Notes under the pieces: model-generated
The model's database searches: none
Seen by the model: the letters and a program-made list of their open reading frames with translations, nothing else
Told to the model about the DNA's origin: nothing
NCBI GenBank assembly: GCA_021775415.1
Contig: JAJFHV010000014.1
Coordinates: forward strand, 62,001-126,000
Length of the DNA stretch: 64,000 nucleotides
Direction of reading: 5' to 3'
DNA from: Hyphomicrobiales bacterium
Lineage (GTDB): Bacteria > Pseudomonadota > Alphaproteobacteria > Rhizobiales > Rhizobiaceae
Part shown: piece after piece, positions 1-64,000 of the stretch
How positions within the stretch are numbered: the stretch's first letter is position 1
Layout: every line of letters starts with the position of its first letter
Position numbers and translations under genes: made by a program

Positions 1-1132
1 CAGTTTTGCCGGTGCCAAAAAGTACCGCCTGTTGTGCTTCTTTGCTAATCTCACGCCAGGGATCAGACATCTTGAACTTGAACTGTTTGGCGAGCGCTTC
101 CAGTGTCTGAGCGTAGTAAGGTGAGGGTGTTGACGATTTGGACCAGGGTAGGATCGCACCGCTGCGAATGGTCAGGCTATCATCCGGTATCACCATATCC
201 GGATCGATGCCCTTTTGGGTGCCAAGCCCATCGCAGGCGGGGCAGGCACCAAAAGGGTTATTGAACGAGAATAGCCGCGGTTCGATTTCTGAAATTGTGA
301 ATCCGGAAACCGGACAGGCAAATTTTTCCGAAAACACGATCCGCTCGTGGGTTTCATTAAGAGATTTATTGGCGGAGTTCTGGGCGGTTTCTTCTGGCGG
401 CAGTGGCTTGTCGGCAAGCTCTGCAATTGCCAGGCCTTCCGCAAGTTTTAAACAGGTCTCCATACTGTCTGCGAGGCGTGCAGCGATATCTTCACGCACA
501 ACAATGCGGTCAACGACCACGTCAATGTCGTGTTTGTATTTCTTGTCCAGCACGGGCGCATCGGCAAGCTCGTACAATTGCCCGTCAATCTTGACCCGCT
601 GGAAGCCTTTCTTGACAAGTTCGGCTAGTTCTTTGCGGTACTCGCCCTTTCGGCCACGCACGATAGGTGCCAATAGGTAAAGTCTTGTTCCTTCATCCAG
701 CGCCATCACCCGGTCCACCATTTGGCTGACGGTTTGGCTTTCAATTGGTAGACCAGTGGCTGGTGAGTAGGGAATACCAACCCGGGCAAACAGCAGGCGA
801 AGATAGTCATAGATTTCAGTGACCGTACCGACAGTCGAGCGCGGATTGCGGCTGGTGGTTTTTTGCTCAATCGAAATGGCTGGCGACAGGCCATCAATCT
901 GGTCCACATCCGGCTTCTGCATCATTTCCAGAAACTGCCGTGCATAGGCAGACAGGCTTTCGACGTAACGGCGCTGGCCTTCCGCATAGATCGTGTCAAA
1001 GGCAAGCGAAGACTTGCCCGAGCCGGACAGGCCTGTGATCACAATCAGCTTGTCGCGAGGCAGATCAAGATCAATGTTTTTCAGATTATGCTCGCGTGCG
1101 CCACGAACAGAAATGTGCTTCAAATCAGCCAT
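1..1132 (-). CDS. uvrA: Excinuclease ABC subunit A, N-terminal part (runs off left edge)
   Basis: UvrA is the ATP-driven DNA damage sensor of nucleotide excision repair; a UvrA dimer loads UvrB at lesions. The 377 visible codons start [20 protein letters not shown], with Walker [10 protein letters not shown] at residues 34-42, the [15 protein letters not shown] segment after it, and the first half of the zinc module near residue 280 (CPVSGF... then CPAC). About 60% of the usual ~970-residue protein lies beyond the window edge. The ATG at 1132 is the standard UvrA N-terminus. The gene is divergent from ssb and has a LexA-type box about 70 bp upstream, so SOS induction is expected. The identification is secure from motif order. 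Confidence 0.97.
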
Positions 1133-1200
1133 AGATACAAACAGGGTCCATTTCGAAAAGCCAGGTTAAGAGAATCGTTCTTGCGCTTTTCCGCATAAAA

Positions 1201-1215
1201 GAACATAATAAGAAC
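1201..1215 (-). promoter_or_regulatory. LexA (SOS) box of uvrA
   Basis: The plus strand reads GAACATAATAAGAAC, which on the minus strand is GTTC-N7-GTTC. This is the established LexA operator of Alphaproteobacteria, a direct repeat rather than the palindromic CTGT-N8-ACAG of gammaproteobacteria. It lies 69 bp upstream of the uvrA start and 148 bp upstream of ssb, so it most likely controls uvrA and could also influence ssb. Confidence 0.85.
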
Positions 1216-1362
1216 AAAGACAAGAAAAACCCTTTGCCGCGATGATATGTGGAAAGATAAAGCTGCGGGGTGAGTTTACAAGTCAAATAGGGCAAAATGC
1301 ACGTCAAAGTTTGGTCACGGCAGTTTGTCGTGTGCTAATTCATTCTAGGATTGGAGAATTTA

Positions 1363-1833
1363 ATGGCAGGCAGTGTCAACAAAGTCATTTTGGTGGGCAA
1401 TCTGGGTGCAGACCCGGATATCAAGCGAACCCAGGATGGCAGGCCGATTGTCAATTTGAGCGTTGCGACTTCTGACAGTTGGCGGGACAAAAATACCGGC
1501 GAGCGTCGTGAAAAGACGGAGTGGCACCGGGTAGTGATTTTCTCAGAAGGGCTGTGCAAGGTCGCCGAGAGTTACCTCAAAAAAGGTTCAAAGGTCTATC
1601 TGGAAGGCCAATTGCAGACCCGCAAATGGCAGGACAAGGATGGCAATGACCGCTATTCCACCGAAGTGGTGCTTCAAGGTTTCAACTCTACCCTCACCAT
1701 GCTTGACAGTAGAGCAGACAGCGGCGGTGGCAACTATGAGCGGAGCCAGTCGTCCGGCAGTGATTTTGGTCAGTCCGGACCAATTGGCGGTGCACCAGCC
1801 AGTGGCGAGATAGACGACGAAATTCCGTTCTAG
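1363..1833 (+). CDS. ssb: Single-stranded DNA-binding protein
   Basis: SSB coats single-stranded DNA during replication, recombination and repair and recruits partners through its acidic C-terminus. The 156-residue product starts [19 protein letters not shown], has a single OB-fold over about the first 110 residues, then a Gly/Ser/Gln-rich linker, and ends DDEIPF, the conserved partner-binding tip. The ATG at 1363 was chosen over the upstream in-frame TTG at 1351 because it matches the family N-terminus and has GGAG at 1353-1356 at good spacing. It is divergent from uvrA, a common arrangement in Rhizobiales. Confidence 0.97.
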
Positions 1834-1872
1834 GCGCCTGAATGTTTGTCATATTTTGCCCGCAGTTGCGTT

Positions 1873-1913
1873 GACATGTCCGAGTCAGACATGGTGGCAG
1901 AATAGACATGTCC
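1873..1913. repeat. Two copies of palindromic GACATGTCC upstream of DUF805 gene
   Basis: GACATGTCC occurs at 1873-1881 and 1905-1913, 32 bp apart (about three helical turns). The core GACATGTC is itself a perfect 8-bp palindrome. The pair sits directly before the DUF805 gene and could be a paired operator for that gene, but nothing in the sequence names the regulator. Confidence 0.35.
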
Positions 1914-1917
1914 AAAT

Positions 1918-2304
1918 TTGCAGGTGTTTGAATTGGGGAAGTTGAAAGAGCTGTTTTCATTTAATGGAAGTATCGCGCGTACGCCATTTTGGCGGTTGAT
2001 ACTTTACTGTGTGTTGATCGTGTGGCTCGCCAGTCTCATCGATGAGCATTATGTTGCGCCCAATCTGTGCAATTTTAACCCCGAGTGGATTTGTTACCTG
2101 CCCGGTGAAGTGCGCAACAGCTTAACCTTGCATGAAATCGTAGCCGGCCTGTTGGTTGTCCTCATGGTACCTTCGATGGTTCGTCGATTGCACGACCACG
2201 GCAAGTCCGGCTGGTGGATGCTTGCAGCACTCACCGGGATTGGACTTTTGCCATTGTTTTACTGGTTCTTGATCAAAGGCCCAAAGGATGGGGCCGGGAC
2301 TTGA
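1918..2304 (+). CDS. DUF805 family inner-membrane protein
   Basis: A small membrane protein of about 128 residues. It begins with the DUF805 signature FSFNGSIARTPFWR, followed by a hydrophobic segment (residues ~25-40), a second around 72-85, the family's VRRLHDHGKSGWW motif, and a last membrane segment before the KGPKDGAGT tail. DUF805 proteins are widespread and have no assigned function. The start is unclear: TTG at 1918, another TTG at 1933, or TTG at 1942 (KELFSF) are all possible. The GACATGTCC repeats end only 4 bp before the first of these, which slightly favours a later start. Confidence 0.8.
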   Translation: MQVFELGKLKELFSFNGSIARTPFWRLILYCVLIVWLASLIDEHYVAPNLCNFNPEWICYLPGEVRNSLTLHEIVAGLLVVLMVPSMVRRLHDHGKSGWWMLAALTGIGLLPLFYWFLIKGPKDGAGT

Positions 2305-2377
2305 TTTTGAATAATGAAATGCGCACTCTGGTGTTAAGGGGCACGCCAAGGGTTTTACCACCGGGAGAAATTTCCTC

Positions 2378-2935
2378 ATGAATCGTCTTTTGATTGCTGC
2401 CCTTCTCGCATTTTCATTGTTTGCGATTGGTCCCGCCGAGGCAGGTGTAAAAAAGGTTTACCTCATTAACGGACTACTTTCGAAGGTCTTTGGATATGGG
2501 CTAACCAATCTCAGCAAGAAAATGCCTTACGCCCGCCATTTCAAGTTTGCCGGTGGCGTAACACAGGCAACCATCGATGGTATTATCGCGGATGCGACCA
2601 GGGCGTATAATGCGGATTCTTCAGTTCGCATCTCCCTGATTGGTATCAGTGCCGGTGGCAAAGCGATTGTGAAAATTGCCAGGGCTTTGAACAAAAAGGG
2701 TGTCAGGGTACATTATCTCGGTATCGTTGAAGGTGGGAACACCGGCACAATTCCCGCCAATGTTGGCAAGGCTGACAACTTTATTTGTACCGGTGGCTCG
2801 TGTTCGGCAACGCCTGCGCGGCTTGCACCGGGCAACAATATAACGAGACTTAAGACAATAACTTTGGACACCGGCCACATTGATAGTGGCAACCATCCAA
2901 CCATGCATCGCCGTGTAATGGCGCAAGTGAACTAG
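2378..2935 (+). CDS. Secreted alpha/beta-hydrolase-like protein
   Basis: 185 residues with a clear Sec signal peptide (MNRLLIAALLAFSLFAIGPAEA, cleavage expected after AEA, about residue 22). The mature part has beta-strand KKVYLINGL near its start and GISAGGKA at about residue 89, which fits the Gly-X-Ser-X-Gly nucleophile elbow of lipases and thioesterases in relaxed form. A conserved-looking C-terminal LDTGHIDSGNHPTMH region could supply the catalytic histidine. The role is probably periplasmic hydrolysis of a lipid or ester, but the substrate is unknown. It stands alone between DUF805 and a convergent GNAT gene. The ATG at 2378 is clear; the fold assignment is tentative. Confidence 0.65.
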   Translation: MNRLLIAALLAFSLFAIGPAEAGVKKVYLINGLLSKVFGYGLTNLSKKMPYARHFKFAGGVTQATIDGIIADATRAYNADSSVRISLIGISAGGKAIVKIARALNKKGVRVHYLGIVEGGNTGTIPANVGKADNFICTGGSCSATPARLAPGNNITRLKTITLDTGHIDSGNHPTMHRRVMAQVN

Positions 2936-2951
2936 GTACGGATCTTGTAAA

Positions 2952-3458
2952 TCAGTGTTGGCTCTGTAGCACGTGACGATAATAATGCTTGGGAACACCA
3001 CGAAGAGTAGTGTCAGTACCACGAACTGCCCCTAATCGCTCCACTAGTCTGATAGATGGTTTATTATCCGGTGAAACAAAACTCATGATTGAAAGGCGCT
3101 TCACCTCTATCGCCCAGTCTCTAACGGCTGAGGCGGCTTCTGTCGCATACCCCTTGCCGTGAAATCCTCGAAAAATACTCCAAAACAATTCGGGCTCAGT
3201 GAAGTCGTACGGGTGCCACAGTCCAGTCATGCCGATGACTTTTTTAAGTGAGCGTTCTTCTATGGCATAGCCGCCATAGCCCTGTAACGACCATTGACCA
3301 ACAAGCATGCTCATGAAGTTTGAAGCTTCTATTCGATCCACAGCTCCACCGCGATGTTTGCAAAGTTCTTCGTCGGTGAGAAACTCAGCCAGAGTTTCAA
3401 AATCTGAAAGAGTCCAACCGCGCAAAATCAGACGATCTGTTTGAAGGTTTTCAATCAA
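2952..3458 (-). CDS. GNAT-family N-acetyltransferase (RimJ/RimL type)
   Basis: 168 residues with the RimJ/RimL-like N-terminus LQTDRLILRGWTLSDFETLA, a GNAT core, the segment EPELFWSIFRGFHGKGYATEA containing the acetyl-CoA pyrophosphate-binding loop (R/Q-x-x-G-x-G/A form, RGFHGKGYA), and a C-terminal SIRLVERLGA strand-helix. Such enzymes acetylate protein N-termini or small amines; the substrate cannot be read from sequence. It starts 5 bp after the stop of the upstream cation diffusion facilitator gene, so the two are probably co-transcribed. Confidence 0.88.
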   Translation of the reverse strand: MIENLQTDRLILRGWTLSDFETLAEFLTDEELCKHRGGAVDRIEASNFMSMLVGQWSLQGYGGYAIEERSLKKVIGMTGLWHPYDFTEPELFWSIFRGFHGKGYATEAASAVRDWAIEVKRLSIMSFVSPDNKPSIRLVERLGAVRGTDTTLRGVPKHYYRHVLQSQH

Positions 3459-3463
3459 AATCT

Positions 3464-4420
3464 TTAGTTTTCCTTTTTCCTTAGTCGGCGTGCTCGGCGC
3501 AATTCTGCGGCATGATGTTTGGCACTTTGAACTTCGAGAAAGAGGCGCTTGACCACCGGATATTGTTTCTTGATTTCAAGCTCCATGGCGTAGTTGGTAT
3601 TTTCCACCTCGCCGGCCGGTATGTCATTGCGGTAATCCACCGATATGGCCAACAGGACATCGTTTGGTCCACGATGTAAGGTTCTGATTTCATTGAGTTT
3701 GTCGATAGCAGGGTTGTCCTCGACAATTTGTTTGATGTGTTTGACAATTTCAGGAGCTGCCGCTTCACCAATCAATAATCCCATCGTTTCACGGGCAAGC
3801 GCCATAGCAGTGCCAGCGAGGATCAGGCCGATGACAATTGATGCCGCACCGTCGAGTTCTGGTATCCCCAGGTACTTGGCCCCCAGAATTCCGAAGAAAG
3901 CTACTACCAGCCCCAGCATTGCGGCGGTGTCCTCGAATAATACAGTAAAGATTGTTGGATCTTTAGATTCGATCACAGCCTGGAAGATACTACGCTTGCC
4001 TCGGGTCGATTCGAACGCGCGATAGGCAACCAACCAGGCCCAACCTTCAAACACCATTGCCAGCGCGAGCACCAGATAATTGATCGTGGGGTCATCAATA
4101 ATATGCGGATGCAGCACCTTTTGAATGCCTTCATACAGCGAAACACCTGCACCAATCGCAAAGATCAGGATAGCAACGACAAAAGCCCAGAAATAAATCT
4201 CCGAGGCGTAGCCAAATGGGTGTTTTTTATCAGCCGGTCGCTTGGAGCGGCGGATGCCATAAAGTAGCAAACCCTGATTTCCGGTATCAACCAGGGAGTG
4301 AATTCCTTCAGAAAACATTGCGGACGATCCGGTAATGGATGCCGCTACAAATTTCGTCACAGCGATCAGGGCATTGCCTACAAGGGCCGCGTAAATTACT
4401 TTTTGGGAACCAGATGCCAT
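3464..4420 (-). CDS. Cation diffusion facilitator (CDF) metal efflux transporter
   Basis: 318 residues. CDF proteins are dimeric proton antiporters that export divalent metals (Zn, Fe, Mn, Co) from the cytoplasm. The product has six predicted membrane segments. The N-terminal half contains SEGIHSLVDTGNQ (a variant of the metal-binding HxxxD of helix 2) and KKHPFGYASEIYFWAF, a CDF signature. Helix 5 carries LDGAASIVIGLIL with the second Asp site, and a cytoplasmic C-terminal domain ends in a basic tail. The asparagine and glycine after HSLVD are typical of the subgroup often annotated 'CDF transporter, iron/manganese-like', but the metal is not assignable. It leads a two-gene unit with the GNAT gene. 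Confidence 0.92.
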   Translation of the reverse strand: MASGSQKVIYAALVGNALIAVTKFVAASITGSSAMFSEGIHSLVDTGNQGLLLYGIRRSKRPADKKHPFGYASEIYFWAFVVAILIFAIGAGVSLYEGIQKVLHPHIIDDPTINYLVLALAMVFEGWAWLVAYRAFESTRGKRSIFQAVIESKDPTIFTVLFEDTAAMLGLVVAFFGILGAKYLGIPELDGAASIVIGLILAGTAMALARETMGLLIGEAAAPEIVKHIKQIVEDNPAIDKLNEIRTLHRGPNDVLLAISVDYRNDIPAGEVENTNYAMELEIKKQYPVVKRLFLEVQSAKHHAAELRRARRLRKKEN

Positions 4421-4495
4421 TTCAGTCCTTCAAGTCTTGCTAACGGCTTCTTTTGGCACGACCATCGTTTATCGTTCAAGCAAAAGGTGTCGAAG

Positions 4496-4873
4496 ATGCA
4501 GAAAACAAAGTGTGGGCTGATTTCGGTGGCTTTCTGTCTGCTATCGGCAACAACATCGGCAATCGCTGGTGAGGCAGATGTAAAGGGCGTCGAGGTAACG
4601 CGGTCAAATGACAAATATGATTTCTCGGTCACCGTACAGCACGCAGATGAAGGCTGGGACCATTATGCCAACAAATGGGAAGTTGTGGGTGAAGATGGCA
4701 CTGTTTACGCCACACGAGTGCTTGCGCATCCTCATGTTGGTGAGCAGCCCTTTACGCGGTCTCTTTCAGGTGTGGAGTTACCGGATGGAGTTACTACGGT
4801 GATCATACGTGCCGCAGACAGTGTGCATGAATTGGGTGGCCAGGAGATGGCAGTAAAATTGTCGGACCGGTAG
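4496..4873 (+). CDS. Conserved periplasmic protein of unknown function
   Basis: 125 residues starting at the ATG at 4496. It has a signal peptide MQKTKCGLISVAFCLLSATTSAIAG with cleavage after AIA. The mature domain of ~100 residues is rich in beta strands (YDFSVTVQHADEGWDHYANKWEVV... then TVIIRAADSVHELGG), suggesting a small Ig-like or CopC-like sandwich. Several His and Asp residues (HADEGWDHY, LAHPHVGE) could bind metal. It is divergent from the CDF transporter across a short gap, so a metal-related periplasmic role is conceivable but not demonstrated. An in-frame extension upstream to 4298 was rejected because it overlaps the CDF gene and lacks a signal peptide. Confidence 0.7.
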   Translation: MQKTKCGLISVAFCLLSATTSAIAGEADVKGVEVTRSNDKYDFSVTVQHADEGWDHYANKWEVVGEDGTVYATRVLAHPHVGEQPFTRSLSGVELPDGVTTVIIRAADSVHELGGQEMAVKLSDR

Positions 4874-4893
4874 TTGGTCTTTGAATTTGTTGG

Positions 4894-5523
4894 TTACGAT
4901 GCAAACAATGCCTTTACGCCATCTGCAACAAACTGCACGGAAAGTGCGGCGAGCAATACACCCAACAGCCGTGTGAGGATCATGCGGCCGGTGGTGCCGA
5001 GATACTTGTCTATGAATTCAGCTGCAACAAAGGACAGTAGCACCAGCAGCATTATGATCAAAATGACACCCAGCAGGATGGACTGGCCTTCCCAATTACC
5101 AACCAGATTGGTTGAAAGCAGGATTGTGGCGGATATCGCCCCGGGACCAGCGAGCAGGGGAACAGCTAAGGGAAAAACAGCGATATAGGCGATCTGGTCT
5201 TTGGTAATCGCAGTTTCAGTTGTTCTTTCCTTGCGGTCCTGCCGCTTTCCAAACACCATTTCAAAGGCGATGTAGAACAATAAGAGCCCTCCCGCGACCC
5301 GAAACGCATGAATGGTAATGCCAAGCGTGTCGAGAATGACTTTGCCGGCGAATGTTGTTGCTACCAGTATCCCGAATGCAATTGTAGTTCCTCGAAGCGC
5401 AACTGCATAACGTTCGCGGCGAGACATACCGACTGTCAGAGCCAAAAATATGGGTGCCAGTCCGATGGGGTCGATTGTAACAAGCAGCGTCACAAATGCG
5501 TTTAATGCGGTGTCAAAATCCAC
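4894..5523 (-). CDS. MarC family integral membrane protein
   Basis: 209 residues with six hydrophobic segments. The N-terminal ALNAFVTLLVTIDPIGLAPIFLAL and the mirrored FPLAVPLLAGPGAISATILL match the two inverted halves of MarC/YhgN proteins, whose conserved DP and PGA motifs are present. MarC was once linked to antibiotic resistance, but its transported substrate is unknown; it resembles LysE-like exporters in fold. It ends 20 bp from the convergent periplasmic gene and stands divergent from gyrA, a gene order seen in other Rhizobiales. Confidence 0.92.
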   Translation of the reverse strand: MDFDTALNAFVTLLVTIDPIGLAPIFLALTVGMSRRERYAVALRGTTIAFGILVATTFAGKVILDTLGITIHAFRVAGGLLLFYIAFEMVFGKRQDRKERTTETAITKDQIAYIAVFPLAVPLLAGPGAISATILLSTNLVGNWEGQSILLGVILIIMLLVLLSFVAAEFIDKYLGTTGRMILTRLLGVLLAALSVQFVADGVKALFAS

Positions 5524-5772
5524 TAAAGATCACTCTCACGACTGAAGAATTTTATTTCATAAACTGTGTTGAGTCTGGTGAAATATCGCTGGTTTTACCC
5601 AAAAGGGCAACACACTCAAGATTGGCTGCGAAAATAAAAACACAACCCAGCCGGATAAATATAACTCATTGAAATAAAACAGTTATCTAGCGCTCGGAAA
5701 AGCCGGTGGATTTGGTCGGGACCATGGAATCGTTTATAACGTTATTGGTAAATTCATGATCAGGAAATTCTC

Positions 5773-8616
5773 TTGTCCGACGAAACAAATTCACCTGCGG
5801 CTGGCGGCGATCCTTCCGACGTAAAACCGATTTCAATCATTGAGGAGATGAGCCGCTCCTATCTTGATTATGCGATGAGTGTCATTGTCAGTCGGGCGCT
5901 GCCGGATGTGCGTGACGGGTTAAAACCTGTGCACCGCCGCATCCTCTATTCGATGCATGAAAACGGGTATGACTGGAACAAACCATACCGTAAATCTGCT
6001 CGTATTGTTGGTGATGTGATCGGTAAATACCACCCGCATGGAGACACTGCCATTTATGATGCAATGGTGCGAATGGCGCAGGATTTTTCGTTGCGGGTAC
6101 CGCTGGTGGACGGACAGGGTAACTTCGGCTCTATCGATGGCGACCGTGCCGCCGCAATGCGTTATACCGAATCGCGCCTTGCGAAATCTGCCCATGAGTT
6201 ATTGTCCGATATTGATAAAGATACGGTTGATTTTCAGGACAACTATGACAATTCCGAACGTGAGCCGGTTGTGTTACCGGCTCGGTTTCCCAATCTGCTG
6301 GTCAATGGTGCGGGTGGCATCGCAGTTGGCATGGCAACCAACATTCCGCCACACAATCTGGGCGAAGTCATCAATGCATGCCTCGCGCTGATTGAAAATC
6401 CGGTGATTACGCTTCCCGAACTGATGGAAATTGTGCCGGGTCCGGATTTTCCAACTGGCGCACTGATTTTGGGTCGCAGTGGAATTCGCTCGGCCTACGA
6501 GTCCGGCCGTGGCTCCGTGTTGATGCGTTCAAAAGTTCACAATGAAACCATTCGTGGCGAGCGTGAAGCGCTGGTTGTCACTGAAGTACCCTATCAGGTC
6601 AATAAAGCCTCTATGATTGAGAAAATGGCCGAACTGGTGCGCGACAAACGAGTAGAGGGCATTTCTGATATTCGCGATGAATCCGACCGGGATGGATATC
6701 GTGTTGTTATTGAATTGAAGCGCGATGCGGTGCCCGATGTTGTGCTGAACCAGCTTTATCGCTTCACGCCACTGCAAACCTCGTTCGGGTGCAATATTGT
6801 GGCTCTGAATGGTGGCAAGCCTGAGCAACTCAACTTAATGGATATGTTGCGGGCTTTTGTTGCATTCCGGGAAGAAGTTGTAACCCGGCGCACCAAGTTT
6901 TTGCTCAACAAGGCCCGAATTCGCGCCCACGTATTGGTCGGCCTGGCAATTGCGGTTGCCAACATTGATGAAGTAATCAAGCTGGTTCGCAGCGCACCGG
7001 ATCCAGCGACCGCACGCGCTGAATTAATGACTCGCAATTGGCCTGCCAAGGATGTGGCACCCCTGGTCGAGTTGATTGATGACCCTCGACACACGCTCAA
7101 TGAGGATGGGACCTATAATCTATCCGAGGAGCAGGCCCGCGCTATTCTCGATCTGCGCCTGCAGCGCCTAACCGCACTTGGTCGCGATGAGATTTCTGAT
7201 GAGTTGCATGAACTGGGCGACGAGATACGGGATTATCTCTCAATTCTGGCTTCGCGTGAACGGGTGATGAAAATCATCACAGACGAATTGATTGAAGTGC
7301 GAGATGAATTCGCCACACCGCGTCGTACAGAAATCACCGATGGAGATTTTGATGTCGAAGACGAAGACCTGATCGCACGAGAAGAAATGGTCGTGACGGT
7401 TAGCCATACAGGTTACATCAAACGGGTGCCACTGGACACTTACCGGGCCCAGCGCCGTGGCGGCAAGGGGCGTTCGGGAATGTCGACCCGCGATGAGGAT
7501 TTTGTTACCAGGGTGTTTGTTGCAAATACGCATACGCCGATGTTGTTCTTTTCATCCCGTGGAATCGCCTACAAGCTCAAGGTCTGGAAGCTGCCAATTG
7601 CGGCACCTCAGGCACGTGGCAAGGCGCTGATCAATATCTTGCCGTTGCAGCAGGGCGAAAGCATTACCACTATCATGCCGTTACCCGAGGAAGAGAGTTC
7701 CTGGGAAAATCTCGATATCATGTTCGCAACCACGCAGGGTACCGTGCGTCGCAACAAATTGTCGGATTTCGTGCAGGTCAATCGCAATGGCAAGATTGCC
7801 ATGAAGCTGGAGGGTGAAGACGGTATCGTTGGTGTTGAAACTTGCACAGAGGACGCAACGGTGTTGCTGACCACAGCCAAAGGGCGGTGTATCCGCTTTG
7901 CTGTTGGTGATGTGCGGGTTTTTGCGGGTCGCAATTCGGTTGGGGTTCGCGGCATCAAGCTTGCCGACGATGATCAGGTTATTTCAATGACCATTCTCAA
8001 TCCATCACAGGCTGAAGCCTGGGAACGGACAGCTTATCTCAAACGCCGCCGCGCCATGCTGCTTGAAGAAAATGCTGGACAAGACGATACGCCGGAAGAA
8101 GTGCTGGACGAGGATGAGGAAGAAGAAGACGCGAATGCCGTTCTATATGATGAACGCTTTGAAGAACTGGCTGAGCGGGAAGAAATGATCCTGGCACTGT
8201 CTGAAAAAGGCTTCGGCAAGCGTTCTTCAAGTCACGAATACCGGGTATCGGGACGCGGCGGCAAGGGGATTGTTGCTATGGCTGTCAACGAGCGCAATGG
8301 CGAGTTGGTTTCGGCATTCCCGGTCATTAATACGGATCAGGTGATGCTGGTGACTGATGGTGGTCAACTGATCCGTTGTCCTGTGAAGGATATTCGCCAG
8401 GCTGGGCGTTCAACCCAGGGCGTGACGGTGTTTAAAACAGCTGCAGATGAGAAGGTCGTCTCGGTTGAACGCATTTCAGAGCCGGACGATGAAGATGAGG
8501 AAGAAACAAACGCCGAGGATGGTGTCATTGAGAATGCGGAAGTTAAAACTGAGGCAACACCAGACGAGTCAGATGATGATAAGCCTGCTCCGGATAGCGA
8601 TACAGACCAACAATGA
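5773..8616 (+). CDS. gyrA: DNA gyrase subunit A
   Basis: GyrA carries the DNA breakage-reunion and DNA-wrapping functions of gyrase. The 947-residue product has the N-terminal [19 protein letters not shown] core, quinolone-pocket motif [10 protein letters not shown] (Thr at the E. coli Ser83 position, Asp87 equivalent kept), the catalytic tyrosine at residue 131 (AAMRYTE), and the GyrA box QRRGGKG at ~560-566, followed by a six-bladed wrapping domain. The last blades are interrupted by a ~26-residue Asp/Glu-rich insert (from ~765), and the protein ends in a long acidic tail. The start is TTG at 5773, which gives the family N-terminus. The 3' end overlaps lysE by 4 bp. Confidence 0.98.
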
Positions 8617-9230
8617 TTGAACTCTCCATATTGTTGACCGTTGCGATTGCCAGTTTCCTTTTGGCGATTGTGCCGGGTCCTTCAGTCACACTGATCGTGG
8701 CAAATTCATTGCGGGCTGGTGCGCGGGCAGGGTTGCTAAACGTTGCCGGAACTTCTTTTGGTGTTTTTACCATGATCGTGATTGTGGCTGCTGGTCTTGA
8801 AACAGTTGTCAGCTTGATGGGAGAAGCGTTTTTCTGGATTAAACTGGCCGGTGCTGCCTATCTCGTCTGGATGGGCGTTAAACTTCTGCGCTCTGACGGA
8901 AGTTTTGGTGCGGATGGCGCGGTGCAGGCACCGAAAATCGGCTACTTCTGGCAGGGATTTTTTGTGGTCTGGTCAAATCCCAAGGCATTGTTTTTCATTG
9001 GTGCGTTCATTCCACAATTTGTGGACTTGAGTCATGGCACGTTTTTACAAACAATCGTTCTTGGATCTGTGTTTTTGGGTGTGGCCGCTATTTGCGACAG
9101 CATTTACGCGATTACCGCCGGGCAGGCCGGCTCCATGCTTTCAAGAAAGCGGGTTCGCATTGCAGAAGTAGCAAGTGGATTATTCCTGATCGGTGGCGGC
9201 CTTTGGCTCGCCACAGTGCGGCAGAACTAG
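8613..9230 (+). CDS. LysE/RhtB family amino-acid or metabolite exporter
   Basis: 205 residues with six membrane segments. The first 20 residues ([33 protein letters not shown]) show the LysE-family PGP motif and basic loop, and [19 protein letters not shown] is the matching second-half signature. These proteins export amino acids or homoserine lactones by proton antiport; substrate unknown. ATG at 8613 overlaps the gyrA stop (ATGA), so it is translationally coupled to gyrA. Confidence 0.9.
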
Positions 9231-9344
9231 TTAGCGTAGTTCCGCAAACTGGACTGCTTGTTCTGATTTTTCATTTTCTACTGAACGAACTGTTGCGACA
9301 ATCATCGCGCCAGTCATTGCAAAAGCGATTACGGTGAATATCAT
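9231..9344 (-). CDS. Single-pass membrane microprotein (37 aa)
   Basis: An ORF of 37 codons too short for ordinary gene callers. The peptide starts MIFTVIAFAMTGAMIVATV (a 19-residue hydrophobic helix) and continues with a charged tail, RSVENEKSEQAVQFAELR. An AGGAAA Shine-Dalgarno sequence lies about 8 bp upstream of the ATG at 9344. It abuts the lysE stop exactly and is convergent to it. Its layout (N-terminal membrane helix, polar C-terminus) matches the second micro-ORF 109 bp upstream on the same strand. The function is unknown; such peptides often modulate membrane complexes. Confidence 0.5.
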   Translation of the reverse strand: MIFTVIAFAMTGAMIVATVRSVENEKSEQAVQFAELR

Positions 9345-9452
9345 GATGCTTTTCCTGCTACCTCTTGGATGACACAAACCCTATCAGATGAAGCTTTCCA
9401 ACAATTTTCACGAATTGAGCTAATTTTATAGAATTTTCGTGAAGTGTTGGTC

Positions 9453-9587
9453 TCAATCGGCAAATCGATAAAACTTGTTTTTCAGCTGAGTAGAAAGCTG
9501 TTTGTGGCGACGCTCTGCTTCAATTTCCAAGATTGCGGTGATGCCCAGAACGGTCGTCATCATGAAAGCTGCGATAAGGATAATCAT
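9453..9587 (-). CDS. Single-pass membrane microprotein (44 aa)
   Basis: The peptide starts MIILIAAFMMTTVLGITAIL, a membrane helix, and ends in a strongly charged region (EIEAERRHKQLSTQLKNKF). A good Shine-Dalgarno AGGAG sits 8 bp before the ATG at 9587. With the downstream 37-aa ORF it forms a tandem pair of similar design: Met-Ile start, Met-Thr near residue 10, Glu/Arg/Lys/Gln-rich tail. This supports both as real genes that may have arisen by duplication. No family is recognised. Confidence 0.55.
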   Translation of the reverse strand: MIILIAAFMMTTVLGITAILEIEAERRHKQLSTQLKNKFYRFAD

Positions 9588-9700
9588 CTCGAACACTCCT
9601 GTTTTTGTCTTTTGCTGTCTTAGCAATATTCAAATGAACCGGGCTTGAGGGCGTTGTTCATACTGCGTTCATCATAAATAGGAGGTTTGGGAGGCAAATT

Positions 9701-9799
9701 ATGTGCGAAGATGCACACTACAATTCATGCACCAAATTTGGGTTTGTCACGATTACCGGTTGCAGACTTCAAGTTGAAATGACAAAAGGTGTGCCATGA
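9701..9799 (+). CDS. Possible 32-aa upstream peptide coupled to coaD
   Basis: A 32-codon ORF begins at ATG 9701 behind a strong GGGAGG ribosome-binding site (9689-9694) and ends in a TGA that overlaps the coaD ATG in an ATGA junction (9796-9799). The peptide has three cysteines (residues 2, 10, 21) and no membrane helix. It may be a real small protein or a leader peptide whose translation delivers ribosomes to coaD, which itself has only a modest AAAGGTG signal. No homology is recognised. Confidence 0.4.
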
Positions 9800-10290
9800 A
9801 AAGAACGGCATTCTATTCGGGCTCATTTGACCCAATGACCAATGGTCATCTCGATATACTGAGACAGTGTCTGTCGCTGGCAGACGCGGTTGTAATTGGT
9901 GTTGGAGTTCATCCCGGCAAGAAGCCGATGTTTTCTTTTGAAGAACGCGCTGAATTGATCAACAAATCTGTCAATGACCTGAAAGAGGCGGCTGATGTTG
10001 AAGTCAGTGTGCGTTCTTTTGACAACTTGGTGGTGGATGCGGCGGCAGATGCAGGTGCAACTATCCTCGTGCGCGGTGTTCGTGATGGTAGTGATCTTGA
10101 CTATGAAATGCAGATGGCTGGCATGAACGGAGCAATGGCACCAGGTATAAAAACCGTATTACTGCCTGCCAGTCCTGATGTCCGTCATATTACCGGCACT
10201 CTTGTCCGGCAAATCGCCAGAATGGGGGGCGATGTTTCTTCCTTTGTGCCACCGCCTGTATTGGAAGCGCTCAAAGGCAAAGTAGCCTAA
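9796..10290 (+). CDS. coaD: Phosphopantetheine adenylyltransferase
   Basis: CoaD converts 4'-phosphopantetheine and ATP to dephospho-CoA, the penultimate step of CoA synthesis. The 164-residue protein has [16 protein letters not shown] with the nucleotidyltransferase (T/H)xGH motif at residues ~15-18, [19 protein letters not shown], the [16 protein letters not shown] substrate loop, and the C-terminal [12 protein letters not shown]. Length is typical. It begins the run coaD-ppi-ppi-queA-tgt, which is conserved in Rhizobiales. Confidence 0.97.
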
Positions 10291-10322
10291 ACTCTCAATC
10301 CTATTCTCGAAAGAATTATGCA

Positions 10323-10892
10323 ATGAAAATCCTGTCTCGGTTCATGACTGTCGTCCTATTGTGTGTTGGTCTTGCGGCTTGCAATCAAAGTGACAAGGCA
10401 AGTCCAACGCAAACATCACAAGAATCAAATACGGTTTTGCTGGAACTCAAGGACGGGCAGGTGGAAATCAAGCTTCGCCCGGATCTGGCTCCAAATCACG
10501 TAGCGCAAATCCGCACCCTGACAGAACAGGGGTTTTACGACGGGATTGTTTTTCATCGGGTGATAGATGGGTTTATGGCTCAAAGCGGTGATCCAACCGG
10601 TACTGGCCGTGGCGGTTCAGAGCTTCCAAACATCAAGGCTGAATTCAGCGAAACCCGTTTCACACGCGGCATGCTTGGTATGGCGCGATCACAAAGCCCG
10701 GACAGCGCCAATTCCCAGTTCTTTATCATGCTTGCGGACGGGGATTTCCTGAATGGCAAATATACGGTGTTTGGCGAAGTGACCTCAGGCATGGAGCTGG
10801 TCGACAACATCAAAAAGGGTGACAAGGCCGCAAATGGTGAAGTTACCGAGCCGGACAAAATCATAACAATGCGCCTTGTGGGCACTAACTAA
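10323..10892 (+). CDS. Periplasmic lipoprotein cyclophilin (peptidyl-prolyl isomerase)
   Basis: 189 residues. The N-terminus is a lipoprotein signal (lipobox LAAC, acylated Cys about residue 20), so the enzyme is expected to be membrane-anchored in the periplasm. The cyclophilin core follows: ITY-like YDGIVFHRVIDGFMAQSGDPTGTGRGG with the catalytic Arg, then SQFFIMLADGDFLNGKYTVFGEV. It catalyses cis-trans isomerisation of Xaa-Pro bonds and assists folding. It is 26 bp upstream of a second, cytoplasmic cyclophilin of closely similar sequence, evidently a tandem duplication. Confidence 0.95.
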   Translation: MKILSRFMTVVLLCVGLAACNQSDKASPTQTSQESNTVLLELKDGQVEIKLRPDLAPNHVAQIRTLTEQGFYDGIVFHRVIDGFMAQSGDPTGTGRGGSELPNIKAEFSETRFTRGMLGMARSQSPDSANSQFFIMLADGDFLNGKYTVFGEVTSGMELVDNIKKGDKAANGEVTEPDKIITMRLVGTN

Positions 10893-10918
10893 TCAAACTC
10901 TAACTCTGGAAAATTATT

Positions 10919-11386
10919 ATGAGCAAAGAATCAGACAACACCATCATCATGGAAACCACTCAGGGCAAGGTGGTAATTGAATGCCGCCCGGATCTGGCGC
11001 CTAATCATGTAGCGCAGGTCAAGGCCTTGGCAAGTGAAGGATTTTATGACGGCATCGTCTTTCACCGGGTAATCGAAGGGTTCATGGCACAGGTTGGCTG
11101 CCCCCATGGCACCGGCACCGGCGGCTCATCCAAGCCGGACATCAAGGCCGAATTCAATAGTGAACCACACACACGCGGTGTTTGTTCCATGGCACGCTCG
11201 CAGAATCCGGACTCCGCCAATTCGCAATTTTTCATCTGTTTTGGTGATGCGGCTTTTCTGGATGGCCAGTACACCGCCTGGGGCAAGGTCACCGAAGGCA
11301 TGGAAAACATCGACAAGATCAAACGCGGTGAGCCAGTAAGCGATCCGGATTCGATTGTTTCAATGAAAGTGGCATCCGCCAGCTAA
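10919..11386 (+). CDS. Cytoplasmic cyclophilin (peptidyl-prolyl isomerase)
   Basis: 155 residues without a signal peptide. It shares the active-site stretch FYDGIVFHRVIEGFMAQ and the SANSQFFICFGDAAFLDGQYTAWG region with its upstream neighbour, so the two form a periplasmic/cytoplasmic paralogue pair. It catalyses prolyl isomerisation. ATG at 10919 is preceded by CTGGAAAATTATT, a weak ribosome-binding site. Confidence 0.95.
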   Translation: MSKESDNTIIMETTQGKVVIECRPDLAPNHVAQVKALASEGFYDGIVFHRVIEGFMAQVGCPHGTGTGGSSKPDIKAEFNSEPHTRGVCSMARSQNPDSANSQFFICFGDAAFLDGQYTAWGKVTEGMENIDKIKRGEPVSDPDSIVSMKVASAS

Positions 11387-11428
11387 TACATTTGCTGAGC
11401 CAGATGTTCCGTGGTTCAGTAAATTTAG

Positions 11429-12499
11429 ATGCGCGTTGACCTTTTTGATTTTGAATTACCAGAAGACCGGATCGCCCTGCGTCCGGTAAGCCCCAGGGAT
11501 TCTGCAAAATTGCTCGTCGTTGAAGGTGGCCAGTTAGAGGACAAGTTGGTGAGTGATCTCGCCGACTTGCTTCACCCCGGTGATGCGCTGGTTTTCAACG
11601 ACACCAAAGTTATTCCGGCGCATCTGGACGGCATTCGTGTGCGTGACGAAATGGCCGCGCGAGTGTCTTTTACACTTCATACCAGGCTATCGGACACGAA
11701 CTGGTTGGCGTTTGTGAAGGGTGCAAAGAAACTTGCAGCCGGTGATCGTGTTTGTTTTGGAACCACCAATGAGGCATGTCTTGCAGGAGCGCTCGCTGGC
11801 GAAGTGATGGACAAGCGTGAAGCCGGTGAAGTCGAAATCGCGTTTGAGTTATCCGGATCTGCACTGGATGAAGCACTGGCAAACATCGGTCAAATGCCCC
11901 TGCCGCCATACATAGCCTCAAAGCGAGACACGGATAGTCAGGATACGAACGACTACCAGACTGTCTACGCCCGGGAAGAAGGCGCTGTTGCTGCCCCGAC
12001 TGCAGGATTGCATTTTACACCCGCGCTTTTGGAAAAATTGGGAGAGAGGGGTGTATCAAGCCACTTCGTAACGCTGCACGTTGGGCCAGGCACGTTTTTG
12101 CCGGTGAAGGTGGACGACACGGATACACACGAGATGCATTCAGAATGGGGATGGGTGCCGGACCGGACCGCCGAAGCCCTGAACAAGGTGCGCAACGATG
12201 GTGGCCGGATCATCTGTGTTGGTACGACTTCGTTGCGTTTACTTGAAAGTGCAGCGGAAAAGGATGGCCGCATCATGCCATGGGAAGGTCAAACTGATAT
12301 CTTCATAACCCCTGGTTACGAATTTCGAACAGCAGATATATTGATGACCAATTTTCACCTGCCGAAATCAACATTGTTCATGTTGGTATCTGCTTTTTGC
12401 GGACTTGAATCCATGCAAGGCGCCTATGCCCATGCGATAAAATATCACTACCGGTTTTATTCCTATGGTGATGCCAGCCTGTTATATCGCGCCTCATGA
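11429..12499 (+). CDS. queA: S-adenosylmethionine:tRNA ribosyltransferase-isomerase
   Basis: QueA transfers the ribosyl moiety of SAM to preQ1 in tRNA to give epoxyqueuosine. The 356-residue protein starts [19 protein letters not shown], has [12 protein letters not shown], the [10 protein letters not shown] motif, [10 protein letters not shown], and the C-terminal [16 protein letters not shown], all QueA signatures. Length is normal. Its stop overlaps the tgt start by 4 bp, matching the consecutive steps in queuosine synthesis. Confidence 0.97.
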
Positions 12500-13629
12500 C
12501 CAAAACGCCTTTTTCATTCGATGTTCTGGCCACCGATGGTACTGCGCGACGCGGATTGATTAAAACCAATCGCGGTGAAGTTCGTACGCCTGCGTTCATG
12601 CCGGTTGGCACTGCCGCGACCGTCAAGGCGATGTATATGGACCAGGTGCGAGAACTTGGGTCCGACATCATTCTTGGCAACACCTATCACCTGATGTTGC
12701 GGCCCGGAGCGGAGCGGGTAGAAAAGCTAGGTGGCCTGCGCAAATTTTCCGGCTGGACCGGGCCGATATTGACTGATTCTGGCGGGTTTCAAATCATGTC
12801 GCTGGCTGGTCTTCGCAAGCTCACCGAAAAAAGTGTTATTTTTCAATCTCATATCGATGGCGCGAAATATGAAATGTCGCCTGAGCGCTCCATTGAAATT
12901 CAAAGTTTGCTCGGTTCAGATATCCAAATGCAACTGGATGAATGCATTGCGTTGCCCGCAAAGACAGATGAAATTGAGCGTGCGATGGAGCTGTCTTTGC
13001 GCTGGGCTGAACGTAGCGCAAATGCATTTGGTGACCAACCGGAACGCGCCATGTTTGGAATAGTTCAGGGCGGCGACAATGTGAAATTGCGTCTGCGTTC
13101 TGCCGAAGCACTGAGTGCCATGGACCTCAAGGGATACTCAATTGGTGGACTGGCAGTTGGCGAACCTCAGGAAGTAATGCTGGAAATGCTGGATGTGACA
13201 TGCCCGGCGTTGCCGACAGAAAAGCCGCGTTATCTGATGGGTGTTGGGACGCCGGACGACCTGTTGGAAAGTATCGCACGCGGCGTGGACATGTTCGACT
13301 GCGTCATGCCGACCAGGGCAGGGCGTCACGGTCTTGCATTTACACGTTATGGAAAAATCAATTTGAAGAATGCGCGCCATGCCGAAGATTCGCGCCCGCT
13401 GGATGACAGTTCTGATTGTCCGGCAACAAAAGACTATTCGCGTGCTTATTTGCACCACCTTGTTCGTTGTAATGAGGCGCTGGGTGGCATGTTGTTGACT
13501 TGGAACAATCTGCATTACTACCAACAGTTGATGGCAGGCATTCGTGAAGCAATTTCAAACGGTCGCTACGCGAAATTCATCGCCGAGACCAAAGCCGGTT
13601 GGGAAAAGGGCGATATTGAACCGATATAG
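12496..13629 (+). CDS. tgt: Queuine tRNA-ribosyltransferase (tRNA-guanine transglycosylase)
   Basis: TGT swaps guanine 34 for preQ1 in GUN-anticodon tRNAs. The 377-residue protein shows [17 protein letters not shown], the catalytic DSGGFQ near residue 95, GIVQGG, the LMGVGTP loop and the second catalytic Asp in [12 protein letters not shown]. The zinc ligands usually written CxCxxC-H are altered here: the segment around residues 305-322 reads [20 protein letters not shown], so only one cysteine precedes YSRAYLHHL. This variant is worth noting but occurs in other TGTs. It overlaps queA by 4 bp. Confidence 0.96.
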
Positions 13630-13642
13630 AGGGAAATTGGAG

Positions 13643-13933
13643 ATGATATCACCGTATGTCGTAAACTGGATTGCGCTGATTGTGCTTGTTGTGGCAACTG
13701 CGTTTGAACACTACTGGGTATGGGGGGTGGTGTTTCTTTTTTGGGCTGTTGGTTCCTGTTACACGCGTGAGGTGTTTCTCCTGTTTCCGATTGAACGGGA
13801 TAAAACACCGGTTCTTTACTGGCTTGTCTGCGTATTTTGGGCAGGATTTGGACTATGGTATCTGTTTACAGACATCCTCTGGCGAATAGGCATCTACAGC
13901 GTTCTGGGGTTTGATCTATACGGAGGCACTTGA
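13643..13933 (+). CDS. Small integral membrane protein, unknown
   Basis: 96 residues from ATG 13643, with three likely membrane helices (NWIALIVLVVATAFEHYW, VVFLFWAVGSCYT, LYWLVCVFWAGFGLWYLF) and many Trp/Tyr. No family is recognised with confidence. It starts 13 bp after tgt and ends one base before the likely start of the Rieske oxygenase gene, so it could be a membrane partner of that enzyme or only an operon neighbour. Confidence 0.65.
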   Translation: MISPYVVNWIALIVLVVATAFEHYWVWGVVFLFWAVGSCYTREVFLLFPIERDKTPVLYWLVCVFWAGFGLWYLFTDILWRIGIYSVLGFDLYGGT

Positions 13934-13934
13934 T

Positions 13935-15083
13935 TTGCCAAAGCAACTTCTTCCCAGGGAGGCGTATACGTCTGCCGAATGGTTCAGCAGGGAGCAGGAA
14001 AATCTGTTTTCCAAAACCTGGTCTTTTATCGGACTTGCATCTGAAATTTCCAAACCCGGAGACTTTGTAACCGGTAAAGCCGGTCACTATCCCGTTGCGG
14101 TAGTCCAAAATTCCGATGGAGAACTACGTGCCTATCACAATTTGTGCCGCCATCGCGGTACCGAGTTGCTTGAAGGCCAGGGCAACACGGGAAAGACCCT
14201 GGTTTGCCCTTATCATCGATGGACCTATGGATTGAACGGGGAATTGCGGGGACTGCCCAACAAAGCCGAATGCTTCCCCGACATTAATCGCAAGGAATGG
14301 TCGTTGAAGGAAGCCTCGATCGGTGTCTTCAAGGGCATGATGTTTGTCAATCCGGATCCCAAGCAATCCTTTGATGACTGGATTGGCCCGTTAGCGGGCG
14401 CAGAATGGCCGCACGACATTGAAGATGCCTCTCTCGTTGCTGGAGAAGAGTTTGTTTACAGGTTGAAGTGCAACTGGAAGGTTTTCTTTGAAAATGCGAT
14501 TGACGGTTATCATCTTGCCTATCTGCATGAAAATACGCTTGGTGGACCACTTCCAGGCCTGAACGAATGGGAAAGCCACGGTCAAAATCTGGCATGGTAT
14601 TCCACTGAGCGGGATAGTGTTCGAAATCGCATTCCAAAGTTTGTTGAAGAGCAGGCCAGCAAATATTCAATGCTAACAATCAAAGGTGCAGAAGAGCCTG
14701 GCTATGGCGGGGTTTACATGCTGTTTCCAACTACCATCGTTACGCCAAGTCCGTGGTCGTTGACCCTTTCCCGAATGGAGCCGGTTGATCCAGATACCAC
14801 CTTGCTTCGAGCGAGAACCTGGATCACCAAATCATGGATGAACTATGCTGACAGGCTTAAGGATACCCCAGGTTACAACCCGCAAAGTGGAATGATTGAA
14901 TCGGATCATTGGAAGGTCCACCCGCTGGAGACCGGTGACTTTCAAACTGAAGATGTTTGGGTTTGCGAAAAAATGCAACGATCGCTCCACTCACCGGTCT
15001 ATTCGGTCGGACCGTATTCCAAGGGTAGCGGTGGTGAGGCAATGCTTGAGGAGTTCCAGAAGATGGTGCTGGGCTATCTTTAA
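13935..15083 (+). CDS. Rieske [2Fe-2S] aromatic-ring/betaine-type oxygenase, alpha subunit
   Basis: Alpha subunit of a Rieske non-haem iron oxygenase, which inserts oxygen into or demethylates its substrate. It has the Rieske ligands C-x-H (CRHRG) and C-x2-H (CPYHRWTYG) in the first ~110 residues and the mononuclear iron region NWKVFFENAIDGYHLAYLHENT. The length (~382 aa) fits the family. I chose TTG 13935 because a perfect GGAGG (13922-13926) lies 8 bp upstream, whereas the TTG at 13911 has no ribosome-binding site and overlaps the upstream gene. The substrate is unknown. No reductase gene is adjacent. Confidence 0.88.
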   Translation: MPKQLLPREAYTSAEWFSREQENLFSKTWSFIGLASEISKPGDFVTGKAGHYPVAVVQNSDGELRAYHNLCRHRGTELLEGQGNTGKTLVCPYHRWTYGLNGELRGLPNKAECFPDINRKEWSLKEASIGVFKGMMFVNPDPKQSFDDWIGPLAGAEWPHDIEDASLVAGEEFVYRLKCNWKVFFENAIDGYHLAYLHENTLGGPLPGLNEWESHGQNLAWYSTERDSVRNRIPKFVEEQASKYSMLTIKGAEEPGYGGVYMLFPTTIVTPSPWSLTLSRMEPVDPDTTLLRARTWITKSWMNYADRLKDTPGYNPQSGMIESDHWKVHPLETGDFQTEDVWVCEKMQRSLHSPVYSVGPYSKGSGGEAMLEEFQKMVLGYL

Positions 15084-15517
15084 GTGCTGGCACCTGAATA
15101 AGGCTCCATCTTGACGCCGGTAATTTTCCAGCTGCCATCCTGTTGCTGTTTGAGGGTGTAAACGGCCTGCCATTGTTTGCCGTTGCGGTCGGTCGCAATT
15201 ACCTCCTGATAAACTTCCCCATTAATTATCGTGTTGCGCCCGAAATTGTAAAAATCGGGGTCATACAACGGTGCGTAGCCGCCCCTGACCATTGCCATAA
15301 ATCGTTCAGTTGTCTGGAATGAATTGCGAATGGTTGGTGCGGCATGGGAAAAAGCACGGTCGTAATCAGTTTCCCGGAATGCTGAAATCTGATCCGAAAT
15401 TACGTCTTTAACAGCGGCCACGTCGCCGATCGCGACGTCTTCTGCATTGGCATATCCAACCGACATCGCCAATACAAACAGCGCAGCGACAAACACTTTC
15501 CAAACTCGGTACGGCAT
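15080..15517 (-). CDS. DUF4864 periplasmic protein
   Basis: 145 residues with a signal peptide (MPYRVWKVFVAALFVLAMSVGYANA). The mature domain, with DQISAFRETDYDRAFSHAAPTIR and RGGYAPLYDPDFYNFG, matches the DUF4864 family, an NTF2-like fold common in Rhizobiales. Function unknown. Its 3' end overlaps the 3' end of the convergent Rieske gene by 4 bp. Confidence 0.85.
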   Translation of the reverse strand: MPYRVWKVFVAALFVLAMSVGYANAEDVAIGDVAAVKDVISDQISAFRETDYDRAFSHAAPTIRNSFQTTERFMAMVRGGYAPLYDPDFYNFGRNTIINGEVYQEVIATDRNGKQWQAVYTLKQQQDGSWKITGVKMEPYSGAST

Positions 15518-15597
15518 GGTTTGTCCCTCCAGTCATCGGCTCTGTAAATGCTATCCGATTTATCTGGCGTTCGGAGAAAAAGATTCAAGACTGTGGA

Positions 15598-16638
15598 TCA
15601 ATTGCTTTCTTCATGGATCATTTGCATAGCCATGCGGCCCAGGATGGGCACAGCTTTGCCATAGGCTTTGGCTTTTTCAGGGTTGGATGCATTACCATCT
15701 ACCGATCGGCGATAGACCCCCTGCAAAATTGCAGCGATACGGAAAAACGAGAATGCCAAATAGAAGAACCAGTGCCCGATTTCCCCAATATTGCGTCGGG
15801 CACAATAGTTTTTCACATATGTCTGCTCGTCTGGAATGCCGAGCGCATCCCTGTCTACGCCGGCCAGACCTCTAAACTCACCTTCATGGGGCAACCGCAA
15901 CTGCATGCATTGATAAGCAAGATCCGCCAGTGGATGACCGACGGTTGAAAGCTCCCAATCAAGAATACCCAGGATTTTTGGTTTCTCCGTATCAAACACC
16001 ATATTGTCCAGCCGATAGTCGCCATGAACCAGCGATAGCACACCATCATCCGGTGGCATGTGGTTCTCAAGCCATTTAATCAATCGATGGATATCGTCAC
16101 AGCGATCCAGTTCGCTGGCCACATATTGTTTTGTCCAGCGTGAAAGCTGTCGCTCAAAATAATTGCCGGGAACGCCAAAATCAGAAAGACCGATGGTTGC
16201 GGGATCGATTGAATGAAGGGCAGCGAGTGCCTCGTTCATTGCATCGTAGATTTCGCCACGCTGCTTACTATCATCATTCAGTTCAAGAAGCGCTGGATCC
16301 CAAAATATCCGCCCTTCCAGATATTCCATGACGAAAAACATACGCCCGATAATGGAATCTTCCTCTGACAAGTAGAGCATTCTGGGGACAGGCACTTTAG
16401 AACCGGAAAGTGCCCGCATTACACGAAATTCCCGGTCAACTTGATGCGCAGACTTTAGCAGTTCACCAAGCGGTTTTGCTCGCAGAACGAATTTTTTCTC
16501 TTGAGTCTCAAGCAGATATGTCGGGTTGGATTGTCCGCCGTCAAATTTTTTAATGGATATCGGTGGGCTAAACCCGTCAATGACGGTTCCCAGAAATTCA
16601 CCTATCAGGTGTGTATCAAGCGGGTTGGATTCACTCAT
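15598..16638 (-). CDS. APH/ACAD10-type phosphotransferase family protein
   Basis: 346 residues with a protein-kinase-like fold: FDGGQSNPTYLLET glycine loop, VLRAKP with the ATP-binding lysine, catalytic HGDYRLDN and metal-binding ILDWELSTVGHPLADL. Homologues fused to or beside acyl-CoA dehydrogenases (ACAD10/11) phosphorylate 4-hydroxyacyl-CoAs so that they can be dehydrated. It lies at the end of a long minus-strand catabolic run with acyl-CoA-type enzymes, so a role on a hydroxyacyl-CoA is a reasonable inference rather than aminoglycoside resistance. Confidence 0.85.
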   Translation of the reverse strand: MSESNPLDTHLIGEFLGTVIDGFSPPISIKKFDGGQSNPTYLLETQEKKFVLRAKPLGELLKSAHQVDREFRVMRALSGSKVPVPRMLYLSEEDSIIGRMFFVMEYLEGRIFWDPALLELNDDSKQRGEIYDAMNEALAALHSIDPATIGLSDFGVPGNYFERQLSRWTKQYVASELDRCDDIHRLIKWLENHMPPDDGVLSLVHGDYRLDNMVFDTEKPKILGILDWELSTVGHPLADLAYQCMQLRLPHEGEFRGLAGVDRDALGIPDEQTYVKNYCARRNIGEIGHWFFYLAFSFFRIAAILQGVYRRSVDGNASNPEKAKAYGKAVPILGRMAMQMIHEESN

Positions 16639-16667
16639 TGGCTAGCCGAATGTAGCGGTGCCATGGG

Positions 16668-16913
16668 TCATCCTCCTGCCAAAAGCGGCAACACATGTAC
16701 GGTGCTGTCTGGCTTGATTTCCGCAAACCAATTGTCACGGAAAATTTCTCCATCAATGGCAACAGATACACCCTTGTTCAGGCGCGGTTTTAAACCCGGG
16801 TAAAGTTCAACAAGTTCATCCAGCAGGGCGCGAACGTTTTTGGCATCGCTATCGAGCTCGTTCGCACCGTTGGCAAGCGCCTTCAGGCCACCCCACAGGA
16901 TAATTCGGGCCAT
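16668..16913 (-). CDS. MoaD/ThiS-like ubiquitin-fold sulfur carrier
   Basis: 81 residues with the beta-grasp layout and the essential C-terminal di-glycine (VLPLLAGG). MoaD donates sulfur as a C-terminal thiocarboxylate to molybdopterin precursor Z. It starts 15 bp after the stop of the molybdenum hydroxylase large subunit, so it may provide extra cofactor sulfur for that enzyme. It differs from house-keeping MoaD in the RGG-like KVRALLDELVELYPGLKPRL segment, typical of 'MoaD/ThiS family' accessory copies. Confidence 0.85.
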   Translation of the reverse strand: MARIILWGGLKALANGANELDSDAKNVRALLDELVELYPGLKPRLNKGVSVAIDGEIFRDNWFAEIKPDSTVHVLPLLAGG

Positions 16914-16928
16914 TACACCTCAATCAGT

Positions 16929-19181
16929 CTACTTGGCTTCGTCTATCGCCTTGAGCACTTTTGGAGGCGACATCGGGATATCAGTCATTCGGATACCGGC
17001 AGCAGCCGCAAGCGCATTTGCAACGGTTGCCAATGGTGGCACGATCGATGTTTCCCCAACCCCACGTACACCATAGGGATGTCCAGGATTTGGCACTTCC
17101 AGAATAACTGCATCAATCATCGGTAAATCCGAAGCAACAGGGATGCGATAATCAAGGAAACCCGGGTTTTGTAACCGTCCTTCGTTATCGTAAATGTATT
17201 CTTCGTTCAACGCCCAGCCAATGCCCTGTACTGCGCCACCTTGAAACTGGCCTTCGACATAACTGGGGTGAATCGCCTTGCCTGCGTCCTGGAACACCGT
17301 GTAGCGAACAACTTCCGCACGTCCGGTTTCCGGATCAACTTCAACATCTGCAAGGTGGGTTGAGAAACTCACACCAGCACCATCTGCGTTGATTTCATGA
17401 TGCCCTGCGATCGGACCACCCGTGCTGCTGGCATTTGCTGCAATTTCCACAAGTGACATAGGCTTGAAGTCACCGGCGTTGGATCCGGCTGGTTTGGCAT
17501 GTCCGTCTTCCCAGACGACTGCATCTTCAGGAATGCCCCAGGTCTTTGCGGCACGTGCACACATAACTTTGCAGGCATTTCGTGATGCCTCGATTGCCGC
17601 AATTCCGCTTGCAAAGGTAACACGGCTTCCGTCGGTGACGTCATTGTAGCCGAGCGAGGCCGTATCAGCGATGATAGCTCTTACCTTTTCGTATTCGACA
17701 CCCATTTCCTCAGCTACCATCAGGCTGAGTGAGGCGCGTGAACCACCAATATCCGGTGTACCCACGGAAAGCCCGACTGTGCCATCCGCATTTACCGCCA
17801 ATGAAACACTGGTTTGGCCACCAAAATTAAACCAGAAACCACAGGCAACACCGCGCCCCTGATTTGGACCGAGTGGCGCGCTGTAGTGCGGATGGTTTTT
17901 TGCGGTCTCAAGAGTAAGGGCCAAACCGATATCGCTGAAAGTCGGACCGTAAGAGGATTTGCTGCCCGCAGATGAGGCGTTCTTCAATCGAAACTCGATC
18001 GGATCCATGCCAACTTTCTTGGCCAGCTCATCAACAACGCTTTCAATGGCAAAAGCTGCCATTGGTGCTCCAGGCGCGCGGTAGGCAACCTGTTTTGGCC
18101 GGTTGGTAACAATGTCATAGCCAACCGTTTTGACGTTTTCCAAATCATAACAGGCAAAAGCACTCATTGCGCCAAATTCGACAGGCGAACCCGGATATGC
18201 GCCACCCTGGTAGCGCAAATTGGCGAAACCAGCTGTAATTCTGCCGTCCTTCTTCACTCCGATTTTAACGTCGACGCTTGAGCTGGCGGTTGGGCCACTT
18301 GCCCGGAACACTTCATTCCGCGACATCACAATTTTTACCGGGCGATTGGATTTTTTCGAGAGTGCAAGCGCAACCGGTTCGATGAACACAGTCGTCTTTC
18401 CGCCGAACCCGCCGCCGATTTCAGATGCGGTAACCCGCAATTGGGATTCTTCAATCTTGAGCAAGTCAGCGCAAAGCTCACGGACATAGTAGTGTCCTTG
18501 GGTGCAGCACCAAAGTTCGCCGCGTCCGTCGCTGCCCAGTGTGGCAAGACAGGCATGCGGTTCGATATACCCCTGGTGGGCAGCCTCCGTCTTGAAGCTC
18601 CGCTCGATGATGATGTCGGCTTCCTTGAAGCCTTTGTCCACATCGCCATGCCCGAACTCGTGGCGGTGGGCAATGTTTGTCGGTTTGGTGGGCGCTGGAT
18701 CAACACCATCCGGCACCATGTCCTCGTGCAAGATAGGCGCGTCTGGTGCCAACGCTGCATCGACATCGGTAACGCCTTTCAGGACTTCATACTCGACCTT
18801 GATCAACTTCAGTGCTTTGCGGGCAGCAGCTTCACTTGACGCTGCAATCGCAGCCACCGTATGGCCATCATAAAGTGCCTTTTTGCCAGCCATGACATTG
18901 TCCATGACATCGGGATTGTCAAAATCTGATCCAAAATCTGCACGGGTTACAACTGCGTGTACACCTTCTGCTGCTTCAGCTTTGGAGGTGTCAATTGACT
19001 TGATCAGGGCATGGGCATGGGGGCTGCGCAAAATGACACCGTGGAGCATGCCGGGTGCAGAAACATCTGCTCCAAAACGGGCTTTGCCTGTAACCTTGTC
19101 CAAACCATCCGGTCTTAGGGGACGCGTACCAATACTTTTGAACTTGCGGGCGTCTGGGCTCACTTCTGATTGATAATTCAT
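16929..19181 (-). CDS. Molybdenum hydroxylase large subunit (xanthine dehydrogenase family)
   Basis: 750 residues. This subunit holds the molybdopterin-cytosine-dinucleotide centre of a xanthine dehydrogenase-type heterotrimer that hydroxylates a C-H bond using water. Motifs: IGTRPLRPDGLDKVTGKARFG start, GGGFGGKT, AYRAPGAPMAAFAIE, and the catalytic glutamate in VRGVGETSIVPP. The active-site loop is AYRAPG, not the AYxCSFR of true CO dehydrogenase, so CO oxidation is excluded. It is last of three translationally coupled subunit genes (4-bp overlap). The substrate may be an N-heterocycle or an aldehyde. Confidence 0.95.
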   Translation of the reverse strand: MNYQSEVSPDARKFKSIGTRPLRPDGLDKVTGKARFGADVSAPGMLHGVILRSPHAHALIKSIDTSKAEAAEGVHAVVTRADFGSDFDNPDVMDNVMAGKKALYDGHTVAAIAASSEAAARKALKLIKVEYEVLKGVTDVDAALAPDAPILHEDMVPDGVDPAPTKPTNIAHRHEFGHGDVDKGFKEADIIIERSFKTEAAHQGYIEPHACLATLGSDGRGELWCCTQGHYYVRELCADLLKIEESQLRVTASEIGGGFGGKTTVFIEPVALALSKKSNRPVKIVMSRNEVFRASGPTASSSVDVKIGVKKDGRITAGFANLRYQGGAYPGSPVEFGAMSAFACYDLENVKTVGYDIVTNRPKQVAYRAPGAPMAAFAIESVVDELAKKVGMDPIEFRLKNASSAGSKSSYGPTFSDIGLALTLETAKNHPHYSAPLGPNQGRGVACGFWFNFGGQTSVSLAVNADGTVGLSVGTPDIGGSRASLSLMVAEEMGVEYEKVRAIIADTASLGYNDVTDGSRVTFASGIAAIEASRNACKVMCARAAKTWGIPEDAVVWEDGHAKPAGSNAGDFKPMSLVEIAANASSTGGPIAGHHEINADGAGVSFSTHLADVEVDPETGRAEVVRYTVFQDAGKAIHPSYVEGQFQGGAVQGIGWALNEEYIYDNEGRLQNPGFLDYRIPVASDLPMIDAVILEVPNPGHPYGVRGVGETSIVPPLATVANALAAAAGIRMTDIPMSPPKVLKAIDEAK

Positions 19182-19660
19182 GATTTAGCCGCCTTCATTT
19201 CTTCTGCGGTATCCATGACCGCACGGATGATCTTGTCGTAACCTGTGCAACGGCAGAGGTTTCCGGCAAGCCAATATCGAATTTCGGTCTCACTTGGGTC
19301 GGGGTTCTTTTCAAGTAGTGCTTTTGCTGCGACCAGAAAACCTGGAGTACAGATGCCACACTGAAGGGCAGCGTGTTCGAGAAACTTCGATTGTAACGGA
19401 TGCAGGTTTTCACCTTCGGCCATTCCTTCAATTGTCGCAATTTCACAGCCTTGGGCTTCTGCACCCAATGCCAGGCATGAACACACAAGACGGCCATCAA
19501 TTGTAATGCTGCAGGCACCGCAATCGCCCGAGCCACAACCTTCTTTACTGCCGGTTAGTCCCAGTCGGTCGCGTAATACCGTAAGCAGGGTTTCATCAGG
19601 CTCACAGAGAAACTCAACTGCGTCACCGTTTACAGTTGTTGAAACATGAATCTGGCTCAT
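19178..19660 (-). CDS. Molybdenum hydroxylase small subunit, two [2Fe-2S] clusters
   Basis: 160 residues. N-terminal plant-type ferredoxin domain with CGSGDCGACSI plus a later Cys, then an all-helical domain with CGICTPGFL and CRCTGYDKI binding the second cluster. It passes electrons from the Mo centre to FAD. Overlaps both flanking subunit genes by 4 bp, so subunits are made in a fixed ratio. Confidence 0.96.
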   Translation of the reverse strand: MSQIHVSTTVNGDAVEFLCEPDETLLTVLRDRLGLTGSKEGCGSGDCGACSITIDGRLVCSCLALGAEAQGCEIATIEGMAEGENLHPLQSKFLEHAALQCGICTPGFLVAAKALLEKNPDPSETEIRYWLAGNLCRCTGYDKIIRAVMDTAEEMKAAKS

Positions 19661-20520
19661 TTTTTTCCCTTTGCACGATCAGCAGCAATGGTAGCTGCAC
19701 GCTTTGCCAGCACACCAGAAACTTTGGTTCTGAATTCTACTGTACCGCGTTTGTCATTGATTGGAGTTGCAGCAGCCGATGCGGCAGCGGCGAGGTTGTC
19801 GAGCGTTTTGTCGTCAATTTTATTTCCGATCAGGGCCTTTGCCGCTTCTTCAACCAACAGTACCCGGGCAGCGACTGCTCCAAGTGAGACCCGCGCATCA
19901 GTGCACACATCATTTTCGTCAAGCGTCAGGCTAACACCGGCGCCAACAACTGCGATGTCCATCTCTGTACGCGGAATAAACCGCAGGTAAGCATCTGATG
20001 ATCTATCCGGCCGCGCCGGCAGAAATACGGATTCAACAAACTCGCCAGCAGCAAGTGAGGTTTTGCCCGGACCTGTTGCGATCTCGGAGACCGGCACATC
20101 GCGAGAAGCTTTCGGGCCGATAACCCGCGCAACAGCATTCGCGGCAACCAAAGCGGGAACACTGTCAGCCGCAGGGGAGGCGTTACACAAATTGCCAACC
20201 AACGTTGCCCTGCCTTGAACCTGCGTAGAACCGATCAATTCAACACCTTCAACAACACCTGGCCACAGGGCGCAAACACCTGCATGCTCGCCAAGCTCGG
20301 CGCCACTCACGGCTGCGCCGATCCGAAAGCCACCATCTTCTTCGCTAATCTGCTTAAGCAAGGGGATGCGTTTGATATCAACAATCAAATCCGGCTCGAT
20401 CATGTCGCCGCTCATCTGAATAATCAAATCCGTACCGCCAGCAAGAACGCGGGCTACGCCCTTTTCGCCTGCCAACAAAGTGACAGCGGCATCAATGGTT
20501 TCGGGTGCCTCGTATCTCAT
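19657..20520 (-). CDS. Molybdenum hydroxylase medium subunit (FAD)
   Basis: 287 residues of the CO-dehydrogenase flavoprotein C-terminal type. FAD-binding motifs are VLAGGTDLIIQM (near residue 25-36) and ATLVGNLCNASPAAD (~105-119). Located first in the medium-small-large order, each with 4-bp overlaps. ATG at 20520 gives the family N-terminus MRYEAPETIDAAVTLL. Confidence 0.95.
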   Translation of the reverse strand: MRYEAPETIDAAVTLLAGEKGVARVLAGGTDLIIQMSGDMIEPDLIVDIKRIPLLKQISEEDGGFRIGAAVSGAELGEHAGVCALWPGVVEGVELIGSTQVQGRATLVGNLCNASPAADSVPALVAANAVARVIGPKASRDVPVSEIATGPGKTSLAAGEFVESVFLPARPDRSSDAYLRFIPRTEMDIAVVGAGVSLTLDENDVCTDARVSLGAVAARVLLVEEAAKALIGNKIDDKTLDNLAAAASAAATPINDKRGTVEFRTKVSGVLAKRAATIAADRAKGKK

Positions 20521-20579
20521 TAAAAAATCCTATCTGGAGTCCCGGTTGTATCAATCTCGCGGGATGTGTGCAGTGTCAT

Positions 20580-22676
20580 TTAACAGTCTTGTTGGACTTG
20601 GATCAACACATCAATTGCACATACTTCGTCTGATAGAATTAATAGCGGATTGATTTCGATTTCCGCAATTTCCTTGCGCTGTTTTGCGACGTAATTGGCA
20701 AGGTGTTGCAAGGCTTGGACAATCTTTGTTTTGTTGGCAGATGGTTTACCCCGGTAACCGTCCAGCAGTTTGCATATTTTAAGGCACTCCAGGGATTCCA
20801 GAATGGCGTAATCACTTGCAGGTAGCAGAATGGTATTTGCGTCTTCAACCAACTCAACCAGTGTACCGCCACTCGCCAATGTCATTGCAAGCCCGAATTG
20901 CGGGTCCGAGCGGATGTTGACCATCAGTTCCGCAACAACATCGTCGATCATCGGTTCAATCAGATATTTATCCGTGACCGCATCTTTGTCGTAATCCATT
21001 ACATTGCGATGCATTTCATCAATTGCCTGAGTAACCGCTTCGCTGGAGAGCAGGTTTAACCGGACTGCCCCTGCCTCGGATTTGTGGGGAAGATTTGCAC
21101 TCACCATTTTAAGTGAAAGTGGGTAACCGATTTCATCTGCCGTCAGTGCAGCGTTGTCGCGATCAATCACCCTGCCATCGGGTATTGGCAATCCGGCTGA
21201 CTTCAGTATTTCCTTGCCGCTCGCTTCATCCAACACGGTCAATTTCTCATGCACTGCAGTGGTAACCAACGCCTCAGGTTTGTCATTCAGTATTTTGGCT
21301 CGGCGTTCTCCGTACCAGACGGCTGCTCGAATCGCCTCGAGTGCCTCGTGGATTCCTTGTGAAGGTGTCACCCCCTTACCCACCAAATAGGTGCGCGCTT
21401 CTTCATCCAGGTTTTCCGGCAGTGTTGAACATACCGCGGCTGGCAGTTTGGCATCCCTGGTTGCCTTCACGAATGATTTTGAATCATTGAAATAACACCA
21501 TCTTGATTCATCCAGCCCCGGCAAGGGGTAGTCCTGCAATATGATTGCCGCGTCGTAACCATCACCACAAGCGGTCTCGAATACTGGTGGAACTTTTTCA
21601 GGATCGCCCCAAATGGGCGTCGTGTAATCAAGTGGATTGGATACCGTTGCGATATCAGGCAACAATTCTGTCAATTTCATTGTCGTAGATTCTCGTGGTT
21701 GCGGAAATTCGAGGCCTATCTTTTCTCCATGATCCGCAAGCATCGTTGCGCCACCACCGGAGCAGGTAAAGCCGATCACGCGATTGCCCTTTGGAATGCC
21801 GGAAACGCAAATAAATTTAAGTGTTTCAAGCATCTGTGCCGGATTGGTGACCCGAATGATCCCCAATCGCTCAAACAAGGCCTGGTAGAGATCATCGGAA
21901 CCGGAAAGTGAGCCGGTATGGCTCACTGTCAGGGATTGACCAACCTTGGAAGAACCGGTCTTTAGGGCAACAATTGGTTTGCCCAGACTTAGCGCCTTTA
22001 ACGCGACCTCACAAAAACGCTGAACATCGCGCAGGCCTTCAATGTGAATGCCAATGGCGCGCACTTCTTTCTGTTCGCATAGAACATCAACAAAGTCCTC
22101 AAGCTGCAGGACGGCCTGATTGCCGGCAGAAATCATGTGGGTGAGGGGCAGGGAACGTTGGCTCATGGTCAAATCTGAAGACAACATGCCGCTTTGGGTG
22201 ATTATTGCGGCCCCAAAACCCGGGCATGAACCTCCGTGGGCAAACGGCCACAGCGCTACGTGATCCAGATAATTGATCATGCCGTAGCAATTGGGTCCGA
22301 TGAGCGCGAGGTCTCCAGCAGCTTTGATGAGAGCCTGCTGTGCCGCTTCTCCGTTTTCACCCGCTTCACCAAATCCTGCCGTATAACAGACAACTCCGCC
22401 GGCTCCAGTGCTTTTCAGTTGGCCTATCACATCAATTGCGCTGGCGCCTGGAATGGCCAGAAATGAACCGTCCGGTCGCTCCGGAAGTTCTGTGACGTCT
22501 GAATAGCATCGGAAACCACCGAGCGTTTCGCGTTTTGGATTTACAGGCCAGATCGCACCGGAATAACCGGATCTCTTCAACTCGTTGATCACGACTTCCG
22601 CATCGCGACCACCAATAATTGCAACGTGTTTCGGTTTCAACAGGCGCCGCAGATTCTGCCTTTGACCGGGTGTCAT
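20580..22676 (-). CDS. ADP-forming acyl-CoA synthetase (acetate-CoA ligase family)
   Basis: 698 residues containing fused alpha and beta parts of the NDP-forming acyl-CoA synthetase superfamily: an N-terminal CoA-binding Rossmann domain (LKPKHVAIIGGRDAEVV... GPNCYGMINYLD), a flavodoxin-like ligase-CoA domain with IGFTCSGGGATMLADHGE, and a C-terminal ATP-grasp domain (YPLSLKMVSANLPHKSEAGAV, EINPLLIL). It activates a carboxylic acid with CoA at the cost of ATP to ADP. Placed before CaiD-, carnitine dehydrogenase- and BKACE-like genes, it may replace the AMP-forming CaiC as betaine:CoA ligase. That substrate is inferred. Confidence 0.9.
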   Translation of the reverse strand: MTPGQRQNLRRLLKPKHVAIIGGRDAEVVINELKRSGYSGAIWPVNPKRETLGGFRCYSDVTELPERPDGSFLAIPGASAIDVIGQLKSTGAGGVVCYTAGFGEAGENGEAAQQALIKAAGDLALIGPNCYGMINYLDHVALWPFAHGGSCPGFGAAIITQSGMLSSDLTMSQRSLPLTHMISAGNQAVLQLEDFVDVLCEQKEVRAIGIHIEGLRDVQRFCEVALKALSLGKPIVALKTGSSKVGQSLTVSHTGSLSGSDDLYQALFERLGIIRVTNPAQMLETLKFICVSGIPKGNRVIGFTCSGGGATMLADHGEKIGLEFPQPRESTTMKLTELLPDIATVSNPLDYTTPIWGDPEKVPPVFETACGDGYDAAIILQDYPLPGLDESRWCYFNDSKSFVKATRDAKLPAAVCSTLPENLDEEARTYLVGKGVTPSQGIHEALEAIRAAVWYGERRAKILNDKPEALVTTAVHEKLTVLDEASGKEILKSAGLPIPDGRVIDRDNAALTADEIGYPLSLKMVSANLPHKSEAGAVRLNLLSSEAVTQAIDEMHRNVMDYDKDAVTDKYLIEPMIDDVVAELMVNIRSDPQFGLAMTLASGGTLVELVEDANTILLPASDYAILESLECLKICKLLDGYRGKPSANKTKIVQALQHLANYVAKQRKEIAEIEINPLLILSDEVCAIDVLIQVQQDC

Positions 22677-22685
22677 GCTGGTCCT

Positions 22686-23573
22686 CTACTGTGTGCCTCT
22701 CAAGTGCAGTTTCTTGCGTGCCTCTGCTGGCGTAAGAACCTTAGCCCCAAGTCGCTCGATGATCTCAACGGCCCGTTCAACCAGTTGACCATTGGAAGCA
22801 AGGACACCACGATCCAGATAGATGTTGTCCTCCAGTCCAACCCGTACATTTCCGCCCATGACAACGGCAGCGGCTGCCATCGGCATTTGCATTCGGGAAA
22901 TGCCAAACCCTGCCCAGCTGGCATTTGTCGGCAATTCATCTTTCATGACTTTCATGGTGTCGACACTTTGGTCCGCTCCCCAGGGAATGCCAAGGCAAAT
23001 CTGAAACATTGGCGGTTCTGCAATCAATCCTTCCGCAATCATCTGTTTGGCGAAGCGGATATGGCCCAGTTCAAAGACTTCGAGTTCCGGCTTTACACCC
23101 CATTCCTTCGTCAACCCGGCCATTTTGCGCAGCGTGGGGGGAGTGGAGATGTAAATTTCATCACCATCGCCAAAATTCAAAGTGCCACAATCAAGGCTGC
23201 AGATTTCCGGTAGCAGACCTTGCACGTGAGCAAGGCGCTCAATCGGGCCGATCATGTCGGTTCCGGGGCCGGGCATTGCAGGGTTATCTTTGTCCGGCAC
23301 CCAGTCGCCGCCCATACCCGCGGTAAGATTGATAATGACGTCGGTATCGCTGTCACGGATCCGGTCAACAACTTCCTTGAAGAGTTCCGGATCGCGTGAT
23401 CCTTTCCCGGTTTCTGGATCACGAACATGGCAATGGGCAATGGCAGCACCTGCTTTGGCAGATTCGATTGCAGCTTCCGCCACCTGCTTTGGTGTTACAG
23501 GAACGCCTGGATGGCGTTCGGTTGTAGCCCCAGCACCTGTGACCGCACAGGTCACGACAACTTCATAGTTCAC
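22686..23573 (-). CDS. BKACE family beta-keto acid cleavage enzyme (dehydrocarnitine cleavage likely)
   Basis: 295 residues of the 3-keto-5-aminohexanoate cleavage family (DUF849), zinc-dependent enzymes that condense a beta-keto acid with acetyl-CoA and split it to acetoacetate and a new acyl-CoA. The zinc motif [15 protein letters not shown] is at about residues 44-58, the strand [10 protein letters not shown] follows, and ELGHIRFA and [11 protein letters not shown] complete the site. The direct neighbour is a carnitine 3-dehydrogenase gene, and BKACE members in that setting cleave 3-dehydrocarnitine to betainyl-CoA and acetoacetate. I infer that role here. Confidence 0.9.
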
Positions 23574-23659
23574 GGGTCAAATCCTCCTGTTTGCCATTTT
23601 TCTAATGGCCAAATTATTGTATTATTGTCGATTTTTCGACAAAGGTATGAACCTTGTAT

Positions 23660-24616
23660 TCAGGCAGTTGTAGTGCGGGCAGCACGTGTACCTTTTAAAA
23701 CCGCCACAATGCCTCGGTCGCGCTCCGCAGCCAGATCGGTGAAGTGGCGGCTTCCCGCAATTTCATTGCAGCCATCAACCATTCTATCGCGGAGTTCTTT
23801 CGTAAGTTCTGGTGCCTCAAGTCGGGTCCACGGCAATTTGAGCGCGGGGCCAAACTGGTCAAGGTTTGTTGCCATCCCACCTTCGCCACAAGCAATGTGG
23901 AAAGCCATGCACTGGCCAAACATCGCCATGCGTGGAGCAGGGCCATTTATCAACGCTGTGTCGATCTGTTCCGCAGTTGCTTCACCATTGGCAACCATGT
24001 GCAATGCTTCGCGCCACAGCGCTTCTTGAAGCCTTGTGGCGACAAAGCCGGGGATTTCCTTGTTCATAACCAGTGGTGCCTTGCCTGCAATTTCATAAAA
24101 CGCATCGGCCCATTGCACGGCTTCCGGCGAGCTTTTTTTGCCTCCAACAATTTCTACCAACGGTAACAGGTAGGGCGGGTTAAATGGATGGCCGACAACG
24201 GTACGTTCTGAAGCGGAGCAGCGCTGTTGTATCTCTGTCATAGTCAACCCGGACGTCGAGGATGAAATCACCACATTGTCCGGAACCAATTCGGCTAGCT
24301 GTTCATACAACGCCTGCTTCAACTCCAGAATTTCCGGTGCGCTTTCCTGGATGAAGTGGGTATCTTTGACAGCTTCGGCCAGATCAGTTGTGATTGTCAG
24401 ACGATTACGTGATGCACCATCTGCCAGACCTAATTCTTCCAGACTGATCCATGCGGTGTCGATGATGTCACGAAACGAATCTTCCTCATTTTCGTCATGC
24501 AGATAGCTGATCACGTCATAACCACGCGCAAGAAAATGTGCGGTCCAACCGCCGCCAATCGGTCCGCCGCCAATACTGGTAATCCGGGACACTTTTGAGG
24601 GTTCAATAAGGTTCAT
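23660..24616 (-). CDS. lcdH: L-carnitine 3-dehydrogenase
   Basis: 318 residues of the 3-hydroxyacyl-CoA dehydrogenase superfamily. The NAD-binding loop reads IGGGPIGGGWTAHFLARGYDV, then SSTSGLTMTEIQQ, the conserved VVGHPFNPPYLLPLVEIVGG and the helical C-terminal domain. The 320-residue length and this HPFNP context fit carnitine dehydrogenases, which oxidise L-carnitine to 3-dehydrocarnitine. The next gene downstream (BKACE) would use that product. It starts 2 bp after the upstream CaiD-like gene. Confidence 0.82.
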   Translation of the reverse strand: MNLIEPSKVSRITSIGGGPIGGGWTAHFLARGYDVISYLHDENEEDSFRDIIDTAWISLEELGLADGASRNRLTITTDLAEAVKDTHFIQESAPEILELKQALYEQLAELVPDNVVISSSTSGLTMTEIQQRCSASERTVVGHPFNPPYLLPLVEIVGGKKSSPEAVQWADAFYEIAGKAPLVMNKEIPGFVATRLQEALWREALHMVANGEATAEQIDTALINGPAPRMAMFGQCMAFHIACGEGGMATNLDQFGPALKLPWTRLEAPELTKELRDRMVDGCNEIAGSRHFTDLAAERDRGIVAVLKGTRAARTTTA

Positions 24617-24618
24617 GA

Positions 24619-25422
24619 TTATTTGCCTTTAAATACCGGTGCGCGTTTTTCGACAAAAGCCTGCACACCTTCTTTTGCATCTTCAGATTTCAGCATCGCG
24701 CGATATGTGGGTAGATCCCCGGTGCGCATAGTCGCAAATGCATTTTCAAGCGGAACGCACTCAATTGATCGAAGCAACTCCTTGACGGTTTGTAGCGCCA
24801 GGGGAGCCGATTGTGCCAGTTGATCAGCCCAGACGCGCGCTTCGCTCATTAAATCGTCATACGGAACGATTTTGTTGATCAGTCCGTAGCGTGCGGCGTC
24901 TTCCGCAGTCATGCGCCGTCCCAGCAAAAACATTTCCATTGCGATGTTGTGGGGAATGCGGCGGGGAAGGCGCTGAATGGCGCCGGCATCCGGCACCATG
25001 CCAAGCGGCATTTCAGGGAGTCCGAACTCCACATGATCTGCTGCAATCAACAGATCACAGCCAAGTGCGAGTTCAAATCCGCCACCAATCACCAATCCGT
25101 TGAGTGCTGCGATAACCGGTTTGTTCAAATTCCAATTCTCGGTCAGACCAGCAAATCCACCATCGCCATAATCAGCAGTTTCCCACCAGTTATCGAGTTG
25201 GGTTTCACCAGAATTCAATGCTTTCAAATCCCATCCAGCTGAAAATATCTTGCTTCCCTCTGCCGTCAGGATACCAACACGAAGTTCCGGATCATCGCGT
25301 AATTCTGCAAATGCCGCACCAAGCTGCTGGCTCATTTCGATGTCAATTGCATTGACTTTTGGCTTGTTCAGTTTGACTTCAAGCACGTGCCCGTTTCGGG
25401 TAACTTCTACAGATTTGGTCAA
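24619..25422 (-). CDS. caiD: Crotonobetainyl-CoA hydratase (CaiD-like enoyl-CoA hydratase)
   Basis: 267 residues of the crotonase fold, closely similar along its length to E. coli CaiD: SVEVTRNGHVLEVKLNKPK start, FSAGWDLKAL oxyanion loop, GGFAGLTENWNLNKPVIAAL, GGGFELALGCDLLIAA, GLPEMPLGMVPDAG. CaiD hydrates crotonobetainyl-CoA to carnitinyl-CoA. I chose TTG 25422, giving MTKSVEV, because GGAG lies 6-7 bp before it; an upstream ATG at 25443 lacks such a site. It is the first gene of the proposed ten-gene minus-strand operon that ends at 15598. Confidence 0.82.
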   Translation of the reverse strand: MTKSVEVTRNGHVLEVKLNKPKVNAIDIEMSQQLGAAFAELRDDPELRVGILTAEGSKIFSAGWDLKALNSGETQLDNWWETADYGDGGFAGLTENWNLNKPVIAALNGLVIGGGFELALGCDLLIAADHVEFGLPEMPLGMVPDAGAIQRLPRRIPHNIAMEMFLLGRRMTAEDAARYGLINKIVPYDDLMSEARVWADQLAQSAPLALQTVKELLRSIECVPLENAFATMRTGDLPTYRAMLKSEDAKEGVQAFVEKRAPVFKGK

Positions 25423-25518
25423 GGGGCTTCTCCAGCGCTTCAAACTCCGGGATATTACGGTTCAAGGTTCCAGAAATTTGAGATTTTTCGACCGTCTCCG
25501 CCGGTAAACGACAGGTAG

Positions 25519-25851
25519 TTAGCGTTTTTTCGACGAGTCTGAGGAAGAATCCTGGCCCGTTTTGGCCCAGATAAAATAGATGTTTCGCGAGTATATAAAA
25601 AGCCCGATGCCCTGACCCAGAATGAATACGGGATCCATTCGGTGAATAGCGTAGATAAACAGCATCAGACCGCCGCAGAACGAAAAATACCAGAAAGCCT
25701 CCGGTACAATGCTCGCCCGTGCCCGTTCACTTGCAATCCACTGAATAATGAATCGCATTGAAAACATCAGTTGTGCTCCAAAACCTACTGCAAGCCAAAG
25801 GAGTTCACCGGTCGAAGTGGATAGCCACCATTCATTGAGTGCTGAAATCAT
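25519..25851 (-). CDS. LAB_N (lipid A biosynthesis N-terminal) domain membrane protein
   Basis: 110 residues with three membrane helices. It carries the LAB_N signature: GFGAQLMFSMRFIIQWIASERARAS followed by VPEAFWYFSFCGG. The family has an SMR/EamA-like half-transporter form and is found beside prenyl-phosphate sugar synthases. It follows the GT2 gene by 9 bp, so a role in lipid A or other envelope sugar modification is likely. Confidence 0.88.
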   Translation of the reverse strand: MISALNEWWLSTSTGELLWLAVGFGAQLMFSMRFIIQWIASERARASIVPEAFWYFSFCGGLMLFIYAIHRMDPVFILGQGIGLFIYSRNIYFIWAKTGQDSSSDSSKKR

Positions 25852-25860
25852 GCGGGGGAT

Positions 25861-26577
25861 TTACTCTTCTGTTACCTCGGGCGCAACCGTTCTCTTTCGA
25901 AGCCACCGAACACCGAACAAATCATACAGGCCCCAAATTGCCCGCGAAAAATTATTGTACTTCGATTGTCCGGCTATACGGGGGCGATCATTTACGGGTC
26001 GAAATTCGGTTTGGTATCCGTAAGTTTGAAAAAAGGCAGGCAGGTAGCGGTGATAACCGGTGAAGAACGGAATGCGAAGGGCAGCTGCGCGCCAGTATAC
26101 TTTGGTACCGCAGCCCGTGTCCGGGCAATTGTCTTTCAAAACGAAGTCACGGATTGCATTGGCGGCCCGCGACGCAAGGCGCTTGGAACCGGTATCACGG
26201 CGTTTGGTGCGGATGCCGCCCACGAGAGCCGGGCCATCACCGCTGGGTGCGCCCAAAACTTTCAGTAGATTTACGATGTCGGCGGGGTCATTTTGGCCAT
26301 CACCATCCAGTTGGGCAATCACATCGAACTTTGCAGCCAGAATGCCGCTGCGCATTGCTGCACTTTGGCCCGCATTGGTAACATGTTTTAGCAATCGAAG
26401 GTTGGGATGTTTCTTTTTGAGACCGATAACCTCTTTTGCGGTTTTGTCGGTGGAGCAGTCATCAACAACCAGCAATTCACCCAACTTGCCAGCCGGGATA
26501 ACCGAGTAACATTCCTCTATCAGGCGACCAATATTGCCTTCTTCATTGCAGGCCGGAATGACCAGGGAGATTTTCAT
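25861..26577 (-). CDS. Family 2 glycosyltransferase (polyprenyl-phosphate sugar synthase type)
   Basis: 238 residues from ATG 26577 (MKISLVIPACNEEGNI), the typical GT2 N-terminus. LVVDDCSTDKT binds nucleotide and AQLDGDGQNDP is the metal-binding DxD region. Similar to dolichyl/polyprenyl-phosphate glycosyltransferases such as ArnC and RgtE, it would load a sugar onto a prenyl carrier. Upstream in-frame codons to 26745 extend into the divergent promoter and were left out. It pairs with LAB_N and, divergently, with a GT39 transferase that uses such carriers. Confidence 0.9.
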   Translation of the reverse strand: MKISLVIPACNEEGNIGRLIEECYSVIPAGKLGELLVVDDCSTDKTAKEVIGLKKKHPNLRLLKHVTNAGQSAAMRSGILAAKFDVIAQLDGDGQNDPADIVNLLKVLGAPSGDGPALVGGIRTKRRDTGSKRLASRAANAIRDFVLKDNCPDTGCGTKVYWRAAALRIPFFTGYHRYLPAFFQTYGYQTEFRPVNDRPRIAGQSKYNNFSRAIWGLYDLFGVRWLRKRTVAPEVTEE

Positions 26578-26664
26578 TGCAATTGATGACCTAGCTTGAC
26601 TTGAGGCGGCGTTGATCTCATACACGCGCCGAATTGGCAAGCGGATAACCTTCCTTTTTGCAGT

Positions 26665-28182
26665 ATGTTTGGCTGGTCGATTTTCGCGAAAGCAGTGTGC
26701 TCCTTGATGATCAAATATCCCGACGAAAACCAAGTGCCGGTTCATCTGGCGTCATTCCTGGCGCTGATCCTTGCGTTTCGGGTGATTTCGCTGTGGTTCA
26801 ACAATTCGGAACTGTTTTTTGACGAAGCGCAGTATTGGTTTTGGGCACAGGAACCGGCGTTCGGATATTTTTCCAAACCCCCAATGCTGGCCTGGATAAT
26901 AAGCCTTACAACTTCAATGTGCGGTTCTGACAGCTCGTTTTGTACTCGCCTTGCTTCGCCACTCCTGCATACCGTAACAGCATTCTTTATTTATTTGAGC
27001 GCAGCGTCGCTGTTTGACAGACGAACTGGCTTTTGGGCGGCGCTGGCTTTTGTAACTCTGCCAGGAATATCCCTGTCGGCAACAATTGCCTCAACCGATG
27101 TGCCGTTGTTGATGTTTTGGAGCATCGCGCTTTACGCCTATGTGCGTCTCGTAAACAGCACTGGATTGGGGTGGGCGTTGCTGCTTGGATTAGCGCTTGG
27201 GGTCGGGCTGTTGTCGAAATATGCGATGGCATATTTTGTCGGCTGTGCAATTATCCATGCATTGATCGAGCGAAGCAGGGATCATCCGCTACTCACTTAT
27301 CGGTTCTGGCTTGCTTTCGTGATTGGGCTCATGATTTTATCACCAAACATCTGGTGGAACTTCCAAAACAGTTTTGTCACAGCTGCGCATACAGGCGAAA
27401 ACATTGGCTGGTCCGGGTTTCAGCTAAACTATACCGGCGCACTGGAGTTCTTTGGATCGCAATTTGGTGTTTTTGGACCAATTTTGTTTGGCATCTTTTT
27501 GGCAACAATCTTTAGAATGTCAAAGGACAGCATATCACCGGCTCACCGGTTGCTGCTGGCATTTTCATTGCCAATTATACTGACAATCTTGTTCCAGGCT
27601 CTGATGAGCAAGGCCTATGCAAATTGGGCCGCCGCCGCCTATGTGGCAGCAACCATTTTGGTGGTGGAAATCCTTGTAAACCGGATACCGGGCATCTGGT
27701 TGAAGGTTTCGTTCTGGTTGCGTGGCATAGTGTTCGCGGCAATTTCCGTTGCCGTATGTTTTGCGGGGCCTGGTCAACTGGTGCTCCCTAAAGGGATACA
27801 ACCCTTCCTTCGCACACAAGGGGGTAGTGAAATTGCAACGCATGTTGCAGCAATGCTGGATGAAGGTGAATACAGCGCCTTGGTAACGACAGATCGAAAA
27901 CTATCTGCGCTGCTGAATTACTATTTGCGAAATCGCGTTGAACCAATTCATGCATGGCGCTCGTCAGCCATCCCGCACGACCACTATCAACTGGTCGCCG
28001 CCTATCAAGATGCTCCAAGCGGTCCAGTGCTTCTGGTTACCCGTCAGCCAAACCAGGCTGCAATCTTGTCCAAATTTTCGGAAAACCAAGCGCTGGGTGA
28101 ACGCAATATTGCGGCTGGTGAAATCAAATCGGTTTTCTTTTTTCGTTTGGACAAGTATCAGGGCGGTAGCGTTGCCGAATAA
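26665..28182 (+). CDS. GT39/ArnT-like membrane glycosyltransferase
   Basis: About 505 residues with roughly 11 membrane helices and the GT39/GT83 acidic loop SELFFDEAQYWFW near residue 50. GYFSKPPMLAW is the conserved following motif. These enzymes transfer a sugar from a polyprenyl phosphate to lipid A or glycans on the periplasmic side. The start is uncertain: ATG 26665 or ATG 26707 (MIKYPDENQ), neither with a strong ribosome-binding site. It is divergent from the GT2/LAB_N pair and 31 bp upstream of a PAP2 phosphatase. Confidence 0.88.
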   Translation: MFGWSIFAKAVCSLMIKYPDENQVPVHLASFLALILAFRVISLWFNNSELFFDEAQYWFWAQEPAFGYFSKPPMLAWIISLTTSMCGSDSSFCTRLASPLLHTVTAFFIYLSAASLFDRRTGFWAALAFVTLPGISLSATIASTDVPLLMFWSIALYAYVRLVNSTGLGWALLLGLALGVGLLSKYAMAYFVGCAIIHALIERSRDHPLLTYRFWLAFVIGLMILSPNIWWNFQNSFVTAAHTGENIGWSGFQLNYTGALEFFGSQFGVFGPILFGIFLATIFRMSKDSISPAHRLLLAFSLPIILTILFQALMSKAYANWAAAAYVAATILVVEILVNRIPGIWLKVSFWLRGIVFAAISVAVCFAGPGQLVLPKGIQPFLRTQGGSEIATHVAAMLDEGEYSALVTTDRKLSALLNYYLRNRVEPIHAWRSSAIPHDHYQLVAAYQDAPSGPVLLVTRQPNQAAILSKFSENQALGERNIAAGEIKSVFFFRLDKYQGGSVAE

Positions 28183-28213
28183 AAATCCAATACGGAAATA
28201 CTGAATTTCACCA

Positions 28214-28981
28214 ATGAACACCCAATCCAGCCAGTCCAGACCAAATGTAATCAAAACTGCCGGAATGCCATCCGGTCGGGAAATTGCGTTTCTTGTTGTT
28301 GGTTCGCTGGCCTCGATTTTTGCGGCCTATGCGTTGTTTTCCGCAAATCCTGAGCTGGATCTGCAGGTTAGTTATTATTTCCAGTTTGGCGAACAACGCT
28401 TCATTCTCGGCTCAGTCCCGGCAGTCAGCATTGCTAGGCGGGTAATGATGTACGGATTTGCCGTGTTTTATATTTGTGTAGTGGTCTTCGGTCTAATGGC
28501 ATGGCGCAACGCCAAGCCAGTTTTACACTTGCAATGGCACAAATGGATGTTTGCCGGTTTGTGTGGTCTTGCCGGGCCAACACTACTGGTCAATGTCATT
28601 TTAAAAGCGAACTGGGGCAGGGCGCGACCACTGCAAACATTGGAGCTTGGTGGTAATCTTGAGTTTACATCCTTCTGGGTCTGGACAGATCAATGCCCAG
28701 CCAATTGTTCATTCGTCAGTGGCGAAGTAGCGACCGCGGTGATGATACCGGTATCATTGGCGCTGGTAAGCGCTAAAATGCGACCAACGCTGTATTTGGC
28801 AGCTATCCTGGCTTGCGCATTTGATGGATATCTGAGAATTGCGCAAGGTGCGCATTATCTCTCTGATGCATTTATGACATTGCCATTGATGCTCATTACC
28901 GCTTGCGGGCTCTACTACTTCTTCTACCTTTGGCCCAATACCCCCGTGGCGAAGTTCTCCCCACCGGCAAAGTCGGACTAG
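28214..28981 (+). CDS. PAP2-family lipid phosphatase (LpxE-like)
   Basis: 255 residues, about six membrane helices. The three acid-phosphatase motifs are present: KANWGRARP, SFVSGEVA (a PSGH variant with Glu at the His position), and RIAQGAHYLSD. Substrates of such inner-membrane enzymes are lipid A or prenyl phosphates. Next to GT39, GT2 and LAB_N genes it suggests removal of a lipid A phosphate followed by sugar addition. The SGE in place of SGH removes the usual proton donor and is also seen in LpxE/LpxF-like members only rarely, so activity should be treated with care. Confidence 0.85.
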   Translation: MNTQSSQSRPNVIKTAGMPSGREIAFLVVGSLASIFAAYALFSANPELDLQVSYYFQFGEQRFILGSVPAVSIARRVMMYGFAVFYICVVVFGLMAWRNAKPVLHLQWHKWMFAGLCGLAGPTLLVNVILKANWGRARPLQTLELGGNLEFTSFWVWTDQCPANCSFVSGEVATAVMIPVSLALVSAKMRPTLYLAAILACAFDGYLRIAQGAHYLSDAFMTLPLMLITACGLYYFFYLWPNTPVAKFSPPAKSD

Positions 28982-29480
28982 CCGTACTCCGGTCAACATA
29001 AACAATCACTGTTAGATAAAAAGTGGCCTGCCTGTCTCCCACTAAAAGACAGGCAGGCCTTATGTCGCGAATGCAACTTCCATCGTTCTAGGAAGCCAAA
29101 TGGGGCAAGGTTTCCGTAGAACTCAAAGGTAGCGCAACTCGCGCCATTAGCCCGAGGGCTAACTTGAACACCCAATGAATTTCTTGAGTGTAAAGAGCGT
29201 GGAGTGCCCAACAAAAAGATTATGCGGCAAGATGGATATGCTGTCTCCCAAATAACGCGCTTGCCAAGGATAGCGCACCTAAAGTCAAATGAAAAGTGGC
29301 GATTATCTCAAGTCGCAACCCGGGGGGGACAGTCAACAATGAAATAATCGCCGGTCCCACCACTAAGTCGGCGGGACCATCTGAGGAGGTCAGAAAATTG
29401 ACCTCATAATACTGTGTATCGTCTGTTTGCACGGGTCCAAATGAGCAACGACGAGAACCAGAAGCGGAAAGATCATGCAT
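28982..29480. other. Gene-poor region with three strong inverted repeats
   Basis: No convincing gene is seen here. The short minus-strand reading frames (28993-29214 and 29220-29480) lack family features and good ribosome-binding sites. The stretch does hold three hairpins: 29025-29059 (13-bp stem), 29353-29378 (GGTCCCACC with GGCGGGACC, one G-T pair) and 29387-29406 (TGACCTC pairing GAGGTCA, 6-base loop). The region may be a structured RNA, a decayed mobile element, or the 3' untranslated part of a minus-strand transcript. Confidence 0.4.
29025..29059 (-). terminator. Strong hairpin with T-tract on minus strand
   Basis: GGCCTGCCTGTCT (29025-29037) pairs perfectly with AGACAGGCAGGCC (29047-29059) over 13 bp with a 9-base loop. 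Read on the minus strand it is followed by ACTTTTTATC, so it fits an intrinsic terminator for a minus-strand transcript. It may also act on the plus strand after the PAP2 gene, although no U-run follows there. Confidence 0.65.
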
Positions 29481-29831
29481 TTAAGTAAGACCCCCCCGGT
29501 TGGAGTTTGCGGTTTCTTGAACCAAATTTTCCACCGGGTGAATTGCGCCGCTAACACGTGAGCGCGTGTGAGCAACCTCGCATAAACCAAACCAGTAATC
29601 CCTTGATTTACCTGGTTGAATTTTATGCGGTACGTCAATTTCTCTACGTTTCATTGTATTATATTTAATAACAGAAACGGAAAAAACCTGATTATCTTGC
29701 GTATTTATCATTACACACCCAGCTCGGATAAGATTACGCCTTTTAAAGTATATAAATACAAAAACAACGGGTGTTGCAATAAGTTTATTTGATAGATTCA
29801 CGCAATTTTCAAGATATACTCGACTGAGCAT
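29481..29831 (-). CDS. Possible small degenerate PilZ-like protein
   Basis: A 116-codon frame that begins inside the end of the phosphotransacetylase gene (22-bp overlap). The middle (FKRRNLIRAGCVMINTQD, then CEVAHTRSRVSGAIHP) loosely resembles short alphaproteobacterial PilZ proteins, which start with Arg-Arg and end with a C-x-V-x-W-R strand, but the c-di-GMP motifs are incomplete. The DNA is more AT-rich than neighbouring genes. It could be a real divergent gene, a pseudogene or chance. Confidence 0.3.
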   Translation of the reverse strand: MLSRVYLENCVNLSNKLIATPVVFVFIYFKRRNLIRAGCVMINTQDNQVFSVSVIKYNTMKRREIDVPHKIQPGKSRDYWFGLCEVAHTRSRVSGAIHPVENLVQETANSNRGGLT

Positions 29832-30762
29832 TGCGCATTATGGAAGCAAGCGCCGCACTGGCAAGTCGTGCGGCAGGTGGATCGGCACGGCTTGTCAGTA
29901 ATACAGGTATCTTGCCGCCTAAAACAATGCCCGCCGCGCAGCCGCCGCGCAGATACACCAGCGCTTTGAACAAGGCATTCCCGGATACAATGTCGGGAAC
30001 AATTACCGCATCCGCTTTGCCGGCGACCGGATCGTCATCAAGACCTTTGGTTGCGGCAGATTCTGTCGACAAAATCAGATCAAGCGCCAGGGGGCCGCGT
30101 ACATCCGAAGTTGGTACGGCATCATTTGCCCAGTCTTCAAGTTCTTTTGCCTCAAGTGATGAAGGTACTGATGGAATTGCAGATTCCGTTGCCGACAGAA
30201 TGGCGATTTTGGGCCGTTTGATGCCTGTTGCACGAGCCAGGGCATCAACGGTTACAATTGCGCTTCTGCGGGTCTTGATGTCCGGTGAAACATTAACCGC
30301 TGCATCACTTACAATGATTGGATGACCGGTTTCCGGTTCGGTAATGTAAAATACGTGAACCAACCGGTTGGCAGTGCGGATTCCATGTGTTCGGTTTACC
30401 AGTGCCCCCATGAACGTATCGGTGTGAAGTTGGCCTTTCATGACAACGTCTACCTCACCATCCCGGCCAAGCGTTGCAGCCGTTATGGCGCAATCCTCCT
30501 CGCTACTAGCCTCAATGATTTCCAAACCGGATATGTCCCAGGAGAGTTTGTCAGCCTCCAGTTTAATTCCGTCTGGATCACCAACAAATACAGGCGTCAT
30601 GATGCCGGCATCACTTGCAAGTTTTGCAGCTTCCATAGGCAAAGGAAAACCGGCTCTCGCGATGGCAGTCCGGGATGGCGCGTGTTGTTTTGCAAGCTTT
30701 AGAAGTTGTTCAGGGCAAGCGACTTCTTTGTCGGTGAGGAAGGGGTTTTTCGTCATGGGCAT
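29809..30762 (-). CDS. pta: Phosphate acetyltransferase
   Basis: 317 residues of the PTA/PTB family, with family marks VVMKGQLHTDTFMGALV, FYITEPETGHPIIVSDAAVNVSPD and GKADAVIVPDIVSGNALFKAL. It converts acetyl phosphate and CoA to acetyl-CoA and phosphate. Xsc, encoded 3 kb away, releases acetyl phosphate, so this is the step that feeds taurine carbon to central metabolism. Its start is 1 bp from the TauE-like gene stop, so the two form an operon. The family also includes butyryl transferases; context favours acetyl. Confidence 0.88.
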   Translation of the reverse strand: MPMTKNPFLTDKEVACPEQLLKLAKQHAPSRTAIARAGFPLPMEAAKLASDAGIMTPVFVGDPDGIKLEADKLSWDISGLEIIEASSEEDCAITAATLGRDGEVDVVMKGQLHTDTFMGALVNRTHGIRTANRLVHVFYITEPETGHPIIVSDAAVNVSPDIKTRRSAIVTVDALARATGIKRPKIAILSATESAIPSVPSSLEAKELEDWANDAVPTSDVRGPLALDLILSTESAATKGLDDDPVAGKADAVIVPDIVSGNALFKALVYLRGGCAAGIVLGGKIPVLLTSRADPPAARLASAALASIMRNAQSSIS

Positions 30763-30763
30763 T

Positions 30764-31528
30764 TCATCCTAGTGATAATCGCAGCAATCCGATACAGGCA
30801 AGCAGTATGAGCAAACTCAAGCAGAACTGCCTATAGAATTTTTCCAACGATGGACGAAAAATCCAACAGCCGAGAAGTACGCCAATAATGAGCGGTGGTG
30901 TTAGTATAGCACCACGGATGAGTGCGATTTGATTCATGACGCCGTACATCAGCAAGTAGACTATTGATGTGAACATGGTCAAAAGCAGATACATGACCAG
31001 TGAAGCGCGGATGGTCCTCGCCGGGGCTTCGCTGGCCAGTACGTATAGGGCGACCACCATGCCACCAACTGAGGCGAGACCGGTAACAATACCTGAGACC
31101 ACCCCTGAGCCATAGAGACCTGATCTTGTTGCAAGGAATGTTGGCCTGAATTTCATCAATTGGGCGACAGCCAATGCCAAGACGACTAGCAAGGCGATCA
31201 ATTTGGTGGTTTCAACTGGAAAAGTAACCGTGAAATGTAATCCAATTGGAACCCCGATTATTGAGCCAATGGTCAATCCCCATACGATTGTCATATCTGC
31301 GTCGCGCAAGCCCCCTCGAAACATCAAAATGCTGGCGACGCCCTCAAGAATATAACAAATCGGGATAAGATCCACCGGTGGCAAGATGATCACAATGCTC
31401 GCCATGACCAGAGCTGACAGGGCAAACCCTGAAAACCCTCTTACAAGCCCGGCCAGGAACACAGCCGTCAAACAGATCAACAGTTCCGATGTCTCCAATT
31501 GCGCAAAATCTGCAAGTTGATCCAGCAT
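30764..31528 (-). CDS. TauE/SafE-family anion exporter (sulfite or sulfoacetate export)
   Basis: 254 residues with 7-8 membrane helices. The TauE/SafE repeats are visible: FLAGLVRGFSGFALSALVMA in the first half and GSGVVSGIVTGLASVGGMVVALYVLA in the second. The family exports sulfite and other small sulfur anions. It is in one operon with pta and near xsc, so export of excess sulfite is likely. It carries no sign of the 22-bp repeat box directly upstream. Confidence 0.85.
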   Translation of the reverse strand: MLDQLADFAQLETSELLICLTAVFLAGLVRGFSGFALSALVMASIVIILPPVDLIPICYILEGVASILMFRGGLRDADMTIVWGLTIGSIIGVPIGLHFTVTFPVETTKLIALLVVLALAVAQLMKFRPTFLATRSGLYGSGVVSGIVTGLASVGGMVVALYVLASEAPARTIRASLVMYLLLTMFTSIVYLLMYGVMNQIALIRGAILTPPLIIGVLLGCWIFRPSLEKFYRQFCLSLLILLACIGLLRLSLG

Positions 31529-31673
31529 GGCAATCTCTTCAGTGTTCTCGGGTTCTGGCAGGCGGCCAATCCGCCTAAGTCATTTGAGGATAGTTCGAAT
31601 GAAGAAGATTGTAGTGGACCAGATTGATCATTTTATAAAGCCAAATTCTACTAAGACTGTTGGCCGCAAGTAG

Positions 31674-31928
31674 TTAGAGGTAGGGATGTGTAAATTTTTG
31701 CCTCAAATTGTGATCTTCTGACCGGCTGGTTTTGATCCCTTCTATCCCAATATCCCGCAACAGGTGATCGTCTAAATCACAAAGCGCTCTGCGATCGAAA
31801 AGACCATGGCAGTAGTTTTTCCAGGCCTTTTTAATTTCAGCAATAGTCAGTTTAATTGTTGGCCTAAGATCTGAAACTCGCGAGATGGCTGTGGACCATC
31901 GACTTTGGTCTACACATTGAGTTTGCAT
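31674..31928 (-). CDS. DUF1127 domain small protein
   Basis: 84 residues from ATG 31928 (MQTQCVDQSRW), behind AGGAG at 8 bp. The DUF1127 signature is DRRALCDLDDHLLRDIGIEG at the C-terminal part. These Arg-rich small proteins are common in Alphaproteobacteria and some affect RNA turnover and stress or phosphate responses. The role here is unknown. It is divergent from the LysR gene across 113 bp. Confidence 0.85.
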   Translation of the reverse strand: MQTQCVDQSRWSTAISRVSDLRPTIKLTIAEIKKAWKNYCHGLFDRRALCDLDDHLLRDIGIEGIKTSRSEDHNLRQKFTHPYL

Positions 31929-32041
31929 GGGATGTCTCCTGGAAAAGTTGGATTTACAGTTTGCCAACTATCCGAGCAGGGAGGATGGAATTCAAACATC
32001 ATTGCTTGACTTTACGTGTGCGAAAAATGCACACATAATGT

Positions 32042-32929
32042 ATGCCCAGACGCCTTCCACCATTGAATGCTTTGCGTGCCTTTGAGGCTGCTGGCCGCCA
32101 TGGCAGCTTTAGCGAGGCGGGGCTTGAGTTGAATGTGAGTCACTCTTCAATTAGTCGGCATGTGCGGGGGTTGGAAAGGCGCCTTGGGGTCCAGCTTTTC
32201 AAGAATATGCCGCGTGGCGTGAAAATCACCGAGGCAGGGTGTAGGTATCTTGAAACAACCAGCGCTGCATTTGACGAAATCGCGGAGGCAACCGAGATTT
32301 TGTCTGGTCATACAGAAGACAGTATTAGTATCAGCAGTGAGCCAACATTCACGCTTAAGTGGTTGATGCCGGCACTCGGTAAATTTCACGCACTGCATCC
32401 AGGGGTTGATATAGATATCGACGCTGGCTTTGAATTGGCTGATCTGCATCGGCACGAGTGTGATCTGGCGATACGGTTCTGCAGTCAGGATGTTGTGGGT
32501 CTGGAATCTGATTTGATCAGCAAGTCACCGGTCTTCCCGGTGGGTGCGCCGGATCTGATGGGAAAAAAGCTTCGAAACTTCGATGCGAAAGAGTTGCTGA
32601 AATTCAGGCTTTTGGTTGAAAACCACGGCGAGCTTTGGCGCCAATGGTTTGAAATGGCCGGTATGCCTGATGTGAAATTACCCAACAAGCCAAGCAAACT
32701 CAAAACCATGTTAGCAATTGAAGCAGCCATTGCCGGACAGGGCATTGCTCTCGTATCAATGGAACTGGTTGCCAACGATATCAAAGCCGGCAAATTGGTT
32801 TGCTTTTCAGACATCGGTCTTGATTATGGGGCTTACAAACTCGTTTACCAAAAGGCCACAATGCGCCGGCGTTCTGTGCAGATATTCAGGGACTGGCTGC
32901 TGAACGAAAGTGCCGGGTTGCGCCTTTAA
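32042..32929 (+). CDS. LysR-family transcriptional regulator (GcvA type)
   Basis: 295 residues. N-terminal winged HTH LPPLNALRAFEAAGRHGSFSEAGLELNVSHSSISRHVRGLERRLG region (residues ~6-50), then a periplasmic-binding-like effector domain with SSEPTFTLKWLMPALGKFHALHP, typical of the GcvA subgroup. It is convergent to xsc with a shared terminator and divergent from DUF1127. The effector is unknown. A role in sulfonate or amine sensing is possible from position only. Confidence 0.93.
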   Translation: MPRRLPPLNALRAFEAAGRHGSFSEAGLELNVSHSSISRHVRGLERRLGVQLFKNMPRGVKITEAGCRYLETTSAAFDEIAEATEILSGHTEDSISISSEPTFTLKWLMPALGKFHALHPGVDIDIDAGFELADLHRHECDLAIRFCSQDVVGLESDLISKSPVFPVGAPDLMGKKLRNFDAKELLKFRLLVENHGELWRQWFEMAGMPDVKLPNKPSKLKTMLAIEAAIAGQGIALVSMELVANDIKAGKLVCFSDIGLDYGAYKLVYQKATMRRRSVQIFRDWLLNESAGLRL

Positions 32930-32936
32930 CCTAAAG

Positions 32937-32967
32937 AAAAAAAGGGCAGCCCCGAGGCCACCCTTTT
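32937..32967. terminator. Bidirectional intrinsic terminator between lysR and xsc
   Basis: AAAAAGGG-type arm at 32937-32946 pairs with CCCTTTT at 32961-32967 around a GC-rich loop with GCC/GGC pairing. Followed by AAAT on the plus strand and by T-rich sequence on the minus strand, it can end both convergent transcripts. Confidence 0.75.
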
Positions 32968-32989
32968 AAATCCAGTAGTTTGCAAGAGA

Positions 32990-34768
32990 CTATGCGCCGG
33001 CTTGTGGCCGCATGTCCTTTGGATCGATGCCAGCAACTTGAACTGGTTTTTTCATCGCATCACGGCGGAATGGTTCACCCAGCTCTTGGTTCAGAACCAC
33101 TTCGATGAAAGTGGTTTCATTGCGTTTCATCTGACCTTCTACCGCATCAGCCAGCGCTTGCGTCAGATCATCCATGGTGGTTACCTGGACGCCCTTGAGG
33201 CCACAGCCTTCTGCAATTTTCGCGTACTCAACACCGAGGTTGAGTTCTGTCCCGACAAAGTTGTCATCATACCAAAGCGTTGTGTTGCGTTTTTCCGCAC
33301 CCCATTGGTAGTTGCGGAAAATGATCATGGTGATGGGTGGCCAGTCGTTGCGGCCACAGGCGGTCATTTCGTTCATGGAAATACCGAAAGCGCCATCACC
33401 GGCAAAGCCGACAACCGGTACATCAGGACAGGCAATTTTTGCACCCAGAATAGATGGAAAGCCATAACCGCAGGGGCCGAACAATCCAGGGGCCAGATAT
33501 TTGCGGCCCTCTTCAAAGCTTGGATAGGCATTCCCGATCGCGCAATTGTTGCCAATGTCTGACGAAATGATTGCATCTTTTGGCAGTGACGACTGAATCG
33601 CCCGCCATGCCATACGCGGTGACATGTGCTCAGGCTCGCGATTGCGGGAGCGCTCGTTCCAGTTCGTGCCTGGATCGTCGTCCTCATGGTCCATCGAAGA
33701 AAGTGTTTGCAACCATGAGGATTTTGTCTGGTGGATTAGTGCTTCGCGTTCTTTGCGGTCAACATCTCCTGCGGACGCATCCAGTTTTGCAAGGATTTGT
33801 TCTGCAACGGATTTTGCATCGCCCTGAATGCCAACGGATACTTTTTTCGTAAGACCAATCCGGTCTGAATTGATATCAACCTGAATGATCTTCGCATCCT
33901 TTGGCCAGTAATCAATGCCATAACCTGGCAAGGTGGAAAACGGATTGAGCCGTGTACCCAATGCCAAAACAACGTCAGCCTTGGAAATCATCTCCATGCC
34001 GGCTTTTGATCCATTGTAGCCCAATGGTCCCACATGGAGTGGATGGCTGCCGGGAAATGCATCATTGTGCTGGTATCCACAACACACCGGTGCACTCAAT
34101 TTTTCAGCCAACGCTTTTGATGCTTCAATTGCACCGCCAATTACAACACCAGCGCCGTTCAAGAGGACCGGGAATTTCGCTTCGGACAACAGTCTCGCTG
34201 CTTCGTCGATAGCCTGTTCGCCGCCCTGAGGCAGTTCCAGACGGACAATCTGTGGTAATTCAATGTCAACAATTTGGGTCCAGTAGTCGCGAGGAATATT
34301 GATCTGTGCAGGTGCACTACCACGCCATGCTTTTTCAATTACCCGATTGAGGACTTCTGCCATGCGGGAGGGATCGCGTACTTCCTCCTGATAGCAAACC
34401 ATGTCCTCGAACAGTTTCATTTGTTCAATTTCCTGAAATCCACCCTGGCCAATTGTTTTGTTGGCAGCTTGGGGTGTTACCAGCAAAAGCGGAGTGTGGT
34501 TCCAGTAGGCAGTTTTAACCGGCGTTACGAAGTTGGTAATACCAGGCCCGTTTTGGGCAATCATCATCGACATTTTGCCGGAGGCACGTGTGAACCCGTC
34601 GGCAGTCATGCCGGCATTGCACTCATGCGCGCAATCCCAGAACTTGATTCCCGCCTTTGGAAACAGGTCGGAAATCGGCATCATGGCCGAGCCAATGATA
34701 CCAAACGCATGCTCAATGCCATGCATTTGCAGGACTTTTACAAAAGCTTCTTCTGTATTCATTTTCAT
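32990..34768 (-). CDS. xsc: Sulfoacetaldehyde acetyltransferase
   Basis: Xsc is a thiamine-diphosphate enzyme that splits sulfoacetaldehyde with phosphate to sulfite and acetyl phosphate. The 592-residue protein starts MKMNTEEAFVKVLQMHGIEH and has GIIGSAMMPISDLFPKAG followed by FWDCAHECNAGMTADGFTR, which is the Xsc-specific form of the catalytic glutamate region; acetolactate synthases differ there. The thiamine/Mg motif VVGFAGDGAFGISMNEMTACGR lies at ~450-470. Length is the family norm. Upstream lies a 22-bp direct-repeat box shared with soeA, aprM and sat. Confidence 0.97.
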   Translation of the reverse strand: MKMNTEEAFVKVLQMHGIEHAFGIIGSAMMPISDLFPKAGIKFWDCAHECNAGMTADGFTRASGKMSMMIAQNGPGITNFVTPVKTAYWNHTPLLLVTPQAANKTIGQGGFQEIEQMKLFEDMVCYQEEVRDPSRMAEVLNRVIEKAWRGSAPAQINIPRDYWTQIVDIELPQIVRLELPQGGEQAIDEAARLLSEAKFPVLLNGAGVVIGGAIEASKALAEKLSAPVCCGYQHNDAFPGSHPLHVGPLGYNGSKAGMEMISKADVVLALGTRLNPFSTLPGYGIDYWPKDAKIIQVDINSDRIGLTKKVSVGIQGDAKSVAEQILAKLDASAGDVDRKEREALIHQTKSSWLQTLSSMDHEDDDPGTNWNERSRNREPEHMSPRMAWRAIQSSLPKDAIISSDIGNNCAIGNAYPSFEEGRKYLAPGLFGPCGYGFPSILGAKIACPDVPVVGFAGDGAFGISMNEMTACGRNDWPPITMIIFRNYQWGAEKRNTTLWYDDNFVGTELNLGVEYAKIAEGCGLKGVQVTTMDDLTQALADAVEGQMKRNETTFIEVVLNQELGEPFRRDAMKKPVQVAGIDPKDMRPQAGA

Positions 34769-34868
34769 CGCGCATCATCCTTCAAAATCAAAAGTCAAAT
34801 TTGGATAGCGAAGTATGGACTACTCACGCTAGTTTCTAATCTATAAGCGATCTTGGTAATCGGTGTCA

Positions 34869-34899
34869 TAGGGCCAATTTGACCCAACGGTGGTGCCAA
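34869..34899 (-). promoter_or_regulatory. TauR-type direct-repeat box upstream of xsc
   Basis: On the minus strand two half-sites, TTGGCACCA (34899-34891) and TTGGCCCTA (34877-34869), lie exactly 22 bp apart, in the same orientation as xsc and about 100 bp before its start. The same arrangement occurs at four other sulfur promoters in this window. Confidence 0.75.
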
Positions 34900-34902
34900 T
34901 AA

Positions 34903-36372
34903 TTAATTGCGCGCGAGTTCCGCCATCGCAGTAGAGATAATACGAACACCTTCTGCAATTTTTTCCTCGCTAATCGATGAGTATGCAATTCGGAAAAAAT
35001 TGGTTGGTGCATCTTTTGAGCCAAAGAACGGTGTCCCCGGTTCGATTACGACGCTTTTCTCAATCAGCAGATCAGCGAGTTGATCTGAATCGAGCCCTTG
35101 CGGTCCCTCAATCCAGAAGCTGGTGCCACCAAAATGCGCTGCAGTAGAATTGCCCAGGCCGTACTCTTGCAACGCACTTGCCATAATTTTTCGACGCGCT
35201 GCAAAAGCCTTTCTGAGCTTACGCATTTGTGAGCTGTAATGGCCGAGTGCCATGAAATAGGCGGCAGTACGCTGGCTGTGCCCCGGAGGATGGCGAAACA
35301 TCAAGTGGCGAAGACTGCGGGCCTCGGCGATAAATTGACGTGGTGCGCCCAGATACCCCAGGCGCAGACCCGGGAACAACGATTTGGAAAAACTTCCGAC
35401 ATAAATCACGCGTCCCTTTTCATCCAGCGTTTTGAGTGCGGGAAGTGGAGACGCCAGAAAATTCATCTCAAATTCGTAGTCGTCCTCAATAATAATGAAG
35501 TCATGCTTGTCGGCCAGTTCCAACAATTGCTTGCGACGTTCAACCGGCATGGTTGCGGTGGTCGGGCATTGATGGCTTGGCGTGATGAACAGAAAATCGC
35601 ATTTGCTGAGCACTTCCTCATCAGGAACCAATCCATGTTCATCGACGGGCAATTGCCGGATCTTGCTGGTGCGCTGCGCCAATATATTACGCAAATCCGG
35701 ATAACAGGGTTCCTCCAGGACCACGGTTGTTTCGGATGACACCAGTAGTTCCGCGATGAGGTAGAGTGCATTTTGCGCACCGAGCGTCACCAGCACATTA
35801 TCCGGTTCCATGTAAATTCCACGCTGGGGTAAACTGTGGCTGGCAATATAATCCAACAGAATAGGGTCATCATGGTAACTGTAGTCACCTGCAAGTGCGC
35901 CGAAGTCTCGGGCTCCCAGTGCCTGTCTCGCGCAGTCACGCCACTCGGAGTGACTGAACAGGTTGAAATCCGCTTGACCGTAGGAGAAAGGGTAGTCATA
36001 CTCGCGCCAATTCAATGGCTTACGGACAAATTTTAAATCTTTACCTGAATACAATAAACGACCTTGCCAGTCGATTCTCTGGCTCTCTGCTGCTTCATTG
36101 GAAAGCCGTGGTGGATAAGCGGGAGCATCCTCATTGACCACGTAACCGGATCTTGGACGAGGTATCAGATAGCCATCATCGGCCAGCGCCTGATAAGCGA
36201 GCGTAACGGTATTACGCGCAACGTTTAAGTGCTTTGACAGGTTTCTGCTTGAAGGCAGCCGCTCACCGGGCTGTAGAGCTCTGCTCAGTATCGCATTGAC
36301 CACTTTCTCTCGCAGTTGTGACTGCAAGCTGGCTGGAAGCGTGGGGTCGAGCTGGAATAAAATTGCTTTCAT
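34903..36372 (-). CDS. tauR: MocR-family regulator (TauR-like), HTH plus aminotransferase domain
   Basis: 489 residues. The N-terminal GntR-type winged helix (residues ~10-75; SRNLSKHLNVARNTVTLAYQAL) is joined to a fold-type I aminotransferase-like domain whose PLP lysine is in YVGSFSKSLFPGLRLGYLG. TauR proteins of this class activate taurine genes using PLP and taurine. I use ATG 36372 (MKAILFQLDPTLP) because the upstream ATG at 36393 falls inside a regulatory half-site. It is next to xsc and divergent from ureohydrolase/tauABC, the expected place for TauR. Confidence 0.88.
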   Translation of the reverse strand: MKAILFQLDPTLPASLQSQLREKVVNAILSRALQPGERLPSSRNLSKHLNVARNTVTLAYQALADDGYLIPRPRSGYVVNEDAPAYPPRLSNEAAESQRIDWQGRLLYSGKDLKFVRKPLNWREYDYPFSYGQADFNLFSHSEWRDCARQALGARDFGALAGDYSYHDDPILLDYIASHSLPQRGIYMEPDNVLVTLGAQNALYLIAELLVSSETTVVLEEPCYPDLRNILAQRTSKIRQLPVDEHGLVPDEEVLSKCDFLFITPSHQCPTTATMPVERRKQLLELADKHDFIIIEDDYEFEMNFLASPLPALKTLDEKGRVIYVGSFSKSLFPGLRLGYLGAPRQFIAEARSLRHLMFRHPPGHSQRTAAYFMALGHYSSQMRKLRKAFAARRKIMASALQEYGLGNSTAAHFGGTSFWIEGPQGLDSDQLADLLIEKSVVIEPGTPFFGSKDAPTNFFRIAYSSISEEKIAEGVRIISTAMAELARN

Positions 36373-36383
36373 AAACTGAGACT

Positions 36384-36414
36384 CTGGCACCATACATAGT
36401 GTAATTTGGTTCTA
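36384..36414 (+). promoter_or_regulatory. TauR-type direct-repeat box between tauR and ureohydrolase-tauABC
   Basis: Half-sites CTGGCACCA (36384-36392) and TTGGTTCTA (36406-36414), 22 bp apart, plus-strand orientation. The first lies 12 bp before the likely tauR ATG, so binding could repress tauR itself, while the second faces the ureohydrolase-tauABC genes 243 bp downstream. Confidence 0.7.
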
Positions 36415-36656
36415 TATGCTCATCAACATCGGATTTAGCTTTTTGACAAGTGGTTTTCCCGGTACTGGGTTAAAGCCGATGAAATAGAGGGTAGTTGGTG
36501 GCGTCAGAACACATGATGCATGCCAACAAAATCACGGATGGCAATTGAAGTCGGTTTACAGCAGTTAACCGAGCTTCGTAATTACGCATTGACTTCACTG
36601 ATGGGTGCTGTTTGCGTGCGCAGCGTAGAAATTACGTTGCCAACTTGGGAGGATAA

Positions 36657-37625
36657 ATGTCGGACAAACGATTTCAACCAGTTTCGGGTTTCGATTTGCC
36701 GCGATTTGCTGGTGTTCCAACGTTTATGCGTTTACCCTTCGCCGAGGAGGGCAGCGACCTTTACAAGAAAACTGATATTGGTCTGGTAGGCATTCCCTGG
36801 GATGGTGGCACAACCAACCGTCCAGGAGCGCGTCACGGTCCTCGGCAAGTCCGTGATCTTTCCACGATGATCCGTACCGTTCATCCAGTATCAAAAACCA
36901 AGCCGTATGAATTGTGCAATTGTGCTGATCTTGGAGATGTAGCTCCTAATCCGGCAGGGCTTGAGGACACGCTCGAGCGCGTCACCAAATATTATACCCG
37001 GCTTCAAAAGGACGGTATCGTCCCGTTGTCGGTTGGCGGTGATCATCTGACAAGCCTGCCAGTTCTTCGTGGTTTAAGTAACGGTAAGCCGCTCTCAATG
37101 ATCCACTATGATGCGCATACTGACCTTTTCGAAGGGTACTTTGGTGGCACCATGTATACCCACGGCACACCATTCCGTCGAGCAATCGAAGAAGGTTTGC
37201 TCGATCCCAAGCGGGTTATCCAGATTGGTATCCGCGGTACAATGTATGACGGTGAGGATATCGAATGGGGCAGGGAGCAGGGGGTAACAATCATCGAAAT
37301 TGATGAAGTCCGCGAACGTGGTCACGAAGATATCATGCGCCAGGCACGTGAACTTGTTGGTGATACGGAAACCTATGTGAGTTTCGACATCGATTTCATT
37401 GATCCGGCATTTGCGCCGGGAACTGGTACCCCTGAAATCGGTGGTCCAGATACCTGGACTGCGCAACAGTTTGTTAGGGGGCTGAGGGGCGTAAACACGA
37501 TCGGGGCGGATGTGGTAGAAGTATCCCCGCCATTTGATCAATCGGGCAATACTGCCTGGGTAGGGGCATCTATCCTGTTTGAATTACTTTGTATTCTCAC
37601 CGAGGCACATAAAGCTCGGGGTTGA
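36657..37625 (+). CDS. Ureohydrolase (agmatinase/guanidino acid hydrolase family)
   Basis: 322 residues of the arginase/agmatinase superfamily. The binuclear Mn ligands are visible: SVGGDHLTSLPVL (His), IHYDAHTDLFE (DAHxD), and VSFDIDFIDPAFAPGTGTPE (DxDxxDP). It hydrolyses a guanidino compound to urea and an amine. GIPWDGGTTNRPGARHGPRQVR is the normal N-terminal loop. It is behind the tauR box and directly before tauABC, so its substrate may be a guanidino sulfonate such as taurocyamine rather than agmatine; this is inference. GGGAGG lies 4 bp before ATG 36657. Confidence 0.88.
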   Translation: MSDKRFQPVSGFDLPRFAGVPTFMRLPFAEEGSDLYKKTDIGLVGIPWDGGTTNRPGARHGPRQVRDLSTMIRTVHPVSKTKPYELCNCADLGDVAPNPAGLEDTLERVTKYYTRLQKDGIVPLSVGGDHLTSLPVLRGLSNGKPLSMIHYDAHTDLFEGYFGGTMYTHGTPFRRAIEEGLLDPKRVIQIGIRGTMYDGEDIEWGREQGVTIIEIDEVRERGHEDIMRQARELVGDTETYVSFDIDFIDPAFAPGTGTPEIGGPDTWTAQQFVRGLRGVNTIGADVVEVSPPFDQSGNTAWVGASILFELLCILTEAHKARG

Positions 37626-37720
37626 ATAGAGCCTAGGGGCTTTGAGAACGGTGAATTTGGCTGTGCAGCGTGGCTAATTTCATTATCGACTGTCGCTGTG
37701 TTTGAGTGGAGGAAAAACTC

Positions 37721-38722
37721 ATGAATACTTTAAAAACTTTGGTGGCAGGTCTTGCTGCCGGAACGGCCATGCTGGCAATCAGCACGGCAGCAAATGCAGC
37801 GGAGGAACTCACCGTTGCCTACTTCCTGGAGTGGCCAACGCCAAACCAGTTTGCCCAAGCAAACGAAATTTACGAAAAAGAGCTTGGCATGACGGTCAAC
37901 TGGGTGTCTTTTGATGCTGGTACTGCAATGTCTGCAGCCATGGCTTCAGGCGACGTGCAGATTTCATTCTCACAAGGTATTCCACCATTTGTGGTAGCTG
38001 CATCTGCCGGGCAGGATCTGCAAGTTGTCGACGTTGCGGTTTCTTATTCTGAAAATGACAACTGTGTTGCACGTTCCAGCCTTGAAATCACAAAGGCCAA
38101 TGCCAAGGAACTTGAAGGCAAGGAAGTGGCTGTGCCAATCGGTACAGCGGCCCATTACGGCTTCTTGAAACAAATGGACCACTTTGGTGTTGATACATCG
38201 ACCATGAAAATTGTTGATATGGCTCCACCGGATGGTGCAGCAGCATTTGCCAACGGAAACCTTGACATGGTTTGCGGTTGGGGCGGTTCACTGCGGCGCA
38301 TGCTAGAGCACGGTAATGTGCTTTTGACCGGTGCTGAAAAAGAAGCGCTGGGTATCCAGGTCTTTGATGCAACAACTGTTCCTACCCAGTGGGCGAAGGA
38401 AAATGCTGACCTTTTGGCAAAGTTCTTGAAAATTACTGCTGACATGAACGCCAAATTCGCCGCTGGTGGCGCAGATGAAATGACCCCGGCAATCGCAAAA
38501 GCAGCCGGTATGGACGCAGAGGCAACTGTTGCAACGATGGCAGGCTTTGCCTTCCCAAGTGCTGCAGAACAACTTGGTCCAAAATGGCTTGGTGGCGGAA
38601 CACAGACCTTCCTCAAGGAAGTGGCTGACTTCTTCGTTGCGCAGGGAACCATTCCTGCTGCCCGTGATAGCTATGAAGGCGCAGTAGACGCGAGCTATCT
38701 CAAAGCTGCTTCTGAAATGTAA
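37721..38722 (+). CDS. tauA: Taurine-type ABC transporter substrate-binding protein
   Basis: 333 residues of the TauA/SsuA class. Signal peptide MNTLKTLVAGLAAGTAMLAI... is cleaved near ANA-AEE (about residue 27). The mature protein has YFLEWPTPNQFAQ and DVQISFSQGIPPFVVAASAGQDLQ, with the type II periplasmic-binding fold. It binds an extracellular sulfonate and delivers it to TauBC. ATG 37721 has GGAGG at 10 bp. An RNA hairpin follows the gene, commonly used to raise the level of the binding protein over the membrane parts. Confidence 0.9.
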   Translation: MNTLKTLVAGLAAGTAMLAISTAANAAEELTVAYFLEWPTPNQFAQANEIYEKELGMTVNWVSFDAGTAMSAAMASGDVQISFSQGIPPFVVAASAGQDLQVVDVAVSYSENDNCVARSSLEITKANAKELEGKEVAVPIGTAAHYGFLKQMDHFGVDTSTMKIVDMAPPDGAAAFANGNLDMVCGWGGSLRRMLEHGNVLLTGAEKEALGIQVFDATTVPTQWAKENADLLAKFLKITADMNAKFAAGGADEMTPAIAKAAGMDAEATVATMAGFAFPSAAEQLGPKWLGGGTQTFLKEVADFFVAQGTIPAARDSYEGAVDASYLKAASEM

Positions 38723-38742
38723 TTCCTATAACGGATTACTTG

Positions 38743-38773
38743 CGCGGCCCATTGCAAATAGTGGTGGGCCGCG
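38743..38773 (+). terminator. Intergenic hairpin between tauA and tauB (partial terminator or stabiliser)
   Basis: CGCGGCCCA (38743-38751) pairs perfectly with TGGGCCGCG (38765-38773), 9 bp with a 13-base loop. No U-run follows, so it is more likely a 3' stabiliser or attenuator that keeps tauA mRNA more abundant than tauBC. Confidence 0.6.
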
Positions 38774-38827
38774 TCACACTGACGAAAACAATAATAAGTA
38801 TGTGGCGCCGCCACCGGGGAGGGGAAG

Positions 38828-39640
38828 TTGGCCAAATCTCAATCAGAGGGATTGCATCTTAATGATGTATCCATGACCTTCAGCTTGCCGGACGGTGGTT
38901 CGGTTGAGGCGCTGAAGAATGTATCGCTCGACTTGAAAGAGGGCGAGTTGATGGCCGTTCTCGGACCATCCGGTTGCGGCAAGACAACTCTTCTGAACAT
39001 TGTAGCAGGCTTTTTGGCTCCAACTGGTGGCACCGTCATGTTGAATGGGCATGAGGTATTAGGCCCGCACTCAGAGCGAGGAATGGTTTTTCAGCAGGGC
39101 GCTCTGTTTGAGTGGATGACAGTCCGGAAAAATGTCGGGTTTGGTCCTTCGATGAAAGGTACTCCGCAAGCTCAAATTGATAAACGTGTTGATGAGCTGC
39201 TGGATATAGTCGGGCTTCACGAGTTTGGCGAAAAGGCAGTCTACGAACTCTCGGGCGGAATGCAGCAGCGCGTAGCGCTTGCAAGGTGCCTTGCCAATGA
39301 TCCCGATGTAATCTTGATGGATGAGCCGCTTGGCGCACTTGATGCGCTAACACGGGAAAAAATGCAGGGGCTGGTGCTCAAGCTCTGGAAAGAAACGGGC
39401 AAGACCATAGTTCTGATTACCCACTCGGTTGAAGAAGCGCTGTTGCTGGGCGAACGGCTTTTGGTAATGGCGCCACGACCGGGACGTATTCACAAGGAGT
39501 ACGGCTTGCCATTTGCTGATCTTTCAGTCGGTGCGGATCTGCGTGAAATCAAGAAGCATAAAAAATTCGGCCCAACCCGGGATGAAATTCTCTCGATGAT
39601 TTGGGAGATGGAAGAAGAAATTATGGGCAGGAAGGAGTAG
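38828..39640 (+). CDS. tauB: Taurine-type ABC transporter ATP-binding protein
   Basis: 270 residues. Walker A GPSGCGKTT (46-54), Q-loop GMVFQQGALFEWM, signature LSGGMQQR, Walker B DVILMDEPLGALDA, and H-loop LITHSVEEA. It drives uptake of the substrate delivered by TauA. It starts at TTG 38828 after GGGGAGGGG, giving the N-terminus MAKSQSEGL. The gene is between tauA and tauC. Confidence 0.93.
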   Translation: MAKSQSEGLHLNDVSMTFSLPDGGSVEALKNVSLDLKEGELMAVLGPSGCGKTTLLNIVAGFLAPTGGTVMLNGHEVLGPHSERGMVFQQGALFEWMTVRKNVGFGPSMKGTPQAQIDKRVDELLDIVGLHEFGEKAVYELSGGMQQRVALARCLANDPDVILMDEPLGALDALTREKMQGLVLKLWKETGKTIVLITHSVEEALLLGERLLVMAPRPGRIHKEYGLPFADLSVGADLREIKKHKKFGPTRDEILSMIWEMEEEIMGRKE

Positions 39641-39644
39641 CGTC

Positions 39645-40916
39645 ATGTTGATCTTAGCAATTTATATCGCAATTTTTGTTCTCGCCTATTTCGTCTATAA
39701 ACTGGTTGCAAAACGGTTTGAGAAGAAGGATGGCTTTACCAGCCGCAAAACCGTGACCTTTGGTGATGAAACCACGGTCACTGCAAACCGCGCTGCCTCA
39801 ATTATCTCTGTGTTGTCCATATTCTTGATCTGGGGAGCTTTCACCGGTTCAAAATACACGCCAATCCATGTGCCCGGACCGTTTATAGGTGAGACATCTT
39901 TCAATTACACCGCAGTCAATGTGACCGGGAATTCAGACGATGCAAAGGTCCATATCATTGTTCACCCGGTGAACAAGGCTCCAGACCTGCCTGAAATTGA
40001 TCCATCCGGAGATAGTGGGTTTGCACGCGACGACCGCATTACGGTTGGAGCATGGCGCACTCAACTCTTCCGTGCGCAAAACAATGATGTGTCCGGTAAG
40101 GGCGAAGGCTACAAGATCGTTGCGATAGATGGGCAACCTATTGAACCTGGAAAACGCGTATTCATCGATGGTGGTTCGGTGAGGATGACCGCCAAGGGTT
40201 CGCTATCATACGAACCAAGCAAGGGCTGGCAGATGGAGCCAATATGGCTTCCTGCACCCGAAGCGGTGGTGTCACGACTGATAGAAATCTCTCGCGATGG
40301 CTATCAGAATGTAACTTTGATGGAGAACCTTGGGTGGTCTCTCTATCGGGTGATTCTTGGATTTGTGCTTGGCGGTATTGTCGGCATTCCACTTGGCTAT
40401 GCCATGGGCTTGAATGATTGGTTCCGTGGATGGTTTGACCCGATCGTGGAGTTTATGCGACCGGTTCCGCCCCTGGCGCTTATCCCGCTGGTAATCATTT
40501 GGTTTGGCATTTGGGAGCAGGGCAAGATCAGTCTGTTGTTCCTGGCTTCGCTCTGGATCATGACAATTGCTGCTCGTGCTGGCGTTTCCGGTGTGAACAT
40601 CACCAAGGTTCATGCGGCCTATTCTTTGGGAGCATCCAAGTTCCAGTTGCTGTCAAAGGTCATCATGCCCAATTCGCTTCCTGAAATCTTTACAGGTGCA
40701 CGGGTTGCCATGGGGGTTTGTTGGGGAACGGTTGTTGCTGCAGAATTGGTGGCTGCGGAAAAAGGTGCCGGCAAGATGATCATTGCGGCATCCAAATTCC
40801 AACAGACTGACATCGTGATCATGGGTATCATCCTGATTGGGATTATTGGATACGGTATCGATATATTGATGCGAATTGCCGAGAAGCATCTGATCCCATG
40901 GAAGGGTCGAAGCTGA
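39645..40916 (+). CDS. tauC: Taurine-type ABC transporter permease with periplasmic N-terminal domain
   Basis: 423 residues, far longer than E. coli TauC (about 275). The C-terminal ~220 residues form the normal permease (RPVPPLALIPLVIIWFG and the EAA loop AYSLGASKFQLLSKVIMPN). Before it is an extra module: a membrane helix at 1-20, a second at ~50-65, and about 120 residues of probably periplasmic beta-rich sequence, in which GYKIVAIDGQPIEPGKRVF looks PDZ-like. The domain could dock TauA or recruit a partner. It begins 4 bp after tauB. Confidence 0.85.
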   Translation: MLILAIYIAIFVLAYFVYKLVAKRFEKKDGFTSRKTVTFGDETTVTANRAASIISVLSIFLIWGAFTGSKYTPIHVPGPFIGETSFNYTAVNVTGNSDDAKVHIIVHPVNKAPDLPEIDPSGDSGFARDDRITVGAWRTQLFRAQNNDVSGKGEGYKIVAIDGQPIEPGKRVFIDGGSVRMTAKGSLSYEPSKGWQMEPIWLPAPEAVVSRLIEISRDGYQNVTLMENLGWSLYRVILGFVLGGIVGIPLGYAMGLNDWFRGWFDPIVEFMRPVPPLALIPLVIIWFGIWEQGKISLLFLASLWIMTIAARAGVSGVNITKVHAAYSLGASKFQLLSKVIMPNSLPEIFTGARVAMGVCWGTVVAAELVAAEKGAGKMIIAASKFQQTDIVIMGIILIGIIGYGIDILMRIAEKHLIPWKGRS

Positions 40917-40935
40917 CAATTTCAGATCGAGCCTT

Positions 40936-40963
40936 AAAAGGAGCGGGATAATCCCGCTCCTTT
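40936..40963 (+). terminator. Intrinsic terminator after tauC
   Basis: AAAGGAGCGGGAT (40937-40949) pairs with ATCCCGCTCCTTT (40951-40963), a near-perfect 12-bp stem, followed by CGTTTGT. It ends the ureohydrolase-tauABC transcript before the LysR gene. Confidence 0.85.
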
Positions 40964-40997
40964 CGTTTGTGAGGTTCTGCGTCTATGATGCGGTGCC

Positions 40998-42005
40998 ATG
41001 AAAAATGAAAAATTTCCATCTAATCTGAAACATTCCGGCGGGGATTTTAGCCTCAAGTCGTTGCGTATCTTTTTGATGGTGGAAGAATGCGGCTCTATGG
41101 CGTTGGCGGCCGAACGATTGAAAGCAAGTCCGTCCGGCATATCTCAGCACATATCTTCGCTTGAACGAGATATTGGCGGGGAATTGTTTGATCGTAACGT
41201 AAAGCCGTTAGCGTTGACCCCATCCGGCTATATTTTGAAAAAGCATGCGACACGCATTTTGGATGCGGTTGGTACGGCACGCTCAGAGCTGTTTGAAATG
41301 CAATTGGCAATTCCCGATCAATTGCGATTTGCTGTAATCAATGACCTCGACGCAACGATCACCCCGATCTTGGCCAGCCATGTGGTGAGGGAATTTCCAG
41401 GGTGTATCTTTAAAGCACACTCAGCACGTTCAGACTTCATGACGCAAATGCTGAGCGAACGCAAAGTCGACATTATCCTCACAGCAGACCCTCCAAGCGA
41501 CTTGGATGAGTTTGAGATAATCCCGGTACTAAGCGAACCGTTCATACTATGTTGTGGGAAGGGATTGGTTGATCCCTCTCTGGATGTGGTCGAACAACTT
41601 GAGCAATTGCCGTTCATCCATTTTGATCCACAGATGCCGATGGGGCGATTGGTGTCCCAGCATTTGCGACGCTTGAAGATGACGCCTCCAATGCGGTTTT
41701 CATTTGATGCAACACGCTCAATTCTGACAATGGTGCGCGATCAATCGGGCTGGGCGCTGGTGACACCTTTGTGTCTGCTCGATTCTGTTCGCTACCGGGA
41801 TAGTCTGGATTTGCATCGCCTTCCGTTCAGCGGATTCTCGCGTACGGTTTATCTGGTTGCCCGGCGTGATGAACTGGGCAGTCTCCCATCAAGACTTGCG
41901 GCTCTTACCGCCAATCTTGTTCGCCAGCATCTGATACCGGAAATTCATGAAATCTTGCCATGGTGTGGCGACTTGTTTCAGCTTCACGAGGGTGAGTCCG
42001 AATAA
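40998..42005 (+). CDS. LysR-family transcriptional regulator
   Basis: 335 residues. HTH at ~15-60 (SLRIFLMVEECGSMALAAERLKASPSGISQHISSLERDIG) with conserved LysR pattern, then an effector domain with RFAVINDLDATITPILASHVV and LCCGKGLV-type strands. It ends 2 bp from the convergent MttB-family gene and could control the adjacent methyltransferase and FAD/GcvT genes. Its effector is not known. Confidence 0.92.
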   Translation: MKNEKFPSNLKHSGGDFSLKSLRIFLMVEECGSMALAAERLKASPSGISQHISSLERDIGGELFDRNVKPLALTPSGYILKKHATRILDAVGTARSELFEMQLAIPDQLRFAVINDLDATITPILASHVVREFPGCIFKAHSARSDFMTQMLSERKVDIILTADPPSDLDEFEIIPVLSEPFILCCGKGLVDPSLDVVEQLEQLPFIHFDPQMPMGRLVSQHLRRLKMTPPMRFSFDATRSILTMVRDQSGWALVTPLCLLDSVRYRDSLDLHRLPFSGFSRTVYLVARRDELGSLPSRLAALTANLVRQHLIPEIHEILPWCGDLFQLHEGESE

Positions 42006-42006
42006 A

Positions 42007-43545
42007 TCAGTCCAGATGGATTTTTTGCGAATTGCGGATTTGGCTGTCTGCTGCTTTATCAATGTATAGTGGGTGATGCTCCGCTAGCACTGTTTTTGCC
42101 TTCTCGCGTGCGACGCCCCAAATATCCGGACCACCCTCATCACTCCAAACTCGCGGCGTGTCCCGGTTTGCGAATTCGGGATAATAATAGTCTCGTTCCA
42201 TCGCGGCCATGGTATGCGCGCCTCCCAAAAAGTGTCCTTCACCGGTCACAGCTTCAAGGATCGCATCAAACCCTAGGGTCTCTTCATTGACCTCCACACC
42301 ACGAATAGTGCGGTAAATGTGGGATAGCATTTCGTTATCAAGCACAAATGCCTCGAAGGAAACACCGAGCAAGCTCGCCATCATGCCGGATGACTCATAA
42401 ATCATGTTGGAGCCGGCGAGCCCGCAGGCAAGCGCCGAGATAGCTTTTTCTGCGCCCATTTGGGCATCAACCGCCTTTGCATCCGCCATTGATGACGCAA
42501 CACCTGTGGGCAGGCCAAGGTGATTGCCGATTTGGGCTGAGGCTGCATTCATGATTGAAATTTCACCACCTGATCCACAAAACGCACCGGTACGAAGGTC
42601 GATTACAAATGGCCAGTTGGAAAAGATCACCGGATGACCCGGCGCAAACAGGTTTACCAAAATCAGTCCGGCGAGTGTTTCGGCGGTAGTTTGCGCCAAC
42701 ATTCCGGCAAGAGTTGCTGGAGCGGTAGCGCCTGATTGCGCTGCGATAATGGTGTTTATCGGCATGTTGTGCGGAAGTGCTGCCAACATTACGGACACTG
42801 CGTCCTCGCCGTAGCGCAGCGGTGAGATGACCGGTGAGATATGAACCTTACAGAATGGGCGTTGCTTGAACTTGCCTTCACCTCCCATCGCGATGTCGAA
42901 CATCTCAATCACGGGAGTAACGTATTCGCCCAACATAAAACTGGTGCCTACCGGTTTTTTTGTTCCGCGCAACAATGCGTAAGCTGTGTTGATATCGAGG
43001 TCAAAATTGTCCGTCATATCGGTTGCTACGCAGCAACGTGTGAACCAGCTTACGTTTTCCAGTGTGTCGGCAAGCCGGGTGAAATCATATAAATCCTTCA
43101 AGGTGGAAGAACGATAGATGCCGCTTTCCAGGTCCAGTGTTTGCACACCGGCACCACCCGTGCCGAAATGGACTTTGTCGCCACCGACCTCGATATCAAG
43201 TGATGGATCGCGGCCGTGTAAAACGAATTTCTTCGCTGCTCCTGCGATGATGTCTTCAACGAACGGTCGTGAGAAAGACAGGCGCCCCAAAGCGTTTGTG
43301 GTGCAACCCTTCGCAATCGCCTGATCCATAACGACTGGTGGTACCTCCGCCATGCCGATTTCCTCAAGGATGCGATAGGCGGTGTCCAGAATTGCTGTTA
43401 CGTCCCTGTCTGACAGTGGGCGGTATTGCCCGCCAACCTGACCAGGGGCTGCGGGCTGATGCTGTTTGACCTCCGCATTACGCATGGCAATGCGTCCGGC
43501 GCGACCGCGGGTTCTTCTTCCCTGGGTATTTGAGCTTTCGTCCAT
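42007..43545 (-). CDS. MttB-superfamily methyltransferase (trimethylamine methyltransferase family, non-pyrrolysine)
   Basis: 512 residues with the TIM-barrel MttB pattern, including an N-terminal Arg-rich start, FGTGGAGVQTLDLESG, FKQRPFCKVHISPVISPL and GLPTGVASSMADAKAVDAQMG. There is no internal amber codon, so it is not the pyrrolysine TMA enzyme; such relatives (MtgB, MtpB, MtcB) demethylate quaternary amines. In this cluster the substrate may be an N-methylated betaine or sulfonate. It is divergent from the FAD/GcvT gene over 184 bp. Confidence 0.85.
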   Translation of the reverse strand: MDESSNTQGRRTRGRAGRIAMRNAEVKQHQPAAPGQVGGQYRPLSDRDVTAILDTAYRILEEIGMAEVPPVVMDQAIAKGCTTNALGRLSFSRPFVEDIIAGAAKKFVLHGRDPSLDIEVGGDKVHFGTGGAGVQTLDLESGIYRSSTLKDLYDFTRLADTLENVSWFTRCCVATDMTDNFDLDINTAYALLRGTKKPVGTSFMLGEYVTPVIEMFDIAMGGEGKFKQRPFCKVHISPVISPLRYGEDAVSVMLAALPHNMPINTIIAAQSGATAPATLAGMLAQTTAETLAGLILVNLFAPGHPVIFSNWPFVIDLRTGAFCGSGGEISIMNAASAQIGNHLGLPTGVASSMADAKAVDAQMGAEKAISALACGLAGSNMIYESSGMMASLLGVSFEAFVLDNEMLSHIYRTIRGVEVNEETLGFDAILEAVTGEGHFLGGAHTMAAMERDYYYPEFANRDTPRVWSDEGGPDIWGVAREKAKTVLAEHHPLYIDKAADSQIRNSQKIHLD

Positions 43546-43729
43546 GTCGATTCCCCTGTGCTACTTACAGACACAAATCCCCACTGCAGCTGACGTAAAG
43601 CGATATTTTTCCGATTAAGGAATTGTGTATCGTGCCGGTGATTTTCATGATCCAGAATTAGCCTGCTTGCGTAATGCGTATACGCTTTGGATAAGTCGGA
43701 TACCGATAGGCTTTGTGCGGAGAAATTTG

Positions 43730-46144
43730 GTGAAAACACACACTAGAGTAGCAGTAATCGGCGGCGGCATTGCGGGCTGTTCCACGCTGTATCATTTGAC
43801 CCAGGAGGAGATAACCGATTGCGTCTTGATTGAGCGCGACGAGTTGACATCCGGCACAACCTGGCACTCTGCAGCCCAGGTTACGAACTTTGGTGGCGTC
43901 CAAACCATGGTGGGATTGAAAACGCATTCAATCAATCTTTACAAGGAACTTGCGGAGGATCCCGATTATCCGATCAACTATCACCATGCGACCGGCGGTT
44001 TGCGTCTTGCTTCTACGCAGGACCACATGGACGGTTATGCACATTTCCAATCGATGGCAAAGGGAATGGGTGTCGAGTTTGAAATTCTCGACCCTCAGGA
44101 GTGCAAGAAGCGTCATCCATTGATCACTACCGATAACATGCTGGGCGCGCTTTGGGATCCGCTGGACGGTGATATTGATCCGGCGCAATTGTGTCAGGCG
44201 TTGGCAAGACGGGCCCGCAAGGCCGGCGCGGAGGTGTATCGACACAATCCGGTAACCGGGATTGATCAAAAGGCTAACGGCGAATGGGTGGTGCATACCA
44301 AGAATGGTGACATTACCTGCGAAAAAATCGTCAATGCAGGGGGCTATCGCTGCAATGAACTAGGCGAGATGATGGGCGTTGAACTGGCGGTTGCATCCAT
44401 GGAGCATCAATATCTCCTGACGGAGCCAATTCCAGAAATCGAAGCTCTAGATTTTCGGGTGCCACTCATTCGTTGCCCGCATGACGACTTTTATCAGCGG
44501 CAGGAAAAGAACGGCCTGCTGGTTGGGTTTTATGAGCAGGATTGCAAGACCTGGGGTTTGGACGGGATCGACCCGAATTTCACAAATGCACTGTGCCCAG
44601 ATGATCTGGACCGGGTTGTCGATGTCATGGAAGGCGCGTTTGCGCGTATTCCATGCCTGGAGAATGCAGGCATTCACTCCATCATCAATGGACCGATTAC
44701 CTATACGCCGGATGGCTTGCCGCTGGTTGGCAAGATTCCGGGTAAACGCAATGCATATTGCATAACCGGTTTGCGGGCCGGATTGGGTGAGGGCGGTGGC
44801 CATGGCTGGCTACTGGCGCAAATCATCGCGCACGGCGAAGCCTGTTACGACACATGGTGCCTGGATCCGAGGCGATTTACCCAGCACGCAACCATTGAAT
44901 ATACCGCCCTGAAAGCGATTGAAGACTACCAGAACGAGTTCCGGTTCCACATGCCGCACGAACATCGGCCTGCCGGGCGGCTCTGTAAAACCACCGATCT
45001 CTACCCAGTGTTGAAAGAAGCGAATGCAGAATTTGCCGTGGTAAATGGCTGGGAGCGTCTGGACTACATAAAGCCTAACGCAGATTTTGATGAAACCCAC
45101 TCGTTCAAATTCAACAATACGTTTGAGCTGATCGGCAAGGAAGTCGAACGGGTGCAAAACGGAGTTGGTTTGTGCGAGGTAAATGGATTCAATCGGTTCG
45201 AGATCACCGGAGCAGGCGTCCATGACTGGCTGGATGGCATCATGTGTTCTCGAGTGCCGCGCAAGGTAGGAAAGATTGGCCTGACCTATTTCCTCAATCA
45301 TCTAGGCAATATCAAGGGCGAGGCAACGCTCGCCAATCTGGATGAAAACAAAGTCTGGTATGGTTCAGCTGCCGCGGCTGAATTTCATGACATGGACTGG
45401 CTCACTGAACATTTGCCAGATGATGGTACGATCCAAATTCAAAGCCTGACTAACACGCACACAATTCTGATTGCTGCCGGGCCACAATCCCGCGACGTAC
45501 TTCAAGCGGCTGCCCCTGATGAAGATTGGGATACTTTCGCGTGGCTGTCTCTCAAACAGGTTTCGATTGGAGGCGCACCAGTTGTCGCAATGGCGGTGAG
45601 CTTCTCCGGTGAGTTGGCTTGGGAACTGCACATTGCCAATGAAGATTTGAAGTCCGTACATGATTTGTTGATGGTGGCAGGTGAAGCGCACGCTATCGGG
45701 TATTTTGGTCTTCGAGCAGTGGAATCCATGCGACTTGAAAAGGGTTTCCGCCATTGGAAGGCGGATTTGATTACCGAGTTCAATCCATTTGAGTCTGCGC
45801 TTGAACGATTTGTCAAAATGGACAAGGAGTTCGTCGGCAAGGCCAGTCTGGTAGCGATGCAAAGTGCAGGCCCAAGGCAGGGTTTCGTATCTCTGATCCT
45901 CGACAGCACTGAAGCACCTGCTCATCCAGGCGATTCCATAATTCTGAATGGTGAGGTAATTGGCACCATCACTTCTGCCGCATGGGGATATCGGGTAAAC
46001 AAGAACATCGCGATGGGATTTGTCAAACCGGAGTTTGCAAAGATTGGCGTGCAATTGCATGTTGAGGTAATAGGCAAACAGGTGGCGGTAGTCGTCGTTG
46101 AACCTTCTTTGTATGACCCTGAGTACAAGATCTTAAGAAGCTAA
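43730..46144 (+). CDS. Dimethylglycine/sarcosine dehydrogenase-like FAD-GcvT fusion protein
   Basis: 804 residues. N-terminal FAD-binding domain (VAVIGGGIAGCSTLYHL, GTTWHSAAQV covalent-flavin region His) covers ~1-370; the C-terminal part from ~420 is a GcvT-like folate-binding barrel with NGFNRFEITGAGVHDWL, AAGPQSRDVL, GELAWELHIA and GFRHWKADL. The enzyme oxidises an N-methyl group and passes the C1 unit to tetrahydrofolate. I chose GTG 43730 since GGAGAA lies 5-6 bp upstream; upstream frame to 43625 has no such site. It pairs with the MttB-family gene. Confidence 0.9.
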   Translation: MKTHTRVAVIGGGIAGCSTLYHLTQEEITDCVLIERDELTSGTTWHSAAQVTNFGGVQTMVGLKTHSINLYKELAEDPDYPINYHHATGGLRLASTQDHMDGYAHFQSMAKGMGVEFEILDPQECKKRHPLITTDNMLGALWDPLDGDIDPAQLCQALARRARKAGAEVYRHNPVTGIDQKANGEWVVHTKNGDITCEKIVNAGGYRCNELGEMMGVELAVASMEHQYLLTEPIPEIEALDFRVPLIRCPHDDFYQRQEKNGLLVGFYEQDCKTWGLDGIDPNFTNALCPDDLDRVVDVMEGAFARIPCLENAGIHSIINGPITYTPDGLPLVGKIPGKRNAYCITGLRAGLGEGGGHGWLLAQIIAHGEACYDTWCLDPRRFTQHATIEYTALKAIEDYQNEFRFHMPHEHRPAGRLCKTTDLYPVLKEANAEFAVVNGWERLDYIKPNADFDETHSFKFNNTFELIGKEVERVQNGVGLCEVNGFNRFEITGAGVHDWLDGIMCSRVPRKVGKIGLTYFLNHLGNIKGEATLANLDENKVWYGSAAAAEFHDMDWLTEHLPDDGTIQIQSLTNTHTILIAAGPQSRDVLQAAAPDEDWDTFAWLSLKQVSIGGAPVVAMAVSFSGELAWELHIANEDLKSVHDLLMVAGEAHAIGYFGLRAVESMRLEKGFRHWKADLITEFNPFESALERFVKMDKEFVGKASLVAMQSAGPRQGFVSLILDSTEAPAHPGDSIILNGEVIGTITSAAWGYRVNKNIAMGFVKPEFAKIGVQLHVEVIGKQVAVVVVEPSLYDPEYKILRS

Positions 46145-46160
46145 AATTGAAGAGTAAAAA

Positions 46161-47378
46161 TTGACCAAAGCCTTATTCACCAAACCCTTTACTCAGCAAG
46201 AAGCTGTACCGGATGAGGTTATCGACAGGGTAGTTGAAATCCTGAAAACCGGGAGGTTGCACCGCTATAACACGCTGAGTGATGAATTGTCTGAGGCGTC
46301 ATTGCTGGAACGCGACTATGCAGAGTATCAGGGCAGCAAATATTGCATTGCCTGCACATCGGGCGGATACGCCCTGACAGTCGCTTTGCGTTCGATCGGG
46401 CTAAAGCCGGGCGACAAGATATTGGCTAATGCTTACACACTTGCTCCTGTGCCAGGCGCAATTTACGCGGCAGGTGGGGTGCTGGTGTTTGTCGACATTG
46501 ATGATGACTGGCACACGGATATGGTTGATCTTGAAAAAAAGGCCGCAGAAAGTGATGCCAAATTCATGATGCTCTCGCATATGCGGGGTCACATCGCTGA
46601 CATGGATGCGATTGTTGCCATATGCAGTAAATACGACATCTCGCTGGTTGAAGATTGCGCTCACACGATGGGTGCACACTGGAAGGGCGCACGTTCCGGA
46701 AATTTCGGTAAAGTCGCCTGTTTTTCTGCGCAAACCTACAAGCATATCAATTCGGGAGAGGGCGGTTTGATCACCACCGACGATGAGGAAGTCGCTGCCC
46801 GAGCAATTGTGCATACGGGTTCGTATATGCTGTATCAGCGTCACGGCACTCCGCCATCAGAAGAAATGTTTCGCCGTATTCGACTGGACACACCAAACAT
46901 GTCGGGACGGATTGATAATATGCGTGCCGCGCTAATTCGCGGCCAGTTGTCAGGGCTTGAAAACAACATCCAGCGCTGGAACAGCCGCTATCGAACGTTG
47001 GAGCAGGGATTGATGGGGTCAAAGCACTTACATGTTCCTGAACGAGCCCAGCATGAAGCATTCGTTGGTTCTTCAATCCAGTTTCAGGTGCGGAATATAG
47101 AGAGCCGGAATATTCCCGAATTGGTAAGCAGATGTGCTGCCCGTGGCGTTGAGATCAAATGGTTCGGGGACGATGAACCCAAGGCATTCACAAGTCGCTA
47201 TGATTCATGGCAGTATCTGGGCGAGCAGCCCGTTTTGGCAAAGACCATGGAAGTGCTTTCAAAAACCTGCGATTTGCGGGTACCGTTGACCTTTGATGAA
47301 GCGGATTGCTCGTTAATTTTTCAAATTATTTGCGAAGAAGCTGATCTTCTGGCAGATGAATTGCGTGACGCTGGCTAG
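46161..47378 (+). CDS. DegT/DnrJ/EryC1-family PLP aminotransferase
   Basis: 405 residues. This family normally makes amino sugars. The PLP lysine is K194 in SAQTYKHINSGEGG, with VEDCAHTMGA before it. It starts at TTG 46161, 16 bp after the FAD/GcvT gene, so it is in a catabolic operon, which is unusual for this family. It could aminate or deaminate a small sulfur or amine intermediate, or serve envelope sugar synthesis; the sequence does not decide. Confidence 0.85.
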   Translation: MTKALFTKPFTQQEAVPDEVIDRVVEILKTGRLHRYNTLSDELSEASLLERDYAEYQGSKYCIACTSGGYALTVALRSIGLKPGDKILANAYTLAPVPGAIYAAGGVLVFVDIDDDWHTDMVDLEKKAAESDAKFMMLSHMRGHIADMDAIVAICSKYDISLVEDCAHTMGAHWKGARSGNFGKVACFSAQTYKHINSGEGGLITTDDEEVAARAIVHTGSYMLYQRHGTPPSEEMFRRIRLDTPNMSGRIDNMRAALIRGQLSGLENNIQRWNSRYRTLEQGLMGSKHLHVPERAQHEAFVGSSIQFQVRNIESRNIPELVSRCAARGVEIKWFGDDEPKAFTSRYDSWQYLGEQPVLAKTMEVLSKTCDLRVPLTFDEADCSLIFQIICEEADLLADELRDAG

Positions 47379-47387
47379 GCTAAATCG

Positions 47388-47418
47388 TTGGCACCAGAGC
47401 ATTTGTAATTTGGTACCA
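47388..47418 (+). promoter_or_regulatory. TauR-type direct-repeat box upstream of soeA
   Basis: TTGGCACCA (47388-47396) and TTGGTACCA (47410-47418), 22 bp apart, same orientation as soeA and 62 bp before its ATG. The stretch TGTAATTTGGT at 47404-47414 also matches the tauR box at 36400-36410 base for base, so the two promoters are clearly related. Confidence 0.78.
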
Positions 47419-47480
47419 CATTCATCTGGCAGATTGCGTTACGTGTGTGGCTAATTCGCAAATCTAGGATATCTCGACCC

Positions 47481-50348
47481 ATGAAGGTAGAAGAACGGAA
47501 TCTGGATACATCCCCCCATGTATCAGATGAGGTCCGCCAGACCACCTGTTACATGTGTGCCTGCAGATGCGGCATCAATGTGCATTTGCGCACCGGTGAA
47601 GATGGTCAACCCAAAGTCCGGTATATCGAAGGAAATCGGGATCATCCCATCAACAAAGGCGTGCTTTGTGCGAAGGGTTCCGCCGGTATCATGCAGCATT
47701 ATTCTCCTGCGCGATTGATGAAACCGATGTTGCGCACTGGCGAGCGTGGCAAGGGTGAGTTCAAGGAAATTGAATGGGACGAAGCGCTTTCAATTGCCAG
47801 CGAATGGCTTGGTGAAGTGCGGAAACGCGATCCCAGAAAACTGGCATTTTTTACCGGTCGTGACCAAAGTCAGTCGTTTACCGGATGGTGGGCGCAGGCC
47901 TTCGGCACGCCTAATTTTGCCGCTCATGGTGGTTTTTGCTCGGTCAACATGGCAGCTGGCGGCATCTATACTTTTGGTGGTGCGTTTTGGGAGTTTGGTC
48001 AGCCTGATTGGGACAAGACTGAGTTGTTCATGATCTTTGGCGTGGCTGAAGATCACGATTCCAATCCCATCAAACTCGGCCTTTCAAAATTGAAGTCCCG
48101 TGGTGTGAAGGTGATCGGCGTTAATCCGGTTCGCACCGGATACAATGCCATTGCTGACGAGTGGGTTGGGATTACGCCGGGAACTGATGGATTATTTGTT
48201 CTGTCGCTTGTGCATGAACTGTTGAAAGCAGGTTCAATCGATCTGGACTATCTGATCCGTTACACCAATGCTCCCTGGCTGGTGATTGATGATCCTAAAG
48301 CCGATGATCATGGTCTGTTTGCACGCGATCGCAAAGGCGACCCGCTGGTCATCGACCGCAAATCAGGCAAGGCTGTTTCGTCAAACAAAAAAGGTGTGAA
48401 GCCACATCTTAAGGGCGAGGTGAAGCTTGGAAAGGGTCGCACGGCACGTCCCGTATTTGAACTGTTGGCCCAAAAATATCTTTCCGAAGAATACGCACCG
48501 GAAACAATAACCGCTCAGACTGGAGTTCCCGCAGGTCAAATTCAGCGCATTGCACGTGAGCTTGCGGAAGCTGCGTTTGAAAGGGAAGTAATCGTCGAGC
48601 AGCCCTGGGTCGATATGAAAGGTGAAAAGCACGATCGGATGATCGGTCGTCCGGTTACTTTCCATGCGATGCGTGGCATCTCCGCTCACTCAAACGGCTT
48701 CCAGACCTGCCGTTCAATTCACCTTCTGCAAATCCTGCTAGGATCGATTGATTGTCCGGGCGGTTACCGTTTCAAACCACCATACCCGCGACCAGTTACC
48801 GGGCAACCCAATCCGCATGGTGGATCAAGGACGAATGAGCCGTTGGCCGGACCGCATCTGGGATTCTTGCGTGGACCGGAAAGCCTTTTGCTTGAAGATG
48901 ACGAATTAACGCCGCAACGGATAGACAAAGCATTTTCGTGGGACGCGCCAATGTCCTCCCACGGGTTGATGCATATGGTAATCTCCAACGCCCACGCGAA
49001 AGACCCTTACGGCATTGATGTGATGTTCATGTACATGGCCAACATGTCCTGGAATTCATCCATGAATTCCAAGGGTGTCATGCAGATGCTCGAGGACAAG
49101 GATGAAAACGGCGAATACATAATTCCAAAGATTATTTACTCCGATGCCTATAATTCCGAAATGGTGGCATACGCGGATCTGGTGTTGCCCGATACGACGT
49201 ATCTGGAACGGCATGATTGTATCTCCCTTCTGGATCGTCCGATTTCCGAACCGAACATGCTCGCCGACTCCATTCGCTGGCCGGTTGTTGACTCGGCGAC
49301 CCAGGCGGAAGGACGTGATGTGCGTGGCTTCCAGTCGGTGTTGCTTGATCTTGGATCGCGAATTGGGTTGCCGGGAATGAGCAATGAGGATGGCTCCCCG
49401 AAGTTCAAGGACTATGCGGATTACATGGTCAATCACATACGCAAGCCCGGTGTTGGGCCGCTGGCGGGATGGCGCGGCAAGAACGGTGACAAGGCGGGTA
49501 GGGGAGAGTCCAATCCCGACCAGATCAAACGTTATATTGAAAACGGCGGCTTCTTCGAAGCCAAGGTGCCGGACGAAGCGTTGTATTTTAAACATGCGAA
49601 CATGGCCTGGCAGAACTGGGCGATTGATATGGGGCTGCAAGACGCGCCTTATGAAAATACGTTCCAGCTTTATCTTGAACCACTGCGCAAGTTTCAACTT
49701 AGTGCGGAAGGTAAGGCAGAACCCCAACCACCGGAAACCCATCGCGATCGCATCAAAAAATGTTTTGATCCGTTACCATCTTGGTATGCGCCATTCGAAG
49801 GTAGCTTGATAAGCGACGATGAATATCCTCACCATGCGCTCACCCAGCGCCCGGCAGCAATGTATCACTCTTGGGGATCGCAAAATGCCTGGTTACGGCA
49901 AATCCATGGCACCAACCCGATGTATGTACCGGGACAAATCTGCGATTCAGAGGGCTTGCAGGATGGTGACTGGGCAATCGTCAAATCACATCATGGGGAG
50001 ATCACAGTACCGATCAAACGCATGGAAGCGGTCAATCCAAATACCATGTGGACCTGGAATGCGATCGGCAAACGGTCCGGGGCTTGGAACCTGGACCCGG
50101 ATGCACCGGAAGCCAAGAAAGGCTTTCTGCTAAACCATCTGATCCATGAGTTATTGCCGCCAAAGGGCGACGGTATGCGTTGGTCTAATTCGGACCCTAT
50201 AACCGGACAGGCTGCATGGTTTGATTTGCGCGTTAATATCAAGAAAGCACCCAATCAGGATGGACCCAGTACCCCTCAATTTCCTGAGCAGAAGAAATCG
50301 AGAAAATCACCGATCAATGTTGAATACGGCAAGGAGTGGACGAAGTGA
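47481..50348 (+). CDS. soeA: Sulfite dehydrogenase molybdopterin subunit (SoeA-type)
   Basis: 955 residues of the DMSO reductase family. The N-terminal cluster motif is CYMCACRCGINVHLRTG with the fourth ligand in GVLCAKG, typical of a [4Fe-4S] FS0 centre. Molybdopterin domains follow, with GVNPVRTGYNAIADEW, and the C-terminal domain begins near IHGTNPMYVPGQI. No Tat signal is visible, so it is cytoplasmic-facing. With the ferredoxin and NrfD/DmsC-like genes downstream and the xsc/apr context it matches SoeA, which oxidises sulfite to sulfate. Start ATG 47481, not the upstream frame at 47445. Confidence 0.85.
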   Translation: MKVEERNLDTSPHVSDEVRQTTCYMCACRCGINVHLRTGEDGQPKVRYIEGNRDHPINKGVLCAKGSAGIMQHYSPARLMKPMLRTGERGKGEFKEIEWDEALSIASEWLGEVRKRDPRKLAFFTGRDQSQSFTGWWAQAFGTPNFAAHGGFCSVNMAAGGIYTFGGAFWEFGQPDWDKTELFMIFGVAEDHDSNPIKLGLSKLKSRGVKVIGVNPVRTGYNAIADEWVGITPGTDGLFVLSLVHELLKAGSIDLDYLIRYTNAPWLVIDDPKADDHGLFARDRKGDPLVIDRKSGKAVSSNKKGVKPHLKGEVKLGKGRTARPVFELLAQKYLSEEYAPETITAQTGVPAGQIQRIARELAEAAFEREVIVEQPWVDMKGEKHDRMIGRPVTFHAMRGISAHSNGFQTCRSIHLLQILLGSIDCPGGYRFKPPYPRPVTGQPNPHGGSRTNEPLAGPHLGFLRGPESLLLEDDELTPQRIDKAFSWDAPMSSHGLMHMVISNAHAKDPYGIDVMFMYMANMSWNSSMNSKGVMQMLEDKDENGEYIIPKIIYSDAYNSEMVAYADLVLPDTTYLERHDCISLLDRPISEPNMLADSIRWPVVDSATQAEGRDVRGFQSVLLDLGSRIGLPGMSNEDGSPKFKDYADYMVNHIRKPGVGPLAGWRGKNGDKAGRGESNPDQIKRYIENGGFFEAKVPDEALYFKHANMAWQNWAIDMGLQDAPYENTFQLYLEPLRKFQLSAEGKAEPQPPETHRDRIKKCFDPLPSWYAPFEGSLISDDEYPHHALTQRPAAMYHSWGSQNAWLRQIHGTNPMYVPGQICDSEGLQDGDWAIVKSHHGEITVPIKRMEAVNPNTMWTWNAIGKRSGAWNLDPDAPEAKKGFLLNHLIHELLPPKGDGMRWSNSDPITGQAAWFDLRVNIKKAPNQDGPSTPQFPEQKKSRKSPINVEYGKEWTK

Positions 50349-50983
50349 CCTGGGAAACTTATCTAATTTATCTGACAACCGTGTTGCTGTTTTTTGCACA
50401 TCCTCCAGGTCCTAGCCAGTTGCTCTACATCTCGAATTCAATGAGGCACGGTGCTGCAAATGCAATGCCGACAGTAGCCGGTGATCTCTTTGCAAATTCA
50501 CTGCAGATTGCGATAGCTGGTTTCGGTTTGGCCGGTTTGATACATTTGTCCGGTGAGTTTTTTCAGATTTTAAAATGGTTTGGTGTCGCATATCTCATAT
50601 GGATCGGTGTCCGAACCATCTTGGACGCAGGAAAAAACCACAAAACAACGCCACCGGTTTCGCGCGGCGTCTTGTTTCGGCAGGGTTTTATCACCTCTGC
50701 TGCAAACCCATACGCCGTGGTATTTTTTGCTTCTTTGTTTCCATTGTTTATCAACCCCCATCAGGCAATTACAAGTCAGGTGCTCATTCTCGGTGTAACT
50801 TATCTCGTGATTGACGGCGCAATATTGTTGATCATGGGGTTCAGCGCCAAGAAACTGGTTACGCTTCTTGGTACCAAGTTCGCTGTTTGGACGGGCAGGA
50901 TATCAGGGGTGTTCCTGATCATCGCCGCCGCTTTGTTGTCGATGAAGGATTTTGAGCCGCAAGCTGAAGAGGCAGGCAGGTGA
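50345..50983 (+). CDS. LysE/RhtB exporter inserted between soeA and soeB
   Basis: 212 residues with six helices, including FFAHPPGPSQLLYISNSMRHGAANA and SAANPYAVVFFASLFPLFI, the LysE family PGP and NPK-like motifs. GTG 50345 was chosen since AAGGAG (50331-50336) lies 8 bp before it and the gene then overlaps soeA by 4 bp (GTGA). Its own stop overlaps soeB by 4 bp. Being coupled on both sides it must be made with the sulfite dehydrogenase, suggesting export of a related sulfur or amino compound. Confidence 0.85.
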   Translation: MTWETYLIYLTTVLLFFAHPPGPSQLLYISNSMRHGAANAMPTVAGDLFANSLQIAIAGFGLAGLIHLSGEFFQILKWFGVAYLIWIGVRTILDAGKNHKTTPPVSRGVLFRQGFITSAANPYAVVFFASLFPLFINPHQAITSQVLILGVTYLVIDGAILLIMGFSAKKLVTLLGTKFAVWTGRISGVFLIIAAALLSMKDFEPQAEEAGR

Positions 50984-51720
50984 CCTCACTCCCGCAATCA
51001 ACCAACAAGAAACTTGGACTTGTGATCGATCTCGACACCTGCGTTGGATGTCATGCCTGTGTTGTAAACTGCAAGGAATGGAACACCAGCGGCTATGGTG
51101 CGCCACTATCGGATCTGGATGCGTATGGCGCAGAACCATCCGGTTCCTGGCTCAACCGTATTCATACGTTTGAAATTACGCCAGATGATGCGCCTGCATC
51201 CATTGTGCACTTTCCAAAATCCTGCCTGCATTGTGATGATGCGCCTTGCGTGACCGTTTGCCCAACCGGCGCAAGTTACAAACGCTCGGAAGACGGGATT
51301 GTACTGGTTGAAGAAGATCGGTGCATCGGCTGTGGATTGTGTGCCTGGTCGTGTCCGTATGGTGCACGGGAAATGGACCCGGTCGAAAACGTCATGAAGA
51401 AATGCACCCTGTGTGTCGACCGCATCTACAATGAAAATCTTCCAGAAGTGGACCGGGTACCCGCATGTGTGCGGACCTGCCCGGCGGAAGCTCGCCATTT
51501 TGGAGACCTGGGCGATCCAGACTCAGATGTATCAAAACTGGTTGCGGAGCGCGGTGGATACGATTTGATGCCGGAGCAGGGCACAAGCCCGGTCAACAAA
51601 TATCTGCCACCGAGACCAAAGACCCACGGTACTGCGGACATTGTTTTCACACCAAAAGAGCCGCCGCTAAATGCCAAGGGATTCCTTGGATGGCTTGATG
51701 CGGCACTGGAAAGGCTCTGA
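50980..51720 (+). CDS. soeB: Sulfite dehydrogenase iron-sulfur subunit (SoeB-type)
   Basis: 246 residues with four ferredoxin motifs: CVGCHACVVNCKEW, CLHCDDAPCVTVCPTGA, CIGCGLCAWSCPYGA, and CTLCVDRI...CVRTCPAEA. Similar to DmsB/NrfC it links the molybdenum centre to the membrane subunit. GTG 50980 overlaps the LysE stop by 4 bp. Confidence 0.92.
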   Translation: MTSLPQSTNKKLGLVIDLDTCVGCHACVVNCKEWNTSGYGAPLSDLDAYGAEPSGSWLNRIHTFEITPDDAPASIVHFPKSCLHCDDAPCVTVCPTGASYKRSEDGIVLVEEDRCIGCGLCAWSCPYGAREMDPVENVMKKCTLCVDRIYNENLPEVDRVPACVRTCPAEARHFGDLGDPDSDVSKLVAERGGYDLMPEQGTSPVNKYLPPRPKTHGTADIVFTPKEPPLNAKGFLGWLDAALERL

Positions 51721-51721
51721 T

Positions 51722-52642
51722 ATGCATCCCGCTGTTTCAGTCATATTTTTCACGGTTAGCTCTGGAGCTGGCTTCGGATTCCTGACACTCATTGGATTGG
51801 GAGTTCCATTGCCGTCGGGATTTCTTGCAGCTTTTATTGCATCAGCGCTGGGTGTCGGATTGGCGGTTGCCGGTCTGCTCTCTTCGACCTTTCATCTGGG
51901 ACATCCAGAGCGTGCGCTTCTGGCATTTACCCAGTGGCGATCCTCATGGTTGTCGCGGGAAGGAGTATGCGCAGTTGCCACACTTTCGATATATGGCATT
52001 TACGCTTTGATCTGGATGTTTACCGGAGAGCGAATTGTATGGCTGGGTGCTTTGGTTTCAATCGGTGCCGTAGCGACCGTCTTCACAACCGCAATGATTT
52101 ACACACAACTCAAGACCGTACCGCAGTGGAATTCCTGGATGACACCGGCCTGCTATTTATTGTTTTCATTTGCATCTGGAATATTACTTGCCGCAAGTTT
52201 TGGTGAGTGGGTCGCATTCGGTGCATATCCCATTGCCTCAATTGTGCTTTCTCTGACCATCGTTGCATGGACTATGAAGTTGTTTTGGTGGCAGAACGCC
52301 AACAGAAACACTCTGCAGGCTCGTGGTTCCGATACCGGCACCGCCACCGGCCTTGGGCACATAGGCAAGGTTAAGCTGTTTGAACGACCGCATTCCGGTG
52401 AGAACTATTTAACGCGGGAAATGGTGCACAAAATTGGCCGCAAACATGCATTGAAACTGCGAGTAATCGCATTGTTTTTGGGAGCGCTGGTGCCGGTCAT
52501 AATTTGCCTGATCTTGGTTGGGTTATCGCCAAGCCCCATCTTGTTTGGTTTGGCGTTTTGTTCGTTCATGGCTGGGTTGTTTGTCGAACGCTGGCTGTTC
52601 TTTGCGGAAGCAGAACACGCCGTGTCATTGTACTACGATTAA
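51722..52642 (+). CDS. soeC: Sulfite dehydrogenase membrane subunit (SoeC/DmsC-type)
   Basis: 306 residues with 8 membrane helices and the DmsC-type start MHPAVSVIFFTVSSGAGFGFL. It passes electrons to quinone and anchors SoeAB on the cytoplasmic side. HLGHPERALLAFTQWRSSWLSREG is a conserved loop. ATG 51722 was chosen over the upstream frame at 51671 because GGAAAGG lies just before and the earlier frame overlaps soeB. It ends 9 bp from the convergent Crp gene. Confidence 0.9.
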   Translation: MHPAVSVIFFTVSSGAGFGFLTLIGLGVPLPSGFLAAFIASALGVGLAVAGLLSSTFHLGHPERALLAFTQWRSSWLSREGVCAVATLSIYGIYALIWMFTGERIVWLGALVSIGAVATVFTTAMIYTQLKTVPQWNSWMTPACYLLFSFASGILLAASFGEWVAFGAYPIASIVLSLTIVAWTMKLFWWQNANRNTLQARGSDTGTATGLGHIGKVKLFERPHSGENYLTREMVHKIGRKHALKLRVIALFLGALVPVIICLILVGLSPSPILFGLAFCSFMAGLFVERWLFFAEAEHAVSLYYD

Positions 52643-52651
52643 ACCAAGCAG

Positions 52652-53359
52652 CTATTCAGCACTCAAGCTTCCCGCATATTGGGTTAGCCCTTTGATATCC
52701 AATATGTGCAGGCAATGCTTGCCTGTTTCCACATACCCTTTTGCAGCCAGATGCCGCAATTCACGAGTGATAGCCTCGCGGTGGGTGCTCAACCGGTTTG
52801 CCAATTCCTGGTGAGTAGGGATTTCAATTGTTATCTTCTCGCCTGGAATTTTGACATTGGCTGAAGTCAGGTGAGCAAGACGCAACAACTCTTGCTGAAT
52901 CCGTTGGCGGACAGCAAATACTGAAAATTCATAAATACGCTCGGTTTGCTTTCGGCTCTTTTCTACCAGTGAGAGCAGGAGCTCAAGAGCAACTTTGCCA
53001 TCATTCTCGACTACAGAGCGAAGCATGGTTGATGACATTTTCAGCGCGTGAACATCATCGACGGCTATGACACCGGAGGATCGGGGATCATTATCAAGTG
53101 CCGCAAATTCACCGAAGAGACTACCAGGCCCAATATCGCCATAGGTGACTTCTTTGCCCTCCGGCGACAGCCCCTTGGCACGAACCGTGCCGCTGACAAT
53201 TAAATGAAAATCGGTCGAGCGATCATTCTGTTCGATGATTTGTTGATTTTTACGATAAAACACAGGTTGAGCCGCAGCGCAAAGCTCGGAAATTGTTTCC
53301 GGTTTTGCCCCCTCAAAGATATTACATGCCCTGAACTGTTGCTCGTTTACCTGAAACAT
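52652..53359 (-). CDS. Crp/Fnr-family transcriptional regulator
   Basis: 235 residues. A cyclic-nucleotide-binding-like domain (GTVRAKGLSPEGKEVTYGDIGPGSLFGEFAALD) is followed by a long dimer helix and C-terminal HTH (IPTHQELANRLSTHREAITRELRHL). The FNR-type N-terminal cysteine cluster is missing, so it is not an oxygen sensor of that kind. It lies between soeC and aprM and may react to redox or cyclic nucleotide signals to tune the sulfur genes. Confidence 0.93.
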   Translation of the reverse strand: MFQVNEQQFRACNIFEGAKPETISELCAAAQPVFYRKNQQIIEQNDRSTDFHLIVSGTVRAKGLSPEGKEVTYGDIGPGSLFGEFAALDNDPRSSGVIAVDDVHALKMSSTMLRSVVENDGKVALELLLSLVEKSRKQTERIYEFSVFAVRQRIQQELLRLAHLTSANVKIPGEKITIEIPTHQELANRLSTHREAITRELRHLAAKGYVETGKHCLHILDIKGLTQYAGSLSAE

Positions 53360-53678
53360 TTAACCAGTGGGATTTGAAAGATAATTCAACTTTTGTGAGT
53401 TTTACCACAGTTTATCTCGCGCGAATAGCTATGTTGATTCTCAACGGTTTGGGCGAATTTCACTCTTCCAGAGTAAGAAAACCGGGATAGGGACGACTTT
53501 ATCACTGCCTCGCTCAAACACCACGGAAATGACGCCGGGGATCCTACCTCAACGCCCCGAGGGTTGGATGTCAGTCGTCGCCGGCCGGTCACCAGGCTCA
53601 AGTGGGTGCTTGGGGATCGGCCACTTTTTTTCTATCAGAATGTGGGGCTTGAACATTAGCACTCAAGGCGAAACCAAA

Positions 53679-53840
53679 ATGTACCGGCCAAACAATCCTT
53701 GCGACAAACCAGCAGCATTTGTAGCGCGTTGTTTTTTGTTGAAGATCGCGTTGCCACCAGAGCCAGTTGATATTCAAGACTCCAATAATGAAAATTCCAG
53801 TAATTCAAAATTGCCTTCCAGAACCCCGGTGACGCATTAG
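53679..53840 (+). CDS. Possible 53-aa hypothetical protein
   Basis: ATG 53679 starts a 53-codon frame beginning MYRPNNPCDKPAAF. AAGG is 9-12 bp before. The peptide has one short hydrophobic stretch and an Asn/Ser-rich polar tail and ends within the CCCGGTGACG inverted repeat. No family is recognised. It may be chance. Confidence 0.25.
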   Translation: MYRPNNPCDKPAAFVARCFLLKIALPPEPVDIQDSNNENSSNSKLPSRTPVTH

Positions 53841-53876
53841 CGTTGTTTCCTTGACATCCTCCCTATCGTCACCGGG
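53825..53876. repeat. 10-bp perfect inverted repeat with 32-base loop
   Basis: CCCGGTGACG (53825-53834) and CGTCACCGGG (53867-53876) form a perfect inverted repeat. The loop contains TTGACA at 53852-53857, which might be a -35 element for an aprM promoter. It may be a regulator site, RNA stem or the scar of a small element. Confidence 0.4.
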
Positions 53877-54001
53877 CCAATCTGGATGAAATTGCGGGAC
53901 AGATTCGCATCGCGCATTGCTGCTTCAATACAAATTGGGTATCCGGAGTGAAATTATACTTCCGTGGTTTTCGCCCGGCGGTACCATTTTTCAATGTTTG
54001 A

Positions 54002-54032
54002 TGGTGCCAAGTTTCAGAAGACTTGGTGCCAA
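54002..54032 (-). promoter_or_regulatory. TauR-type direct-repeat box upstream of aprM
   Basis: TGGTGCCAA occurs at 54002-54010 and 54024-54032, exactly 22 bp apart; on the minus strand each reads TTGGCACCA. The half-sites are identical to the xsc and soeA ones, but the orientation is opposite to aprM. The box ends 91 bp before the aprM start. The same sequence can fold into a stem in RNA (with G-U pairs), so both explanations should be kept in mind. Confidence 0.72.
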
Positions 54033-54123
54033 TTTGAAAAGCCGGTGTCGTCGCATTGCTGTCATTGATCCAATCAGCTAGCGTGAGTAGGGAGTTTGAG
54101 TTCATTAGGAGGGGTTTCCAGGA

Positions 54124-54969
54124 ATGTTCACTACCAATCACTTCGCCGAACTTTCGGCGTTGATACCGTCTGCTGTCATGCAGACCTATGTTATTGTCAT
54201 GATAGCGTTGGTCGTAGGTGGCACGCTGTTTGATGTTATTCACAAACAGAGCGCCAAATACTTCTTCCAGGCGGGTCGAAAGTCAGAAAAACAGGCGACA
54301 CGGGAAGTCGCTGGTGGCGAAAAGATGTCCCTGGCAATCCAGACTGCCGCTTCTGAAGTTTTGACTTCCTCAGAATTCTGTAATCCGGGTCGGCGAATTG
54401 CCCACCTGTTGGGGATGTATGGTTTCGTAGCGTACCTCGTTGCGACCATCGTTATGGTTTTCGCCTATCCTACCTCCACCTACTCAACGCCTGCGATATG
54501 GCCTGCACTGTGGTGCATTGGTGCCTTGATGGTATGCGTTGGTGGATACTGGTTCTGGTTCTTCATACGAGTGGATGTTGCCGCCGAGGGCAATTCACCA
54601 TTCCGTCTCGTGCGCGCTGACCTGTTCATTGTTTCGCTTCTGGCAAGCGTCACCCTAGGGCTCATCTGGGCATATCTTCAGGCCAACACCAGCTCTGCAC
54701 TGACTACCGTATTTTTGGGTCTGTATCTCATCGCTACGACTGTGCTCTTTGCCGGAATTCCCTGGTCCAAGTTTTCGCACATGTTCTTCAAGCCGGCAGC
54801 GGCTTACCAAAAACGCATTGAAAATGCGAACGGTTCAAGAAGGAACCTGCCTGCCCCTGCGGACAGAACGAACCCGGAAGACAGGGACAGACACTCCATG
54901 GAGCTTTTAAAGGATGCACCCCTTAACATGGGACTGGGCATCAAGCGCGAACAACCGCGTCACTACTGA
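54124..54969 (+). CDS. aprM: APS reductase membrane anchor AprM
   Basis: 281 residues with five or so membrane helices, a hydrophilic loop after the first (SAKYFFQAGRKSEKQATREVAGG) and a charged C-terminal tail. It is directly upstream of aprBA, the arrangement known for AprM in sulfur oxidisers, where it probably links APS reductase electrons to the quinone pool (as QmoABC does elsewhere). GSR/AEFC-type heme or FeS sites are not obvious. ATG 54124 has AGGAGG at 54107-54112 region (AGGAGGGG) upstream. Confidence 0.82.
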   Translation: MFTTNHFAELSALIPSAVMQTYVIVMIALVVGGTLFDVIHKQSAKYFFQAGRKSEKQATREVAGGEKMSLAIQTAASEVLTSSEFCNPGRRIAHLLGMYGFVAYLVATIVMVFAYPTSTYSTPAIWPALWCIGALMVCVGGYWFWFFIRVDVAAEGNSPFRLVRADLFIVSLLASVTLGLIWAYLQANTSSALTTVFLGLYLIATTVLFAGIPWSKFSHMFFKPAAAYQKRIENANGSRRNLPAPADRTNPEDRDRHSMELLKDAPLNMGLGIKREQPRHY

Positions 54970-55009
54970 GCGAACACCTGAATTTACACCAAATTGTAAG
55001 GAACCTACG

Positions 55010-55489
55010 ATGCCTACATTTGTTTATATGACAAGCTGTGACGGTTGTGGACATTGCGTGGACATTTGCCCGTCCGATATCATGCATATCGATCCGACCT
55101 ATCGCCGCGCATACAACATCGAACCGGATATGTGTTGGGAATGCTATTCCTGCGTTAAAGCGTGTCCTCAAAATGCAATTGACGTGCGAGGTTATGCCGA
55201 CTTTGCTCCGCTGGGACACAGTGTCCGCGTACGCCGGGAAGAAGAAAAAGGCACGATATCCTGGAAGGTAAAGTTTCGGAATGGAACCGAGAAGAACTTT
55301 CTTTCACCGATCACTACGGTGCCTTGGGGGACGGGGTATCCTGAATTGAAAGATGAAGCGGCGCCCACTGATGAGATGCGGGAAAGTCAGCACCTTTATA
55401 GTGAGCCGGAATATATCCGTATGGATGATGGCGACGTACACACTCTGAAGTCAAACAAACTTAAAATGAAGCTGGGAGTGTATTACTGA
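55010..55489 (+). CDS. aprB: Adenylylsulfate reductase beta subunit
   Basis: 159 residues with two [4Fe-4S] motifs, CDGCGHCVDICPSD and CWECYSCVKACPQNAI, then a beta-rich tail region TISWKVKFRNGTEKNFLSPI that wraps AprA. It passes electrons between AprA's FAD and the membrane. ATG 55010 is preceded by AAGGAACCTACG. Its TGA overlaps the aprA ATG by one base (TGATG). Confidence 0.96.
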   Translation: MPTFVYMTSCDGCGHCVDICPSDIMHIDPTYRRAYNIEPDMCWECYSCVKACPQNAIDVRGYADFAPLGHSVRVRREEEKGTISWKVKFRNGTEKNFLSPITTVPWGTGYPELKDEAAPTDEMRESQHLYSEPEYIRMDDGDVHTLKSNKLKMKLGVYY

Positions 55490-57429
55490 TGGCCCGCAAG
55501 ACAATTGTTGAAGACAATATCGACGTTTTGGTCGTTGGCGGCGGACTAGGCGGGAGCGGCGCTGCATGGGAAGCGCGTTTTTGGGGCCAGGATAAAAAGA
55601 TCATCGTTGCTGAAAAGGCAAATATTGATCGTTCCGGTGCCGTCGCGCAGGGCCTTTATGCGATCAACTGCTACATGGGTACACGCTGGGGTGAAAATAA
55701 CCCTGAGGACCACGTACGCTATGCGCGCATCGACCTGATGGGTATGGTACGCGAAGACCTGCTTTTCGATATGGCGCGCCACGTTGACTCGACAGTACAC
55801 CAGTTTGAGGACTGGGGTTTGCCCATTATGAAGAACCCGGAAACCGGGACCTATCTGCGTGAAGGGCGTTGGCAGATCATGATTCACGGTGAGTCCTACA
55901 AACCTATCGTGGCTGAAGCTGCCAAAAAATCTGCCGACAAAGTGTACAACCGGATTTGCGTGACCCACTTGTTGCAGGATGATGCGAAAGATAATCGGAT
56001 CGCTGGTGCCGTTGGGTTTAATGTGCGAACAGGAGACTATCACGTCTTTAAGTCCAAAACGGTAATTGTTGCCGCTGGCGGAGCGTCCAATATTTTCAAA
56101 CCGCGTTCGGTGGGTGAAGGAGCCGGTCGCGTTTGGTATGCGCCTTGGTCTTCGGGTTCCGCCTATGGGCTTATGATCGACGCTGGTGCCAAGATGACCC
56201 AAATGGAAAACCGCATCGTTCTGGCGCGGTTTAAAGACGGTTACGGCCCGGTAGGTGCCTACTTCTTGCATCTGAAAACCTATACTCAGAATTGTTTGGG
56301 AGAGGAGTATGAGTCCAAATGGTTCCCCGCTCTCCAGAAAATGGTCGGCAAGGAATATTTGGATCCCGAATTGTCCCATAGGACACACCGGCCTATCCCT
56401 ACCTGTTTGAGAAACCATGCAATCATCAGTGAGGTGAATGCAGGCCGTGGCCCGATTCACATGGTCACCATGAAGGCTTTCCAGGATCCTCACCTGGAGG
56501 AGGTGGGTTGGGAGAACTTCCTCGGCATGACTGTGGGGCAAGCCGTGCTTTGGGCGGCTACAGATGTAGACCCGAAAAACGAAAACCCCGAACTGACCAC
56601 TTCCGAACCTTATGTTATGGGGTCCCACGCAACCGGCGCTGGTGGCTGGGCAAGTGGTCCGGAGGACATTTCGCCCCCAGAGTATTTCTGGGGCTATAAC
56701 CGTATGATGACGATCGAAGGCCTGTTCGGCGCTGGCGATGCTGTAGGTGGCACCCCGCACGCGTTTTCTTCGGGGTCATTTACCGAAGGGCGGTTGGCCG
56801 CGAAGGCGGCTTGCAAATACATTGATGATGGAAAAGCCGAAGGCATCGTAATCAATGATAAGCAGGTAGCAGACAGAGAAACTGAAATTTTCAAACCGAT
56901 GGAGCACTACAAAGTCTATCGCAACGAAATTGTAGCAGGTACCGTAAGCCCCAGCTACATCAACCCGAAACAGGGTCTAGATCGGCTGCAAAAGCTAATG
57001 GACGAGTACTGTGGCGGGGTGACCGTCAGTTACATGACGAACGAGAAACTTCTCCACATCGGTTTGAAGAAGCTGAAAATCATGGAGGAAGATCTTGAGT
57101 TGCTCGGGGCCAAGGATCTTCATGAATTGCTGCGTTCATGGGAATTGAAACACCGCCACCGCACTGCGGAATGTGTTACACAACACACACTTTTCCGAAA
57201 AGAGACCCGTTGGCCTGGTTACTACTACCGAGGCGACGCAATGAAACTGGATGATGAGAACTGGCACGTTCTAACCGTCTCGCGTCGTGATCCAGCAACC
57301 GGAGAATATACCATGGAGAAGGCGCCATGTTATCATCTGGTTGATGAGGATGAAAAAGCCGCCAAAAAAGCACCGGCAAAGTCTGCAAAGAAAAAGAAAC
57401 CAACAAAAAAAGCATCCCGGGCTGCGTAA
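55489..57429 (+). CDS. aprA: Adenylylsulfate reductase alpha subunit, with basic C-terminal tail
   Basis: 646 residues. AprA combines sulfite with AMP to APS at FAD (the oxidative direction here). It has VVGGGLGGSGAAWEARFWG, NIDRSGAVAQGLYAINCYMG, MIHGESYKPIVAEAAK, VIVAAGGASNIFKPRS, and GDAVGGTPHAFSSGSFTEG, all AprA signatures. The catalytic core ends near TMEKAPCYHLVD; then a ~25-residue Lys/Ala-rich tail (KKAPAKSAKKKKPTKKAS) resembles a histone tail and is not part of the usual enzyme. With aprM, aprB and sat it oxidises sulfite to sulfate with ATP gain. Confidence 0.97.
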   Translation: MARKTIVEDNIDVLVVGGGLGGSGAAWEARFWGQDKKIIVAEKANIDRSGAVAQGLYAINCYMGTRWGENNPEDHVRYARIDLMGMVREDLLFDMARHVDSTVHQFEDWGLPIMKNPETGTYLREGRWQIMIHGESYKPIVAEAAKKSADKVYNRICVTHLLQDDAKDNRIAGAVGFNVRTGDYHVFKSKTVIVAAGGASNIFKPRSVGEGAGRVWYAPWSSGSAYGLMIDAGAKMTQMENRIVLARFKDGYGPVGAYFLHLKTYTQNCLGEEYESKWFPALQKMVGKEYLDPELSHRTHRPIPTCLRNHAIISEVNAGRGPIHMVTMKAFQDPHLEEVGWENFLGMTVGQAVLWAATDVDPKNENPELTTSEPYVMGSHATGAGGWASGPEDISPPEYFWGYNRMMTIEGLFGAGDAVGGTPHAFSSGSFTEGRLAAKAACKYIDDGKAEGIVINDKQVADRETEIFKPMEHYKVYRNEIVAGTVSPSYINPKQGLDRLQKLMDEYCGGVTVSYMTNEKLLHIGLKKLKIMEEDLELLGAKDLHELLRSWELKHRHRTAECVTQHTLFRKETRWPGYYYRGDAMKLDDENWHVLTVSRRDPATGEYTMEKAPCYHLVDEDEKAAKKAPAKSAKKKKPTKKASRAA

Positions 57430-57468
57430 TAAATCCAGCGCATGGATGAAAGTTGGACTTGAGATTCA

Positions 57469-57498
57469 GCCGCAGCTTGTAAATGTATAAGCTGCGGC
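57469..57498 (+). terminator. Hairpin after aprA
   Basis: GCCGCAGCTT (57469-57478) pairs perfectly with AAGCTGCGGC (57489-57498) around a 10-base loop, 40 bp after the aprA stop. No U-run follows, so it may stabilise the aprMBA mRNA end or partly terminate before the downstream genes. Confidence 0.6.
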
Positions 57499-57554
57499 AT
57501 AAACCTTCTCAGCGCCGATTTGGTTTTATCTAACTACGACAGAAAGGTTCAGCG

Positions 57555-57905
57555 ATGAACATCGTCACCAAGAGCGATGAAGAAATTTCGGCCCTGGCTG
57601 CTCCGATGTGGCGCGACCTGATTAAAAGCTCAAACGATGGCAATTACGCAGACTTCATAAAATGTTTCTCGCCGTCGCTTATGTTGGGTTTGGATGAGAT
57701 TGAGGTTGGCAGGCAATTTGCCACCAGTGAACTTACTCGCAACCTGTCTGAAGAATATGATGAGCTGGGAATAATTCGCAGAGGTGAACATGTATCGGTA
57801 CTTTACCGGCAACGCAGCACCAAACGGGAAGGCGAATGGCTGGGTCGACTGGTTTTGGGATATGATGACGACGAGGTCAGAATATTTGGGGCCTCAATAT
57901 TCTAA
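57555..57905 (+). CDS. Hypothetical protein in apr-sat cluster
   Basis: 116 residues, soluble, acidic, starting MNIVTKSDEEISALAAPMWRDL. The pattern of an alpha/beta SnoaL-like small domain (FIKCFSPSLMLGLDEIEVGRQF, then LYRQRSTKREGEWLGRLVLGYDDDEV) is possible but weak. It lies between aprA and an FKBP gene on the same strand and may help enzyme assembly. No family is recognised for sure. AGAAAGG is upstream of ATG 57555. Confidence 0.65.
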   Translation: MNIVTKSDEEISALAAPMWRDLIKSSNDGNYADFIKCFSPSLMLGLDEIEVGRQFATSELTRNLSEEYDELGIIRRGEHVSVLYRQRSTKREGEWLGRLVLGYDDDEVRIFGASIF

Positions 57906-57924
57906 GAGCTTCTAGCCGCTGCAG

Positions 57925-58461
57925 ATGGAACTAATGAGCGACGTAATTACAGATGAAAAACTGGTTGAGCTTACATACAGGGTAACGGACGCAAAGTCCG
58001 GCCAGGTGCTCAGCACGGTCGAGTTCCCCATAGGTTATGTTCACGGCCACAACGATGTGCTGTCTCCGCAAGTGCTAGAAGAGCTGGAGGGCAAGACTGC
58101 GGGTGATGTCATCGACGTACCAATTGATTGCAACGGGATTTACGGCCCCAGGGATGAATCCCTCGTCTTCACCGATCATATCGAAAACGTTCCTGAGGAG
58201 TACCGGGAGATCGGCACCACCATCGTCATGGAAAACGAAAAGGGCGGGACCCAAAACTTCATTGTTACGCGGATAGACGACAAGACCCTGACTGTCGACG
58301 GCAACAATCCGTTATGTGGTCGGGAAGTTATCTTTACGCTCGAGATTTTAACTGTGCGGGACGCCACCGACGAGGAAATCGAGGCTGGCGGAAAGGATTT
58401 AGACGGCGCCCAAATGGGTGAGGCATTAATGCCCGGCGTTAAAGCACATCGTATCAACTGA
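57925..58461 (+). CDS. SlyD-like FKBP peptidyl-prolyl isomerase
   Basis: 178 residues. FKBP core (VELTYRVTDAKSGQVLSTVEFPIGYVHGHNDVLSPQVLEELEGK region), a SlyD-type insert-in-flap domain (IGTTIVMENEKGG), and VDGNNPLCGREVIFTLEILTVRDAT, the SlyD signature. The metal-binding His-rich tail of SlyD is missing. Start is ATG 57925 or 57934 (MSDVITDEK). It is 19 bp downstream of the 116-aa gene and may chaperone AprBA. Confidence 0.88.
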   Translation: MELMSDVITDEKLVELTYRVTDAKSGQVLSTVEFPIGYVHGHNDVLSPQVLEELEGKTAGDVIDVPIDCNGIYGPRDESLVFTDHIENVPEEYREIGTTIVMENEKGGTQNFIVTRIDDKTLTVDGNNPLCGREVIFTLEILTVRDATDEEIEAGGKDLDGAQMGEALMPGVKAHRIN

Positions 58462-58615
58462 CAGGCATGCTTTGCGGACTATGATCCGCGTCCTTACAGA
58501 TCAGTTTCTTCAGCACAATATGAAGGTTTATGCGTGGTTCGCAGCTTTAGTAATGGCAAAAAGCGCGCCGCCAAGCTGGCAACATGGTTGGAGTCCACAA
58601 GAATTTTTGGTAGGT

Positions 58616-58774
58616 TTACGGGCGCTTGGGTGTTTTGTATTTTACTTCTTTTTGAAACGGCTCCCACACGGTTTCGTATCCGACGTAACCTTTTTCGTTA
58701 GGCTTCATCTGACGCGTTTTGAAGAAGCGTGCCTTACCTTCTGGAACTTTGGCAGCTGGTTTTTTGTCGCTCAT
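58616..58774 (-). CDS. Conserved-looking basic microprotein (52 aa), antisense in apr-sat gap
   Basis: A 52-residue frame starting MSDKKPAAKVPEGKARFF, with AGGGTGA 5-6 bp before ATG 58774. It is rich in Lys/Arg (about 15 of 52), has no membrane helix and ends YKTPKRP. Its composition and codon use look genuine, while the overlapping plus-strand frame (58472-58786) is a low-complexity shadow. It is the only minus-strand gene in the apr-sat run. The role may be nucleic-acid or enzyme binding, but nothing is known. Confidence 0.6.
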   Translation of the reverse strand: MSDKKPAAKVPEGKARFFKTRQMKPNEKGYVGYETVWEPFQKEVKYKTPKRP

Positions 58775-58927
58775 GGATCACCCTAAATTTTAACACCAGT
58801 ATCAGACCCGCGATTGCTAAAATATGTCGAATTTCCAGGCAATACTATTGGGTTTTTTCAAGCTTGATAATACACATTTGAACCATGGTTGCAAAGACTT
58901 ACCGCTATATCCACGGCTGCTCCGTAA

Positions 58928-58958
58928 TTGGTTCTAATGACGCTTGTAATTGGTTCTA
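58928..58958 (+). promoter_or_regulatory. TauR-type direct-repeat box upstream of sat
   Basis: TTGGTTCTA occurs at 58928-58936 and 58950-58958, 22 bp apart; the repeat is in fact perfect over 20 bp (GTAATTGGTTCTAATGACGC at 58924 and 58946). The half-site equals the second half-site of the tauR box. Orientation is that of sat, 64 bp before its ATG. Confidence 0.78.
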
Positions 58959-59022
58959 ATGACGCCGGGGGTTAACAGGCAAACATTCCAGTGTTGCGTT
59001 GTAGATCAGGGAGAAAATTACC

Positions 59023-60195
59023 ATGCCGGAACTAGTACCGCCTCACGGGGCAGAGGAAATCAGACCGCTGTTGGTATCCAAAGCTGATCGTGCCGAAGAA
59101 CTCAAACATGCCCAGGATCTTCCCAAGATTCCTCTGACCAGCAGAGAAGTCTCCGATGTGTTCATGCTGGGCATGGGAGCTTACACGCCACTTGCAGGAT
59201 TTATGGGACTGGATGACTGGCGCGGGGTATGTTCGGACATGAAACTGGCCAATGGTGTTTTCTGGCCTATCCCCATCACATTGTCGACCACGGAAGAAAT
59301 TGCCAATGATCTCTCGATTGGCGAAGAGATTGCGCTTTGCGATGGCGAAAGTGGCGAGATCCTCGCCACAATGTCTGTGGGTGAAAAATACACTATCGAC
59401 AAGGATTTTGAGTGCTCAAATGTCTACCGCACAACGGACCCGGCGCATCCCGGTGTGCAAAAAGTGATGGAGCAGGGTGCCGTAAACCTCGGTGGACCCG
59501 TCAAGGTGATATCGGAGGGTGAATACCCGGAAAAGTACACCGATCTGTATTTGCGACCGGAGGAGTCCCGAGCCTTGTTTCGCGATAAAGGCTGGTCCCG
59601 GGTCGCCGCTTTCCAGACCAGAAATCCAATGCATCGAAGCCACGAGCATTTGGCAAAAATTGCAGTTGAGGTGACCGATGGGGTCTTCATCCATCAGGTT
59701 TTGGGCGCCCTGAAACCAGGAGACATTCCTGCCGAAGTCCGCACTGCTGCAATCCAGGCAATGATCGATAATTATTTCCGGGAAGACACCGTCGTACAAG
59801 CGGGATATCCAATTGAGATGCGGTATGCGGGGCCACGTGAGGCCTTGCTGCACGCGCTTATCCGGCAGAACTTTGGTTGCTCGCATTTGATTGTCGGGCG
59901 CGATCATGCCGGTGTTGGCGATTATTATGGCCCGTTTGACGCGCACAACATTTTCGACGAACTGTGGGATGGCGCGCTTGTCACGCAACCATTGAAAATT
60001 GACATCACTTTTTTCTGCAAGAAGTGTTACGGCATGGCGACCGGCAAGACCTGCCCGCATGATCCTGAGCATCACATATCAGTATCGGGAACCCAGCAGC
60101 GCGAAATGCTTGAAAACAATGTGGAAATCCCACCAGAATTCAGTCGGCCAGAAGTGGTGGAAATCCTCCGCAAATACTATGCAAGCCTGAAGTAA
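59023..60195 (+). CDS. sat: Sulfate adenylyltransferase (dissimilatory ATP sulfurylase)
   Basis: 390 residues. The QxRNPxHRxHE motif is [15 protein letters not shown] (about residue 197), and [17 protein letters not shown] is the second nucleotide motif. A Cys/His zinc motif [20 protein letters not shown] lies near 325, typical of dissimilatory Sat. In this context it turns APS and pyrophosphate to ATP and sulfate. The gene has its own direct-repeat box upstream. Confidence 0.97.
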
Positions 60196-60205
60196 CTTTC
60201 TGACC

Positions 60206-60982
60206 ATGATCATTGCACAGATATCCGATACCCACATCGCGCTGGATGTGCCGGATTCCGATCTGCGAATTAAAAACTTCGCCGATACCATTGCCGACAT
60301 AAACATGCTCGATCCTGTGCCTGATGTGATCGTTCATACCGGTGACATCGTTCACAACGGGCGCGAAGATGAGTACGCCACATCAGCAGCCATCCTCTCA
60401 AAGGCTCGCCCGCCAGCTTATGTGATGGCCGGCAACAAGGATGACCGGACAAATTTGAAGCAGGCATTCTCCGGTGATGGTTACCTCAATCACCATCCAG
60501 AATTCATCCAGTACGCGATTGATGATTTTCCGGTGAAATTGATCATGTTGGATACGGTGAGCGCCGGTAATACAAGAGGTGAATTCTGCCCGGAGAGGCG
60601 TGATAGCCTGCTGAACCTTGCAGATACCGGAAGCTCGAAGCCTGTTGCGGTTTTTACCCATCACCCGGCATTTGAAGCGAACCAGTGCCCGGAACCCTTT
60701 CAGTTCAAAACACGCGAAGGTTTTTTGCGGTTGCGTAAAACCCTGAAGGAGATCGAGGGGGTTAGCGGGATTTTCTGTGGCCATGTGCACCGGTTTGACT
60801 GGGGCGATGTGGAAGGAATTCCCGCCACTGCCATGCCGAGCACCGCAACCTCACTGCGTTGGGGCGACTATCCAGATTGGATGAAAGCTCGTCCGGTCTA
60901 CCAACTCCACCGATTTGATCCGGATTTGGGCTTTGTCTCCGAAACACGGATAGTGGGTATGTCGCAACTGGCAGCATGTTAA
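60206..60982 (+). CDS. CpdA-like calcineurin-type phosphoesterase
   Basis: 258 residues of the class III cAMP phosphodiesterase/metallophosphoesterase type. Metal-binding motifs: IAQISDTHIAL (D-x-H), VHTGDIVHNGREDEY (GD), MAGNKDDR (GN[H]D with Lys for His), THHP and CGHVHRFDW (GHxH). It starts 10 bp after sat, so it may be cotranscribed; it could hydrolyse cAMP or a nucleotide such as PAP/APS. The GNKD instead of GNHD loses one catalytic His. Confidence 0.88.
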   Translation: MIIAQISDTHIALDVPDSDLRIKNFADTIADINMLDPVPDVIVHTGDIVHNGREDEYATSAAILSKARPPAYVMAGNKDDRTNLKQAFSGDGYLNHHPEFIQYAIDDFPVKLIMLDTVSAGNTRGEFCPERRDSLLNLADTGSSKPVAVFTHHPAFEANQCPEPFQFKTREGFLRLRKTLKEIEGVSGIFCGHVHRFDWGDVEGIPATAMPSTATSLRWGDYPDWMKARPVYQLHRFDPDLGFVSETRIVGMSQLAAC

Positions 60983-61005
60983 AGCATTGAAATCAAGAGG
61001 ATAAA

Positions 61006-61055
61006 TGGTGCCCCCAGACCGATTCGAACGGCCGACCTACTGATTACAAATCAGC
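61006..61055 (-). tRNA. 3' half of tRNA-Thr(TGT): attachment-site remnant
   Basis: On the minus strand the sequence contains anticodon arm GCTGA-TTTGTAA-TCAGT (anticodon TGT), variable loop, T-arm with GTTCGAATC, 3' acceptor strand and encoded CCA (at 61008-61006). The D-arm and 5' acceptor strand are absent: beyond 61055 the sequence is unrelated. This is the footprint of integration into a tRNA 3' end. The element carries the other part, so the intact tRNA gene is expected at the far junction outside the window. Confidence 0.88.
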
Positions 61056-61206
61056 TACTTTGTACTAATACGGGTATACCCTGATGTAAGAAACTACCTA
61101 GAAACCGCTATTTCACTTGCAAAGACCTACTGTTTATCAGATACCTGTGTTCATTCGGGTTTATTGCTATTTAGGTGACTGGCAACCCCTATGGCATACC
61201 CTGAGA

Positions 61207-62409
61207 ATGAAAGGGCTGCTTGATTTGAGAATTTCCGAGACTACAATTCCAAAAATTGACCCCGGCGAAAAACACGAAGTCTATGTAAGAGATGACAAGC
61301 TTACGGGCTTTGCCCTCCGCGCCAGGCGAATGGCTGATGGCAGAGTTAAGAGGTCTTTTTTGGTCATATATCAGGAGCGCGTTGAGGGCACTAGAAAGAC
61401 CGTTAAAGCATTTATTGGCGAGTGGAAGGATCCATGGAGAGAAGCGGAGGCTCGCGAACAAGCCCGACAGCTTTTAGCGGTAAGGGGTTCTGGGCAGAAA
61501 GTTTTGTCAGCTAAAAAACGCAGAAAGCTCAAAAGAACTATCAAAGCACTGGTTGAGGAATTTGCCTCGATCCATCTGGATAATATCAAACCCAAGACTG
61601 CTGCAGAGTATCTCAGGCTTTTAAACAAACGGGTGTTACCAAAGTTTCAGGCTACAAAAGTTTCTGAAGTGAACCGCTTTGAAATTAGGGACTGGCATTC
61701 AGAGATGAAGAAAACACCGTATGAGGCAAATAGGGCACTTGCTGTTTTCTCGAAAGTGTTTGCCTTCGCTGTTGAACGAGAGTGGCGGGCAGACAATCCT
61801 GTTATCGGCGTAAAAAAATTCCCGGAGAAACCCAGAGAACATTGGCTTGATCAACATGATCTTCCAGTTTTTCTCAAAGAACTAAATAAGCACAACTCTC
61901 CACATCATGAGCTCATTCGGTTTTTGTTGGTTACTGGTTGGCGCATCAGCGAGGGAATAAATCTTCGCTGGGATATGGTCGATCTAAAGCGCATGGTTGC
62001 GAATCTACCTGATACAAAGGCTGGTCCACAAGTTCGTGCGCTATCTGCTGATGCAGCAAAGTTGATTGATCGCCAGGAACATTGCGTGGGATACGTATTT
62101 TCAGCTCGCAGCGGTGTGCAGCCTACTGGATACAAACAAGTTCGACTGCTTCTGCGAGATGTGTGTGAAGCCGCGGAAGTCAAAACTATCAGCCCACATG
62201 CGTTGAGACATACCGCTGCAACTTATGCGGCGATTGCTGGTGCTTCAGTTTTAGAACTAAAAGATGCGTTAGGGTGGAAATCCACCGCAATGGCAGAACG
62301 ATACGTTGAGAAGGCAGATGCTCTTTCAAGACAAGGTGCGGAAAAAGCTGCCGGGGCAATCAATATCTTTAGTAAGCCATCTGCGGAAATCAGGAGTATT
62401 GAGAAATGA
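61207..62409 (+). CDS. int: Tyrosine recombinase/integrase of a genomic island
   Basis: 400 residues. N-terminal DUF4102-like arm-binding domain, SAM-like core-binding domain (~115-210), and C-terminal catalytic domain with R246 (TGWRISEG), H331-x-x-R334 (PHALRHT) and nucleophile Y366 (ERYVEKA). It starts 150 bp from the tRNA-Thr fragment and points inward. ATG 61207 (MKGLLDLRISETTIPKI) was chosen; the longer frame at 61117 runs into the attachment region. Stop overlaps the next gene by 4 bp. Confidence 0.95.
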   Translation: MKGLLDLRISETTIPKIDPGEKHEVYVRDDKLTGFALRARRMADGRVKRSFLVIYQERVEGTRKTVKAFIGEWKDPWREAEAREQARQLLAVRGSGQKVLSAKKRRKLKRTIKALVEEFASIHLDNIKPKTAAEYLRLLNKRVLPKFQATKVSEVNRFEIRDWHSEMKKTPYEANRALAVFSKVFAFAVEREWRADNPVIGVKKFPEKPREHWLDQHDLPVFLKELNKHNSPHHELIRFLLVTGWRISEGINLRWDMVDLKRMVANLPDTKAGPQVRALSADAAKLIDRQEHCVGYVFSARSGVQPTGYKQVRLLLRDVCEAAEVKTISPHALRHTAATYAAIAGASVLELKDALGWKSTAMAERYVEKADALSRQGAEKAAGAINIFSKPSAEIRSIEK

Positions 62410-63056
62410 GAGCTGACAATCTTGTTTCGCAGTCTTTGTCTCTTGTTGCGTTGAGCGCTCAAGAATTGGGAAATCTAGCAGAAAACCGGAATGACCATGA
62501 ATCTTCGTTTGTGTTTGGTGAGGTATACCGGATGCTTGTTGGTCTTGCAGACCTAAAACGGTCGCCGCTACTAGATCAGTTGAATAAAAAATGCTCCAGC
62601 AAGCCGAACGATGTGAGTTACTTTACATCCCGCGACTTGGCCTGCACGGCCGCTTACTATCTGCATTGTTCTTCCAGTATTGGGGAAGGAAAACAGATGT
62701 CCATTCGCGCAGCCTGTAAACATGTTTGTGCGCAACTAAATGGTGTGATTTCAGCTGACGTTGTTAGAAGAGAAATCTCAATATCGGATGAAATCGAAAA
62801 GGCTGAGTACCTACAAAGGATTGAAATTGTAAAACGAATTCTGAAGTCTGATGATTGTGAAGAACCATCATCGACGATAGTTGTAGAGAAAATAATTGAT
62901 TGGGCTTCAGCTCAAGCTCAAACTTTCGATCTGTCGGATTACCGAAAGGAAAACATCAAGAAAGCTTTTGACGCTCCTGGGCGGCATGAAAATTTGCGAG
63001 AAGTCCAACAATCACTGGAAAATATCTTAGAGCGCTTCAATAAACTGGAATCCTAA
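62406..63056 (+). CDS. Hypothetical protein of the integrated element
   Basis: 216 residues, translation-coupled to the integrase (ATGA). Mostly helical, with a Cys-containing central part (SRDLACTAAYYLHCSSS, IRAACKHVCAQL) and a coiled-coil-like C-terminus (LREVQQSLENILERFNKLES). No family is recognised. It may be an accessory protein for integration or a cargo regulator. Confidence 0.7.
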   Translation: MRADNLVSQSLSLVALSAQELGNLAENRNDHESSFVFGEVYRMLVGLADLKRSPLLDQLNKKCSSKPNDVSYFTSRDLACTAAYYLHCSSSIGEGKQMSIRAACKHVCAQLNGVISADVVRREISISDEIEKAEYLQRIEIVKRILKSDDCEEPSSTIVVEKIIDWASAQAQTFDLSDYRKENIKKAFDAPGRHENLREVQQSLENILERFNKLES

Positions 63057-63120
63057 CCCCTGTTCACGGTTCCAATGTCGATATGTAAAAGTAAATGCAT
63101 CTCAAACTATGGAGGTGCAC

Positions 63121-63414
63121 ATGACAGACATCCGAACACTATTTTCCGAGCGCCAAGCACATTGGACATCACAGGGCTTCAAGGGGCGCGAAGTATATGA
63201 TCAGCTTGCTGCAGACACCTATTTACCAGCACAATTCCAACCTGCTGATGTTGCGGCAATATGTGGGCTCACCACTCACGCATTTACACAACGTCGATTC
63301 AAAGGAATGAAACCGGATTTCATTCGCATCTCTTCGAACCACGTCCGTTATCCCAGGGAGTCTATCTGCAGTTGGATGGCTGAAATGTTTATATCTCAGA
63401 AAGCCACGGCATAA
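63121..63414 (+). CDS. AlpA/excisionase-like HTH protein
   Basis: 97 residues from ATG 63121, with GGAGG at 7 bp. A MerR/excisionase-like HTH is at ~40-85 (PADVAAICGLTTHAFTQRRFKGMKPDFIRI, then VRYPRESICSWM, matching the Y-R-x-x-x-V-x-x-W pattern). Such proteins direct excision or activate the integrase genes. Location behind int supports this. Confidence 0.72.
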   Translation: MTDIRTLFSERQAHWTSQGFKGREVYDQLAADTYLPAQFQPADVAAICGLTTHAFTQRRFKGMKPDFIRISSNHVRYPRESICSWMAEMFISQKATA

Positions 63415-63616
63415 ACACCTTTGCCTCATTTTGATGTTTTTAGAACCAATTTTTGGACAGATGAGTTGAAAGTGAAAGGAGATTCTCAGCTCAATTAAAT
63501 TAGGTGCTGTAAGCTGGACGAACGTACTTCATCGCCATCCTTACTACACCTTTGAAATCAATGTTTTGATGCTCAAATGCAGCGTCGATTGTTGAAACTA
63601 TGAAACTGGAGTAATG

Positions 63617-64000
63617 ATGCTCAATCCTCAAACACATAGTTCGTACTTAGCCGAGATGTTAATCCATGCATTAACTACTCCAGGTTCAGTGGTGCTTCAA
63701 ATCACGCTAAACTTTCGTCCGAAATACCATGGTCGGATCGTGCCACAGAGTGCATTTAAGGCATTTGATAAAGTCTATCAAACGTATTGTAGAATTCGCC
63801 TCGGGCAAAACTACAATCGGAAGCGATACCTGCAACCAATGACTATCGTAGGATATGATAGAGCTGGATCTCGCAGAAGCGCAACAAGACCTGACACACT
63901 CCAATATTATCCACACCTTCACGGCATTACTGCGGAAATCCCTCGCACGGGTGAAGACGTGAACTTCGAACTAGTATTGGATGAATGGAATGTCGCAACA
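63617..64000 (+). CDS. Partial gene with HLH motif, possible HUH-type replication protein (runs off right edge)
   Basis: An open frame of 128 codons with no stop to the window end. It starts at ATG 63617 (or the adjacent ATG 63614), with GGAG at 63608-63611. It has many Arg/Tyr and contains YYPHLHGITAEIPRT near residue 104, resembling the HUH metal-binding motif of rolling-circle replication or mobilisation proteins. The catalytic tyrosine would be beyond the edge, so the family is only suggested. Confidence 0.45.
   Translation, partial: MLNPQTHSSYLAEMLIHALTTPGSVVLQITLNFRPKYHGRIVPQSAFKAFDKVYQTYCRIRLGQNYNRKRYLQPMTIVGYDRAGSRRSATRPDTLQYYPHLHGITAEIPRTGEDVNFELVLDEWNVAT

What the first reader, a model, noticed from the sequence alone, without database searches (positions are those of the whole stretch)
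15598..25422. Carnitine-type operon joined to a molybdenum hydroxylase and an ADP-forming CoA ligase
Ten minus-strand genes are packed with mostly 4-15 bp gaps or overlaps: CaiD, carnitine dehydrogenase, BKACE, ADP-forming ligase, XDH-type trimer, MoaD, phosphotransferase. Classical carnitine routes have CaiC (AMP-forming) and no molybdenum enzyme. The set may degrade a modified carnitine or another gamma-betaine whose ring or aldehyde is first hydroxylated.
Basis: partly seen in the sequence, partly recalled or inferred. Interest (0 to 1): 0.68.

Follow-up and report, generated by a model that had tools for sequence, protein, structure and literature searches.

The report
Second carnitine-like operon with molybdenum cassette
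A relative of root-nodule bacteria carries, besides an ordinary-looking set of carnitine-degrading genes, a second, diverged set joined to a molybdenum enzyme; it probably breaks down a carnitine-like compound, but the compound and the job of the molybdenum enzyme are unknown.

Summary
The gene block is real: nine minus-strand genes, not ten. Eight (MoaD-like to CaiD-like, 16668-25422) belong together. The phosphotransferase does not: it lies beside tgt without the other eight in two sister genomes.

The carnitine part is a second, paralogous set ("cluster 2"). The same genome has a standard gamma-butyrobetaine/carnitine cluster, whose dehydrogenase passes NCBI's carnitine cut-off; the window's does not. 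The ADP-forming ligase is not unusual: standard clusters read here have it too.

Ligase searches gave 24 cluster-2 loci (17 with all four core genes). An acyl-CoA dehydrogenase lies beside the ligase in 20 of 24; a monooxygenase/aldehyde dehydrogenase/RidA module is near in 14 of 24.

The odd part is the molybdenum cassette. It is joined to such genes in 1 of 90 fetched cassette loci, a sister species. That species and the window both lack the acyl-CoA dehydrogenase, but two other genomes lack it there with no adjacent cassette, so replacement is not shown.

Most likely: catabolism of a carnitine-like onium acid, with the Mo enzyme oxidising an aldehyde or heterocyclic precursor. Substrate and Mo role are inferred.

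The parts
24619..25422 (-). CaiD-like enoyl/onium-acyl-CoA hydratase (CaiD2, 267 aa, TTG start)
   Evidence: Pfam ECH_1; best NCBIfam crotonobetainyl-CoA hydratase, 316 bits, below cut-off 500; 62-89% to cluster-2 relatives, 45% to R. etli CaiD
23660..24616 (-). Carnitine-dehydrogenase-like 3-hydroxyacid dehydrogenase (CDH2, 318 aa, no thioesterase domain)
   Evidence: Best NCBIfam L-carnitine dehydrogenase, 314 bits, below cut-off 414; 37% to R. etli carnitine 3-dehydrogenase over 287 aa
22686..23573 (-). Beta-keto acid cleavage enzyme (BKACE2, 295 aa, GTG start)
   Evidence: Pfam BKACE, 336 bits; 94% to G009, 84% to P. marina, 53% to R. etli BKACE
20580..22676 (-). ADP-forming acyl-CoA ligase (LIG2, 698 aa)
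   Evidence: Pfam CoA_binding_2, Succ_CoA_lig, ATP-grasp_5; no AMP-binding domain match; SHTGSL at 252 and PHKSEAGAV at 530
19657..20520 (-). FAD subunit of the molybdenum enzyme (287 aa)
   Evidence: Pfam FAD_binding_5 and CO_deh_flav_C; best stretch against 4-hydroxybenzoyl-CoA reductase beta covers only residues 3-114
19178..19660 (-). 2x[2Fe-2S] subunit of the molybdenum enzyme (160 aa)
   Evidence: Pfam Fer2 and Fer2_2; eight cysteines 42,47,50,62,101,104,136,138 in the usual motifs (assignment to clusters recalled)
16929..19181 (-). Molybdenum-binding subunit, xanthine oxidase family (750 aa)
   Evidence: Pfam Ald_Xan_dh_C, MoCoBD_1, MoCoBD_2; Glu710 in GVRGVGE, GGGFGGK at 256
16668..16913 (-). 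MoaD/ThiS-like protein (81 aa, ends in GG)
   Evidence: Pfam ThiS 33.7 bits; a MoaD match occurs in 84 of 90 loci of this cassette
15598..16638 (-). APH-family phosphotransferase; adjacent, but judged NOT part of the unit
   Evidence: Pfam APH; 64-65% homologues beside DUF4864 and tgt in G001 and G010 without the other genes; no match in the 90 cassette loci

Best explanation
The eight genes at 16668-25422 are a catabolic unit made of two modules. Module one is a second, paralogous carnitine-type pathway. The ADP-forming ligase makes the CoA ester of an onium acid such as a crotonobetaine or gamma-butyrobetaine analogue. CaiD2 hydrates the enoyl-CoA. The ligase, run in reverse, frees the 3-hydroxy acid and regains ATP. 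CDH2 oxidises it to the 3-keto acid. BKACE2 transfers its acetyl end to acetyl-CoA, giving acetoacetate and a shortened betaine-type CoA ester, which the ligase can again release with ATP gain because no thioesterase domain is present. Saturated substrates would need the acyl-CoA dehydrogenase of cluster 1 in trans. Module two is a self-contained xanthine-oxidase-family Mo hydroxylase with its own MoaD-like sulfur carrier, which most likely oxidises an aldehyde or N-heterocyclic precursor of the same compound class. Shown: gene content, order, conserved motifs, paralogy to cluster 1, joining in two species. Inferred: every reaction, the substrate, co-transcription and the Mo step.
For: Families and motifs. 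Cluster 1 in the same genome, with a dehydrogenase at 724 bits over the carnitine 3-dehydrogenase cut-off 592. Both clusters also in G009 and G054. All 7 cluster-2 genomes searched for acyl-CoA dehydrogenase hold a cluster-1-like one (49-54%; its surroundings were read only in G000, G009 and G054). Cluster-2 proteins form one side of a branch for BKACE (support 88), CDH (100) and ligase (100). 24 cluster-2 loci, 17 with all four core genes. An acetoacetate-CoA ligase gene lies in the Aminobacter cluster, as expected for a BKACE product. Aldehyde dehydrogenase, RidA or luciferase-type monooxygenase near or inside cluster 2 in 14 of 24 loci; G000 and G009 hold this module at a separate locus. 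Mo enzyme plus BKACE in one pathway has a precedent in deoxyribose oxidation (PMC6365646, passages). The join is kept in two species with 81% identical Mo subunits.
Against: The cassette is not joined to CDH, BKACE or ligase genes in 89 of 90 fetched loci (several are cut short by contig ends), so it has a life of its own and may be a passenger. The join rests on one evolutionary event (window and G009 are sisters), and flanking genes on both sides are kept too, so plain synteny may explain it. The genome already holds, elsewhere, an aldehyde dehydrogenase 80% identical to the one linked to cluster 2 in P. marina, which makes a Mo aldehyde oxidase partly redundant. The CaiD tree does not separate the two clusters perfectly (2 changes), and the CaiD cut-off test does not separate them at all. 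No substrate or expression evidence exists.
Confidence: 0.45

Rival explanations
1. Passenger: the Mo cassette is a self-contained module with its own function (for example general aldehyde or heterocycle oxidation) that landed behind the ligase gene in the ancestor of two species; it takes no part in the carnitine-like pathway.
For: No CDH, BKACE or ligase match beside the cassette in 89 of 90 fetched loci; G584 and G759 carry cluster 2 and close Mo subunits (69%; 69% and 67%) on other contigs; two different cassette lineages within the window's genus.
Against: Same-strand join with 59 and 33 bp gaps kept in both species, while other neighbours (phosphotransferase, Rieske or DUF1185 gene) differ between them.
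Confidence: 0.35
2. Replacement: the Mo enzyme has taken over the dehydrogenation of the saturated betaine-CoA from the missing acyl-CoA dehydrogenase (ACAD2).
For: ACAD2 lies next to the ligase in 20 of 24 cluster-2 loci and is missing in both loci with the joined cassette; the best acyl-CoA dehydrogenases of G000 and G009 are those of cluster 1, 50% and 49%; the Mo subunit's best solved relative is an acyl-CoA enzyme, 4-hydroxybenzoyl-CoA reductase.
Confidence: 0.07
3. Plain redundancy: cluster 2 is a second copy of the L-carnitine/gamma-butyrobetaine pathway for the same substrates, kept for different regulation.
For: Same enzyme families step for step; CaiD of both clusters score alike against the crotonobetainyl-CoA hydratase model (316-320 against 319-320 bits); a regulator like GbdR (232 bits, cut-off 480) in P. 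marina and its relatives beside many cluster-2 loci.
Against: Diverged enzymes with fixed differences (14 BKACE positions between 4 cluster-1 and 7 cluster-2 rows); CDH2 fails the carnitine cut-offs while CDH1 passes one; associated monooxygenase/aldehyde module in 14 of 24 loci.
Confidence: 0.13

Closest known systems
Alphaproteobacterial gamma-butyrobetaine/carnitine cluster (R. etli p42c; own genome C4)
   Same: BKACE, carnitine dehydrogenase, ADP-forming ligase and CaiD families in one cluster
   Different: Window copy is a separate paralogous clade, lacks the C-terminal (thioesterase) part of the dehydrogenase, lacks the acyl-CoA dehydrogenase, and carries the Mo cassette
Cluster 2 of Parasedimentitalea marina pW43B and Aminobacter sp. 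SR38 pSR3
   Same: CaiD 81-82%, CDH 72-74%, BKACE 76-84%, ligase 54-57% identical
   Different: They have ACAD2, an ABC transporter, a GbdR-like regulator and the monooxygenase/aldehyde dehydrogenase/RidA module in place; no Mo-subunit match on either plasmid
Oxidative deoxyribose pathway of Pseudomonas simiae (PMC6365646, passages read)
   Different: Its Mo enzyme is an IorAB-like two-subunit type with a cytochrome c; the dehydrogenase is an SDR; no CoA ligase or hydratase among the eight catabolic genes listed for P. simiae
4-Hydroxybenzoyl-CoA reductase
   Same: Best solved relative of the Mo subunit (1rm6, 320 bits)
   Different: 454 bits against cut-off 994; the FAD subunit is shorter and its best stretch covers only residues 3-114

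Membership tests
L-carnitine dehydrogenase (NCBIfam PRK07066 / PRK07531) | score above curated cut-off | tested here: not met
   314.4 < 414 and 257.5 < 592; the own genome's cluster-1 protein scores 724.3 > 592
L-carnitine dehydrogenase (NCBIfam PRK07066 / PRK07531) | oxidises L-carnitine | not testable with these tools
   needs enzyme assay
Crotonobetainyl-CoA hydratase CaiD (NCBIfam PRK03580) | score above curated cut-off | tested here: not met
   316.3 < 500; but cluster-1 and R. etli CaiD also fail (318.7, 319.5 < 500), so the test does not discriminate
BKACE (PF05853) | family domain over the whole protein | tested here: met
   336.4 bits, cut-off 24.8, residues 5-291
Gamma-butyrobetaine degradation cluster | acyl-CoA dehydrogenase beside the ligase | tested here: not met
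   no hit in the window cluster; nearest in the genome is the cluster-1 enzyme, 50%
ADP-forming acyl-CoA ligase | CoA-binding, ligase and ATP-grasp domains | tested here: met
   phosphohistidine-type motif SHTGSL present (meaning of the motif recalled)
CaiC (AMP-forming ligase) | AMP-binding domain | tested here: not met
   no such Pfam match in the 698-aa ligase at E 0.001
Xanthine oxidase family Mo hydroxylase | Mo, FAD and 2x[2Fe-2S] subunits with catalytic Glu and eight Cys | tested here: met
   a conserved glutamate activates the Mo centre (PMC10420851, passages); that Glu710 is this residue rests on alignment
4-Hydroxybenzoyl-CoA reductase | score above curated cut-off; extra [4Fe-4S] insert in beta subunit | tested here: not met
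   453.7 < 994.55; FAD subunit best stretch 3-114, 287 aa against 324 (identity of the insert recalled)
Aerobic CO dehydrogenase | AYRCSFR active-site loop | tested here: not met
   window has AYRAPGAP; chains 1n5w and 1ffu show AYRCSFR, 8uem AYACSFR (the loop's role recalled)
Xanthine dehydrogenase (XdhA) | score above curated cut-off | tested here: not met
   425.5 < 780 and 401.1 < 916

The most novel reading that the evidence does not exclude
Cluster 2 is an undescribed catabolic pathway for a second class of onium acid (for instance a longer betaine, a sulfonium analogue of carnitine, or a betaine released from an N-heterocycle by the linked luciferase-type monooxygenase/aldehyde dehydrogenase/RidA module), and in the window's genus a xanthine-oxidase-family Mo enzyme carries out one of its steps.
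Probability: 0.3. Interest if true: 0.65.

Novelty: new variant of a known kind. Interest (0 to 1): 0.42.

Why it matters
Quaternary ammonium and sulfonium compounds are important carbon and nitrogen sources for bacteria (general knowledge). A second carnitine-type gene set, found in 24 loci and present along with a standard one in the three genomes where both were read, points to a betaine-like substrate that annotation hides under carnitine names. If the molybdenum enzyme belongs to it, that adds a metal-dependent step that I did not see described for carnitine-type routes in the listings searched.

Tried and rejected
Rejected: ten-gene operon (nine genes; phosphotransferase is backbone). 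Rejected: ligase type as the surprise. Weakened: Mo enzyme replaces ACAD2. My ORF picking first hid ACAD2 in G500, G584 and G759; a protein search found it beside the ligase in all three, which looked like perfect exclusivity until two genomes without ACAD2 and without an adjacent Mo cassette turned up (L176, L179). Considered as support and set aside: Mo cassette beside a paralogous DUF1185/hydrolase/flavin reductase/monooxygenase/aldehyde dehydrogenase module in Nitratireductor (L113); one such case in 90 loci is about what random placement could give (my rough estimate, not computed by a tool). Neighbour clustering around the cassette found no partner shared beyond close relatives, apart from generic families. 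Substrate guesses from trigonelline- or homarine-type pathways are recalled leads; paper searches gave nothing decisive. A genome paper that holds both carnitine and xanthine dehydrogenase words (PMC2764856, passages) lists them as genes at distant loci. No structure prediction or fold search was run. No RNA family matched the window at Rfam's gathering scores.

Rows dropped or not followed: of the class-wide ligase hits five of 40-45% were not counted as cluster 2 after reading their surroundings (L155-L159). Of the 480 plasmid records matched by the ligase only the best two (57%, 54%) were counted; the other listed ones are 39% or less, and two of them were read. Of 877 plasmid records matched by CDH2 only the same two plasmids reach 60%; the rest were not followed. 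A class-wide BKACE search found matches in 15 of 240 genomes; apart from the window and G500 these matches (59-69%) were not followed, so relatives of cluster 2 with other ligases may exist. In one search three partial Mo-subunit rows were left out; the BKACE comparison left out L154, set L155 apart and cut the L145 row to its last 305 residues. The Mo-subunit reference used for alignment and PDB searches lacked its first Met.

Full report
Observation. The window lies on contig C6 of a 3.46 Mb genome. At 15598-25422 there are nine co-directional minus-strand genes. Pfam and NCBIfam confirm the named families: CaiD-like hydratase, carnitine-dehydrogenase-like enzyme, BKACE, ADP-forming ligase, FAD, Fe-S and Mo subunits, a MoaD/ThiS-like protein and an APH phosphotransferase. 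Gaps are 2, 86, 9, 59, -4, -4, 15 and 29 bp. No catalytic decay is visible: Glu710 and the GGGFGGK loop in the Mo subunit, eight cysteines in the Fe-S subunit, the ligase motifs and the terminal GG of the MoaD-like protein are present (roles largely recalled).

Limits of the unit. In G009, a second species of the genus, the same eight genes stand in the same order between the tgt side and the lipid A (LAB_N) side, without the phosphotransferase. I read the tgt surroundings of five other genus genomes. In G001 and G010 the phosphotransferase (64-65%) and the DUF4864 gene lie beside tgt with none of the eight genes; G004, G005 and G006 show neither phosphotransferase nor the eight genes in the stretches read. 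The phosphotransferase is therefore taken as backbone, and the unit as 16668-25422.

The carnitine part is a second set that has diverged. On contig C4 the same genome has a regulator, BKACE, a 474-aa carnitine-dehydrogenase protein of the fused (thioesterase) length, acyl-CoA dehydrogenase, ADP-forming ligase and CaiD (L142). That dehydrogenase scores 724 bits against the carnitine 3-dehydrogenase cut-off of 592; the window's scores 257.5 against that model and 314 against the L-carnitine dehydrogenase cut-off of 414. [quoted passage not shown] that it is of this fused type is my inference. R. etli plasmid p42c has the same set, and Ruegeria sp. THAF33 has acyl-CoA dehydrogenase, ligase and CaiD together. 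So an ADP-forming ligase is not a departure in this class. G009 and G054 also hold both clusters, though the ligase of G009's cluster 1 is only 31-32% identical to the others. All seven cluster-2 genomes searched for it have a cluster-1-like acyl-CoA dehydrogenase of 49-54% identity.

Trees of 13-15 rows put cluster-2 and cluster-1 proteins on opposite sides of one branch for BKACE (support 88), CDH (100) and ligase (100); CaiD needs two changes. Fourteen BKACE positions are fixed differently between four cluster-1 and seven cluster-2 rows. Against a clean split of function, CaiD of both clusters scores alike, below the cut-off, on the crotonobetainyl-CoA hydratase model.

How cluster 2 looks elsewhere. 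Ligase searches covered 61 relatives, 394 family, 385 class and 397 order genomes, at different E-value limits and partly overlapping, and the plasmid collection. I count 24 loci including the window; 17 have CaiD, CDH, BKACE and ligase, and in the other seven one to three of the other three genes were not found in the fetched stretch, some of which end at a contig end. In 20 of 24 an acyl-CoA dehydrogenase (ACAD2) sits directly beside the ligase; it is missing in the window, G009, G888 and G815. In 14 of 24 an aldehyde dehydrogenase (70% or more to that of P. marina), RidA (70% or more) or a luciferase-type monooxygenase (58% or more) lies in the fetched stretch, in varying gene orders and partly inside the cluster. 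In G000 and G009 a module with these genes (DUF1185, acyl-CoA dehydrogenase, CaiB-type transferase, flavin reductase, hydrolase, RidA, aldehyde dehydrogenase, GbdR-like regulator, monooxygenase; families scanned in the G000 copy) is a separate locus. An acetoacetate-CoA ligase gene in the Aminobacter cluster fits release of acetoacetate by BKACE.

The molybdenum cassette. The Mo subunit passes no NCBIfam cut-off; the best is 4-hydroxybenzoyl-CoA reductase, 454 of 994 bits. Best solved relative: 1rm6, of the same name. The FAD subunit lacks full-length similarity to that reductase's beta subunit, and the loop is AYRAPGAP rather than the CO dehydrogenase loop. I fetched 90 loci: 10 from relatives and the best 80 of 589 encoding stretches, itself a capped list, in named genomes. 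A MoaD match is present in 84 of 90; CDH, BKACE and ligase matches occur in one, G009. No neighbour recurs beyond close relatives except generic families such as ABC-transporter ATPases and aldehyde dehydrogenases. So the four genes are a self-contained cassette, and among these loci it is joined to cluster 2 only in the window and G009, which are sisters in the Mo tree (support 100) and apart from the cassette of other genus members.

What the Mo enzyme may do. Replacement of ACAD2 is tempting, since both joined loci lack it. Against it: G888 and G815 lack ACAD2 at the cluster without an adjacent cassette (the rest of those genomes was not searched), and G584 and G759 have ACAD2 and close Mo subunits on other contigs. 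An upstream oxidation of an aldehyde or N-heterocycle fits the known chemistry of the family (recalled; xanthine oxidase mechanism passages in PMC10420851) and has a parallel: in Pseudomonas simiae a Mo-dependent dehydrogenase acts upstream of the 3-hydroxy acid that is then oxidised and, it is proposed, cleaved by a BKACE (PMC6365646, passages). A passenger role is nearly as likely.

Mechanism proposed. Activation by the ligase, hydration by CaiD2, release of the hydroxy acid with ATP gain, oxidation by CDH2, acetyl transfer by BKACE2, release of the shortened betaine by the ligase. Each step follows from the family and is inferred. With no thioesterase domain on CDH2, the ligase is the obvious candidate for CoA release. 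The substrate is unknown; longer betaines, sulfonium analogues or products of N-heterocycle cleavage are guesses.

Novelty. In the search listings I saw no paper joining carnitine-type genes to a xanthine-oxidase-family enzyme (one candidate opened, names such genes at distant loci). Most subscription papers, among them the original BKACE family study (recalled, not seen), are not in that library. The enzyme families are known; the recurrent second cluster and the joined cassette make this a new variant of a known kind.

Noticed in passing
window 13911-15083 (+): Rieske oxygenase alpha-subunit-like gene (PF00355, PF00848; distant match to glycine betaine monooxygenase, 126.9 of 670 bits) between tgt and the DUF4864 gene; G009 has an AA_synth/DUF1185 gene in this slot, a family also found in the module linked to cluster 2.
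   Followed up: partly
window 20580-22676: The ligase diverges much faster than its neighbours: 65% to G009 against 94% for BKACE, 89% for CaiD and 83% for CDH.
   Followed up: no
L176 and L179 (G888, G815): A second absence of the acyl-CoA dehydrogenase from cluster 2, here with the luciferase-type monooxygenase next to CDH/CaiD and no Mo cassette in the stretch.
   Followed up: partly
L162 (G009 contig C22): A second, paralogous monooxygenase/aldehyde dehydrogenase/DUF1185/flavin reductase module in G009.
   Followed up: no
L113 (Nitratireductor MAG), 3480-12456: Mo cassette directly downstream of a DUF1185-hydrolase-flavin reductase-monooxygenase-aldehyde dehydrogenase module.
   Followed up: partly
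L143 (G009 cluster 1), 5081-7183: The ligase of G009's standard cluster is only 31-32% identical to the other ligases, so ligases seem to be swapped in these clusters.
   Followed up: no
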